Assembly: GCA_963669155.1 (NCBI GenBank)
Contig: OZ022576.1
Coordinates: forward strand, 2,128,246 to 2,192,245
DNA from: Arbacia lixula
Taxonomy: Eukaryota > Echinodermata > Echinoidea > Arbacioida > Arbaciidae
DNA length: 64,000 bases
Direction: 5' to 3'
Part shown: positions 1 through 64,000 of the stretch, piece by piece
How positions within the stretch are numbered: position 1 is the first letter of the stretch
How the letters are laid out: every line of letters begins with the position of its first letter
The notes under the pieces: generated by a model
Seen by the model: the letters and a program-made list of their open reading frames with translations, nothing else
Databases searched by the model: none
What the model was told of the DNA's origin: nothing
Position numbers and translations under genes: made by a program

Positions 1-663
1 ACAAAGAGCCACTATGACGGGTATACCTTAGCCCGCTGTGTTGTCTTTAATACGTGTGGTCACGAACGGAAATAGCATGGTTCTGTATCTCAGAGGTACG
101 ACACAGAGGTGATATCCAAACCTGTGCGAAGGAATGGGTACCTGCAAATGGTGTGTCATAAACGGACGTCGATATGCAAAACATCACATATAACACATGA
201 TAAAACGTGAGCCGGAAAGCTGCGACCTATAAAAAGAAGGAGGTAGCAACAGTGTAGCCAGGAGAAACGGAAGGAATGACCCACAGCCTCCTTTACGCCC
301 CCCCCCCCCCCCCCACCTCCTCTTGAGACGACTTCGCCACATGAGAGCTTTAGTGGTTTCCATTTAACTCTCTCATTACCATTGATATGAACATGTGTAG
401 CAAGCCGATTGGTTTTCTCAAAGGCTGGTAATGTAGGATTAATCCGTGTCATTCGGGAGCGTTCCATTCAAATGGCACACTGAAAACTCAGAAAGAAGGA
501 GGTGGGGCTGGGGAAGGTGGGTGTTCACGGGGTACACGCATACATAATTCAGTCATCGGTCGTAAACACACTACCAGCATAATGTTACGTATATAACTTA
601 GTGCATGACCCGCTCATGCATCATTCACTAGTGTTCTCTCCGTTCATCTCACCATGCTTACAG
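1..663 (+). other. Intron segment upstream of the first gene's last exon
   Basis: No coding sequence was recognised here. The stretch ends in a pyrimidine-rich tract and a CAG acceptor at 661-663, just before the exon that opens at 664, so it reads as the 3' part of an intron. It contains a poly-C run near 299-316. The upstream exons of the gene must lie outside the window. Confidence 0.6.
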
Positions 664-1691
664 GTCGGTACAGAAGCAGCAGCAAGACGTTGGACAAGCT
701 GGCTAAGAAGGCCCGTGAGCGAGCTGAGTCCATCAACGCCCGGGACAGCATCAGCTCCATCACCAAGGAGATCTACCTCCTGCGGACGTCGTCGCTCAGC
801 AACATGACCACGCTCAACGCGCCGCAGAAGGACCCACAGGCCACCGAGCTGTTCGCCAACTGGGCCAACAGCCTCCGCCATAACAAGTCCAATGACTCGC
901 TCGACAAGGTGGGTGGCGTCTCACCCATGTCAAGTCGCAGCAGGTCCAACTCCAGCGTCAGCTACAGTGGCAAGGTCATCCTCGACAACGACTTCGATGA
1001 CTACGCCGAGCCGGTCGATCAGGTATCGACCTTGAGCAAGGATATTCACACGAGCAGACCGCTGACGATGACGAACTCGGATTCGAAAGGAAGTGACCAC
1101 GGCTATCAATCTCTGTATACCTCGTCGGGTTCCAACCCTTCGTCAAACAGGACGTCGGCTGTCTACAAGCCAACAGAAGACAGCGATTACGATGAGTTAG
1201 AAGAAGACACGGTGGGGTCAGATCGGCAGAAGCAGTTCAAGTTTACGAGATCGTATACGTACTCGACGCCCACAAAGACTCCTGCTACCGAGTACAGCTT
1301 TCTTAACAGGGGTGCAAACTCGGGCAACCGACTCGGACCAACACACCAGCCAGCGCGGGGCAATACTGGGTACTCAAACGCCGTCAAGAGGGCCGAGACT
1401 GACGGCGAGTACTCGCACCTCAACAGACCCAAGACCCCCGGCCAGATCCCCTCGTTGCGAATAAAGGCGCCGACTCTCAGACACGACGAGGAGGACGACT
1501 ACGACTACCTGGAGGCAGCTGGGACGCAACATGTCAGTGCTGGAGCCGCAAAGGGGAAGGGTGACGTCAAGAAATCAGGCCTCCAAAAACCGGGCAACAA
1601 GAAGACAAGTAGCGGAGATTACGATAAGCTGCACAGACAGTTCAAAGTTCACACCGACCCCTACGAATCGATATGGCCGGGTAAGAAATGA
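664..1691 (+). CDS. Terminal coding exon of an unrecognised tyrosine-motif-rich (ITAM-like) signalling protein
   Basis: This is the 3'-terminal coding exon (about 342 codons) of a gene whose earlier exons lie left of the window. The frame stays open to a TGA at 1689-1691 and is entered after a CAG acceptor at 661-663, with two bases completing a split codon. The ATG at 654 is in the intron and is not the start. The protein is polar and Ser/Thr-rich, with a basic N-terminal part (LDKLAKKARERAESI) and no hydrophobic segment. Tyrosines occur in YxxL/I or YxxP contexts: YAEP (1002), YQSL (1104), YDEL (1188), YSFL (1293), YSHL (1410), YDYL (1506), YDKL (1620) and YESI (1662). The last two are spaced like an ITAM (YxxL-x10-YxxI). 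It could be the cytoplasmic tail of a receptor or an SH2-binding adaptor. I do not recognise the family, so the function is inference from motifs only. Confidence 0.75.
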
Positions 1692-3755
1692 TCGTGTAAG
1701 ATGTGATCGTGACGTATCAGATCACGAGGCATATGATTATACTTAGAACACAGACATGTTGTCGGCAACGGACTGGCCTGTAAATGGTCATTAACAGGAC
1801 AATGAGCGGGTGAATTCGAGCAATAACTTAATGAAGGAAGGATATATGAAGCTAGCTTCTATTGAACTCAGTCCGAATGGAAGTGAGACGGCGTGATCCA
1901 GACAGAAGTGCCGTTTTATCTTGTTTCTTGAGTCGGTGCACAGTTTCATTTGAGAGTTGTAGTGATGGCAAGAACTAAAAGAGAGGGGCGACAGAGAAGT
2001 AAAGTACGAAAATTCGTTTGGATCTTACAATGCGGAGTATCATCATTCTGTCACGATGACAACACATAATTTGTATGTATGTTGTCCTAGGATTATGCTT
2101 GATATGCGTGTTTTAAAGTAGTTCCATGTCATTCGAGCTTAAGTAGTGTAATAAGAGTTATATTACAGATCTTGACAATTCAAAACAATGTTATCAGATC
2201 ATGCATGCACATATTTGTTGTCAGGATCTCAATGTCACGTATCGAAGTGGAGCTCTTCCTGCAGTAGTATCTAGTATCTACATGTCACAAACAAACTTTC
2301 TCAACGTAGCGCACAGCTCAAGTATAGTATTATTGATTCCATTTTGCAAATAGCAAGGTAAAGAGAAAGGCGCAGACATTATTGCCAAAGTACTGGTTCG
2401 TTTTAGTTTATAAAGCGTATTTCGATTGAACAAACTGGTCGCAAGGGTATATTGGATGTAGACGTGTTTATAAGTCCACACACTATCCGCAATCAATGCT
2501 CAGTAGTTTATATCGCCCGTACGGTGCACTGTTACATCCTATTGATCATGTTGAGTTTAGCCCACATTTGAAGCGTTTTTGCGTATTTCAATCGATTCAT
2601 TTAAAGCATTTTTCAAGCTATGCACAAAAGTGTAACTGACATTACTGAACAAAAATGTACTCGCATCGTCATAGCTACCTGTAAAACATGTAAATCAATA
2701 CTTTAATCAACGTTTTACAATTTCCCACTTGCTACGCACATTATCAACTTATCACATTTTTATTCGTTACAGCACGTACAAAGTAGTATCAAGGGTGGTC
2801 TGCATTGATAGCGCCTCTAATATACCAGCTTATATCATGTGGATCACGTGCCATGATTACATATATCGATCATTATTTTATATTATGTTTAAGATGGAGC
2901 CTCTTCGTCTTCTATAGGTTCACAATTAAAAACGAATGCCAAATAAACAATGCATTTCTCAATGTTAGTTCCTCCCAGCGTTCTGCCTCCCAACGTCGTT
3001 TGATATAGGGTGTACAGCCGTCTATACCAGTATCAATATTAATCCATGTCGTGCGGGTGGGGACGGTTGGAACATGATAGTGTGTTTGCCACAACCCTCC
3101 CCCCCCCCCCCCCACCCACACACAAACACACACCCTTTACCCCCTCGAGTCATTATTATGAATGTCTGACTTGTACCCCCCCCCCTCCCCTTCCCAGCCC
3201 GCCTTTAATATTTATAAAAACTTAATGGTGGTCATGTTCAGTATCAATACCATATCTGCCAATTCGAATTCCAACAGATGACGAGAATTTGTCTCCATAG
3301 CTAACATGACTAATAAGTGCTACCGGTATTTGCAGTGGTATTGGGACTGGTACTGTGACTGATATTGAGCTTATTCTTGGTATTAGATTACCTTTTGCGA
3401 TGCATAGGGCGACTAGGACGGCCCAGTCGGTGTTCCGGGTGGATCCACTGAACGGAGTTACTTACTTAACACCTAACTTATTCTTATTGATCAACTCATT
3501 TTTCGAGAACGAGTATTATTGTGAAGAGAATATGTATTTGTATATATTTCTTGCAGAAATAAGATATGATCGTTATGAGTATTATGCAAAGAGTTTGATG
3601 CAGGTGAAGTATAAGTGCAATTATTGACCATCTTTCAAAGTTTGTTTTTTCTTTTGTAAATCACAATACGAATTTATATGTATTTATTTTTAAGTCGCGC
3701 ATCTCTAAAGATTATGTACTCAATTATATTGATAATAAAATATTTCTTATTGCAC
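1692..3755 (+). other. Probable 3' UTR of the tyrosine-motif gene
   Basis: This AT-rich stretch of about 2 kb has no convincing ORF. It is followed by AATAAA at 3734-3739 with a GT-rich stretch 30-70 bases downstream, the arrangement expected of a cleavage and polyadenylation site. Two more AATAAA hexamers at 3858-3863 and 3868-3873 precede a strong GT-repeat and could be an alternative end. A poly-C run lies near 3098-3113. Confidence 0.5.
3734..3739 (+). other. Polyadenylation signal AATAAA
   Basis: Canonical hexamer about 2.05 kb after the stop codon at 1691, with a GT-rich element downstream (about 3765-3800). Backup signals lie at 3858 and 3868. Confidence 0.45.
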
Positions 3756-6700
3756 CAACTTCCCTTGTATTTGATGATTGCTGGTGTAGCGATTGGTGTA
3801 AACTGGGACTGTAGGTTCATGTGATTGCGATGGTGTGTTCATGTTGGAAAATGATATAATAAATCGTAATAAATAGTGTGTGCGCGTGTGTTTATGTATA
3901 TGTGTTGATGTGGGTATGCTATTTGTGTACGTCTGTGTTTTGTTTATGCGTTTGTACGTTTGTTGTGTTGTTTAAGTTGGGGGGGGGGGAGGTCACAGAT
4001 GCCAAGGTCAGAGACCAGCTAGGTGTGAGATTTCATTTTGTCCAATCGGGCAATTATTACCATCCCCCTTTCGTCTTTTTACCCATCTGTTCCTGTGGTG
4101 TGGGAAGAAAATTTGCGTGAGATCCAAAGAGGGGGGGGGGGGGGGGGGAGGGTAGCCCCACCCCCTCCTCACCTTAGATCCGCCATTGAAAGGGGTTGTG
4201 AGGAGGAGACCCGTACTGGAGGAGAAGTGGGAGCAGAGGACAAAGATTTCTCGTCTTGCCTCAGAGCTCTTAACCCAAATAATGTGGCGGGACTTCATGA
4301 TCACATATCACTCACATCAGTTGTGAACTTCAGAATACGACGACCGAGACACGATACATGTACAGTCTTTATCATATTTATTTGAGATAAGCAATGCTGT
4401 GCAGATAAATACAATATAAATGTGCAAAGGTTCAAAATCGTCATGGACCATTCCATCATCGAATACAATGCTTACAAAACGTATTTCAGCTGCTTAACAT
4501 GGCAGACCATGCTTGGCTTCGTCTTACAAGGTGTTGTGATTGATCTGAATCGATCGATTGATATCATTCACAAATCTTTATAAGACATAGCCCAGGACTG
4601 CTTCTTAGTAAACTGGAAGAGTATTCTTCCATTTTCAAGATTACAGAGCTACAGAGTCTTGTCAAATATTTACCCGACACTGCAACAACGAACAAATTCT
4701 ACATGATTGTCGTCCTAAAGATAGGAAAAAAGCCTCTTGTCATCACCTGGATTGTCTCATGACTGGGGCAAGGTGGAGATAGTACACAGTTTGTTAAATG
4801 ATGCAAGTTCGATACGAACATTAACCCTAATCAGGGCGGGGTATTTGGAGTATGCCTATTACCAAGGGGGGTGGGTCCAGGTCCCGCCAACGGAACGCGC
4901 GACTGCCACATAATTTGGCACATGCATCACTTGTGACGGTAATCTCTAAGTTTGCATTAGCAGATTTTCACACTGGTAATCTTTTTTTATTATCACTTAA
5001 TTATACAAATTTATGCACATATTACTTATTTCCCCCTATAATTCACCTGTGATAAACATAAAGTAGTAACTTCTGGCATGCAGCTTATTCATGATTTGAT
5101 TTGACAAGTTTTTATCATAAGAACATGCAAAAGACACGTTTCCCTCTTTGCTTTTCTTTGTGTTATGAAATTACTTATATATTTCTTTGGCTTTCTTTAC
5201 TTTTGTTTTTTATTGTTGTTTTATTTGAAACTCATAATACATCATTATTGAGCTATGAAAAGACCAAAATCAATTAATTGAACTGATTAGAGTAAAAAAT
5301 AATTGGGTTTTTGTGAATTATATGAAAGATGACATTTTCCATTCGGTTTGTAAGCAAAATTACAAAAATGAGCCGGATTTCGGATGACATTGTCTGGCGA
5401 AAATGATGCAAGTCGCGATGGTATACCCGGGACAACAAAGAAACTCGACACAGTACATGCATCAACTGCAAGAATGTATATAAGTATGTACTGCATGGGC
5501 ATGTTGCATATAAAATTATGCTGGATACAAAATACTCTTTCCTAGTTCAAGTAGAGAATAACAATTTGACCAATGTTGTGACCACTCTGTGTTGATGTAA
5601 AGGCCATGCATATTAATGGAAAATTTTATGGGGAGTAATTTCAATGATAAACCATTTGCAACGATGTAAGAACTCCCTTATCAGGGTGAACTGAAATACT
5701 TGTACATTAGCTATATTGCAATGATACTATGAACCAATATGGAACAAACGCTTTGGTTCTGCAAAACAAAATCATGATCATGAAGAGGTATACAGGTAAT
5801 GTCACTTAATCTATTAAGTCTATCTTTAAACCACTATTTATTTCCCACTCCATATCAATCTTGGAAACTTCTTACCTTCCTGCTCTACAACACGGACATG
5901 ACATTTTAAATCAAAATGTGTTTCTGGAATGTACACCACTTCCTATTTCTTTTCATATCAAAGCTAAGATAGTGGAAATACCCTTTGACATAATTTCTCT
6001 TTGATAGGATTGCATGTCACAAATTGATTGAAAGATACACATTTGATTCATTAGCTTACCGAAATATGGTACAATCTCTGTACTATTAAAACAAATGTTT
6101 CCCCATAAGTATATACATAGTATTTCGACAAGGAAACATGAGGAGAACACATTGTGCATAATTATCTATACAGGTGCTACTATCTTTCAAGCTAAAATCT
6201 AGCTCAGAGTCTAAGACTGTGATTAAAATATTGGAAGTCAATTATAACAACTTTTTGTAAAAAAAAATATGTACTCAATGTACCTACATCAAATATTTCA
6301 ATAAATATATCATCTTTTGGTGGGAATATGATAGTCTGGTGGTGGAATACATAGTTGGAATACAATGCTGGCTTGGATAAAATAACTCTCTAGAATGACT
6401 AATACCTGTATATTTATATGAACAGATGTCACATAAAAATAAACACATGGAAAGTTTGGGTTATCTGGCAAACCACAACCACTGAAAAGTCAATTTCCTT
6501 CATAAAATACAGTAGCTTGATATACTTATAAATAAACCACACATAGACTGCACTATACAGTACTTACATTTGTAGTACATGACACAACAAACACACACGT
6601 TTTGGATAATATGGTGGGTTTTGACAAAACTTCAAAACATTTTCAGAATGATCAGAAAGTCAGAATGATACAGTAAGATATGAAACAAGTATATAGCAGT

Positions 6701-8044
6701 TTTCATAAATACATGGTCCATTTAGCAGTCATTCATTGACCCACCCCTTAAGAAAAGTCACCTTTAATGAGAGCTTTTAAAGCATACCCTCGAAAGCAGT
6801 ATAACAAAACAAAAAACATCACACTCATTCCTGTAACACAACTTGTATGACACCACATGATTGTGCGAAACCACATAATACAAGCAGGCGATACTAATGA
6901 CGTACCTACACACCTTGGCATAGTGTCTCCCTGCAGCAGGCATCGACAGGGTAAAACAAAACTAAACATGCAGAGTCACTGTAAATGGCATCATTTGCAT
7001 ACAATTTATGGATATCACAATCAAGTCCAGTTTAGTGGACTTTCTTTATGAGCTATCAAAACCTCTTGTATGACAGTGCACCATGCTCACACACACCACA
7101 GTATGTATAATATCTGACATAACCCATATAAACTAGTGGAAGTCAATGCAGCCACTTTCAAGGTGAGGTGATGAAAAGACACTGAATATTTCAAAACTGA
7201 CAGTAAAAAAAATGTATAAAAATAGAAAATACACACAATTTCTCGGTGGGGTCCTCTTGAAATCTGTTATTTAGACACACAAATGTGTAATTTTCTTTTA
7301 AAAATATCAGTCTTAGTCATTCAAATTTTCCAAAATGATGACATGGTGGGAACGACCACATTGGTTTATTTCACCTGTTTTACATGCTGTTAAAAAGTCA
7401 AGGTGATATATGATTTAGCCTATTAGGCACAACAAAACCCAAATGCCCAAACCGTTGAGACAAACTGTCCCTCTAACATCACTTCTGATGATGATTAGTC
7501 AACCTGACATGTTAGACATAGCTAGCCCTCACAAGGCAATACCCTGCACTTCACTCTAGATTCTCACTCATTTATTTTCCAATTCTTTTCCCAATTGAAA
7601 AATATCAACAGTCCTTTGTGTAGATCACACATGGTGAAAGACATTAAACTCAGCTTAAATGTTCTGTATCCCTTTTATAGGCAAAATCAAATTCTGTAAA
7701 ATATTGCATGGGCCAATAGAATAAATAGGTCAAGCTCATGAACAATGGAATAATAACAAATAACAGTCACATATCACTGAAGAAATAATACAGCATAAGA
7801 AGCCTACAATTCTGTAGTGCCACTCTTAGGCTCAACTTCCTTTGTAAATTAAAGTTTTTAGTGGATACTTTTACATAGATAAGTTGGAACTTCTTTTTCT
7901 AATTTAGTAACCCTTTAAACATCCACACTTTGAGATACATGTAGTATGATGAGCACCACATGACTGTGCCCTTCCTCTTCTAATATTGTCCCCCATTAAT
8001 TACACTTCATGCTTCCTTCCTGCCTGGGAATCAAGCTACACAAT
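3756..8044. other. Intergenic region, no gene seen
   Basis: Mostly AT-rich unique-looking DNA. I see GT-repeat and poly-G tracts (about 3870-3990 and 4131-4149) and short stop-bounded ORFs with no family resemblance. The far 3' UTR of the minus-strand synphilin-1-like gene could extend into it, since a TTTATT (AATAAA on minus) lies near 4375, but nothing proves this. Confidence 0.4.
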
Positions 8045-8540
8045 AGGTGCGTCTTCATTAGCCCGATGTGGGCGATATAGCAAGCTTGTTCTGATCGGGT
8101 TAGATAGCCAGATCACGAAATAGCCAGCTATTTGCTTCTTCATTAGCCAGATCAGGCAAAATAGCTCGCTATTTGGTCGAGAAAATTTCCCAAGATATCT
8201 TGGGCTAGATGGAGCTAGCTCAAGCTAGCTCGGAGTGTCTTCATTAGCCTGAAAATTTCTCGATCCCGGCATGCATCAGCGCCCACGTGGCATTGTTTAC
8301 GTAATAGGTTTTTGTATGTGCGTGAATGCGAGCTCACAACCGAAGCCATGCGGTCATGGCCTATTCCCGTCGCACAAAGCTGGTATGTGCGAAACTCGGG
8401 AAAATTTATGCATACCGAGTTTCAAGCTTACGTATCCCCGGATTCGAGCTAATGAAGACGCGATTGCAACTTCAGGCTAGTTCCCCAGATCAGCAAAATA
8501 GCTCGCTATTTCGTCTGATCGGGCTAATGAAGACGCACCT
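8045..8540. mobile_element. Non-autonomous DNA element (MITE) with 23-bp terminal inverted repeats and internal sub-repeats
   Basis: The left end (8045-8067) starts AGGTGCGTCTTCATTAGCCC and the right end (8518-8540) is its exact reverse complement over 23 bp. The core CTTCATTAGCC recurs inside (about 8132 and 8232), and AATAGCTCGCTATTT-type palindromes occur near both ends, so the element is layered with smaller inverted repeats. It has no transposase ORF and no clear target duplication. Superfamily unknown. Confidence 0.8.
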
Positions 8541-8712
8541 CATGGGCAATGAGTACTATGTCATAGAGAAGGGCTCCCTCTATGCCAACTACTTGCACTC
8601 TATCAAAATTACACTCCACACTTCCTTCTTGTGGAGAAGGCGGCCTGGAGATCAAAGCTTAGGTCTCATCACAAACCGTGAGATGTAAAGCTATGCAAAC
8701 AAGATCATGTAC

Positions 8713-8823
8713 AGGGGCCATATTCATGAAACCTTACTAAGCCGAGTTAGTGACTAAAGTGCATCGAAATGCATGCATTGTAGTAACCTACTAGGTTAGT
8801 AAGCTTTCATGAATATGGCCCCT
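8713..8823. mobile_element. Short palindromic MITE
   Basis: The ends AGGGGCCATATTCATGAAA and TTTCATGAATATGGCCCCT are inverted copies. Pairing continues inwards with few mismatches for about 30 bp on each side of a 111-bp unit. No coding content. Confidence 0.75.
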
Positions 8824-8905
8824 GGTAGACCTTATACCTTATACCTTCTAAATGTATAATATGTCAGAGAGAAGGGCTCCCTCTTTGCCAACTTCTTGTT
8901 CCCCA

Positions 8906-9388
8906 TTAAAGTGATAGCTCACCCTGAAGACAATTTGGTTTCAATTAAAGCAGAAACATGAAAAGAGGCATATTAGTGAAGGTTTGATGAAAATCTGTCA
9001 AAGGAAAAGAAAGTTATTAGATTTTAAATTTTTAATTTTGTGACATCACGCGCAAGGTGCTCTCCCATATTATGTTGTGTACATTTTTAAATAGGAAATG
9101 TCAATTTTCTCAAAAGGATATTTATCATTTACCTGCGCATTTGATATATCATTACACACTTGTTTTTAGCACATACCACTGTGAATAGAATGTATTCCTT
9201 GATCAAAGAACAGAAAAAAATGCAACTTATGGAAAAAATAGTACACACCATAAAAGAGTGCACCTCACACGTGACGTCACAAGCAACTTTCTTATCCTTT
9301 GATGGATTTTTGTCAAACCTTCACTAATATGTTTCTTCCATGTTTCTGCATTCATTGACACCAACTTCAGGGTGAACTATCCCTTTAA
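8906..9388. mobile_element. TTAA-flanked non-autonomous DNA transposon (Kolobok/piggyBac-like ends)
   Basis: Imperfect terminal inverted repeats of about 150 bp: the left end reads TTAAAGTGATAGCTCACCC and the right end, reversed, TTAAAGGGATAGTTCACCC. TTAA at both edges fits a TTAA target duplication, as in Kolobok and piggyBac elements. It has no transposase ORF. The family placement is inferred from the ends only. Confidence 0.75.
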
Positions 9389-9609
9389 CATTACCTTCCA
9401 AAGAGGAATGCGCCCCTTGGAGTGAAGATGGTGCACATATTATGTGCAGGCTTCAAATATATGTGACACGAGTCATACATACTTTAACAAACTGAACTAC
9501 CTGTACCAGAAGAAATCTAGACAGGCTCACAGCAACACCTTCTGGCTCAAATTGACTACCTGTAAAATATGTCAATGTCAACATTCACATGTCAATATTG
9601 AATACCTCT

Positions 9610-9825
9610 GGGCCTCACTGCATAAAACTTACCATTAATGGATATGGTAACTCTGCCATCAATGGTAACTACCATGGGAACGCAGCTTGACATCCCGATC
9701 AAATCCAAGGTTTCCATAGAATTTACCATTAATGGCAACTGCTACTACTAATTCGAGGGCATGCATAGGCTTCAGCCTATAATGGCAAAATTACCATCAA
9801 TGGTAGGTTTTATGCAACAGGGCCC
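9610..9825. mobile_element. Short MITE with TTACCATTAATGG repeats
   Basis: The outer arms GGGCC..TGCATAAAAC.TACCATT.ATGG are inverted at the two ends. The motif TTACCATTAATGG or its complement recurs several times inside. About 216 bp, non-coding. Target duplication not clear. Confidence 0.65.
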
Positions 9826-10140
9826 TTCCTGGATAGATCCACTCGTTGTTTCAATGCAGCAGGCAAGGAGTGATCCATTAATCACCTTACAGAGCACTCG
9901 TCGCAGACAGGGCCAGCTATTCCATGGTTTCAAAACACCCTGAGTGGTCTGTATGTGTGGAAACATTCATGGGCTTGCCACTTATCTCACAGTCTGATTA
10001 ATTTACGTTTTCTAAGCATGAGCCAACACTTTCTATGTGCGCTGCTTTCTTATCTCTTGAACATCAATAGAATTAATACAATAGAAAGAAGGTGACATGA
10101 TAGTAACTTTACCAAAATGATGATGTATGTTTATAAAGGT

Positions 10141-11033
10141 TTTATTGTACAACCATTAAGTTCTGTCTTCCTCATATTATGCCTGTTCAGATTGCCCCAA
10201 TATCATAATATATCCGACATTAATCTGGTATTCATTGATCATGTACGTGCCATTTGGGGAGCGAAATGCAATGGGTTTCCTCCGTGGAGAACGTCTCATT
10301 TTAAAGTAGTTTAAAGGGTATACACTTGATGTTCTGGTCACAACTTCCCTCGTTTTTCAAATAGATACACTTTGGTGCTGTGGCGTAAATCATTCACTTT
10401 GTCTAAATCCTCTATTCTACAATAAAGTTGATATTGTCTGAACTCGCACTAAAGAGGCCATTAGAAAAGTTAATAATTGTATTGTATTTTAAAATAAACT
10501 AATACATTTCAGTATCTGTATGCCTATATGAAATAATGATTTGCTCAGAACAGCAGAATTTCAGAAGGTATATACAGATGCAGGAGTACCAGTATGGGTA
10601 TTTACTGCTAATGGCTATTTGAGGGTACTGCAGTTAAAATATAACCTGGGGTGTATTGAAAGAGTTTAATCGGTCAATATGATACATTCATGTAGACCAT
10701 TCTTACAAGGTTGGTTGTTCTTACAAAATATGCACAGTATTGACTAATTCATCATTTCATCTGCTCTGTAATGAAGATTTAAACCCCTTTAGTGGTAAGA
10801 CATCGAAACTTAAACAGAAGCTGAACTATGCCAATTTGTGAGAATAAATCTTGATTCCTGAGGTTGAAGGTTCTGTGGTCTTGACAGGATGCATACATTC
10901 CTCAGCGGGTGGTACAGTGTAGCGGTAGCTGCATATGGGAGGTACAAGGTACAGGTGCAAGGTACAGGTGGTGGATGAGTCCAGGGAGGAGGAGAAGGCA
11001 CCCATCATATGCTCAGCATGGTTCATTGGTAGC
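10141..11033 (-). other. Probable 3' UTR of the synphilin-1-like gene
   Basis: This region follows the TGA at 11036-11034 on the minus strand and is non-coding. The first reasonable minus-strand AATAAA is the complement of TTTATT at 10141-10146. The true 3' end could be further away, so this length is a guess. Confidence 0.3.
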
Positions 11034-11136
11034 TCACAGATAGCAGATGTGTCTCTCAGATGTGCTTCCAATGGACGAGCCCAAACTCTTGTTCTCGCTG
11101 GACTCATTGTTGTCATCGTCCTCAGAACTTTCATAC
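11034..11136 (-). CDS. SNCAIP: Synphilin-1-like, coding exon 13 (C-terminus, stop)
   Basis: Acceptor TCTGATAG is followed by [20 protein letters not shown].. and TGA at 11036-11034. This acidic, serine-rich tail of 33 residues joins exon 12 through a split TGG (Trp). Confidence 0.75.
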
Positions 11137-14100
11137 CTATCAGAATACAAGAGTCAAATGAGAGAGCGAAAAAGATAAGCAACATTAGAACAATGACCCA
11201 TCATCATTTCCTTCAACTATTCATGTGATTATGGGCATAGTATTGTACCAATACACATGAATGTCTCACATGTCAGGGCAAAGTTAAAAATACAAAAAAT
11301 GTCATGCAATGATCCTGTTTAATTATTCAAAGAATGAGAGGAGAGAATAGATGTTAAACTCTTTGTTTTGTTGTTATTCGCCACAATAATAAGTTTGATT
11401 GTTCAATCTGTTAGAAAATAAGATAAAGAGGACGGGGCAGGACTTGAACCTAAATGTACTGCCTACCAAGCAGCGACACTACCCACATGGGATACTGCTT
11501 AGTTAGTGAGAACGCAACAACAGTGACAACACTTACATGCACAAACCAGTGCAAAAAGCAGAACAGCAACAACAAAGCTCACATGTCAAATGGTAATCAA
11601 TTCAACACAAAATTAACTATTAAATTGGAAAAATAAACTTTGATGCTTGCCTTTTTCACACGTACCTTCCATTCTCAGAAAGTCAACATATTGATATCTA
11701 TTTTATCAAAATCATTACAAACCCACAAATACTTACGATGGATCGTTACGTGATCATGGTACAATCATATGGAATAAATTACCCCCAAGCGCAAATGCTG
11801 TTTACTTCTCTACAGTATCAAAATGCCTTTAAGTCTTCCTAATAAGCTATAATATATGTTCTTTAAATGTTTCCATAGTGAGAGTGTACTAATACATGTA
11901 AATACTGTCTACTGTAGATAAATAGTAAAACTTTCGGTAATATCATGTGGTTGTATTCTTTCGGATAATTGACCCACTTATGGGGTGAAGAAAGGAAAAG
12001 GAAAGTGAAAAAGAGGAGAGGTGATTTTTTATATCTTATAACACATACACAAGACTATTTTTAGCTTTAGTTTTCGGTGTTTTAAACCAAAAATAAATGG
12101 GATAAAATGGAGGTAGAAGAGGGTGGGTGGTGATTGAGAGTTGTGAACTAGTCACAAAGCTATAATATATTTTGTGTTTGGTTTTTTTATTGCATCACCA
12201 TACCCCAGTTTGTATACACTATTTTTTGTATGACTCTAAATTACACATCATATTTAATTGACTGTTTTCAATCATTGTCGTCTTCTTTCTTTACCATGTC
12301 TCATGTGTAACTGACATCTTTATTTAGTACTGTAAAGTTTCTTGCATTATTTGTGAATGTTTGTATGTTTAATGTTTGGATCTGTACTGACAAGGGCCCT
12401 TGAAAGGACAGTACCGGTACTGAAAGGGCTTACCCTGCTCAAATAAATCAGAAATGAATCAATAAAACAATACCAAATTTTAAATTGGTGCATGAAGAGA
12501 AATTGTATCATTTTGTATTTCATCATTTTATATCATAAAAGGCCATCCCCTTCTCAACAGAACAGAAATGGGGAGGATTTACACATCTTTACTATGCACA
12601 CTACTGCGCTGAAGAGGGGATTTCCTGTAACAAAAACACACTTTCAGAAGGACTAAGCCCTACCAGTCTTTAGAAACTGAAAGTCCAGTGAGATGTTATA
12701 ATTGAAGAGTGAGGTTGGAGATTTGAGGTCAAAGAACTTATAAACCCCTCATAATGCATCCTGCCCTGAGAGTTTGTGCAATCAGCAGTGAGGATCACTT
12801 ACAGTAATATGTTTGCGCACGGATTTCTTCTATCTATAAGAATAGCAGGAATGAGAGCAAAAATAACAAGACTGGTTCTATTTTTCTTTGAAAGTGAGTA
12901 TGAAAAACTTGGAAATCTGAACAGCAGTAGGAATCCGACACATGTACTTTGCATGGTCAAATGTGATAGAAGATTTGCCACTCCAAAAATTGCAACAGGT
13001 TAATTAGTCACTGATGTAATCTATTTATGTGTTTACAACAAAGTTATATACATGTACATGTGGGTACACCTTCTAGCTAAGAAGAATTCAAGATCCCATA
13101 AAAGTATGCATTTGTCACAAATTTCCCCAATATGTATGTAGAGATGGCTGTAGGAGAGCAAACCAGCACCACAAGAAAAGCATGTCTGCCTCCCTCTATG
13201 TCTGTTGACATACAGTCACACAATAGCATCCCCTTCCCTCCTCCCTCCCTCCCCCCCCCCCCCCCCCCACCCACCCCTAATGGTCTTCCTACATGTACAT
13301 GGAGGCAGAAGCCCTCTCACCCAATCCATGCTGGCAATCAAAGCAGATTAGTGCGCTCAATAACAAAAGAATGCTGGCCACACAATGAAGAGGCAGCCTG
13401 AATCAACCCCAGTTTTAATGCTATTGTGTCGCCATTGAAGCCCAGGCAATGGCCAGCGAATAAACAACCTCTAATGCAAATAGGCTCCCCATTGTCACAA
13501 TGCTGGCACTTGTAATGGGGTAACCGTTACATCTGTTACTCTTAGTCAGGCACATGCCTGTATGCATACCTAGATGGGGAGGAAGTTATGTAGGGGCAGG
13601 TAAAAACAAGAGCCAAAAACATGTTTTGCTCAAGGCTAAGAGAAAGGAATTTCTTAACAAACTTAACAAAATCAATAGACTTCCTACTCTTACTTCTATT
13701 ACGTTGATAGCTACACCCTGCATCCTGGCTATATTACTCTTTTGGTATTGATCTCAGTAGTCTGATGATAATGCTTACTTTAAACAAAAAAAAAACTTAT
13801 CCCAAAAAAAAATCAGTACCAAAAGAATCAGTGCCAACAAAATTAATGATAAAGTGTCATCTAAAACATCACACAACACAATTTCTAGGTTTACATTAAT
13901 TTTGTTGCCAAATTCAAAGTCATGATAAAGTAGGCTACAGAGCTTGGTGTACTTGTTTTCTTTTTCTATGGTTTCATTTGATATATATTCACAAATCTTT
14001 CATTTTTTATTTTTTATTTTTCAATGTTAATAACCAAATTGCTTCAGTCCAAATTACATCTATTACACAAGCACAATATATAATATTTTCTAGCATTTCC

Positions 14101-17100
14101 TCTTCCTACATTATTTGTTTAATAGAGATAAGATAATTAGAGAACATTCAAAGAGGAACAAAGATGAAAGGGGAATACACCTGCTCTATGCTCCAAGCAA
14201 GATTTATTCTATAATTGTGATTATCTGTTCTAGTAGTGCTCTTGACAACAAAGCAGTTTTGAATAAAAATCCCCTAATGGCCTCTTCCCAAAGACTAGAG
14301 ATGAATACTCAAGAGGAGATCCTCATACCAAGATAGTTGAGAACCCCAAAAGAAAATCCATAAATAACTCAGTGGTTGGGGCAATTAAGCAAATTCCATC
14401 CCAGACAATTCCCTGAACCAAATGGGGATATTGATTGTGTCCTTTCTTCATCTTATTCTTTCTTTCTGGCTGACTGGAGTGTCTTGGATGGATTCTTGGT
14501 GCCACTGGACCTTTGTACTGCGCACCAATGCACTTTTCTTGGCACTATGCCTTATTAATGCAAGACTGTTTCTCACTTGTAAATTGACAATTCAGTCTCG
14601 GCGTAGCACTATAATTAAAACAATGAAAAAGGGCGTATCATTTAGAATTTTCAAAGGCCAAAACGCACTCGTCCAGAATGGAGAAATTAAATCTCAGAAA
14701 ATTCATCTTCGCATATCTCTGTTATTTCCCATCAAAACTGATGTTACTTTCACGATGGATGTAGACATATCACATCATATTACATACACTACAGCTAAAA
14801 GGAATTGGCATAGGGAAAGGGAAAGGGAAGAAAGGGAAGGAGCCGCAGTTTTAAACCGCAGTATATTTTGTCCAGTTCAGCATGAAACAGGATGCTTTAG
14901 CCTAAAAAGCATCTTGTTTCATGCTGAATCGGACAAAATATACCACGGTTTACAACTGCAGCTCCTTCCCTTTCCTTTTCCCTATGCCAATTCCTTTGAG
15001 CTGGAGTGTATGAATTTTCAATAAATATGATGCAGTACTAAATTCATGGAACTTACACCATGGATGTAGACATATCATATTCAAATCATCTATGAATTTT
15101 CAATAAATATGACGCAGTACTTTTTTTAATGAATATTTTTGTGATTTGATTGAACGAGCGAAGAGGTTTCCATTTTTTCCCGACACAAGTCTGCCACGCA
15201 ATGAATCTTCAAATGATTGACATGTTACTGAAGTTTAGACCCCAGACTCACTCTCCACATAGTTTCGCGTTGGAGCAATCAGGATTTCTGACAAATTTTG
15301 AGCAAAGAAACCTCAAGACTTTTTACAAAAATGCTGGAGTTTTACATAATTACGGATGAACAATGCGCAAACGCAATGCACACCGCGTGTCAGGTGATGT
15401 GCATTTCCCGCAAATGTAGGCTTATCATTGTCAAAAGCTAACAAGATTCCACGTTCATGACCCATATGTTTGTGTAGGTCTTAAAGTAAGTTTAGGCGTA
15501 GTTTGTTTATTTTGCACAATCTCTTTCAATTTTGGCACTGATCTGTATGTTCTGCACTGAAATACTCTAGCAAGAAGATGTATTAGAAGTATTTGAACAA
15601 GCTCATGGGCAAATAACCTTCCATAATTTTGGAATACATCTATTCTTACACAGTTACAGAGGCATGTATACCCATAGATGGTTCTGATGTAGTCATGTCT
15701 TCACTCATACATCAGCTCACTTCTCGATTGTATTGCAAAGTAGTCAGGTTTATCATGTTTATACAGTCGGGCTAAGGCAATCGCAAGACACCACTGCCTG
15801 GTGCACTGGCACCTGGATCGCATACCACATTTGTTGTAAGCCATATGCCTCCCGTACCGCACCGGTCATATGCTGCCTGCCTCCCGTACTGAACCCATCT
15901 CGTCTGTGGACTACACCGAACTTCACTTCATGCTTTATGTTGCTCATTTTTACCCTGACTTGTATGCAACAGCAAACATTTCATTATAATGCACAACGTG
16001 CTTATAAACACTAACAATGCACTCAGCAGGTTGCTGCCTTTTAAGGGGTTACACATTTTCATTATCTACATTATTTGTTAGGCAATATAAATTGTTCACT
16101 GTTTTTGATGAAATCACTCCCTACCAGCCGACATACATACTTTTGAAGAGCTCATTTGCAAAAGAGGTTAGATCCATTTTTCATCGAATTTGATTTTTTT
16201 TTTGTCTCAATGTATAGATTTTAAGTAGCTCTGTGAGATAATACCAAAGAAAAGTTGAAATTCCCATTAAAAAGTTATCAAAAATGGCAAAGAAAATCAT
16301 TTTGTTTTCAGAAGGGGTTAGATCCATTTCAGTTTGTTGGCAAAAGGGGCTAGATGCACAAAGGTAATTTTTGGAAAAAAATATTTTAGAAATATGAAGA
16401 CAGGTAGATTTCTTTCATTCCCAATTTTATGTTCACATGATAGGATAGTATATCATAACAATTTAGTTTCGCATAAGAATATTGCAATATGGGAGAATGA
16501 AAAGAGTAGATTTTCTCAGAATGGTCTAAAGTGGATCTAACCCCTTTTGAAAACAAGCTCTTCATTTGTAACATGGTATTTTATTCAAATCAAATCAAAT
16601 CAAATCCCCTAACTGCACAGTAGAGAATTATGACATTAACCTGTACCTAGTAATTCACTTTTAATAGGTTCAATGCACTCCAAGTCTTTAAATTGTTGCT
16701 CGTTTTCAGACAAACCTTTGACAACCTTTGTAGTTATACTGGTTATCATTAGTTACATGTACAGTTTGGACAAAGTGAATACAATTTATTGGCCAGTGGC
16801 TGAGTTAGGTTTTCCCGGAATTGAGTAGGAGTGTTACACGGTTACCATTAGTAACATGTACAGTTTGGACGACGTGCATATTATTTATTGGCCAGTGGCG
16901 GAGTTAGGTTTTTCCCAGGATTGAGTAGGTGTGTTTCATGGTTCGCCATGCTAAACCATTCCCAAGCCAGAGCCTCCTACACATAAATGATTTCATCATG
17001 ACTCAATGAAAGCTAGATCAATAAGATCTCCCCTGGGGCCCCACGCCACATTCTAGCATCTCCTAAGACTTCCCTCAAGGGCATTTGCTGAGGGCTCTAT

Positions 17101-20100
17101 ATCTGCAGAGACCAGCCACCGGTAATCAGTCTATCGACTTGAAGCATTGTGGCACTCCCTCGCCATTCTTTGCAACAATCCTTTCCCATTGTCTCCTATA
17201 ATTGCAGACAAAAACGGGCTTGTTCTCCACAATTGCACGCTCCTCAAAGTACCATGGTCAGACGCACTTGTGATGTGACATACTGCCTGCTTTATTGTAT
17301 GGGTAATGACAAAGGGATTCTACTCAACTACTGAAACAAGACACTCATTCTCAGAAACAGAAATCAATACATTCCACAATGAACATACATGTAACACTTT
17401 TGAATGCACACTGAGGCACTGCACCAGTAATGTATTCTTGACCTGTACTATGACAAGTGTGCAAATGCTCATTCTTAATGACTAAATGCATAGAATTCTT
17501 GACTTGCAATGCAATTGAAGAAACTTGACATAACCTGAATACTAATCTGACCTTCTTCATCACATTCTTTCATGGTAGATTTACACCTACCCTGTACATG
17601 TTTTCTTTTTGCATAATATTTTTGTTTAAGTAAAGCGGTTGGTATTTCAAACATCTGTTCATCAATTTTCTACTTCAGATTTCATTTGATTATCACATCA
17701 CTCTGTCCACATTTCCCAATTCCCACATCCTTGTTGCTTTGTTAAATGTTCTTCATAACTCGCTAACAAACTATTTATTTAAATGTATAAAATGTGAGGG
17801 TGGGAGATGAAAAGTGTCACATCATACTGGTTCATCTTAAAAATCGATAGTATACCATACAAGTAATAAAAAATATGTACTAATATGAAATTGTTTTTTC
17901 TAGGTCCCGTGATACCAAATAGAAATGTGTCATCTCAACTGAAAGTACTGTAGATGTACATTTGATATTTATAATGGGTTTTCACAACTATTCCAACATC
18001 AATCATATTCCTGTGCTACAATATCCATCCAGTCACATTGTGAGAGTTAATACTTCTCTGAACATGGACCACTTAAATTGAGTTATACTCATTCCTCTGA
18101 ATTTAACCACAGAACCATGCAATTGTAAAAATGTTGACATATTTTACACTTTGCCTACCTTTTGAAATATATCAAAGTGATAAGGACGTCTTACATGGGG
18201 GCAGCAGTGGTACATGTACATGTATATAGCAGCATTTACAAGGCCTATCAATGAAACCCAAAAGCAAAATAAGGGTTAGAAATATTAAGGTTTCATAGGA
18301 ACTTCCCTTTAAGAGCTAGATGCAAAGAGCAAAGCAGAGAGACTGTAATAAAAAGGACCACTTGAAATGCATAAAAGATAAAGAATGCATTAAATTAATG
18401 TGCATTCCTTTCTTTTCATTTACATATTCATATCAATTGAAATGTTTATATCAACTGGTGGTGAGGCAAAAGGGTGAGGTATATTCTTATAACTATAGTG
18501 CAAAGTACATGTTTTTATGTGTGGCAGGATGAATCTAGAATATGATGTCACAGAGAAAGCAGTAAAGTAGGACTTGAGATGTAAACCACACTTAATTGTT
18601 TTCAGACACACACGAGTAAGGCTTCATGCATAACACATGGACACTTAGATCTAATTGAAGTGGAATGGGCTGTAGTCTAGTTGTAGAGATCTCCAGATAT
18701 GCTATACAGTGTGTCCCAGAAAAAAGGAAACCGAGATTCTGTGTTATTTCTCTAGTTGACTGAAAAAAAATCATAAAATATTATACACATCATTGGAAAG
18801 CACGGTGTTTCTTCTTTCATTTGACACCTCACATGATAGATAAGAGTCATGCATTGAGGAGCAACAGGTGTCTAAAAAATAATTGTCAAAATCAAGTTAC
18901 GCAGGACATATGGTCAAGATTTGTAAGGAAGCATCGACGTAGTGCAAACACCATTCATTATTCTGCGCAAAACGTTTTTGACATCGAGCACTTGTAATTG
19001 CTTGAAATCAGTCATGCGTGAACAATTCATCATGAATTTGGTACCAAACGAAAGAAGATACTTTACTCTCAATATTGCTGTTATTTTTATAATGATATTA
19101 TATTTCATGATTACGTTATCGACCTCAAAAAATGGGTTTTCTTTTTTCTGGGACACACTGCATATTGTGGGTTTGGTGGGCTTTAAGAGTCTAGTCTGCA
19201 CACTGTGGTCTGTTTCTCTCCCATGCACTCCAGTAATCACAACCGAGTCTGAGCACAGAGACTAGCCACCCTTCCTCCTCACACCTTCTTCACATCACAT
19301 TGGGAGAGGGAATGAAGTATAAATGTATAGTCTACATGGTCAGACTTGAATGTAGCCTACTCACAGGGAGAGGTATGTGTGGTTTGCATTGAAGAGAGAT
19401 TAGTATCTGAGATTCTGTGAGGATTACATGTGTAAGAGCACTCCTAATTCCTTTCATGTTGACCACTCAAACTAGTTTCTTCCTTATAATGACCATTAAA
19501 GCATGTGGTTACTTTTGGTGAGATGTTGGAAGGTTTGTGGGGAAGGAACTCATGCATTGCGATTTTAAAAGCTGATACCTAGATGTAGAATGCAGTGGTT
19601 AAACAAATTGAAGGATGCATGCAATTCAAAGTGTACCTGTGTGCGGATTAAATAGAGAACATTTTTCAAGAAAGTTGTTTGGTGTTTCATATGTGTACTG
19701 TGTATGGATGATGTGAAGTATGGCACAATTCTTTGTGACTTCCCCCATGCAAGGGAATGGAAGGAATATTTCCATCTTGATCAACACTTTGCTTTCTATA
19801 CTAAGCAAGCACAGCAATGTTGGAGAAAATTAAATCAGTGCATAAAGAGTAAGCAAAATGAGATGATGCACCATGGAAAATGCAAAATGCATCTAGAGCT
19901 TTCCTGCGAGTCTTTCCCCATACAGAGAAATAATGGAAATATTCTGTCCTCCTTGATTCCTGACCAAATTACATGTTGATCTACTAGTCTAGTGCAGGAG
20001 TAATAATCAAGTGCATAGAGTGGTACTCATTCTGGACACAGTTATTATCAGCTGAAATGATAATTAGCAGCCCTACACAACCCTCAAGATTGGCACTAGT

Positions 20101-22504
20101 AGGTTTCTTTAACAATTTTAAATATGAAATCACTCTCACTTCACTTTCCTGAGGGAAGAATATCTCTCCTTTAAAGCAAAATTAAAAAGGGTTCTTTTAA
20201 GCACTAATTGAAGTAAAGCTCAAGGATGAATGTAGATCTGAGTAGAGTGAATGAATACGTACATGTAATGTTTTACACTTCAAGAGACAATGGAATAGAC
20301 CTTCTCAAGCATGCTAATCTAAACAAAAGGTTTTTTGTTTCCTAATAATCACATGTAGCTATATATCAAGAGGCATCTTGCATCAGAAATTTAAATTGTT
20401 AACATTTGTGAGTAGGCACTACATGTAAGTACTGTCTAAAGTTGAATAAAGAACTGCCCAGTACGTGTCAATTCCTTCCAGCAAGAAATTAAATTGAACA
20501 GACCTTTTCACCTCTTATATCACAAGTGTGCATACCCTAAGGAGCTAATACACACGCAATGTATGAACAAGAAGTTTTGTGTTTTTTAATTACCTTTTTT
20601 TTTAATGGGCTTTCAGTGAAAAACATTGGACTCGGGATGGAAGGGGGGGGGGTGCATTTTGCCATCCTCCCTCCACTTCTCAGCCCAATATTCCATCACA
20701 TAAGGCCCGATCAATATTTTATGGACATCAAGGCACATGTAAAAATCAGAGCTGCATGATTTTTAAAAAAAAATCAAGACTTCATTTGAAGAATTCGTCC
20801 ATGCAAATTTGATGCATATTTTTTTTTTATTTCAAACATACATGTAGGTACCAGAGTAAATCTTTCATTTTTAATTGCAGAGTAGCAGTCAACAATAATG
20901 TATTTAAAAACTTAAAAACTTTAAAATTAATGTTAATGAATTTTATTGTTTGATTAGCTTCCTTTTTTTTTATGACTCCACAATAAAGTTGGCGGATGGT
21001 ATTATATTTCTGGGTTGTCAGTCCGCCTAGATCTCATTTACATGATAACTAAAAAATTTCTGCATTTTTGAGCAATTTTTGGTCTGACATGCACATATAA
21101 AATGTTACGTAACTTTGGAGCCGCGTACCCCCGTGTTGCTAATTTGATTGAGACTTGAAGGAAAAAAGTCATGAAACGTCGCGGCGCGATCTTTACCCGT
21201 TACAAATTTATTGCAAAAAATGTTGAGGGGGGGGGCTGTTTTTTCTGACATGCACATATAAAATGTTACGTAACTTCGGAGCCGCGTACCTCCATGTCAC
21301 AAATTTTGTCTTTAAAGTTTAGTGAGACTTGATGGAAAAAAGTCATTAAACATCGCTGCGCGATCTTTACGCATTGCAAATTCATTGCGAAGAATGTCGA
21401 GGGGGGGCTGTTTTTGCAACCCCCCACCCCCGGGCTAGATAGGGTTAAAGGAAACAAATGCAAAAACTTGAGAGGATAATTGTAAGCAAAGTGTTAGACA
21501 AGAAGGTACCATTTATAATGAACTTCAACATGGAATTCATAGGGAGGGCAAGTCAATGTGAAAATAATCGTACAGTATCATTACTCAGCATGGTCAAAAT
21601 GTTCGTATTATAATTCTTTGTTCTAACTGTATTTTTTTGTTCTGAACTACATGACCTTATCTCAAGCACCTGAACATATGGTTTCATACCAATCTACATA
21701 TAGGCAAAGAAAACACTAAGAAACACAAAGAAGTTCTCATGAAACAATATGTTTTTGCAATGGTCACAAGAGAAGAATAAAAGTTTTCTGTATCTTACCA
21801 GAATCGGTCTGCTTCCTCATCTCCATTGAGTAAAGAATGCTCCAGACTATCAGCGCTGTAACTCTATGGACAGAAAGAAAAAGACATTCGTGTGGAAAGA
21901 GTTCACCTCTTACTGATACGATTACATATTTACCAATAGATAATTGACCATCTATCAATCAATACATTATTCTTGTTTGTTTTTATTGCAGACCATGTTT
22001 GTTGGTTCTAATCAATAGAGCTTACATCTACTTGAATGAGGCATTATGAACAAAAAGCTTTGTTTGTTACACGACTGAGATACATACAGCTCATAAGAAG
22101 CATACGCATATGTCCATTGAAAAATCACAAAATATTACAACATATAAGGTATCAATCAAGTAATCATAAAGACATGAATGTCATGAACATGATAGATCAA
22201 GGAAGTGTGAGTTTAAGATTACAATCTCTTGTCAAAACCAATATGGGTTCATTTCAAGTCCATCATCATGGTTAGTGAAGAATGTTGTAATACACACACA
22301 CTTATCCACTCCAAAATTGTAGTTTTTAATTTGTGTTCTAAACCCTATCCTTTTCATAAATCCAACACAGACAGCATTAAATTTTCAAAAGGGAGCAAAT
22401 AATATTAATTAATACCGAGTACAAATGAGGTTGAATGGAGTTGATTGGTAAAGGGTCTACAGGGTAGTGTATACTGTAGCTGAGAGGGTTGGGTTGATTC
22501 AAGT

Positions 22505-22535
<31 letters not shown>

Positions 22536-25500
22536 TACCTTAGCAGACTGCAGGTCAGAGCCAGGAGGAGGTGGGCTGTCTTCAGGAGGGGGTGATTCCG
22601 TCTCATAGTCCCCGTCATCATCGCTGCTGTAGTAGTTCACTCGGTATTCTCGATGACCGAGCAACACAGGGTTGTATTCCACCGGAGGTGCGTTGCTCCC
22701 CTGCTCAAGTAAACCAGATGCATTCTGCTCGCGCTGCTGGCGGTGCGATTCAGACTCGTAGATCGGAGAGAGGTCACGGCGCCGATATGTGGCGTCGGGG
22801 GCGGGGCTCGAAGGCGACGCGTCTTCATCAAGGGCAAACTTGATGTGACGGTCACGTGACTTCCGGGTGCCCTCCCCTGTGCGGCGCGTGCGGTTGAGGA
22901 TGCCCGCCCGGCGCTTGTACATGGGACCGGTGTCAGAGTGATCCGTGTCGGACCAGGACGACGTGCTACTGATACTTGAGTCAGAATTCAGCCGCGGGTG
23001 GAAGGAATCCACGTCAATGTCCGACTGGTGGTTTGTCTGAGGACTGTCTGGCGTGGCGCTGTCCCCGCCATCGGGGGTGTGGTGGTGTGTGGGGCGGAGC
23101 TTCCTCATGAAACCCGGCACCATCATGCCGCTCCCTCGGCTGCTGGACACTGGTCTATGCAGGATGTCGTCATCATGGTTCTGGTGCGACGGTGAAATCT
23201 TCACACTCAGTGGGCTGTTCTCACTGCTGTGCCTCACATGCTTCACGTTACTCACACCGTTCACAGCACCATCCTTGCTGCTGGATTTCCGTAAGCGAGA
23301 CAGCAGCGGTTTCTTCCTCGAGAAGTTACTCCCACTCCCATGCCAGGAGTGGGAAAGGTCTTCGCTCAGCTTCTGAAGCTTGTCTTCATCAAGATCTTGT
23401 TTGGACCCCTGGTCCCTCGTTGCATCCCCAGAGTTGATGACGTCAGGGAGGGCGCTCTTCATCCACATGTCATGCGATAGTTCCCCCTCAGTCTTACTGT
23501 CCTTGGGATGCACCGTGGCCGGTGCACTATCGCAGCCATTCACCCTGGCAGTGTACACACACTCTGTCGGGGAGGGGTTTGTTGGGGTTGCATAGTCTCG
23601 CTCATCACTCACAGGTACATAATACTGATTACTTGTGGAAGACTTGCTATCTTTTGTTGCATCCATTTGGTTATTTTTCCCTGAGATTAATTCGTTCAAG
23701 TGTCTTTTCACTTTTGATGCCAGGTCCTCCTGCTCCAGATCCCGTGCCTTGTTCACAGGACCTCTTTTATCATCTTCAGGTGTCCCTCCACTTGCACTGC
23801 TTGCAGCATCCCTGGGATAACATTGATCCTCCCATGAAACCTGCTTCTGTACTGTTGACCTCTTAGACCCCATTGGACTGTTCCACATGATGGAGAGGGA
23901 GGAGGAGGAGGAGCTGAGGGATGTGTAGCTGCTGCTAAGGCTGATGCTGTCCTGTCTCTCAGACAAGGGCACATTCATGACGGAGGGACTGGCAGACCGC
24001 TGCAAGCTCACCTCATTCAGTCGTTTCCTGAAATGAAACACAACATCAATAAACTCTTACCATCTGTTAAACTGTTGTATTACGAATAAAAAAATGCAAA
24101 TGTAGATGTGTATCAGTTCACAATATTCCTTTTTACATATTACATTGAATCCTATAAGGTACTAACAATGAGTAGAGGTCAACATCACAGTAGAGCCTGA
24201 GATCAACGTCACAGCTGATTGCAATCAAATGCAATCAGCTCCATACATTTATTGCAGTCTGACTGCAAATGATTGCAATCAGCTGTGACGTTGATCTCAG
24301 GCTCAACTGTCATATACAAAATGTGAACATCATATAATAATTCAAACTAAAGAAGTATGACACTGAAATGCTTAGAGAGTGAATGCTAATGTGCTAAATT
24401 CTGAACAGCCCAAAACTTTGGACTCCCATGCAGTCACACAGAATGCTGCACTATTGCACTGATGGGAATTGATGGGGCTAAAATGCACCAACGGCACAGA
24501 CAGGGTAAGTGGGAAGCAAACCAGAGGGAGAAGAGACTAACTTCATTAAGATGGTTTCTCTATTGTATTTATGGGTATCAATGGAGCCAAAATGCAGCGA
24601 CAAGTCACAGAAATGGTTAGTGGACTACAAACTGACCTCATCATGATGAGTGGCTCCATACCCGGTTGCTCCTCCAAGCAGGACCGTTGAGCCGGGCTGG
24701 CCAGCTCCCCCTCCTGCTGGAGCCTGTGCAGGGTCTCCTGGATCCTGGAGAGCTCCCCCTCCTTGGCAGGGGAGGAGCAGGCAGAGGCGAGGCGGGCCTG
24801 CTCCGCCTCCTCCAGGAGCTGTGAGCAGGAGTCCTGCAGCTCACTGGCACGTTGCTTGCACAGCGCTATCTCCTCACTGGAGATGACACAAAGGAGAGCA
24901 GGAGAGCAATAAGGAGGTTTCACGTCTGTATTTTGGATCTTGTTGTCATTGACATTTATATCAATGCAGTGAAACCTGTACATAAAGACCACTTAAAGGA
25001 GACTAAAAAAATGTAGTCTTTATAAGCAGGCGGTCTTATGTATAGGTACTTTAAAAGAGGCTTCAGTGAGAAACACTTATCATGGGAAACAAAACAGTGG
25101 TATTTACAGGCAGGTGGTCACTACACCAGGTTTCACTGCACTAAGTTCAATATTGCTGCATTACATGTGATCATAGTCAGTGAGTTTATCTGTTACAGAT
25201 TACATGTACATGTATGTACATGTAAATCATAAGTCCAATCTATCATTCATTATTATAAAACATAGATTCAAATGATTATTTTTTTACCTCACATAGAAAT
25301 CAAAAGTAAATGCAATTTTCTCTTACTTAAGGACTACATGTATCTCAATAGGTAACCTATTTTGTCACCTTCAAGCTGCAGTGATACACAGGGTCCGTAT
25401 TTACTATCATCACATCATCATGGCGTATGTGAAACGACATGTCCAATATGGGACTGCCCTTAAAACTTCTTGCATGACATATCTTACCACAAAGCATCTT

Positions 25501-27998
25501 TTAAAAAGTTATGACACCTTACTTGGTCCCCTCATGGGCACACCTTGTACGAAACACCATACTAAGGTGTATACAATACTGTGGGAGGGATTTCAGCTCA
25601 CAACCTTCTCATCACACAGCCCCACACTAATACATTGATCCCCAAATCCCTAGTAAGAGTAATCTACTTATTATACATCTACAGTAGGTACAATGACTTT
25701 CCAGATCTGCAGAAAGCCGAGTGAATTGAATTGAATTGAACTGAATTGAATTGAAAGCTTTTATCAATTGAGTTTGATGTACAATTATGACATGTATACA
25801 AGTTTGACATACAATTTACATAGAAAGATTAATACTATTTTGAAAAAACAAAACTTGCAAAATACCCATGTTTAAATTGTATATAGTGACTGCAGTGGTT
25901 TTGCAATGAACTCATCCAATTCTAAATCATCAAAAATGGGTACATGGATACTATTGCACTTATGACTAACATTATTTGGAAAAAAATAAAAGAGAGTGAA
26001 AAAAGGATGATTACATTGCTCAAACATGCAAAGACACTTAATACATAGCTATCAAAAGTTTAGACAAATAATAATGGCTGTACCCTATACATGAGGAATG
26101 CACATTTTTGATACTAGGTGTAAAAAAAAAAATCACCTGACACTTCTGAAAAACAATACAAAACCAGACACGATGAAATCAAGCTGAAACTGACACACCA
26201 TAAAGTCAAATGATACCAAACCATCAAATCAATGGAAAATTTGTCCTGGCACTGGCATCTTAAAGTTATGAAAGTGGGTTTGTGACTGAACTAAAGTAGA
26301 GCAATTGGAGTTCAGAAGTCAGTAGTCAGCTTCTTACTCTACACACATGTGTCAGTTACTTCCATCTGCTTGAACTGATATTCACATTTATGATGTTCAC
26401 AAGCATAGGTATAAAAGTTAATGTATTCAAAAGTGTAGTATGTTTATGTTGTATGATCACATTTGTGCCAAAGTTCATTGACCTCTGACTTCAAATCTAT
26501 CAGCCAAGTTTCACTGGATGATCCATTCCTGTCATTAGCTGAGATTCTAGTTAATCCAAAACAATCTCTGCAGCAACATTGGATGAGAGTCAACAACAAG
26601 CAATATTTTCATTAACCCTCTTGGTACCAAAGCATGAAGATACAATCAATTCATAACATAGTGAATGAGCCCATGGTAATGAAAGGGTTAACTTATGAGG
26701 TAAACATTAAACAGCACTTGAAACTCACCCCAGGTCCTCGGCCGGTATGTCATCGGCCGAGCCAGCTCCTCCAATCGCCCGCTCCCTCTGCCTCTCCCTC
26801 TGCTGGTGCATGTCATCAATCCTGCGGACCAGCAGGTCAGTCAAAGCCTCATATTGCTGCCTGACCTGCTCTACCCGTTGCCTGGTGTCCTGAGGCCCTG
26901 CCAAGGCCGCCTCATCCTCTCGCTGCTGCATGCGCACCAGAGCCTCGCTACAACCGATGGCCTGGGGATGGGCAATAGGAGCGACCGGGTACCCGGAATG
27001 TTATCACTCGCTGCTCAACCAATGTGGTAACTAGCAAAACGGACATGGCACACCCATACAAGTACATAATATATACTATATATATATATATATATATATA
27101 TACCTAAATACAGGTATATGTATAATATATACCTGGAATAAGTTCAACATGCCAAAAAATCAAGATGGTAAAATAAAATCTAAGAGTGTACATGCAAACT
27201 CATTCAAAAATGTCATCACTCAAAAGGTTCCACTGAATTACATGAATTAACTGCCATTCTATCTTGTTAGCTGTTACATGCAATTCTTTAATTAATACAC
27301 TGTACATCTCAAAAATATGAATCCTGCACACAAACAGCTGCTAAACATTACTTACATCATCAAGCCTGGCCTTGAGTTGAACCTTTTCTTGATGATACCT
27401 ACAATATCAAAAATAAAATCGATATAACAGAAAATTTTAACTGCAAAATCAGGGCCAGAAGCAGAGAATGATATCTCCAAACAAAAAAACAAAAAACTGA
27501 TGGGTTTCTAGAAATAACGCATAAAGTAGATTTCTTGCATTAAATGAAACTACAAAGACTTACAAAAAACATGAAACAGGAGGGAAAAATTGTATGTGAT
27601 GCATCATTTTAATAATATTTCTTTTATTTGAATCAACTGATATGACAAATATGGATTTAAAGGTAAGCACAAAAGGAAAATAAAGCTGAACAACCACATC
27701 AATGTCAACACAGACAAAATTGAGTGGCTGAGCATATTGCAGTAAGACGGATAAATACATGAAGGCAAGTCAAGTACATGTACTTGAACATTTTGCTATG
27801 TACACCATCAGAGAGGCAAACTTACTCTCTCAAATCTCTCCGGAGCTGGGTGACTTGGTCTGACAGAGAGATGCAGGTTTCCGTGACAACTAAAAGCTGA
27901 GCACAGGTGTCGTGTTTGTATTTGGTTGCTAGGCTGCAAGGTGTATGCCTCTTCCCATTCACCATGGTAACGTCACAGTTGAACTCCACTAGCGTCTA

Positions 27999-28063
<65 letters not shown>

Positions 28064-28108
28064 GGTATATATATATATATGTATATGTATAGCATAGTAT
28101 ATAATATA

Positions 28109-28156
<48 letters not shown>

Positions 28157-31100
28157 TATATGTATAGCGAGGTGGAGAGACAGAAAGAGAGGGAATCAAT
28201 CTCCTGCAACTACCATAGAATATTACAGCTCTCCTGGTTATGCGCACGATGGTAATACATCTATAAGTAGTTCTCCTTACCTCAACAGTAAAAATGATTG
28301 GAGAAACTGAAGCAGTTGAAGCAAGTTTTGAATTGTATGATAATTGTATAGTAATTGAATGATAATTCATAAAACATTGAACCATACATATTATCATTAC
28401 AAATAGTAATACTGTAAAGACAAAAAACATCTAAACTTTGAATAGCAACACAAAATAATGTCATTTCTAATAGATTAAAATGCTTGGGAGGCCGTGTAAA
28501 TTTCATTTTCACAATAAATCCAAGCGATATTTATCTTCCAGTATAGTGCAATTAATTATGCTTCAAAATATCTCCTTTGTTTAAGAATAAAAGAGTTACA
28601 GCAGCACACAAGAAATAGATCAAGGAAAGGGAAAGAGAGCAAACTGTCCCTACCTGCACACAAGTCAGATGCCCGTGTCTCGCGGCAAGATGAGCAGGCG
28701 AGTTGCCATGACGATCAAGACAGTCAAGATTTATACCTGTGTTCAGCATGTATTGAAGCAACCATCTCAGACACGGCTCCTGGCAGAAGAAAAGACCCAA
28801 ATCACCAAAGACGTTCAACCATTATTAAGCAGCAGGTCAACAAGAGGATTTTCTTAAATGCTAGCATTGATAAATCCTATGAAATATTGTGCTGGTATTA
28901 TATACGTAGCTCTGACAAACATGATTTCCAATACTTCATTTTTTAACAATGAAAGTGCATCTTCCGTTTTTTCTTAGAAGGAATTAAACCATTAACTATA
29001 ACTTCTTTTATTAATAGTTGTTCAGTTATGTAGAAAAATTAATGGACAAAAAAATACAGGTCGTGAAATATGTCACAAAATCTATAATTGATTTGTACAA
29101 AATGTGTGTTACCCATTAGTAATAACTTGTACTTCTTTGTTTTGCAGTAGCACTGAGAGGCTTATCGCTTACCTGACCAAAGCGAGCTGCTATGTGGAGC
29201 AAGGACCAGCGGTTGTCTTGTGAGTGGAGCTCAGACTTCGCCTTAGTGTTACTGATCAGCCACTCTACACAGTCAAGTCTTCCATACTGTACACAAGATA
29301 CATACATCAAGTACAATGTGAGTTCTGTAAATGCATGAACAGTTTATCCAAAAATGTGACAATATACAATGTATTTTTAGCTTTCTATAACAGAATAAAA
29401 ACAAAAACATAAATATTTATGCCATTTCAAATTCAAAGAAAATTTACATAAATCTACATAATATCATGATATATACCAGATGTACACTGTGGACCTGATA
29501 GAATATCCCTCAATCATACTTTGCTTTGTATACGACAGTCGTGCCAAGTTATTTCAAAGCTGAACACTTACGTTTTAACTTTTATTGTAAATAGAATGAA
29601 ACATTTATAAATCCTGGATACCATAAAGTTGTCACTCACAAAGTATAGGATATCTGGATCAACATAATAGTAAGTTCCTTCTATCAAGTACCCAATCATA
29701 CGCTGTCCCAGATGAAACCACAGCAAAAAAAAAAAAAAAAGAGTCCTGATTGTGAATGGATTATCTCCTAACACCAGGTTTGGCACACACCCATGGAATG
29801 GCTAATCATAATGGTTGATCTATAAAGAGGATTAGCAATGTAGCAGTCCCACGATCCTTTGAAGGCCATTGACTGCATGGGCTTTGGAAACATTCTGAAG
29901 CAGGGAAATACTTTTTAGTGGGGGGCTACATGTATCTTCAAGTCTGATGTCATTAAGCAATCACCCTGAATCATGTTGTGTGCTCTACCTCATGTGATAT
30001 GGGGGCTAAACCCCATGAGAGAGATGTCAGTTGTCATTCTTCTGCACAGGTTCTGCACATTGTTATTATGGGGAAATTCCTCTCAAACAGTAATAGATTC
30101 ATTATTTCAGTTGCAGAAGAAAGCTGTGCAAATTTGTACAGGAAGGCATTACTGTACTTGGCTTATTCAGCTCTATTGTTTAAAATGTGGAACTTTCTGA
30201 AGTTTGATGACACATTTGCATATTTCATTATTCGCCTTTTATTACTTTCAATATTTATTACCTTTCAATATTGTAAAGATGTTCATGAATATGAGACCCA
30301 CATAGGAAATTCCTGTCATATATAGAGTCACTACAACACTTACTAAAAAATCTGTCTGGTTTTATCTCCCCATTGTTTGGAACATGTTTCCAAGAACCAT
30401 TCGTTCTCATTCTAATTTAAGATTACTTAAAAAATCACTCAAACACCATTTCTTCCAATAATTATTGATACTGCATATATTGTTGATCTATACAAATGTG
30501 ATTCTTTTGTATTTCTTAACATTTTGATTAATAAATATCAGTATATTCATTACGCCCAAATTAAATTTTGATCCTGAGAATTTTGCTCACAATACCCTCA
30601 TCATCATAATCAGCGTTTAAGGTCCGTTTTCCCCACTTTGTGGGGTTAGACTGTTCATTTCCTTGATATGGCTCTCCTCCATACTGTCCTGTCATTTGGG
30701 TCAATGTGGGTAATGTTCAACACTTTCCTGTCTGCTTTGATTGTTTCCTTCCATGTCTTGCGAGGTCTCCCATGTGTGTTCCTCCCAACAACTGTGAAAC
30801 TCAGTATTTTCTGGAGCCAGTGAGTCTCTTCTCTCCTAGCCAAATGGCCATACCATCTCAGCCTGCTCATACTCATAACCTGTCCTATTCTTACCCTGTA
30901 GCCTTTATGAAGTTCTCTTTCATTCCATTTTGTTATGGCTTTTGCTAATGTTTTTAAAATAGATGTCTGCATGTACATGTATGTATATATTTGTTCATTT
31001 TTTTTTTTGTATTTTCATCTTGTAATGGAATGGATAAAACACACAAACATGACACAAAAATGGGTCAATGTCCTTGACGGTACCTTCACAGCCATTGCAG

Positions 31101-33165
31101 CAGGAGTAAAGAGGTTGTTGTTCTCCAGGCTGATATGATGGCCGCACAAGCCTGATGCCAGCCAGCGCAAACTCTCTAGCTTTCCCCGACGGCACAGAGC
31201 GTGGAGAAGCACGTTGCCCTGGGAGTCTCGAGAATCTCGCAAACTTGGGTTGCTTCTCAGGCATTGCTCCTGGAGATTGGACCAATCACAAAATATCATT
31301 ATTGCCGTTAACATTGAATTTGCTTTTAAATCACCAACAACACTAAGAAAAGTAATACAAGTTTAAACTTCATAGAGCACAAACACATTAATAAACAGAA
31401 CAAAGTATGAACACATAATTGGAAAGTTTTCTCACCAAACTTGTCTTGTCCTCTTCAACTGCAAGTTTGAAAACTTTTGCAATTTCCTGATTTTCTCCAG
31501 GCATCAATGCATCCCACCTAGAAGCTAGTGGACCATTCTTCTCATTGTGTGACAATTGAGCACCACTGCCTTTCTGAGTGGGACATCTCATTGCATCAGG
31601 AGGGGTGAGAGATGAGGGATCCTGAGGGGAATGCCCCTCACTGGTCTGATTTCGTCCTAGATTTTTCTCCTCCCTGTGTTTGGTTTTCTCCCGCACTTTC
31701 TGCCGCCTCAGGTCCTTTTGTCTCTCATCCTCACTGCCTAAGCTTGGACTGGCGAGGGCAGTGTTCTTGCTGCGGAGGATATTAGCCACCAGGAGCCGCA
31801 TTCCCTTCATCATCTTGCTGTTCTGCCTGAGCTTGGCACTGCCACTACTGCCACCACTGACACTGCTGCCTTCCCCAGAGACGGAGCTCCCATCCAGAGA
31901 CTCAGAGGCGCTGGAGCTGATGGAGTAGTGGTCATCGGGCAGCCGGCCTGGCGTTCCCTGCGACCCATTGACCGGCTCAGCATCCTCCCCGGTCTGAAAG
32001 TCAGCAATGAATCTCCTGAGCTCCTCGGAGTCAATGTCCAAGGAGACATCTCTGACCGTGCCTCCTGGACTCACAGAGCTGAGCAGGGAGTCCAGCAGGG
32101 ATTCAGGAGTCTCATCCTGACTAAAGGGCGCCCTCAACTGGGTGGTGGGCTGGGTCCCAGCTTTGCCGCGCTTGCCCTTGTGACTACGGAACAGTGCCTT
32201 TCCTGCAATATCACAACATGCCATAGCATATTATGCACTGTTTATGGTAAAATTCATCAGCTCGCACTGATGTCAAGTATCAAAGTGAGGCTATCAAGTA
32301 ACATTACATGTATGCGTCCTTCTTTGCTGATATCTTAAAACAGTATCATTCATCATATTCCAAACCATTATACTGAAATCTCCAACATTTTCATTTAATA
32401 ATTATTTGTGTCATGCTTTTACACAGCCCATGCTACATCAGTCAAGAGCAGTTCCCATTGCCAGTGGTTGAACGGTAGTCCAAATTACCTGTAGCTGGAC
32501 GGTGGTTTTCAGCCTTGTCACTGCTGCCTTGGTGCAGAGCAGAATCCAGAAAGTGCTCCAGGTCATACTCCTCCAAGCGCAGCGATGCCTGAAATAGTGG
32601 TTAACAAACCAAATAGAAAATCTAAATTCATGAGCTCATAGTCACAACAACATAACATCAATAACGGCAACAAGAACATTACTACCAATTTACACACAGG
32701 GCCTCCCATGTGCAAAGTGGTGAAACTCTGCAGGAATCGGCAGAATACCCTACCTATAAAGTTAACGAAAATTAGATTTTAACCATACATGTCCCGAATA
32801 TCAGAGCAGTATCTATTTGTCTTATATCAAATAACATAATGATGAATAACTAAGATACATGTATTTCAAGCTCACAACCATGAAACTTAATTTCTTCAGA
32901 GCAGATTTCTACCCTATTTTTATCAATCAACAGCACACATTAGCACTGACATTGGATTGCACTGCGCATTGCATTCGCATTACAAAAGGCGCGTAAAGAG
33001 CATTGTTACACCATTTACTCTCCAGATGTTGATGTAAAAACCCTGACGATGACAAATATCGTCACATACATTGTATTTAATACATACATGGTAACTTTGC
33101 AGACGTACCTCAGGCGATGATACCCCTAGCAGGTCATCAAACTCAATGACGTCACCATACTCCAT
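11034..33165 (-). CDS. SNCAIP: Synphilin-1-like ankyrin-repeat/coiled-coil protein, complete 13-exon CDS
   Basis: Joined coding exons (minus): 33165-33109, 32588-32489, 32202-31436, 31269-31084, 29286-29173, 28779-28654, 27995-27826, 27398-27356, 26961-26729, 24876-24637, 24027-22539, 21863-21799, 11136-11034. The total is 3693 nt, 1230 residues plus stop, and all phases agree. The ATG at 33165 sits in a good Kozak context (GCCATGG) with an in-frame TAA upstream at 33186. Layout: acidic N-terminus (1-52), Ser-rich basic region (53-308), ankyrin repeats (about 315-480), coiled coil (about 490-670), then a long Ser-rich region and acidic C-terminus. The ankyrin block and the following stretch (TLVEF.., [12 protein letters not shown]) match vertebrate synphilin-1 (family knowledge), a scaffold linked to alpha-synuclein, parkin and SIAH ubiquitin ligases. 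Synuclein binding cannot be assumed here. The 3' neighbour converges tail to tail. Confidence 0.88.
11429..11491 (-). mobile_element. tRNA-like SINE head
   Basis: On the minus strand GTGGGTAGTGTCGCTGC starts a D-arm-like region. A CTGC-TTGGTAG-GCAG anticodon-arm-like hairpin follows, then a box-B-like GGTTCAAGTCC. The cloverleaf is imperfect and has no clear acceptor stem, so this is a tRNA-derived repeat rather than a working tRNA gene. Confidence 0.5.
12325..12468 (+). mobile_element. 3' end of a CR1/L2-type retrotransposon
   Basis: The sequence AAAGGGCTTACCCTGCTCAA followed by AATAAAT matches the 3' end of the decayed CR1/L2-type element at 41.4 kb (AAAGGGCTACCCTGTTTAAAT on its sense strand). 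Only the untranslated 3' part remains. Confidence 0.5.
14785..15010. mobile_element. Palindromic TA-flanked MITE (copy 1, complete)
   Basis: A 226-bp near-perfect foldback. It begins TACACTACAGCT and ends AGCTGGAGTGTA, with arms containing GGAATTGGCATAGGGAAA and GTTTCATGCTGAA. CACT..AGTG ends with TA on both sides resemble Tc1/mariner-derived MITEs. A half copy lies at 35479. It sits inside one copy of a local tandem duplication, the other copy showing the empty site. Confidence 0.8.
15011..15121 (+). repeat. Second copy of a short tandem duplication (MITE empty site)
   Basis: GGATGTAGACATATCA occurs at about 14757 and 15063, and TGAATTTTCAATAAATATGA at about 15011 and 15091. The first copy is split by the MITE at 14785-15010. 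The second is uninterrupted and keeps a single TA at the insertion point. Confidence 0.7.
16145..16563. mobile_element. MITE with GGGGTTAGATCCA inverted repeats
   Basis: The ends GAAGAGCTCATTTGCAAAAG and, reversed from the right, GAAGAGCTTGTTTTCAAAAG pair over about 33 bp. The inner motif AGGGGTTAGATCCAT recurs at about 16313-16331. Non-coding, 419 bp. A (TCAAA)4 microsatellite follows at about 16585-16608. Confidence 0.7.
16741..16940 (+). repeat. Two-copy tandem repeat, about 99-bp unit
   Basis: Two adjacent copies begin GGTTATCATTAGTTACATGT (16741) and GGTTACCATTAGTAACATGT (16840). Both contain TTATTGGCCAGTGGC and GAGTTAGGTTTT. They have diverged by roughly 15 percent. Confidence 0.75.
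18707..19160. mobile_element. Mariner-like non-autonomous element
   Basis: Terminal inverted repeats of 26 bp start CAGTGTGTCCCAGAAAAAAG on both sides with one mismatch. The left flank is TA and the right flank is CA, which could be a mutated TA. CAGTGTGTCCC ends are typical of Tc1/mariner elements (family knowledge). The 454-bp interior has short ORFs on both strands but no recognisable transposase. Confidence 0.7.
21084..21415 (+). repeat. Two-copy tandem repeat, about 161-bp unit
   Basis: The units start at 21084 and 21245. They share CTGACATGCACATATAAAAT, GAGCCGCGTACC, CGCGATCTTTAC and a G-rich AGGGGGGGCTGTTTTT end. The GC-rich patches differ from the AT-rich surroundings, which suggests a repeat family with two units left here. 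Confidence 0.75.
21799..21863 (-). CDS. SNCAIP: Synphilin-1-like, coding exon 12
   Basis: This exon encodes [21 protein letters not shown] plus two bases of a Trp codon. The acceptor CCATAG at 21864 keeps the frame from exon 11 (phase 0). A second AG eight bases further in would give CGC TGA, an immediate stop. The donor is GTAAGA. Confidence 0.8.
22504..22534. repeat. (CA)n microsatellite abutting a splice donor
   Basis: On the minus strand the donor of exon 11 reads AAG|GTACAG and runs straight into a (TG)n tract of about 14 repeats. Confidence 0.9.
22539..24027 (-). CDS. SNCAIP: Synphilin-1-like, coding exon 11 (large Ser-rich exon)
   Basis: This is the largest exon (496 codons plus one base). 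It is serine-rich, with [16 protein letters not shown], basic patches ([15 protein letters not shown]), QVSWEDQ and [11 protein letters not shown]. The last two resemble the RVTFEE-type motif of vertebrate synphilin-1 (family knowledge). It ends in an acidic, proline-rich stretch ([20 protein letters not shown]). Predicted to be largely disordered. Acceptor TTTCAG at 24028, donor GTACAG. Confidence 0.85.
24188..24309. mobile_element. Palindromic MITE in intron 10 of the synphilin-1-like gene
   Basis: Inverted arms of about 39 bp (starting CAGTAGAGCCTGAGATCAAC on the left and CAGTTGAGCCTGAGATCAAC when the right is reversed) surround a 45-bp loop that repeats GATTGCAATCA. Total 122 bp, no coding content. 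Confidence 0.75.
24637..24876 (-). CDS. SNCAIP: Synphilin-1-like, coding exon 10 (coiled coil)
   Basis: Encodes [20 protein letters not shown] and following heptad-like sequence ([21 protein letters not shown]). Phases: one base completes Gly 599, two bases start Arg 679. Acceptor CTCCAG, donor GTCAGT. Confidence 0.82.
25722..25755. repeat. (GAATT)n microsatellite, possible retrotransposon tail
   Basis: About seven imperfect GAATT units. Pentamer tails of this kind mark 3' ends of CR1/L2-type elements. If so, the element lies on the minus strand to the right, but no coding part was recognised. Confidence 0.5.
26612..26691. mobile_element. Very short TTAA-ended inverted repeat
   Basis: TTAACCCTCTTGGTACCA at the left and TTAACCCTTTCATTACCA when the right end is reversed. 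80 bp with TTAA at both edges, possibly a miniature TTAA-type element. Confidence 0.4.
26729..26961 (-). CDS. SNCAIP: Synphilin-1-like, coding exon 9 (coiled coil)
   Basis: Encodes [20 protein letters not shown] and a Gln/Arg/Glu-rich helix ([33 protein letters not shown]), then ADDIPAEDL. Phase 0 entry after CCCCAG, two-base exit before GTGAGT. Confidence 0.83.
27075..27102. repeat. (TA)n microsatellite in intron 8
   Basis: About 13 TA units between exons 8 and 9 of the synphilin-1-like gene, without contact to a splice site. Confidence 0.9.
27356..27398 (-). CDS. SNCAIP: Synphilin-1-like, coding exon 8 (short)
   Basis: Only 43 nt: one base completing Glu, then [14 protein letters not shown]. 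It is flanked by ATTGTAG acceptor and GTAAGT donor. Too short for an ORF scan, but it joins exons 7 and 9 in frame and continues the coiled coil. Confidence 0.8.
27826..27995 (-). CDS. SNCAIP: Synphilin-1-like, coding exon 7 (last ankyrin repeat, coiled-coil start)
   Basis: Encodes [20 protein letters not shown], then [18 protein letters not shown] and LRRDLR, closely matching the conserved synphilin-1 region after the ankyrin block (family knowledge). The acceptor TACTAG sits directly in a (TA)n tract and lacks a pyrimidine tract. The donor GTAAGT is strong. Confidence 0.85.
27999..28156. repeat. (TA)n and (GTATAT)n microsatellite at a splice acceptor
   Basis: A (TA)n block of about 60 bp, an ACCGG interruption, more TA, then (GTATAT)n to about 28156. 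On the minus strand this is the 3' end of intron 6, ending TATACTAG at exon 7. Confidence 0.9.
28654..28779 (-). CDS. SNCAIP: Synphilin-1-like, coding exon 6 (ankyrin repeat)
   Basis: Encodes [20 protein letters not shown] and [20 protein letters not shown], a clear ankyrin repeat ([15 protein letters not shown]). It has 42 codons, phase 0 at both ends, acceptor CTGCCAG and donor GTAGGG. Confidence 0.88.
29173..29286 (-). CDS. SNCAIP: Synphilin-1-like, coding exon 5 (ankyrin repeat)
   Basis: Encodes [20 protein letters not shown] and [12 protein letters not shown], an ankyrin-type helix pair. It has 38 codons, phase 0 at both ends, acceptor TGTACAG and donor GTAAGC. Confidence 0.87.
29990..30460 (+). 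mobile_element. CR1/L2-type reverse transcriptase C-terminal remnant in intron 4
   Basis: Broken reading frames give [25 protein letters not shown] and, near 30370-30450, [14 protein letters not shown] and [12 protein letters not shown]. These match the usual C-terminal end of CR1/L2-type polymerases. It lies antisense to the host gene with several frameshifts. Confidence 0.65.
30640..30940 (-). mobile_element. Non-LTR reverse transcriptase C-terminal remnant (GRPRKTW type)
   Basis: The minus frame carries [36 protein letters not shown] and DRTVWRRAI, the signature end of many RTE- and Jockey-type polymerases. Only the last hundred or so residues remain. Same orientation as the host gene, in intron 4. 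Confidence 0.7.
31084..31269 (-). CDS. SNCAIP: Synphilin-1-like, coding exon 4 (first ankyrin repeat)
   Basis: Encodes [20 protein letters not shown] and [10 protein letters not shown], matching the first ankyrin repeat of synphilin-1 (D.NGNNLLHIA and LTPAG.AIK; family knowledge). It has 62 codons, phase 0 at both ends, acceptor CTCCAG and donor GTACCG. Confidence 0.87.
31436..32202 (-). CDS. SNCAIP: Synphilin-1-like, coding exon 3 (Ser-rich, basic)
   Basis: This exon has 767 nt. The serine/glycine-rich stretch [20 protein letters not shown] is followed by [20 protein letters not shown] and a highly charged Arg/Lys/Glu run. The end ([18 protein letters not shown]) aligns with the segment just before the ankyrin repeats in synphilin-1. 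Acceptor ATTGCAG, donor GTGAGA. Confidence 0.85.
32489..32588 (-). CDS. SNCAIP: Synphilin-1-like, coding exon 2
   Basis: Encodes [20 protein letters not shown] and [13 protein letters not shown], plus one base. The [10 protein letters not shown] core resembles the acidic EHYDLDMDEILD motif in the N-terminal part of vertebrate synphilin-1. Acceptor TTTCAG, donor GTAATT. Confidence 0.8.
33109..33165 (-). CDS. SNCAIP: Synphilin-1-like, coding exon 1 (start)
   Basis: Encodes [19 protein letters not shown] (19 codons) and ends at a GTACGT donor. The ATG has GCC before it and G after it. The in-frame TAA at 33186-33184 rules out a longer N-terminus from this exon. Confidence 0.8.
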
Positions 33166-33186
33166 GGCCACACCCACTCTGTGTTA

Positions 33187-34640
33187 ACGCACCCTTCTGA
33201 GTTCTAGGTCACATGATCAGTCAGTGCATGGATGCAAACTTTCATTCATGATCAAAAGCACAGCATCATAACACTCCCACTCCATGTTGCGCAGTAATCC
33301 AAGTTGGTGATTTCTACTTGATATAGCATTTCCTGATTGATGTCGACCTAATTGCTGGGCTTCACTGACATCACTGACTCTTCTTCTGGGAAAGAGCCTG
33401 CAGAGATGAGGAATGAGATGAGTTGTTGTCAATCATCAAAATGCACAAATTTTGTTACTATTCATGTGAATGAGAAGTTAATGTTTTAACAGTAAAGTCT
33501 GAACCATTAATGTACAAAAAAACATTTTTAACAAGTTAAATCAAAATATACATTTAGAATTCCTACTCTCACCAAGCATGTATGTAATATTGACATTGAA
33601 TTTGACCAACTCAATTGCATTGACAAATTAATAACTCAAGTAATGTTGCATTTAAGTTAATATCCGTAGTCTCCTATAGCTCAAGTTCTGAACATTACAC
33701 AAAGTAAGCCAATATATACATTGTCACAATGTGAGTGTAGCACCCCCCACCCCCACCTTTCCAGCCTCACATTCTTAGCCTTACACACTATACAGGATAT
33801 AGAGCAGGTGAAATAACGGGTAAACACAATAGAGGCTCTGGAGCCAACTCAATGAATACTGATATTGATAGAAGGGCTCGAATAACTACCACCCCTAATC
33901 AGAGTGCCATAGCCAGGTGTGTGTGGGAGTGGAATCAGATGTGGCAGTGTGTGGAAAAGTTAGCACTGGGCAGATGACATTAGGCTGTGCTACGAGCAGG
34001 AGGTGCAGCTCTGGGTGACCCCTGATCCAGCCAGGCCAGTCATGACAGAGCGTACAGCTACCAGCATACCCCACCCCTTGGCCGCGTCATACACGCGAGC
34101 GAGACGGTTTGGAGGTCGACCACGTTTTCCACCGTTTTCCGCATTGAATGCAGCGAGGACGTTTCACTGCACCCCTTAGCGACACTAAGGTGACATTTAC
34201 CCCACCTGCTTTTTTTTTGTAATGTAACTATAGGGTAATTTCGCTGCCAAACCAGAGTGTATAGGACCTGGACACCCTTGTATTTGTGTTGCAATGTATA
34301 CCATTAAATTGTAATGTTTACCATTGTAATAGAGTTGGTGAACATTCACTATTTTCACAAAATAATCAGTTAACGTGCTAACTCGACCATTTCTGTGGAG
34401 TATTTGATTATACAGAAGAGATCAAAATAAAATGTGATGGAAGACATAAATGTAGACGCATTTTTTTTTTGGTACCCATCATTCAAAATAAGAGCGGGTA
34501 ACTCTAATAAAGAAATATCTTGAAATTTATTTCTGTGTTTTGAAGTCATATGATTATTGTGTATTTCATGTCAGTATCACATACATCAGAATCAAATCTA
34601 TCGTCAGACAAGTAAAAGCAGCATTAGGATCTGACATACA
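33187..34640. other. 5' flank of the synphilin-1-like gene, no coding sequence
   Basis: Contains the 5' UTR and probably part of a first intron, but I cannot place a start site. A GC-richer patch at about 33960-34170 could be a promoter or untranslated exon. Nothing else was recognised. Confidence 0.35.
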
Positions 34641-34665
34641 TCACAGCTCAATATAATTGGACCAA

Positions 34666-34815
34666 GGATGTTTAAGCACAGGGGCATACATCGCTTTGAA
34701 CAAGGTTCGATGCCACTAAATATTCATGACTAGCAGCTGCTCTCAACAATACGATGCATACGTGATTGCGTCACGTTCACCTGGATTTTATAATAGGTCA
34801 TACGCATTCCTTACT
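34666..34815 (+). repeat. Dispersed repeat, inverted partner at 47.8-48.0 kb
   Basis: Shares CCAAGGATGTT, TTTGAACAAGGTT, TATTCATGACTAGCAG, ACGCAATC-type and CCTGGATTTTA blocks, in the same order, with the reverse complement of 47820-47975. Non-coding repeat of unknown type. Confidence 0.6.
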
Positions 34816-34820
34816 GCGAC

Positions 34821-34847
34821 CAGCCCGCTCACGAAGTGAGCGGGCTG
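34821..34847. repeat. Perfect GC-rich hairpin
   Basis: CAGCCCGCTCAC-GAA-GTGAGCGGGCTG: a 12-bp perfect stem with a 3-nt loop, strikingly GC-rich in AT-rich DNA. It lies about 240 bp from the NRF1-like site. Role unknown. Confidence 0.8.
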
Positions 34848-35084
34848 CGGAGCAAGGAGCTTTGAAGCAAGGAAGTCGAGATTAGCAGTGATTATATTAG
34901 TTGGTTTCAGCAATTCTGTGTCTCAAATCTTAAATATATTGCACATATTTGCGTAAAATATATACCTGAATATTATTTCCGTGGTTGGTTTGAAGATGAA
35001 TTTAATCCATGTTGCATTTTTAAAAATTGTTTTTGACCTAAAGTGGTTCAGAATCGCACGACAGCAGCTGCGATGTAATACTTA

Positions 35085-35143
35085 TGCGCATGCGCCAGTT
35101 CCCCTTTGCAGTATACGTTTTTGAAGCAGCCAAGATGGCAGCC
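35085..35143 (+). promoter_or_regulatory. NRF1 and YY1-type motifs, probable housekeeping-type promoter
   Basis: TGCGCATGCGCC (35085-35096) matches the palindromic NRF1 site. CAAGATGGCAGCC (35131-35143) matches the YY1 site usually found just downstream of start sites, pointing to plus-strand transcription. A mini-ORF (MAASVDRICYKDHDHM, 35135-35185) runs into GTAAAG, a possible donor, so this may be a first exon. The promoter could be bidirectional and also serve the minus-strand synphilin-1-like gene. Confidence 0.4.
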
Positions 35144-35478
35144 TCGGTGGACCGTATTTGTTACAAAGATCATGATCATATGTAAAGAGGATATATGTAC
35201 CGTTGCTTAGCATTTTCAAACAATTTTATAGCTCAGGTATACATTCAATTCATTTAGCCATTTATATGTGATAAACGTACTTAAAATGAGTAATTCATTC
35301 ATGTGCACGGGTTGATTTCTCAGTAGTCGGACCAGACATGCCAGGAAATTGGTGGCGAGCCCTCAGGGGTCAGGACGCTCCCGCTGCGTGGGAGCAGTCC
35401 CGGGGCTAACACATTCCTAGACATGCATATATTTCAGCTTCCGCTGCTGAACTTTTAATTTAGTCACTAAATGCTTGT

Positions 35479-35605
35479 TACACTACAGCTCAAAGGAATT
35501 GGCATAGGGAAAGGGAAAGGGAAGAAAGGGAAGGAGCCGCAGTCTTAAACCATGGTATATTTTGTCCAGTTCAGAATGAAACATGACTCTTTTTAGGCTA
35601 ATGCC
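35479..35605 (+). mobile_element. Half copy of the TA-flanked palindromic MITE
   Basis: Starts TACACTACAGCTCAAAGGAA and follows the left arm of the element at 14785-15010 through GGAGCCGCAGT and TATATTTTGTCCAGTTCAG, ending near GGCTAATGCC. The right arm is missing. Confidence 0.75.
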
Positions 35606-35888
35606 ATTAGTAATGCATTGCGCCATTGTTTTGGCAAGCATCCATTCATTCCATCAAGAGCAATTACAGAACAATCCAGTAAAAAAAAAAACTACATGGC
35701 CGCGGTGAGGACCTAATTCATGATTTAGCCATCAAAATAATGTGGGAGCTGGGCAAGAGTTCCATATGCACAATAATGCACCCCCCCCCCCCCCTCCCCC
35801 ATAAAAATTTAAAAAAAATATATAGATCTACATAATTTGATATATATCATCATAATATAGCATAATTAGGAGGGGGAAGTGACAAAAA

Positions 35889-36116
35889 TTAGGTTTAGGG
35901 TTAGTTTTAGGGTTAGGTTTAGGGTTAACGGGTAGCTAGCCGCATAGACTCCCGGGGCTAGGCCGGCTCGGCTCGGGGCGAGGGCCTAGCTAATGACGGG
36001 TGCTAATGCAGACCTAGAAATCCCATTTTTGGACGAATTCAACGGCTAAGGAATTGTCTAGGGTTAGGGTTCGGGTTAGGGTCAGGGTTAGGGTTAGGGT
36101 CAGGGTTAGGTTTAGA
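35889..36116 (+). repeat. Interstitial telomere-like TTAGGG repeats
   Basis: Two degenerate (TTAGGG)n blocks, 35889-35928 and 36058-36114, with variants TTTAGGG, TCAGGG and TTCGGG. They flank a 130-bp GC-rich stretch that contains CGGCTCGGCTCGGGGCGAGG. The second block ends a few bases before the retrotransposon begins. Confidence 0.85.
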
Positions 36117-36281
36117 GTTCCAATTGTCCGATGCGGCCACTACTCACGAGAGTAATTTGTAAACAATCTCTTCTCTGTATGACTTGCTCTATTCTTTCCT
36201 TCTCTTCTTGTCTGCTTTCAACAATTCTTAAGCAAATGTTCACGACCATGACATGGTCCATGTGTTGTTCTTGTTTTAAAT

Positions 36282-37325
36282 ATGGATGAAATTGATTTAT
36301 GTTTACATAAAAATGTCCAATGTCGGTATTATTTACCTGACGAGTTCAATTCAGAATTTATTGATAATGAGCATTTTTTCAGTTTATTACATGTCAATGC
36401 CCGCAGTCTGTTAAGAAATTATGAAAACATGCAATTATTATTGTCCATGATAAATATGAAATTCTCCGCTATTGGTATCACAGAAACATGGCTTAACGAC
36501 AAATCTCCCCCCTTATATAACATTGATGGGTATTCTGTTGTCCGTTCTGATAGGAAATGCGGACGAGGAGGCGGAGTCGCCCTGTTCCTATCAGACACAT
36601 TATCGTATAAAGAAAGGCCTGATTTGATATACAATGGAAATGAAATTGATTGCACATGTGTTGAAATTAATATGTATAATAGAAAAAATATAATACTTTG
36701 TGTAATATACAGGCCCCCTCATACAGATAGTAACTCATTTTTGGATAATTTTGATGTTTTATTAGAGCGGATTAATCAAGAAAACAAAGATGTATATATT
36801 ATGGGTGATTTTAACATTGATCTCTTGAGAGAAGAGCACATTCTTAGAAATAAATTTTGTAATATTTTGCGAGCAAATTTTTGTAATATTACAATTGATA
36901 AGCCCTCGAGAATTACGGTCAACTCATCAACGTTGATCGATAATATTTTTACGAATATTGACACGGATTATTCGAAATCTGGTCTTTTGTATAGTGATAT
37001 TTCTGACCATTTACCTATATTTTTCATTTGTGGCGACACACAGAATTCTTATGTTAAGCAAAAAGAACGTAAGAAGAAGCGGAAATTCACACTAGAAAAT
37101 ATATCATTACTCAATGATGATTTAATCACGGAAACATGGGATGATGTATTACTTTCTGCAGACCCAAACATTGCTTATGACACCTTCTGGAATACATTCC
37201 TTTCTTATTTTGACAAACATATCCCCACAATTGAAAAGAAAAACAATAAAAAAATCAAAAATCCGTGGATAACAAAGGGAATTTTCCGTTCCATTAAGGA
37301 AAGAAATTTTTATATAAAAATAGTT
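36282..37325 (+). CDS. Retrotransposon endonuclease domain (5' part of ORF2)
   Basis: From ATG 36282 the frame carries the endonuclease motifs of L1/CR1-type retrotransposons: LLHVNARSLL (near residue 30), GITETWLND, CVIYRPPH, YIMGDFNIDLL and SDISDHLPIFF, followed by NPWITKGIFRSIKERNF. In related elements the protein nicks target DNA to prime reverse transcription. The correct frame is lost at about 37310-37327 by a one-base shift. The same frame runs on to 37553 but is then out of register. The downstream part resumes in the reverse transcriptase frame. Confidence 0.85.
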
Positions 37326-39211
37326 TACGGTATCCTGATAATAATGTTAATCGATATAAATCGTATAGAAATAAACTCACACATATTATCAGGCTTTCCC
37401 GCAGAATGTATTATGTGGAAGCTTTTGAAAATGCTATTGGAAATATGTCAGCCACTTGGAAGATTATTAATGACGTCATTGGTAAGAAAAAGAAGGTGTC
37501 AACATCTCAAATTACGAATAATGGACAAACGTTTTGTAATCCTAAAGATCTAGCATGTTGTTTTAATGAGTACTTTGTTAATGTTGGTCCTAGTCAAGCT
37601 TCTAAGATTGATCATACACAGACAGATTTCTCACAGTACTTGGGCACGTCAAATGATAATTCATTATTTTTTAAACCAACGGATTTTAGTGAGATCCTTG
37701 ATATTGTGCATTCTTTAAAATCAAGTTATACATGTGGTCACGATGAAATGAGCACGTCCCTTTTAAAACAAATTGTTGGGAGTATATTGACACCTTTAGT
37801 ACACATTTGTAATTTGTCGTTGTCAACTGGTGTATTTCCGAACGCATGTAAAATTGCAAAAGTTATTCCAATATACAAAAAAGATGACTCTTCTGTTGTT
37901 TCGAACTACCGACCTATCTCTATTCTTCCTAGTCTTTCTAAAGTCATAGAAAGACTCGTTTATAACAGACTGTATGATTTTTTGTTACAAAATGATATAC
38001 TGAACCATGACCAATTTGGTTTCAGGAAATTTCATTCTACTGATATGGCACTAGCCCAGTTGTATGACAGAGTATCGACTGCCTTAGCTGAACAAAAACA
38101 TGTCATTGGTGTGTTCATGGACTTAAGCAAGGCATTCGACACTCTTGATCACACTATCCTTTTACGCAAATTGCATCGTTATGGAGTTCGTGGCATTCCA
38201 CTGGAATGGTTTGAAAATTATTTATCAAATAGACAGCAATACGTATACTATGAATCGGTAAACTCTGAAGTTTTACCCATACATTGTGGCGTCCCACAAG
38301 GATCGATATTGGGACCACTACTATTTCTAGTGTATATAAATGATATTACAAATTCTACTAAGTTACTGCAATATATTCTGTTTGCCGATGACACCAATGT
38401 ATTTTGTTCCAATACTGACTTTCAGTCGCTTTTAAGAACTCTTAATACTGAATTGCCGAAATTATCTACATGGTTTAAGAGCAATAAATTGTCACTCAAC
38501 TTAAAAAAGACAAATTTTATTTATTTCCATAATAAGAAGCATAACAATGAAATGCACCATTTGAATATCATGGTGGATGGTATATTATTGGAACAAAAAG
38601 AAAGTGTCAAATTCCTTGGAATATATATCAGTGAAAATATGAAATGGAATGCTCATGTGCAATACATCTCAGATAAAGTATCTCGTAACGTTGGTATACT
38701 CTGTAAGCTTAAGTATTATGTCCCAAAGAATATTTTATTTATGCTTTATAATTCATTGATATTATCGAACATCTCATATTGTAACATTGTTTGGGCAACT
38801 ACAAAAAGTCACACTGACAGTATATTGCTTCTACAAAAGAAAGCTATACGTATATGTACCAATTCAGGTCATCGGGACCATTCAGATCCTTTGTTTGTAG
38901 AATTAAAAACACTAAAGGTAAATGATATTAATTTTTTGCAAAATTCACTTTTTATGTTTCGTTTGTATAACGGTCAGTTGCCATCTTCTTTTTTCTCATT
39001 ATTTCATTTAAACAAGGATATACATTCTTATCCCACAAGGCAATCTGATAAATTTCATCTACAAAATCCAAAAACGGTTATGGCTCTGAAATCTATCAGA
39101 CACACTGGACCTGATATTTGGAACTCTCTTTCTTCAGAAATTCGAACTTTAAAGTCTATGTATTCTTTCAAGAAAGCTGTAAAGACAATGCTGCTTTCTG
39201 GATATCAGTGA
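37326..39211 (+). CDS. Retrotransposon reverse transcriptase (3' part of ORF2)
   Basis: The polymerase frame is open from about 37326 (first Met 37406) to TGA 39209-39211. Reverse transcriptase blocks appear in order: SNYRPISILPSLSKVIERLV, NDQFGFRK-type HDQFGFRKFHST, GVFMDLSKAFDTLDH, HCGVPQGSILGPLLFLVYIN, the catalytic FADD box (QYILFADDTNVF) and SLNLKKTNFIYF, then the usual C-terminal end (TGPDIWNSLSSEIRTL). It acts as an RNA-templated DNA polymerase. It looks intact apart from the upstream frameshift. Clade within the CR1/L2 group is not resolved. Confidence 0.9.
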
Positions 39212-39754
39212 TCTTATAATGTCATTGCAATTGTATTTTATATGAAATTCCCTCGTGGAATTATCGCCGTTCTGAATTTCTTGCGTAATGTTATGTAACC
39301 GACCATGACCTGTAACTGTTCACCTGTACCTCGGTAAGAAAGTACTTTACTATTCAGTAATCCAGGTGATCTAATTTTGTGTATTTGCAAAAGCAGACAG
39401 ACCTCTCCCCTCTCCTTTCTCCTATCATATCTCTATGCAAGTCATCCCTCCCCTATTTTCCTATATATTATGTATTATGTACGAGGGCTGCATGCAAATC
39501 AAGCATTGCTTAAGCTGTAGCCCTTCTGCGTTATTCATTACATCGCTGATATGTTCTTTTGTACATTGTAAAAGCAATGAAGAAACTGTATTGCTGTATA
39601 GGTAATGAAGAAACCTACTTTGTTAGCAACTAATGTTTATGTATATTCATTTATATGTATGGTACCATCAATGTATATGATATATATGTGCATGTATCTG
39701 CATGAGCAATGATATAATGCAGGAACCAATAAAATCAAATCAAATCAAATAATG

Positions 39755-41380
39755 TGCCAAAGCATTTTACTTACCGAGGCCGACCGACCGTCTGAGTGAT
39801 TATGATAACGCCCTCTACGACACTAAAGAATTAATACATACAATAAATGCCTAATAGCTTACAACACCTTTCGATCTCAACTCGTCTACGTGGTATAGTG
39901 GAGAAGCTAATGGACTAATAATCTCGACGATCGCGGATCAAGGCTCACTCACAACGACTTTTGCAAGGTAAGGAAATATCCATGTAATGATTCATAAATG
40001 AGTACAAACGGAATATCGTGTGAAATGTGGAGGGAGAGAGAGGTGGAGAGAGGGAGAGAGAGAGAAAGTGAGAGAGAGAGAGAGATAACTCCTACATAAT
40101 AAATTTTTTATTTTTTTTTTAATAAAAAAAAAATAATTTTACACTTTTAAGTACCCCCAAAAAATACCTCGCCCCATTTTTTACTCATCCCCCATCAAAA
40201 GAATCGCCCTCTTTTAGACAGTAGGCTATTCCCAAAAAAAAAAATATGGGGGGGGGTGCATATGGAACTCTTTCCGGGAGCTGTTATGTTAGCAAGACTA
40301 CAAAGCCGACTAACTGTCTGAAAGTATTGTAGCTTCGTTGCACACCACTCTAGTTGCTTCATACTCATCGCAACCGTACACCCTAATCTCGCCATGGGTA
40401 CGGCTGGGCAAGGCACGACGTAGCACCCCCTAAAAAATGCGACTGTGAATGCGAGAACTACGTCAAAATAAGCTACAAACATGCTTACATTGACTGGAAA
40501 CATTGAAGATGTTATCAAACTTACCGATACCTCGACTGCCTTGCTATGTACTTAATTCCTTGCTAGTAACAGTGGCCGTGGTTCGACGTTACGACAGAGG
40601 TCTGTCGCCTATAATACTACGGTATATAGCGCCATTTCGATGTTTTCAGTGATAGTGCAATGTTACTCGCTCTGGCTAGCTGATCTACCGTTTATCATCA
40701 AGAGGGCGCTATTACTAAACATGAGCCAGAGCCGTACGCGGCTCTGACATGAGCACAAACAGACAACTGTGCAACATGTCGCATTGGTAGTAGGCTGTAT
40801 TGTTACTGTGTAACTATTTAATTTGTATGACTGTATTTTGTATCAATCAATTATTTTTCGTCGTTAGTCACGGTCTGCATTTATAAATTGACGCATAATG
40901 CCTGCAGTGCACTTCGATACATTGAGAGACGTAGTGTGGCATTATTCGATCTTTATTAAGGGAACAATTTGTGCTGGAGACTTCCAAACAATTCTTTGAT
41001 ATCGATTTGTGCTTAAAATTTTATTTAAAAAAAAAGAAGAAAAATATAGAAGTGCACAATCCAACGTAAAAATAAAACACAACTTTTGTTGTTTTAAATA
41101 TGTTCCTAATGGATCACCATTGATCTCATTATTAAGATCCGAAACGTAAACTTTTAGATTTCTTTTTTTAGGTTTCTTTTATTCTTTTTTTTTTCAATGT
41201 CAGACGGTAACCAGCCAATTGTGTTAATCTTGGCATACTTGGGAATATTTAACTCGTTGTTCGTCACATGCAACTTTTCCCACACGAAGTACACACAAAC
41301 CAGTCCTCATAAAGCAGCAATTTATATGTCATACAAAACACCAGTTAATGTGTAGCAGTTATGGTAAAGCGCTAGCGAAG
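39755..41380. other. Non-coding region between retrotransposons
   Basis: No gene seen. It contains a (GA)n microsatellite (40031-40085), an A/T homopolymer patch (40100-40140) and an inverted repeat AGAGCCGTACGCGGCTCT at about 40728. Two minus-strand GTAAGT donors (about 39775 and 40527) follow GC-rich sequence and could mark untranslated exons, but there is no further support. Confidence 0.35.
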
Positions 41381-41382
41381 TA

Positions 41383-42723
41383 TTTTATTTATTTATTTAT
41401 TTATATTTAAGTTATTTAAACAGGGTAGCCCTTTGAATTTAAAAAAAAACTGCTTTACCAAGGGGCCCCGTACAATGAAAATCACATTACATGTAAACAA
41501 GTCATATACAATAACAATTAACAATCAATGAAATACAAGTAATCATGAATACATAGAAACAAGATGAATACAATAACAAATAGTCATGGTACATAGGAAA
41601 AAGATAAATACAATAATAAAAATAGTAAAATCAGACCGTATTAAAAAGCAAAATCAATATCTCATATCAATGATGTCTGTAATATAAACAAAATTCTGTA
41701 ATATTGGATATAAATATGTTGCATTAAGAGTAATCAAAAGACAAAAGTTTGCACTGTTTTTTAATAAAGGGAGGGAAGTCATCGCGCGTATGTGTGGAGG
41801 CAAGTCATTCCATAAATTCGAACACACATAATGAAGGGATTTCTTGCAGTGTTCTGTATGTGGCCTGTTAATTTTGAGAGGGCAAGCAATAGCATTTCTC
41901 GTTTGAAAGTTAATTTCACGAAAGGTAACTACGTCGTTGAGATACTCAGGTACCAAACCATTCTTAACTTTAAACATAATAACATAATACTAGTATTGCC
42001 GTCTTTGTGTAATTGATTGTCATTTCAGCTTGGAGAGAAGTTCTTTATGGAGAGTCAAAAAAGCCGCATTTAATACAAGTCGAGCGTATCGGTTTTGCAA
42101 TTTTTGTATCTTATATATATTACATTGTGTACTCTTGCCCCAAATAACAATACCATAATCAATATGCGGCAAGATCAATCCATTGTATAACATCACTAAA
42201 ATATTGTGGTGAAGATTCGATTTGATATGCCTAATATATCCAATTATTCTCGATACTTTAATAAAAACTTTGTCAATATGTTTATTCCTATTAAAACACT
42301 CATCTAATATAAGTGCCAAGTATTTCAACTTATGTACCTGTTCAAGGGCTTCACCTTTGTATTTAACAACTTAGGCAGCGTCTTGCACTTTTCTTTTTGT
42401 ACCAATCAGCATACTTTTACATTTCGTCAAATTCAGTTCTAGGTTATTAGATTCTATCCATTTACATATTTTCTTAAATTCTTTTTGTAATATTTTTGAG
42501 ACAACATTCACTTCTCTGGCTTTACAAAATAATACAGCAGCATCTGCATACAAGCATAATTCAGTTTTATGTAAATAAGACACATTGCACATATCATTGA
42601 TAAAAATAGAAAAAAGAAGAGGGCCGAGGATTGATTCCTGTGGTATACCCAGCTGAATAGGCCGAAAGTCTGAAATAATGCCCTGAAAAGATACATATTT
42701 TTGCCGACCACAAAAATAATTCT
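41383..42723 (-). mobile_element. 5'-truncated, decayed CR1/L2-type retrotransposon
   Basis: Minus-strand frames broken by frameshifts hold, in order, IPQESILGPLLFSIFIND, LYADAAVLFCK (decayed FADD box), NLELNLTKCKSMLIG, YNGLILPHIDYGIVIWGKS, QKLQNRYARLVL and LWNDLPPHIRAM. The 3' end is AAAGGGCTACCCTGTTTAAA followed by an AAAT microsatellite (41383-41412). Only the 3' third remains, and it is inactive. Confidence 0.85.
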
Positions 42724-43271
42724 TAAAGGGCCCCTGTCATCAAAATATATGTTGACTTCTGTTGATGCAACTTAATATGTATGTAACAAAATCACTAACT
42801 GTTCAATGGAAATGTCTGTCCTATATTTTAATATATTTTTTTTCTCAGCACTGATAAGCCCCTCCCCCAAAATATCCTCCAACTCAAGATCCCCCCTGTG
42901 ACATCATCAAAGGTAGAAATTAGCAGGATAATAGACATAATTTATGCACAAACTAAACATTGCAATGACTACCTGCAAGTGCTTATAATAGCATCACATA
43001 GCTGGCATATTTCTGACGTAAGGAAAAGGTTGTTAGATGGTATTGTGTGAAGACATGTGATGCTCTTGTGGGCAGGTGGAGGTAGTCATTGCAATGTTTA
43101 GTTTGTGCATAAACTCTGCTTATCATCCTGATAATTTCTACCTTTGATGATGTCACATGGGGAATCTTGAGTTGGAGGATATTTTGGAGGCGGGGCTTAT
43201 CAGTGCTGAGAAAAAAAATATTTTAAGATATAGGACAGACATTTCCATTGAACAGTTAGTGATTTTGTTAT
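42724..43271. mobile_element. Long foldback element
   Basis: Inverted arms of roughly 230 bp run from 42784 to 43270. They share AACAAAATCACTAACTGTTC, GTCCTATATTTTAA, TCAGCACTGATAAGCCCC, CCTCCAACTCAAGATTCC-like, GATGATGTCACA-like and GCAATGACTACCT blocks. The left edge may begin earlier at TTAAAGGGCCCCTGTC (42724), typical of TTAA-type ends, but no matching right end is seen. Confidence 0.75.
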
Positions 43272-43616
43272 ATTTTATTTCTTCCTCATAACATATGGCA
43301 ATAATATATTACATGAAATCATTTACATAGTTAATTCAAAGTTCATTTTTACATTTTATCATTCATGAACATTTTAAACTTGATTGTGAAATAGCATAAA
43401 TTATAAAAATCCGAAAAAATTAATAAACTTGAATCCATCTATACACATTCTTTAACATTTTCTTTGACAGTTTAAAATCGAGATAGGAGTAGTAATATAG
43501 ACAGAATTATATGAATCTCAAATTATACATTTCTTTTTGCAGTGTCATTTTTAATCACAATAATTTTGAGGGAGTTATTCAAAAATATATATCCAAATCA
43601 CACTCACCCACGCTTA

Positions 43617-43672
43617 ACACACACGCGCACACACACACACACAAACTCTCACACGCACAAACGCACACACAA
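43617..43672. repeat. (CA)n-rich microsatellite
   Basis: Imperfect CA repeat with CG, CT and AA interruptions. Confidence 0.85.
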
Positions 43673-43789
43673 TGCCTCTATCTTCAATTTATCTGCTCTC
43701 AAATGAAGGGAAACCAAAACATTAACTCCACTGAAGCAAAAACGCATCCACTGCTTTCCACTTCTGTAGATGTGTCCCTATGTTTCCCC

Positions 43790-44284
43790 TTTGGAAGGCT
43801 TTCTTGAATCCATCATCTCTTTAGACTTTCAGCATATCTATTGCTTTCTGTGCGGATGGAAGAGTTCCACATTCTCTAGAGAAAAAAATGATGTATTTAA
43901 ATACGTATAGGATACAATTTACTACAGATACTCGAGCAGTACTGCCACATTCTCCCATAAAACTTGATTTCCAATTATCACTCTGAACTTGAGTTAAATG
44001 TAGCTTTCTAACTATTTCCTGCCATAGTTTTTTTTTTTTTTAACTTTTGGACAATCTAGAAATAAATGTTGGTATATCTCAACTTTTTGTTTACAAAAAA
44101 GTTCGTCCGACTCAAAACCAAATTTAAACAGTTCCTTCTTTGTATATACAGCTCCATGTAATACATGTAAGTTGTATTGGAACTCTCTTTGTTTCTTACA
44201 TAGCAAAACACGTTTAAACTTAATAAATGTTTCTTTCAATTCCATTATTCCAAGGATTATATTGACGGGAAAAATCCGTGACAC
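43790..44284 (-). mobile_element. L1/Tx1-like reverse transcriptase C-terminal remnant
   Basis: The minus strand encodes REFQYNLHVLHGAVYTKKEL, FKFGFESDELFCKQKVEIYQ and HLFLDCPKV, the zinc-knuckle-like tail of L1/Tx1 polymerases. After a frameshift at a poly-A run follow WKSSFMGECG, FKYIIFFSRECGTLPS and AIDML. Truncated and inactive. Confidence 0.7.
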
Positions 44285-46984
44285 ACAATATGTATTATGA
44301 GTATCAATACTGATTTAGCGCCCCCCTTTTTTTTTCTGCCGTTAACTTTTCTATATCAATAAGCCTAAACTTTTAGATTGTAACAATTAATCTTCTACAA
44401 AGTAATCCATATTCAAAGAACAAGACGTTATCCTTTAGAGTCATCAATATCAATATCAACAGCAACATAAGTTCAGAATACATTTATATTTGAATGTTAA
44501 AACATGTCATGCTATATCAATACACGTTGCATATTTGAGTGCCCTCATGATCAGTGTTAGAATGATTATACTTGTAATTATGTACGATCATTTCATCCAT
44601 TGACACGATTAGATCTGAGAGGCAGCGTTGTATTTTGTCTAAACGTTATGGTAATCTATTACATAGAATTTACAATCTTCCATTCATTTAAATCATCATT
44701 TATGAGTTAACCATGTCACAACATTAATGTTTCCTTCACTTGTAATTTAACCAAGTCATAAAATTGATGTTTTATTCACTAATGATTTACCCTTGTCATA
44801 ACATTAATGTATCAAGATTGTAATTAACTGAATACTACGCTACAGTGATCCTATGACATGCTAGGCGAAATAATGTAAGGTACATAAACGCATTATCTAT
44901 CATCATGGACAGGCATTATGTGTACGATGTTAAAAAGACATGATATATACATGTTATTTTATCGTAATGTGATGTAATTATGTAGTGCTTAATTCGGGGT
45001 ACACTATAGATAGACCACTATATTTACCTTTCTGGTTTTGCTGACCCCACGCATTTCCCCTTTTCTCACCATACTGATTAAGATTAGCGGGATTAAGTGA
45101 CCCAAGACTAATCCAATAGGCTAGGAAAGTGATTGGTTCTTCTACGGGTTGGTGTTTTATGTAATTATAGCTGTAACATATCAACTGACCGAGATTTCCG
45201 ACGCGTGCTTTTTTGAGACAATTAAATTCCCGGCAGTGATCATAGCAACTGTGCTCTACCACTTTATGCACAACGCTACTATTCATTCTTTCACAAACGA
45301 CGTGAAGATCGGAGAGAAACTTTCAGTACAATAATATATTACATCTATATGATTTCTACTCATGGAATGACGTATAAAACCTTTACCCTCAACTGAACGT
45401 TTAATTGATTTTTTTTTTAAAAAATGAATTCAAAATAAATGTAAATTTTCCACTCGTATGAGGGGTTTAATTCAATGTACCCCGAATGGAAAATACGTTA
45501 TCAAAATCGCACTCAATATATATCCAGGTTTGTTGTTTTTTTTACAAATTTATAATTTGCATGGATTTAATTATTTTGGAGCAAAATTGTAATGAATTTT
45601 ACCCCTTCTTTACTTCTTCTTAAAGGGATGTTTTAACACGAAGCTCCTGGAAAACGAAATAATGAATGCTGAATTGGTGGGAAAGGGATCAGACCCCATT
45701 TTTAATCGAGCTGCTCATATCTATCTATTATTTTATGATTACATTTGAAGAAATTCAAAACGGTATACGAGTGTTGTTAAACTAAGAGCTAAAAGACAGT
45801 ACACTCATATTTTATGATCTGTCAAGAAATGAAACGTAACTGATCATGTCATAGATGTATATCTTCAATGTACCAATTTCTTGGAGAATACTTCACGTGC
45901 ATTCTTTGCCTCCGCCAATAAGCTCAAAATGAAAACTTTGACTTCAGTAAATATTCGAAAATTGCGTTTTGCTCTGCTATTGTATTTTCAAATACTGTCG
46001 TATTATAGGCCTACTCTTCTCCGATCATGATGATAAACTTAATACAGACACAATTTTTACACCTTTTACACAAAGTAAATGTGTTTTTGTAAAGGAAATA
46101 TATACGTCTTTCCGCGGGTCCGAAAACAAAAGCCACTCTTATAATAGTATGAATACATAAAGATGTCCGTTCACCATATAATGTAAATGTGTCTTCTCAA
46201 AATGCACTTCAAACTGCTTTATCGAAGCTGGATCATAATTTTAATAAGGATATAATTTTCTGACAAATTCATGAAAGATTGAATACTGTCATGCCCTCCT
46301 GCTCGTTAATGTCATTGACCCATCCCCTGCATTACCTGATGAGTATGTTTCATGTTTATGTGTGTGGTTAGTTGGTTCATCTGTCTACCATCTGCCATCG
46401 TTCTTCCTCTGGACCTTCACACCTCCATGTATCGTCATAACTCTCATCATGTCTCTCAAATCATGTTTCTCTTCAACGCCCATTCTCATAATACCTACCA
46501 TGTTTCTTTCCACTGCCCTTTCTGTAAATAAGCCAGTTCGAATTTGCAATGTGCGCATGAACAGATTATTTCCGGTAAGAATGACCTAAGGTCAATCGTA
46601 CCACTCACAATAATTACATCGAAATGTATTAGAAGGTCGACCATGTTCATACATACACATGACCATGCAGATACGAGAACACCTATTCAGCTCTGAGAAG
46701 GTAGTGAAAGCAAGTTCCACTATGTGCATCTGGTTCTATTGTTGTTATGAGCACGATGTAACATGTCTTTCCATCCATCACAGCTTCATGAACAAATCCC
46801 AACCTGCATTCTAGTAGTATTTAATTCAGTGGATTGTCTGACCATGGTGTAATTACGAACTGGCTTGTTTGAGTTTTTTCTTTGTTTCGTAATATCTTAG
46901 CTGCTGTTCTGAATTCTGCTCTATAACGAAATACAGTTGAATGTAATAACGGGTCATCAGGCAATTAGGGGGAAAGTTGTGAAT
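44285..46984. other. Intergenic region, no gene seen
   Basis: AT-rich DNA with short ORFs lacking any family resemblance. No clear inverted or tandem repeats were noticed. Confidence 0.4.
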
Positions 46985-47220
46985 ACATTACGAAAATGGC
47001 TTATTACCAGAACTAGACACACGAAATAGGACTTCGTTTCTTTTGTTCCCTCCGAGAAGCTGTAGCTACACAATCATGTACGTAATTGTTACAACACCTG
47101 GACAACACATGTTTGAGAGCACATACCCTCTCGGAGATGTAAAGTACTGTATGTGTTAAAAAAAGAAAGTTGATTCAAACTCTTCCATATCAGTGTCCCT
47201 GACTCCAGATAGCATGTAGT
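46985..47220 (+). repeat. Dispersed repeat, direct partner at 54.1 kb
   Basis: Shares TTCTTTTGTTC, TCCGAGAAGC-like, CAATCATGT, AATTGTT.AACACCTG and AGAAAGTTG blocks in order with 54085-54300. About 70 percent similar by eye. Type unknown. Confidence 0.55.
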
Positions 47221-47819
47221 ACATGTAGATGTATTTGTTCTTTGTTGCTGTGCTACGTATCATCAAGGAATACATGGAGTACCATCAGACAGCCGTTTTA
47301 TTAATGCAGATTCATTGTACTTTTCTTCTAGTCTCGTTTGCTTAGAATTTGCTCTTTTATTCACCGATTCTCTTGATAATTTTTGCCTGGTTTTGAAGGA
47401 TAAATAAAATGGAGTGCGCAGAAAAATTTGGGGAAATATCCTAACTCCATATGCTTGTGCAATTATGGCATGTAGTACCTAAAAAGCATCTATAATTGTT
47501 TTATCAAGGAATATTGTTACAATAAGGTAAAGAAAAAAAAGGAAAAATGCTCTAAACGTAATATCGAATTGCAGAAAAAATATAGTTTCGATTTCATACT
47601 GTTCCGCATCATATTTCATAAAAAATGTTGCTGGAAACTGAAAATAAGCTACTTTTCTATCAGACGAGTAACATGAAAAACGTGCCCAGCCGTGCCCAAG
47701 CTAGTATTTTCATCTCGAAAAGTATCGAATTTCGTATTCGCTTGTCTTCGTTAACTACAAAACAAGCACTTTGTGATAAAATTAAGAGTTCATCAGCTAA
47801 AGCTGAAATGTATTCATGC

Positions 47820-47975
47820 TTAGGAACATGTATGACCTAGTGTAAAATCCAGGTAGACATGACGCAATCGTGTATGTATCATTGTTAAGAGCAGCTATAG
47901 TCATGAATATTGAGTGACAGATTCAAACCTTGTTCAAAGGGATGAACATCCATTTCTTTCAACATCCTTGGTATC
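47820..47975 (-). repeat. Dispersed repeat, inverted partner of 34.7 kb copy
   Basis: The reverse complement follows the 34666-34815 sequence from CCAAGGATGTT to CCTGGATTTTACACTAGGTC. Confidence 0.6.
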
Positions 47976-48229
47976 ATCATGTTTTTATTGAATGTGTATC
48001 CATCGGATTATAAATGTGGATGTCGTAGCCTCTCTAGTGTAAATTAAATAAACAGAAATGTAAATAATCAAATCAGACTACTTATGTTTTCCTAATTCGT
48101 CGCTTGTTAGAAGGAAAATAGTCGAAATGTACGTATATTTTGTTGTTTTCACTTAAATGGCAAGTAGAAGTTTATCAAATTTGTTGTTTCTTTGTTTCGC
48201 CAAATATAAAAGGAATATTAAAGAGAGGA

Positions 48230-50312
48230 CACTAAGCAAAATAGCATAACTTTTTATCGAAGAGGTTTTGGGCAGAATGATTTGGCAGGATTGTTTTTTA
48301 ACATATTGACTAACTTATGTGTGAAAATCACATTAATCCAATTAGTAATGCATAAGTGGGCATATTTTAAAGGCAAAAATGTCACTTTTCAAAAGTCACA
48401 ATGGAATTTTGGGATTATGTCATATGAATTTTTGATTAATTCCATTTCTTGTGCATAATTTATGTCCTTTCAATGTTTATCATCCATCTCTCGATGCACT
48501 AACACCTACCCCGCCAGTAAACCCATTGCTCTGGTTGAGTGAGCACCGTTTAGCAAATATAGGTTTTCCCGGCCGAATTCGTCAAAACAGCGATCAATTT
48601 CATCAACATGCATTCATGTTCGGGAAATTTTGGCCCACTTGTCACTCCCGCGCTTCAATTTCAAACTTTTTTCATTCAATTTTATTTTGTTTCACTTAAT
48701 TTTCTAGTTTTTACATTCAAATAAGAGCGAGTTTCATTCAATTTCGAAATTCGTAATTGTCATTCAATTTCACCAAGTTTTACTACAAGGGGAATTATCG
48801 CCGAATTGCGTATTCAATTTCGCCTATAGGCAACCTCTTTGGCATTTTGGTCATGCAATTAAAAAAACCGCACCCTTACTTTTTGGACCCGTGAGGCTTT
48901 TTTTTTTTTTTTGGGGGGGGGGGGCGTCGATCGTTTCTGTCATTTCACATGATATGTTATTATTTTTCTCTTAAATATTATTTTATTCCTTTTTCTTTTT
49001 CTTCTTAGGTTTTATTTCATGTTCATTCATATTTTTCTTTTGAATTTCTTTGTATTTCATTTTCTATACGTTGCTTCATACAGTTCATTTTCGGAGGGTT
49101 TATATGATGAATACAATTGTTTTCATTTGATCTTTAAGAATAAGTGTATTATCTTTTTTATTTGTTTTGTTACATCTTAATCTTTTTCATCATTCATCAT
49201 ATACTCTCTTGTTTTCATCATGGTAAATGTTGTGCACTGCTTCATTCGTCGATTTCCTGGCGATTCAGGCATCTAGGCATATTTGTTTGAGAATGGTTGT
49301 ACCACTGGGTTTATTTTGCAGGGGTTATCATGGTTATGGTGTCGATGTACTGGACTGCAACCTCTCTCAGGATGATGCAGGCCCTGTATGTAGCTTGCGG
49401 TTGAACTTACAAGAAAACTCAGAAATAGCCCAACTTCTCTAACGACTGTTATCGGTGAATTGAAAGCTACAAGCTAATGAATCACATCACCTTTCTTCAT
49501 GCGAAGCTGTGCATAATTATTCTAACATAAATGCACAAATTGACAAATAAGCATAAGACGAAAACCATTGCGCAAATGTCAAAAATGTATGCCTGTTCAT
49601 TAAATTGAATAACCGAATTCTTACTGCAGACTATCCGGCGCGAATTTGAATGCTCCTTGCACGTTTTTTTAATTGAAAGCTCGTTCTACATTTTCGGATG
49701 ACAAAAGTATGAAATCGCATGCTCCTAAAATTAAATAAAAAGACAAATTTTGCTTTTTGAATGATGATCTACACCGTCATTTAATTTCGTTATAAATTGA
49801 ATGAACCTATAGTTAATTCGGCTGCTGAGTTTACGAAATTGGGCGGGAAAACCTATACTTATCCTGTTCTGGTTGAGTGAGCACCGTTTAGCAAATACTT
49901 ATCTTGTTCTGGTTGAGTGAGCACCTTTAACAAATACTTATCCCTGTTAAGTTTTAAACTTATAAAAAAAAAACCTTTGTTTTGGTGAAAAAATAAGACT
50001 CTGGATATTTTGACAAATATGTGACATGACCTGTTATGTAAGCATAAGAAGTAATCTTCGTGTCATAGTTGAGTGAAAACACTTTAAAAATCGCACAAGT
50101 AATGTCAAAATGTATAGTTAAAATGGCATGAACAATTACCTTTGTGACTTTTGAAAAGTGACATTTTTGCCTTTAAAATATGTCCACTCATGCATGATTA
50201 ATTGGATAAATGTGGTTAAAGTTAGTCAATTCAATAAGTTAATGAACAATCCTGCCAAATTATTTTGCCAAAAACCTCTTCGATAAAAAAAATTATGCCA
50301 TTTTGCTTCGGG
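48230..50312. mobile_element. DNA transposon with about 180-bp terminal inverted repeats (outer element)
   Basis: The left arm (about 48232-48407) and right arm (about 50138-50310) are inverted. They share GCAAAATAGCATAA, ATCGAAGAGGTTTT, TTTGGCAGGATTGTT and a long block around GGCAAAAATGTCACTTTTCA. Without the nested insertion the element is about 0.8 kb. Its interior repeats CTGGTTGAGTGAGCACC three times (about 48532, 49870 and 49910). No transposase. Confidence 0.75.
48560..49855. mobile_element. Nested non-autonomous DNA element with TA target duplication
   Basis: Inserted in the outer element. Ends TAGGTTTTCCCGG and CGGGAAAACCTA are inverted, with TA on both sides. Related tandem sub-repeats nearby (GCAAATACTTATC) show the uninterrupted target. 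The 1.3-kb interior is rich in TTCATTCAATTT-like motifs and has no recognisable ORF. Confidence 0.7.
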
Positions 50313-50411
50313 GAACTTACTTTTTTGTTGTGTTTAGATGGAGAAAAAAAAAACCTGGAGAGGAACTGTATATTTTTTACCCATGAAAAGTGTTATAATA
50401 AAGGGAAGCAC

Positions 50412-50553
50412 TCGTTATTCCGAAGGTTCGTTATTCCGAACGTTACGCGACAAATGCTCGGGTTAACGAACCCTTTTTCGTTTTCGGACTAACGAGCATC
50501 GTGGTATAGGCAATTTACGTGTCTCGGAATTACGAACCTTCGGAATATCGAAC
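50412..50553. mobile_element. Short MITE with TTCCGAAGGTTCG inverted repeats
   Basis: TCGTTATTCCGAAGGTTCGT at the left is matched in reverse by ACGAACCTTCGGAATATCGA at the right. The interior has further CGTTA and TAACGA motifs. 142 bp. Confidence 0.7.
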
Positions 50554-50741
50554 TGTAACCATAGTAAAGGGGTCTTTATATTTATTGATTCGAAATAAGA
50601 TGCTAAAGTTTGAGAGGTATTTACGGATGAGGATGATAGGTTTATAATAATGGAAAGCGTTATATAGGGATAACGGTCGACAATGGCGAACATGTATCTT
50701 ACTAAATACATGTATGTTACTCAATGCGGATAAATGGCTAC

Positions 50742-51283
50742 TAATAATCGTTTGTCTCGCAATGTAAGGTAAACGGAATCGAAAAGATCACGACGTTTCG
50801 TGCGCCGCTCCAACACTTTGTCAGGTGTGATACAAAATTGTAGGGGTTTAAATACCCTATGGTCAGTGCAGCGCACGAACTGAAATCTGCTCATAAATGG
50901 TCCAATACTAATAGCCGGCGTATCCGGGTACTTGACCAACAATAGACGTTGATGCGTCTCGCATTGACCGGCGGTAACAAGTTACCGACAAAGGACAAAG
51001 CCACAGGCCGGTAATTACGGGTGACCAACAAGTCCAAAGGTCGTTAATAGGTGCACGTTGTTGGGCGGTAACAAAGGCTGGCTTTAGACTTACAACGGGC
51101 TACTAAGGCGTATCGAGCATTTATGAGCAGATTTCAGTTAGTGCGCTGCACTGACCATAGGGTATTTAAACCTCTACTTACTACAATTTTTGTATCACAC
51201 CTAACGAAGTGTTGCAGCGGCGCACGAAACGTCGTGATCTTTTCGATTCCGTTTACCTTACATTGCGAGACAAACGATTATTA
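50742..51283. mobile_element. Foldback element with about 170-bp arms
   Basis: The outer 65 bp of the arms (from TAATAATCGTTTGTCTCGCA) are identical in reverse. Similarity continues through GATCACGACGTTTCGTGCGC, GGTTTAAATACCCTATGGTC and GAAATCTGCTCATAAATG. The unique centre (about 50910-51110) is GC-richer, with repeated CGGTAACAA. No ORF resembles a transposase. Confidence 0.75.
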
Positions 51284-51285
51284 TA

Positions 51286-51987
51286 GTGAAAGGCCTTACT
51301 AGGGTAATTTCAATTTTAGGCATACACCCAGTAGTAAGGATAGCGTGCTCCATCCTGTAAATGAACGAAAAACAAGTCAGACAAAAATCTTGGAACCAGG
51401 CGGCATTTGAACCTGCAGTCTACTGCTTACCGGGCAGCGACTTAACCACGCAAGCTTTTTCTAGTTCACGGGTTAAGACACGACAGCATTGAAACAAATA
51501 CCCGAAAGAGTCTCATTTCACCTGATTCATTAATATTCATGAGTAGTCCGCCGTAGGGACAATTCGGCTAGATTTTAGTGAAAGGGCTTTCTGGGGTAAT
51601 TTCAATTTGCAAAGAAATTTTAGGCATACACCCAGTTGTTAGGATAGCCTGCTCCATCCTGTAAATGAACGAAAAACAAGTCAGACAAAAATCTCGGAAC
51701 CAGACGGCATTTGAACCTGCAGTCTACTGCTTACCGGGCAGCGACTTAACCACGCAAGCTATTTCTAGTTCACGGGTCAAGACACGACAGCATGGAAACA
51801 AATACCCGAAAGAGTCTCATTTCACCTGACTCATTAATATTCATGAGTAGTCCGCCGTAGGGACAATTCGGCTAGATTTTAGTGAAAGGGCTTTCTGGGG
51901 TAATTTCAATTTGCAAAGAAATTTTAGGCATACACCCAGTAGTTAGGATAGCGTGCTCCATCCTGTAAATGAACGAAAAACAAGACT
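51286..51987 (-). repeat. Tandem array of 2.3 tRNA-headed (SINE-like) units, about 292-304 bp each
   Basis: Units start at 51286, 51578 and 51882; the third stops near 51987. On the minus strand each full unit contains GCGTGGTTAAGTCGCTGCCC, a CTGC-CCGGTAA-GCAG hairpin and GGTTCAAATGCCGCC (D arm, anticodon arm, box B; about 51390-51460 and 51690-51760). The units are about 95 percent alike. The array begins two bases after the foldback element ends. Confidence 0.75.
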
Positions 51988-51996
51988 TGTTTAATA

Positions 51997-52804
51997 TAAC
52001 CACATAGATACTGTAACAAAGACTAATACTTCGTAGTACGAAAAAAGTCGGTTTGAAGTCATCATTTCCATCATTCCATATCTTGGCTCCACTAAATCGT
52101 ATAGATTTTAGACCAAGTGAATTTGATACTTTATCAAGATGAACTCTATTTGCATTACGAGTATTATATGGGTGCATATCCGTGTTTAGCTAAAATATAC
52201 CGTCAAATGAATCTGGAAGTATTTTATTAATATAACGAAACATAAAAATAGCGGTGAGATAGGTATTGATAAATATTTTAAGCGTTTTGAAAAATCTAAC
52301 AATAGGATCGGAATGAGCTAAATACTGTTCGTCATCACACAATGAACTTTGGTAAGGTACAGTACAAAGGAAAGATTCGCCCCGACCTAATATAATTTAT
52401 CCATTATAGTTCATCTCCATCTTTAAAGACAGCCAGTCCCTTTTTCAGATCACCACAAATCCATCGAAACATTGGCAAAACATATAGAGAAGTGTTAGCA
52501 AGCTCTATATTCAAAATTTGAAACTGATACGTAGTGTAAAATTCAAATAATGCACGTAAACAACGTCTGATTAATAGTCTTCACCTCAGGCTCTTAGCAG
52601 TTTGTGTTGAAATATCTGCTTTATTGATTAATCTGTTTATCAAATTATAAAACGCATTATGAAAAAAATTGTTCTGTGGAAGGAATCATCTCCAAAGTTT
52701 GGTAGTTACTCATAAAATTCGGATTTCACACACGCATAATAACCACATAGATACTGTAACAAAGACTAATACTTTTTTCGTAGTACGAAAAAAGTCGGTT
52801 TGAA
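51997..52804 (-). mobile_element. CR1/L2-type RT 3' fragment flanked by 61/65-bp direct repeats
   Basis: Direct repeats TAACCACATAGATACTGTAA.. at 51997-52057 and 52740-52804 enclose a minus-strand remnant. It reads AHSDPIVRFFKTLK and FMFRYINKILPDSFDGIF, then after a stop MHPYNTRNANRVHLDKVSNS and IRFSGAKIWND, the usual C-terminal end of CR1/L2-type polymerases. The flanks may be an unusually long target duplication. Confidence 0.65.
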
Positions 52805-54084
52805 ATTTAACGGCTGAAATTTTTTACATATACGGAAAGCTTCAACATGCTATATTCTTTGAAATGGTCTTGAATCACACTTTCTTCAATTTACGATCGT
52901 GATAGACGATTTCAAATTTTAAGCTTGCAAAAGGGACGGACAATCTTTAAATCAAGTTTTCTACCTCATTCTCTCATTTTTGACAGTTTGGGTTGCAATC
53001 ACATGATTTACCTCATTTAGATATCCATTTCTGTTTAAATATGGCCTTGATCTCCCCGGGCGAAGAGATGTATGATAAATATGTGTACGGCAATAATAAT
53101 TATACGTACCCTCCAATCAGGAAAGTGAAGTTCTTGCGTGCTCGTCACCGATGAAGAAATAACAGGCAGAAAGGGTTTACCAAAACAAAAAAAAAGCACG
53201 GGAGACGGAAACTGAAAGTGCGGAGTGTGAAAATGAAACGGATGAGTCAATGGCATGTCGAATTGTACGTATTATGAGGGCACTACTTTTTGCAATACTA
53301 GCTTTGGGAGGAATGAAAGAGTTCCTCCCCCTGTCAGTTGTCATCTTAAGTGATTTTTTTTTTGTCATTGAGGCAATTGTAAGGAAAAATAATACTTTTG
53401 AATATCATTGTGGTTTATGCTAAGCTGCCTTTAAAGAATATAGGAGTCCCCAGATGCAGATTAGTACTACATGTAATCAATTGCATGACATTCATTTTAC
53501 AATAAATTTGGCAAATACCGTGGGACTCCAATAGAAAGGGTAGATTCCTTTAAACTCTTCACCTTATTATACAACCAGGGAGGTGTTATGAAGGAGAAGA
53601 AACTCGATCATTATACATTCAAACATCTGTATGGGTTCTAAAGCGTGTTCATGAATGTCAAAAGCATTCCATAATCAGACAATGCTTTGATGTTCCATGT
53701 GCCGGGCCGACATTTAGCTGTTGTCAACTTGAAAAAGAAATGTCTATTATTGCCCATTTGTCTCTAGAAGCTTTGTTTTTGACAAATTTGTTTGCAAATT
53801 ATAAGGAAGTTTAGTACAGATTATGACAGATCCTTTACTCTACTTTTGTTTCGAAAAGTGATGAGGAATCATTAAAAAAGGGACATTTTTATTACTTACA
53901 AAATTGATTAATTTTCTCACTTTCCGACATCTTGTGCATTTGTGGGATTCAATCATTCTAAAAAATTATATATTAAGCTGTGTATTATCATTAACGGTGT
54001 TTGTGTGCGTTTGCGTGCAGCGGAGATATTTACTTAAAACTCTTGTTTATGTGTTTGCTGATACCTGTTATGCTCATGGAAGTA
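52805..54084. other. Intergenic region, no gene seen
   Basis: AT-rich sequence with short ORFs of no recognisable family. No strong repeat structure noticed. Confidence 0.4.
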
Positions 54085-54300
54085 TTAATTCCATTAACAG
54101 AACGGGACAAGCGAAATGAGACTGTACATTTCTTTTGTTCTCTCTGAGAAGCCGTTCCCACGCAATCATGTTCATAATTGTTCAAACACCTGAACAGCAC
54201 CTGTTGAGAACACCATAACTTTTCAGCGGCTTGGCACATGGGTTCAAAGAGAGAAAGTTGCTTCATATCCTTCCATAATACATCCCTGCTATAACCAACA
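54085..54300 (+). repeat. Dispersed repeat, direct partner of 47.0 kb copy
   Basis: Matches 46985-47220 in the same orientation (CATTTCTTTTGTTCTCTC, GAGAAGCCGTTC, CAATCATGTTCATAATTGTT, AGAGAGAAAGTTGCTTC). Confidence 0.55.
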
Positions 54301-55147
54301 TTTGAGGTTAACCTTATGGATATTGACATGATAAAGTGCTCGAAACAATCGAACATTTTCTGTATTGTACTAGGTGTTAGAAAAATATATAAGTTTCAAC
54401 TCAAGTCAAGCAAAAATTGACACATCATAAAGTCAAGGGATGTCAAAAAATTGAAGCAGGTTTCGTGACATTTCATCAAAAATTACTTTTGAAATAATCC
54501 TGTAGACGAATTTGGACCTAAATATGTGTGTGTATCAGAAATCAATTCAGAACACAACAATAACCATTGGGTCTCTCTGTCAATCCATGGACCTATCATG
54601 GATGGACTGCGCTCGGATAGAGTTCCTTTGATCTATGATGACCGCCGCCTCATAAAAAATCAAGACATTCAGGTGTTTAGAACAATACGTTGTATTTCTA
54701 ATCAGGCAGTGCTTTACTTTGAATAACAAAAGAAAATCTGGTTTGAGAAATATGTCAACCATTCAGCCTTCCCTGGGAGTTCATAGCTGATCTTATTACA
54801 CACACTGGAGATTAGATTGGGGGTGAGCGGAGGGAAATTTTAATAAAATTGTAGGAAGAATTTGGTCTGTAACTTTTTCGGACATCTCCGAAATTGAAAT
54901 CGAGGTTGTTTCCATAGAAGGTGAAAGACTCAATAAACGATTTACGAAATATTTGTAAAGAAATATGATTGCCCAATGTGCGATATGGAGGCATTTCTCT
55001 GAAATGTTTTCGACAGTATATTCTCGATTTATCAAAAACAAAACGAAGCAACAATATACATGTAATCTGACATTCACAAAATCGTATCATCATACGAATT
55101 TTTACTACTGCACATGCACTTCAGTACATGAACTGGTTCTGAAATCT

Positions 55148-55340
55148 GCGCATACATAATATATATTCCTCTAAATGCATCCAAAATTTGTCTTGCATAT
55201 TTGGCGGCGGACCTCCCTCGATCAAAGAACCAATCATTGTGCTATCATGAACGCAACTGGTGTAGGAATAAATTACTCTTCGTGCCGACTCAAGTTCTAA
55301 CACCTTCCGGGTCAATCCTCTAGCATCTGCCATCACAGTT
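55148..55340 (-). other. Possible coding fragment, unrecognised
   Basis: A minus-strand open frame reads ADARGLTRKVLELESARRVI, then SCVHDSTMIGSLIEGGPPPN and FWMHLEEYILCMRRFQ, ending near 55121. The composition looks protein-like, but I know no family. Its upstream end abuts the TTAA element at 55344, so it could be a gene remnant. No splice sites support it. Confidence 0.2.
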
Positions 55341-55343
55341 TCA

Positions 55344-55567
55344 TTAAAGGGCATGTACTGTACTTGGAAGGCAAAAAAGCCTTCAAAAGGTAATTGTTAG
55401 CAATCTTCTTGCCAATGGTCTTAAATTCATGTATTGTCCATTTTAGAAGCTTGCTGAAATTTATTTGCCCTCAAATGATCTACATTTTGAGTAATGAGTG
55501 ATTAAATCACAAGGACAATTACCTTTTGAAGGCCTTTTTGCCTCCCAGTACAGTAAATTCCCTTTAA
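55344..55567. mobile_element. TTAA-flanked MITE
   Basis: TTAAAGGGCATGTACTGTAC at the left and TTAAAGGGAATTTACTGTAC when the right is reversed. The arms extend through GCCTTCAAAAGGTAATTG for about 55 bp. 224 bp including TTAA on both sides. Confidence 0.8.
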
Positions 55568-56304
55568 ATAAAAAATTTCCGTAAATTGTATTTATTTGGT
55601 CCATTTAAAGATACATATATGGAAATTCATTTTGTTCACATGATAAAAAATGGTAAAAAATATCTAACATTGAAAATACAAACAAACTCATTTTTACAGA
55701 TTAATTGACAACATCATACATACAATGTACTACAACAGTGAAATTAAACATAAACCTTCCAAGTCAAACCAATGGGTTTACGTAAAATGACAAATAATGG
55801 CAGGTTTTACATAAAACAAACTAGTGTTATATCATACATACTATCGTGCAATAATGTGATATTAATGTACAATTGAATTAAATAGTTATCGTACAGTGAA
55901 ATATTGATTAGGTCCCTTTAAAATAGTGAAATGCATGGATATACCGTTACAAATATTTCAAGTGAACTCGGCATAACTAAGGGAGTAGTATTATAATTGC
56001 ACTTATTGGGCACATTGTCATTAAAGTTTATTACATTTGATAATATGACTAGAATGGTATAGTGATATGATCTCATTATATTTCCATGGATTATACAACA
56101 TTGAAATTATCAGATTCGCTAACCTGGTAACGATAGATTGGATACCCTTAATGGTTTAAAAGTGATCAGATGGTCACAACACAAGAACAGCAGAAGCAGC
56201 AAAACAACTATACGTTTGCCCCCCCTCCCCCCTCCCCCTCCCCCCCCCCCCTCCCCACGCACGTCCTTCATTACCCATCCCTCAATTCACCCTTTATATT
56301 GCAC
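55568..56304. other. Non-coding region with poly-C tract
   Basis: No gene seen. A C-rich tract (56219-56255) precedes the 3' end of the minus-strand Rex1-like element. Confidence 0.4.
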
Positions 56305-57637
56305 TCACGCTGGACTATTTTGTTTACCATTGTACATACGAATTGAGTACGGAACAAAAGAATCTAGGTAACGTTTAGTGCGGCATTTCGTTGACCTTAG
56401 CCTTCTTCCAGATCGCATGAAAGTATAATAATCGTTTAGAATGTGATCTTCACTGGCTAGTATTTCCTTAGTCTTTTTAGTGATTCTGTCTTCACATTCC
56501 TTCCTGAGATGCCGTCTTTCTCCAATTATTTTACTGGCCCGTTTCACAATAGCTTCTAGTTTCCTGAGATCTTCCTTTCTGCAAGCCCCGAACCAAACAA
56601 CACAGTTAAAGACTAGGATACTTTCAACAATGGATTTGTAAAACATACTCAAAATTGGTTTATCAACATGCAGTGATCCTAGTTTACGTAAGAAATACAT
56701 TCTTGTTTGAGCTTTGGAAACAATAGACTTACATTCTTCGGCCCACGTGAGTTTGCTATCTATTGTTGTCCCAAGGTATCTGTATTTCTGAACTATTTCA
56801 ATGTTTTCACCTTTTATCTGAACTGGGTCATGTTCTGTGGCAGTTGTTCTAAAGTCAAATATGATTTCTTTGGTTTTGGAAGGGTTCAACTGAAGAAAAT
56901 TATCATCACACCAAGTTGTAAACTGATCCACATTTGCCCGGTATTCAATTTCGTTGTGTCTTATCAGTCCCAGAATTTACTGTATCGTCTGCGTATTTAA
57001 ATATTCTGACATTATCCCCTTCAGCCCTACATCCATTAGTGTACACAATGAACAAGACAGCAGACAGAACACATCCTTGTGGGGCGCCGGTATTAAGTAA
57101 CATGGGATCTGACAAACATTTTTGAACTTTTACTCTTTGAGTCCGATTTGAGAGAAAGTCCTTTATCCACAAAATCAGGGAAGGGGGGACATCCATCTGA
57201 TGTAACCTGTCCAAAAGAACGTGGGTTTGTATAGTGTTAAAGGCCGACGAAAAATCGGCGAAGAGAGCGCGTGCATAGCAACCCAGTTTATCGGTGTGTT
57301 GCGCGATATCATGGATGAGCGTTAACACCGCATCGTTGACGGACTTTTTCGGCTGATACGCGAACTGAAAATTGTCAATCAGATTGGAGATGTGCGGGAA
57401 GATGAATTGCAATACAAGCCTCTCAAAACATTTCATAACAATGGATGTCAGCGCGACTGGTCGATAATCGTTCAGGTCTGATGCACGCTTTGTTTTAGGA
57501 ACGGGGACGACGATTGCCGATTTCCAGCAAGCGGGGGATCTGCATTCATCTAAAGACATTTGAAACAGCTTGGTGTAGGGAATTGCCAGCTGAGATGCAC
57601 AACACTTGAGTAGTTTCCCATTTATTCCATCGGGGCC
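56305..57637 (-). mobile_element. Rex1-like non-LTR reverse transcriptase remnant
   Basis: Two minus-strand frames joined by a frameshift at about 56955. The upstream frame (57637 to about 56955) has GPDGINGKLLKCCASQ, DLNDYRPVALTSIVMKCFER, LFADFSSAFNTIQTHVLLDR, GAPQGCVLSAVLFIVYTN and the catalytic KYADDTV. The downstream frame (56931-56305) has KTKEIIFDFR, YRYLGTTIDSKLTW, RMYFLRKLGS, VESILVFNCVVWFG and IVKRASKIIGE. This order is that of Rex1/Babar-like polymerases. The 5' half is missing: the coding sequence stops where the inverted-repeat element begins at 57638. Confidence 0.85.
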
Positions 57638-58165
57638 CAAATATTGACTGCTATGAGGGGCACAGTTAAAATTATAAGACCAAGATGATGTCAAAACCAT
57701 GACTATGCCCGAAGCGAAGCTGAGGGCATAGTCATGGTTTTGACATCACCGAGGGCCTATGATTTTAACTGTGCCCCGAATATTAAGCAGTCAATATTTG
57801 TTTTATAAACCGAATGTATAGATTCTTCTCATCGATTGGTTAAAAGATTTCCTGAACTGACAAGGCCTACAAGATAGCATGTAATAGGCATGTAAATCAA
57901 CACTCATTGCGCGTACAGGGATTGCGCACACACGAGCGATATCGCGCGGTGTTGAGGTTGTCTTATTATTTTCCGGGCACAGTCGATTGCCATGCCCCGG
58001 GCACAGTTAATTTTGACGTCATCTTGTTAAAAACGGGGGAACAGCTATTTCGATGACTCTACTTTTAACCAATCAGATGAGAGGAATCTATGTATGAGGT
58101 ATATAATAAAGATTAGATCTTGGGCTTATAATTTTAACTGTGCCCCTCATAGCAGTCAATATTTG
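57638..58165. mobile_element. Inverted-repeat element with 41-bp perfect ends and an internal palindrome
   Basis: The left arm CAAATATTGACTGCTATGAG.. (57638-57678) is repeated exactly in reverse at 58125-58165. Inside, GATGTCAAAACCATGACTAT pairs with its reverse copy around 57687-57747, and a partial third copy of the end occurs at about 57762-57798. No ORF. It lies between the Rex1-like remnant and the fucosyltransferase gene. Confidence 0.8.
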
Positions 58166-58490
58166 TATAATGGTGCTTCTGGCAGATAAAGGTAATTCGC
58201 TGAATGGGTCTGGGCTGAATGCTTGGTTGAACCCATTGGTAAACGGCACGGTTCGGGTAACAAAAGGGATAAACCAACCCTTTCGTTCTAGCATAGGGTC
58301 CATGGTTCTAGCTTCCAGTATCGACTGTACATCTCTATACGAAAACACAGATAGTACATTATGCACTGATTGTGCATTATCAGGAAGTTTTAGTATTTTA
58401 CTCGCGGCTTTAGAGTTGCTCGGACTATAACTTGGGGAAATGTGCATGTAGTATTTGATTGCACAATATATTTATCATCCATCGTGCAAG
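58166..58490 (+). promoter_or_regulatory. 5' flank/5' UTR of the fucosyltransferase gene
   Basis: Only 325 bp separate the inverted-repeat element from the fucosyltransferase ATG. No TATA box is evident. An in-frame TAG at 58449-58451 closes the frame upstream of the ATG. The promoter may lie within or beyond the repeat. Confidence 0.35.
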
Positions 58491-59888
58491 ATGATTACGT
58501 CAATCAAGAGGATTTTTTTTTTAGGAATCATCACAACATTCGTCGTATTCTATTTCATGTTTATTTGGCCGTCCAGCAACCGCTGGGTGGTTTCATATAA
58601 CACGGACAATAAGACGAACAGACCGCTGGTACACCACAGCGTGAGAGACATACTCAGCATTGGTTTGGCGAAGATAGACGAGGATGTGCTGGGGATGGAT
58701 ATTGGTAATATCATCGGAACGATTGCTAATGTCAGTTTGATGGAGAACCGCCTCGTGGCTAAGCTGCAGGGGCTGTACAGGCAGCGGCCGGAGAGATGTG
58801 CCATACGCGTTGCGATACACTGTTCAAAAGAGAAACACTGTTATGACATGATTAGTAAACAGCCAACTCAAGAGGAAATTACACGCCTAGACGTTTTCTC
58901 GTGGCAGATAATTTCATGCCTGCCTTCGGTGCTACCGTGTGACATCGAGAGACGGTTCGTGGACACCATGACGCCGGATATCATGCGCAAGAGTGATATT
59001 GTCATCTTCGGGATGGTCGGCGGGTCCCTGGCGATAGACGAGCTCATGACACTGCGCCCACCGGGACAGCTCTGGGTGTACATGACGTGGGAGTCGCCTC
59101 TAATGCGGCAACGACATTTTGTGCCAAAGAGCCCGGGAGCAGGGAACCCGTATAATCTCACCATGTACTACACTCACGACGCAGACCTGTATGCACCCTA
59201 TGGCCACTTCCAGAGGACACCCGTCAGCACCTCTCCTCCACTCCAAAATAAAACCAAACTAATGGCATGGGTGGCATCTCACTGTTCAGGGTTGCCGTGG
59301 AGACGAACGGAATTTGTGATGTATTTGAAACAACATTTAGACATTGATGTGTACGGCAAATGTGGTGATATGGAAATTGTGAGCAAAAATGACAAGCCGG
59401 CCACTGTATTGCTTTTGCAGCAATATAAATTTTATCTTGCTCTGGAAAATAATGAGTGCCAGGAATATATTACAGAAAAGGTTTCGAGAAACGGTTTTCA
59501 GAGCGGAGCAGTGCCGATTGTCTACGGCGCAAGGCGTCAAGATTACGCGCGTATTTTCCCTGCTAATTCTTACATTGACCTGCAGGATTTCGATTCCATC
59601 GGACACTTCATAGACTTCATCCAGATGCTTGATACTGACGTCCAAAGATACAACAAATATTTCGACTGGCAGCAAGGAGGAACAGTTAGACTCTACAACA
59701 TATGGGATTTCATTCGGTCTCCGCCTGAGGTGAGCACGTGCTACATTCTGCGCAAGCTGGTTCATGTATCTGTCTACCCCGAGATTTCTTGGCAGAAAAA
59801 GGTTCCCGACTTTGGGGCGTGGATGCAAAATCAGCGTTCATCTCTTGGACCAAAACGGTTGCTGGGCTTTGACATTCGTTCTCCGTAA
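58491..59888 (+). CDS. Alpha-1,3-fucosyltransferase (GT10 family), single exon
   Basis: 465 residues from ATG 58491 to TAA 59886-59888. The ATG is the first after an in-frame TAG (58449) and has A at -3. Type II Golgi membrane topology: short basic cytoplasmic tail (MITSIKR), signal anchor at residues 8-26 (IFFLGIITTFVVFYFMFIW), then stem and lumenal catalytic domain. GT10 motifs: MTWESP (198-203), YTHDADLYAPYG (227-238), MAWVASHCSG (258-267), DVYGKCG (286-292) and the GDP-fucose-binding core YKFYLALENNECQEYITEK (312-330), followed by GAVPIVYGA. Three N-glycosylation sequons (80, 222, 253). The enzyme should transfer fucose from GDP-fucose to N-acetylglucosamine-containing glycans. The acceptor is unknown. 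The core has EYITEK where many members have DYVTEK. It appears intact and intronless, as is common for this family. Confidence 0.92.
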   Translation: MITSIKRIFFLGIITTFVVFYFMFIWPSSNRWVVSYNTDNKTNRPLVHHSVRDILSIGLAKIDEDVLGMDIGNIIGTIANVSLMENRLVAKLQGLYRQRPERCAIRVAIHCSKEKHCYDMISKQPTQEEITRLDVFSWQIISCLPSVLPCDIERRFVDTMTPDIMRKSDIVIFGMVGGSLAIDELMTLRPPGQLWVYMTWESPLMRQRHFVPKSPGAGNPYNLTMYYTHDADLYAPYGHFQRTPVSTSPPLQNKTKLMAWVASHCSGLPWRRTEFVMYLKQHLDIDVYGKCGDMEIVSKNDKPATVLLLQQYKFYLALENNECQEYITEKVSRNGFQSGAVPIVYGARRQDYARIFPANSYIDLQDFDSIGHFIDFIQMLDTDVQRYNKYFDWQQGGTVRLYNIWDFIRSPPEVSTCYILRKLVHVSVYPEISWQKKVPDFGAWMQNQRSSLGPKRLLGFDIRSP

Positions 59889-60552
59889 AACATCGATCGT
59901 AGAGTCATAATGATCATGATAATAATATACAATCCTTTTTATTGCGCTGCATACTACATTTCCAATCACTATGCTACTATTGTCCCTGCAATAATGTACA
60001 AGGTAATCATCTTTGGCATTTAGGAGGGTCAGAACAATTTGATCATATTGAACCAAAAGAATCAAATTGAAAAGTTACATTATAATGTTATTAGTATAAT
60101 TCGCACATGTAATAATGTGTCACCTACGTACGGAACTGAAATGATAGAAAAGGTATGATTGCATGCATGTAGTACATGTACTTAGAAAATGAGTTGACCT
60201 CTAACAAAGTTTTGAATAGGTGGGGTTTCAGCATAGTTTGAAAGTTTGCGTGAATGTAGTATCTTGGATGTTGGGCGGGCGGTTGGGGCACAACTTGGGA
60301 GCGGCGACAAAGAGAGCTCTGTCACCGTACCGCGCCTTCATACGGGGTACATTCATAAGCTGAAGGTGAGAAGAGGTGGAAGCGCGAGGTCGGGATGATG
60401 AAACCTTTGGCCACGATTTGTAGAAATAAAGCATGTTACTTATGTTGCAGCATTTTACACAATTTTGTACATTAGTGAAAACGTTGATAAATGATAATGA
60501 AGTTGTTAACGGGAATCAGAAATTAGCACAAGTGCTAGTCCTGCCTGATTCC
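59889..60552. other. 3' flank of the fucosyltransferase with a retrotransposon remnant
   Basis: AATAAA at 60425-60430 is a plausible polyadenylation signal about 540 nt after the stop. It lies in a minus-strand remnant (about 60228-60434) that encodes YGDRALFVAAPKLCPNRPP and IQDTTFTQTFK, a degenerate C-terminal end of a non-LTR polymerase (usual form YGDRAFSVAAPKLWNSLP). Confidence 0.5.
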
Positions 60553-61459
60553 TTGAAGGGCAAGTTTACCTATTAAACATGTCAATTCTATTTAAATCTT
60601 CATTCAAAATAATTAAAATGGCTCTAACATGACAGATTTTGGTTGAGAATTCAAAATTCATAGGTAATCGCAATATAAATCTCTTTTGAGTGTGCTCAGA
60701 AATATAATGCGGCAGAATTAGATCGTGGTAAGGTATGGAGATATAGAGCAGAGTTATGGTCTGAATGATAAGTATAACGCTCAGAAAATCAGCTGGAGAA
60801 TAAACCATTATTGTATTTACAACTTTCCCCCTAACTGTCTGGTGACGCGTTATTACATCCACCTGTATTTCGTGCTTCAGTTTCAATGGATGGAACGCAC
60901 TCTGAATCTATTAGTTGTTGCTACTCGGACAAAGCTTTGACAATGTTTGGGTTTACCATTAGTAACGTATTGTTTAAACTACGTGAATAAAATCTGCATA
61001 CATTACGAAAATGTTCTATTCTTCCGATTTCCTGTTGGATTGTCGTTACAAAGGAAAACTAATTCGCTATTTTTAAGCTAAACAAATATATGTAATGTTT
61101 TTAACGAATGATAAAAATATTTTATTAAATATGTTTTTTTTGTAATAGCAGTCTAGAAATTTGGATTTTATATTCATACGTTTATTAATATTACGGCACG
61201 AGAGAGTACAGAATGGAACCAATGGGCGTAGAGGTTTAATTTGTTCGTATGTGACGTCACAGTTTTGAATAGCAGCGCGGAAAATGGCGGCCCCCATAAG
61301 TTTTCTCGGCGTATACTTTGGCAACTGAAACTGGAAAGTAAGATGGGCTTCGTCTGGTACTTTCTCAACCAAAATCTGTCATGTTAGAGCCATTTTTAAT
61401 TATTTTGAATGAAGTTTTAAATAGAATTGACATGTTTAATGGGTAAACTTACGCTTTAA
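60553..61459. mobile_element. TTAA-type non-autonomous DNA transposon, about 0.9 kb
   Basis: Terminal inverted repeats of about 95 bp share AAGTTTACC.ATTAAACATG, TCAATTCTATTTAAA, GGCTCTAACATGACAGATTT and TGGTTGAGAA. The right edge is TTAA (61456-61459) and the left TTGA (60553-60556), consistent with a mutated TTAA duplication. No transposase in the interior. Confidence 0.75.
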
Positions 61460-61981
61460 ATCAAATTCTTTGGTACGTACGGCGGTAACAAAATTATCTT
61501 TGGCTAGTGACTGCTTAAACACTAATGTAAGTAATGATAATGATGAATATATTTATAAAGAAGTATGCATGTAAAGATCTCTTAGATATAAGAGTAATAT
61601 CTTATTAAGTATACTTGACAACTACCTTAAATCATACTGCTGTAAAAAATAAAAGAATAATAATAACAATAATAAACATCGCATACAATCTTGATTACCT
61701 CACAAGCGGGAAACACCAGATGTTGACAGTTTAACAGTTTCCCGTTGAAACTGAAAGTTCCATTAAATAATTCATGAGCAGCTTCGGAAAGCAACTGTAG
61801 TTTCCATTTCTCTAATGTTTTGGGGGACACAATTCCATAATTTCACTCCAATGTAAGATTGAAAATTGGTCATGTTTTATTTTACACTTAGGTATATATA
61901 GCTGTTCCTCTAGTGGCATACCTGTGATATATCAGTTGACAATATTCTATTAGAGTGTGAGGAAGGTTGTTATTAACTAAA
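61460..61981. other. Non-coding region
   Basis: No gene seen. AT-rich sequence between the TTAA-type element and the retrotransposon remnant. Part may be the 3' end of that remnant. Confidence 0.4.
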
Positions 61982-64000
61982 TCATATACAAAAGTTGAAA
62001 CCGATAAGAAGTGTAGATTTAATCTTTAACTTGTGGAACAAAGGTCTTGAATGAGTTCTCCATGAGCTGAAGGTAATTGCTCTCATTGCCATCTTTTGGG
62101 CATACAATATGCATTTTAAGTTAGTCTCGTAGGTACTTCCCCACTCTTCAATGCCATATGAAAAGTGTAGCTGTATTGACCCCTGATACAACATCAACAA
62201 TACATTCTGCGGGACAAAATGCCTGTGTCTGAATAAAATACCAACCTTTTTACGAGCATTTTTATTAACCATTTTGATACGTTCTCCCCACGTAAGGTGA
62301 TTATCAATTTGAAGTCCTACAAAGAATGCCATATTTACCTTAGATATGTCTGTGCCAGATATTTCAAGAGCACCTTTAACCTTCACGGATCGTCTTCTAC
62401 TTCTTATCAGCATATAACTAGTTTTCTTTAGGTTAATTGTGACCTTATTAGCATAACACCATGTCTGGACCTTTCCCAAATGCTTATTTACTAAGTGCAT
62501 ATCAATCTCCGTTTTTCCACCTCAAAAGTGTGGAGCAGATTTGAATCGTCAGCAAATCATCTGAAATTAAAGTACTGAATGGGATTAGGCAAATCATTGA
62601 CATAAATCAAAAAGAGTGTTGGCCTCAGCACTAATCCTTGCGGGACACCACATGATATATTCAAATGAGATGACCTTGTATCTTTGTATTTCACAACCTG
62701 ATGTCTGTTGCAAAGGTAGTCTGCTTACCATTGTAAAGCGACACCACGTTTTCCATAGTGTGATATCTTTCTTAAGAGAATTTTGTGGTTTATGGTATCG
62801 AATGCCTTCTGAAAATCATTAAAGAGCCCTAGTGTGATTTTCCCATCATCCAGTGATTTTAAAAGGGTATTTGTTGAATTAATACATGTAATCGATAACT
62901 TTGTACTATATTTCGTACGAAAGACATATTGATCATGTTGGTGTTGCTGCAAAATATTGTTAAAAAGTCCATTAATATTAACCATCTTTTCAAAAAATTT
63001 CCCTAAACCTGTCAATATTGAGATTAGCCTATAATTTCCTGGAACTGCTTTGGACCCTTTTTTGTACCCAGGTATTACTTGAGCTATCTTTAAAGCATCA
63101 GGAAATTTGCCTTCTTGTAATGATAAATTGATGTCAATGGTGTGGTTATATAAACTGCACCATTTTTTACGAGTCGTGCAGGCAGCATGTCATACCCACA
63201 TGCTTTCCTCATATCGGTAGCATGTAGGTGATTCAACATTTCATTTTCTGTCACTGGCTTAGAAAAAAGGACCTATTTTGCTTAGACCCCAAATACGATG
63301 TACAATCTGTATCGATTACTGGTATGTCATCTGCTAGGTTTGGTCCTATATTTACAAAGAATTGATTAAATTCAGAAGCAATTTCAGAATCATCACAATA
63401 GTTGTAGTTTCTCCATTTCGTGCAAAATACTTAACTTCTGAACATCAGTTGTTTTTGTTGAGGCACTTACTCGATTTAGTAACTCGTTGCTGGTCTTCCA
63501 CGTCTTACTGGTATTGCATTTGTTTTGTTCTAAAATATTACTATAATATTTACGTTTAACATTTTTAATAACTAAGGTCAGGGTATTTCTATATTTTTTT
63601 TTTATAATTTCCTTCATATTGCACATCAAAATTTGATGATTTATATTTAGAATACAATTTGTGCTTTTCCCGATGGATTTAAGGATCCCTTTCGTTATCC
63701 ACGTTTTTATAACTTCATTCTTCTTGTTCATAGAGTTTTGTGTGAACACAGGGGCATGTTTATCACAAACATTTTCAAATATATCCAAAAAGTTAGCATA
63801 ACACTTGTGAATGTCCTTTTCTTTGAATACAATATCCCATCTGATTTTGGCCAGATCTTCATGAAACTTTTCAATTGTGTAATTCTTAAAGGTACGACTT
63901 GTTACTTTCTTTTGGTAACCTTTGCCTCCAGTTTTACAATTTTCAAAAACCACAAATATAGGAAAGTGGTCAGATACATCAGTTTCTAGAACTGCGATTA
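61982..64000 (-). mobile_element. Decayed CR1/L2-type retrotransposon running off the window edge
   Basis: Minus-strand frames in order from the right edge: a linker after the endonuclease domain (63953-63393: AKIRWDIVFKEKDIHKCYAN, VIKTWITKGILKSIGKS, VKRKYYSNIL), then the polymerase (63015-62725: DQYVFRTKYSTKLSITCI, LFNDFQKAFDTINHKILLRK) and its 3' part (62500-61982: WCYANKVTINLKKTSYMLIR, FVGLQIDNHLTWGERI, MAMRAITFSSWRTHSRPLFH). WITKGILKSI resembles WITKGIFRSI of the element at 36-39 kb, so the two are related. Multiple frameshifts and stops show it is dead. The endonuclease part lies beyond the window. Confidence 0.85.

Follow-up and report, generated by a model that had tools for sequence, protein, structure and literature searches.

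Human synphilin-1 binds the Parkinson's protein alpha-synuclein and has been studied mostly through this partner. The locus described here raises the question whether a gene of an echinoderm belongs to the synphilin-1 (SNCAIP) family and, if so, what its product would do in an animal where no synuclein was detected. The gene occupies positions 33165 to 11034 on the minus strand of the window, i.e. the whole stretch of 64,000 nucleotides that was analysed. Splice sites were placed by reading the sequence and the exons were then joined, which yielded 13 exons coding for 1230 residues with a single terminal stop. The first-pass annotation had claimed 13 in-phase exons and a protein of this length, and the model was rebuilt exactly: all joins were in phase and GT-AG borders were found in 12 of 12 introns. 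An in-frame stop lies 7 codons upstream of the start ATG (33165). G+C contents were 0.42-0.65 in exons and 0.28-0.38 in introns, and exon 11 contains 496 open codons, a length reached in none of 1000 shuffles (maximum 264 for the longest frame). The features of the gene are as follows (window coordinates; bit scores are those against the human sequence, see below).

33109..33165, minus strand: exon 1, residues 1-19, begins with the start codon (33165)
32489..32588, minus strand: exon 2, residues 20-52, contains a YDL-type acidic motif
31436..32202, minus strand: exon 3, residues 53-308, linker
31084..31269, minus strand: exon 4, residues 309-370, start of the ankyrin block (30.0 bits)
29173..29286, minus strand: exon 5, residues 371-408, ankyrin (38.1 bits)
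28654..28779, minus strand: exon 6, residues 409-450, ankyrin (53.9 bits)
27826..27995, minus strand: exon 7, residues 451-506, last ankyrin, then the first part of the coiled coil (49.3 bits)
27356..27398, minus strand: exon 8, residues 507-521, remainder of the coiled-coil core
27890-27826 (exon 7) plus exon 8, minus strand: coiled-coil core, residues 486-519, with the PF16700 and 2KES matches
26729..26961, minus strand: exon 9, residues 522-598, rich in Gln, Arg and Glu, resembling a coiled coil by eye
24637..24876, minus strand: exon 10, residues 599-678, rich in Glu and Gln, resembling a coiled coil by eye
22539..24027, minus strand: exon 11, residues 679-1175, Ser-rich region
21799..21863, minus strand: exon 12, residues 1176-1196, 65 bases, placed by splice sites and phase only
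11034..11136, minus strand: exon 13, residues 1197-1230 and stop, 103 bases, acidic/Ser-rich, preceded by an intron of 10,662 bases, placed by splice sites and phase only

The weakest parts of this model are exons 12 and 13. Intron 4 contains a fragment (30658-31014, minus strand) resembling, by eye, the terminal part of a protein from a non-LTR element. Elsewhere in the window, reverse-transcriptase-like open frames of non-LTR elements were recognised by eye at 36252-39208 (plus strand) and at 42023-42736, 56308-57745 and 61985-63998 (all minus strand). A single-exon open frame at 58452-59885 (plus strand) encodes a family 10 fucosyltransferase (PF00852, E 7.4e-47), and a frame of 360 residues at 609-1688 (plus strand) displays the repeated tyrosine motifs YSHLNR, YSFLNR and YDYLEA. 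The latter frame had no Pfam match at E 0.01 and may represent a signalling-adaptor exon.

The host was placed by the mitochondrial contig of its genome (15,740 bases), where cox1 was matched at E 1.4e-135, with 12 TGA under the standard code. The cox1 frame is open under code 9, and TGA read as Trp, taken alone, also fits other invertebrate codes. The complete order was the tRNA cluster, nad1, trnI, nad2, a 16S-sized gap, cox1, trnR, nad4L, cox2, trnK, atp6, cox3, nad3, nad4, nad5, nad6 (on the opposite strand) and cob. This arrangement matches sea urchins and sea cucumbers but differs from that of sea stars, in which the part from 16S to the tRNA cluster is inverted. By this comparison of gene orders the host is an echinoderm, in agreement with the apparent invertebrate origin noted at first pass.

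The human synphilin-1 used for comparison is a working copy presumed to be faithful, having 919 residues and the coil of PDB entry 2KES at its place. The same length of 919 residues is given in PMC4832246, and the protein of the window, with 1230 residues, is longer. Both share the same architecture, an ankyrin block followed directly by a coiled-coil core: 197 residues aligned gapless with 84 identities (43%) and a score of 172 bits. Identities amounted to 68 of 163 residues in the ankyrin part, likewise gapless, and to 16 of 34 residues of the coil core, which is conserved to the same degree. Profile searches were in line with this organization. Ankyrin repeats were recovered by Pfam Ank_2 at E 3.1e-39, and directly behind them, at residues 489-519, appeared PF16700, the synuclein-binding domain of synphilin-1 (14.7 bits, E 0.026, under the curated cut-off of 27). 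The latter match spans profile positions 2-32 of 46 and leaves the last third of the synuclein-binding domain unmatched. When a query of 74 residues (last ankyrin and coil) was compared with PDB, 2KES ranked third at E 0.016, after two ankyrin proteins whose alignments cover the query's ankyrin end. PF16700 and 2KES are each weak alone, yet both name synphilin-1, and both fall where its coiled coil is expected. Since these E-values were computed over 24,736 models (Pfam) and 177,635 sequences (PDB), a match to one given family in this position would arise by chance far more rarely than the values by themselves imply. The window carries an intact 13-exon gene with an ankyrin block and, conserved behind it, the first two thirds of the coiled-coil domain, in line with the succession of ankyrin block, following stretch and coiled coil proposed at first pass.

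Outside this core the relationship faded. The first 308 residues showed no significant similarity to the human protein (69 of 300 shuffles reached the score), nor did the region C-terminal to the coil (70 of 100 shuffles). Terminal regions thus aligned no better than shuffles and, as judged from sequence, conservation with human synphilin-1 does not appear to extend over the whole length. Both ends look disordered and long, and their dissimilarity was therefore not counted as family-defining. Acidic N-terminal motifs had also been proposed to be common to both proteins, and this was upheld for one of them: the YDL-type motif of exon 2 (human counterpart LEHYDLDMDEIL, human residues 136-165), a weak likeness, was matched by 8 of 500 shuffles, whereas 175 of 500 matched the other acidic motif. 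The Ser-rich C-terminal half was indeed larger than in the human protein, with 711 residues behind the aligned block against 376 in the human sequence.

Genome-wide comparisons bear on the simplest alternative, namely a generic ankyrin protein outside the synphilin-1 family that would be alike only via the common ankyrin pattern. Ankyrin repeats resemble each other and generic proteins such as Ankyrin-1 and designed ankyrins, which share the repeat fold, indeed led the PDB matches to the block. With the human block as query, contiguous ankyrin arrays led the genome search (best 60 bits, identity about 25-36%) and the window gene was absent from the list, 150 of 489 candidates being scored. This is because the search cannot join exons, each of which scores only 30-54 bits as compared to 172 bits once joined. 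The two scores of 172 and 60 bits come from different programs and their ratio is rough, but they indicate that the ankyrin block carries synphilin-1 family sequence beyond the generic repeat. Generic ankyrin proteins further differ by lower identity in the copies of the same genome and by having no SNCAIP-type coiled coil behind the block, where PF16700 and 2KES matched here. The alternative was rejected on the gapless match that continues into the non-ankyrin coil, and we regard it as highly improbable. With the window gene's own ankyrin block as query, four window exons led (128-78 bits); the next place reached 51 bits and no second SNCAIP copy was found among the 150 of 461 candidates scored. 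A search for relatives in viral contigs gave 10 stretches that fit a pattern, none of them a relative. The gene almost certainly belongs to the synphilin-1 family, as the SNCAIP-like label given at first pass implied; it is a genuine addition to a known family and the single detected echinoderm copy of synphilin-1.

Membership in this family turns the question to synuclein. A profile search of the host's own genome gave 0 synuclein matches at E up to 10; because each exon is searched separately, a diverged gene divided among several exons may be overlooked. Indeed, a search of this type failed to recover the gene's own PF16700 domain, which straddles exons 7 and 8, so that the absence of synuclein is soft evidence (genome-wide, PF16700 gave 3 matches of 16-16.6 bits at E 5-8, all under the cut-off and none corresponding to the window gene, an uninformative result). 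PMC4832246 reports no invertebrate synuclein ortholog by bidirectional BLAST. Likewise, a putative SNCAIP ortholog but no SNCA ortholog is listed for Aplysia in PMC8840921, a close parallel in that an invertebrate SNCAIP is present in a host with no identified synuclein. It could be argued that the coil was kept because of a synuclein-like protein that escapes recognition in echinoderms, since conservation of its core matches that of the ankyrin block and the search had limited reach. Given the empty genome search, the bidirectional BLAST result and the parallel in Aplysia, such a protein seems very improbable. The view that the scaffold is older than its synuclein partner fits both the undetected synuclein, within that limited reach, and the Aplysia case. 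A synuclein-binding core kept where no synuclein gene was detected suggests that this binding region first evolved for another job.

One candidate for this job is docking of protein phosphatase 1 (PP1). The RVxF-type pattern [KR]x(0,1)[VI]x[FW] matched twice in the window protein.

23832..23846, minus strand: RVxF-type (PP1-docking-like) motif KQVSW, residues 740-744
22836..22850, minus strand: second RVxF-type motif RHIKF, residues 1072-1076

The human protein has one such motif (RVTF, 815). According to this alternative, the SNCAIP family would be a PP1 docking scaffold, in which PP1 is brought to ankyrin-bound clients by an RVxF-type motif of the disordered C-terminal half. At least two motifs occurred in 58 of 2000 shuffles of the non-ankyrin parts of the window protein, but at least one was found in 464 of 2000 shuffles for human synphilin-1, an ordinary count. 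The stretch SKRxTxQ precedes both KQVSWED in the window protein and RVTFEE in the human one, by eye and in local alignment, and a tighter pattern was matched in 9 of 5000 and 3 of 5000 shuffles; this pattern is post hoc, having been chosen after both motifs had been seen. Alignments around the motifs were no better than shuffles (365, 147, 220 and 318 of 500), the strict SILK motif was found neither in the window protein nor in the human one, and no published report linking SNCAIP or synphilin to RVxF was found in the literature searched. A PP1 scaffold is accordingly a doubtful reading. Less probable still is its stronger form, in which synphilin-1 would be an old PP1 scaffold whose RVxF-type motif (KQVSWED; human RVTFEE) was kept in an otherwise unalignable C-terminal half since before the split of echinoderms and vertebrates, synuclein binding having come later. 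If true, the original job of synphilin-1 would be to link PP1 to the clients of the ankyrin block.

The best explanation as a whole, to which we assign a probability of about 0.55, is that the gene encodes an echinoderm synphilin-1, an adaptor for which synuclein binding would be a later use. The protein would be cytoplasmic, its ankyrin block gripping one partner and its coiled coil pairing with itself or with another helical partner. Ankyrin block and coil would be the two binding surfaces that matter, while the long disordered ends would bear short docking motifs. If so, vertebrates would later have put this older surface of the coiled coil to use in binding alpha-synuclein. As to the partners of such an adaptor, SIAH is a known one of synphilin, and its substrate-binding domain is present in the genome (77.7 and 59.9 bits in two nearby exons). 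In human cells, according to PMC10427715, PINK1 recruits synphilin-1, which in turn brings SIAH1 to mitochondria, the three forming a complex. By analogy, the echinoderm adaptor would most likely recruit an E3 ubiquitin ligase, for instance SIAH, to its clients or to membranes. An older role in ubiquitin-ligase scaffolding had been suggested before; it stays plausible with SIAH present, but the one SIAH-binding pattern that was tried occurred once in the human protein (PVKRVSP) and not in the window protein. We give this ubiquitin-ligase role somewhat less than even odds.

No published report of an echinoderm synphilin-1 was found in the literature searched, although an invertebrate synphilin-1 in a host with no SNCA is already in print for Aplysia (PMC8840921), which limits the surprise. 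The function of synphilin-1 is described as not fully understood in PMC9977059. An animal that combines a conserved synuclein-binding coil with the lack of any detected synuclein may allow the older role of synphilin-1 to be studied free of this partner.
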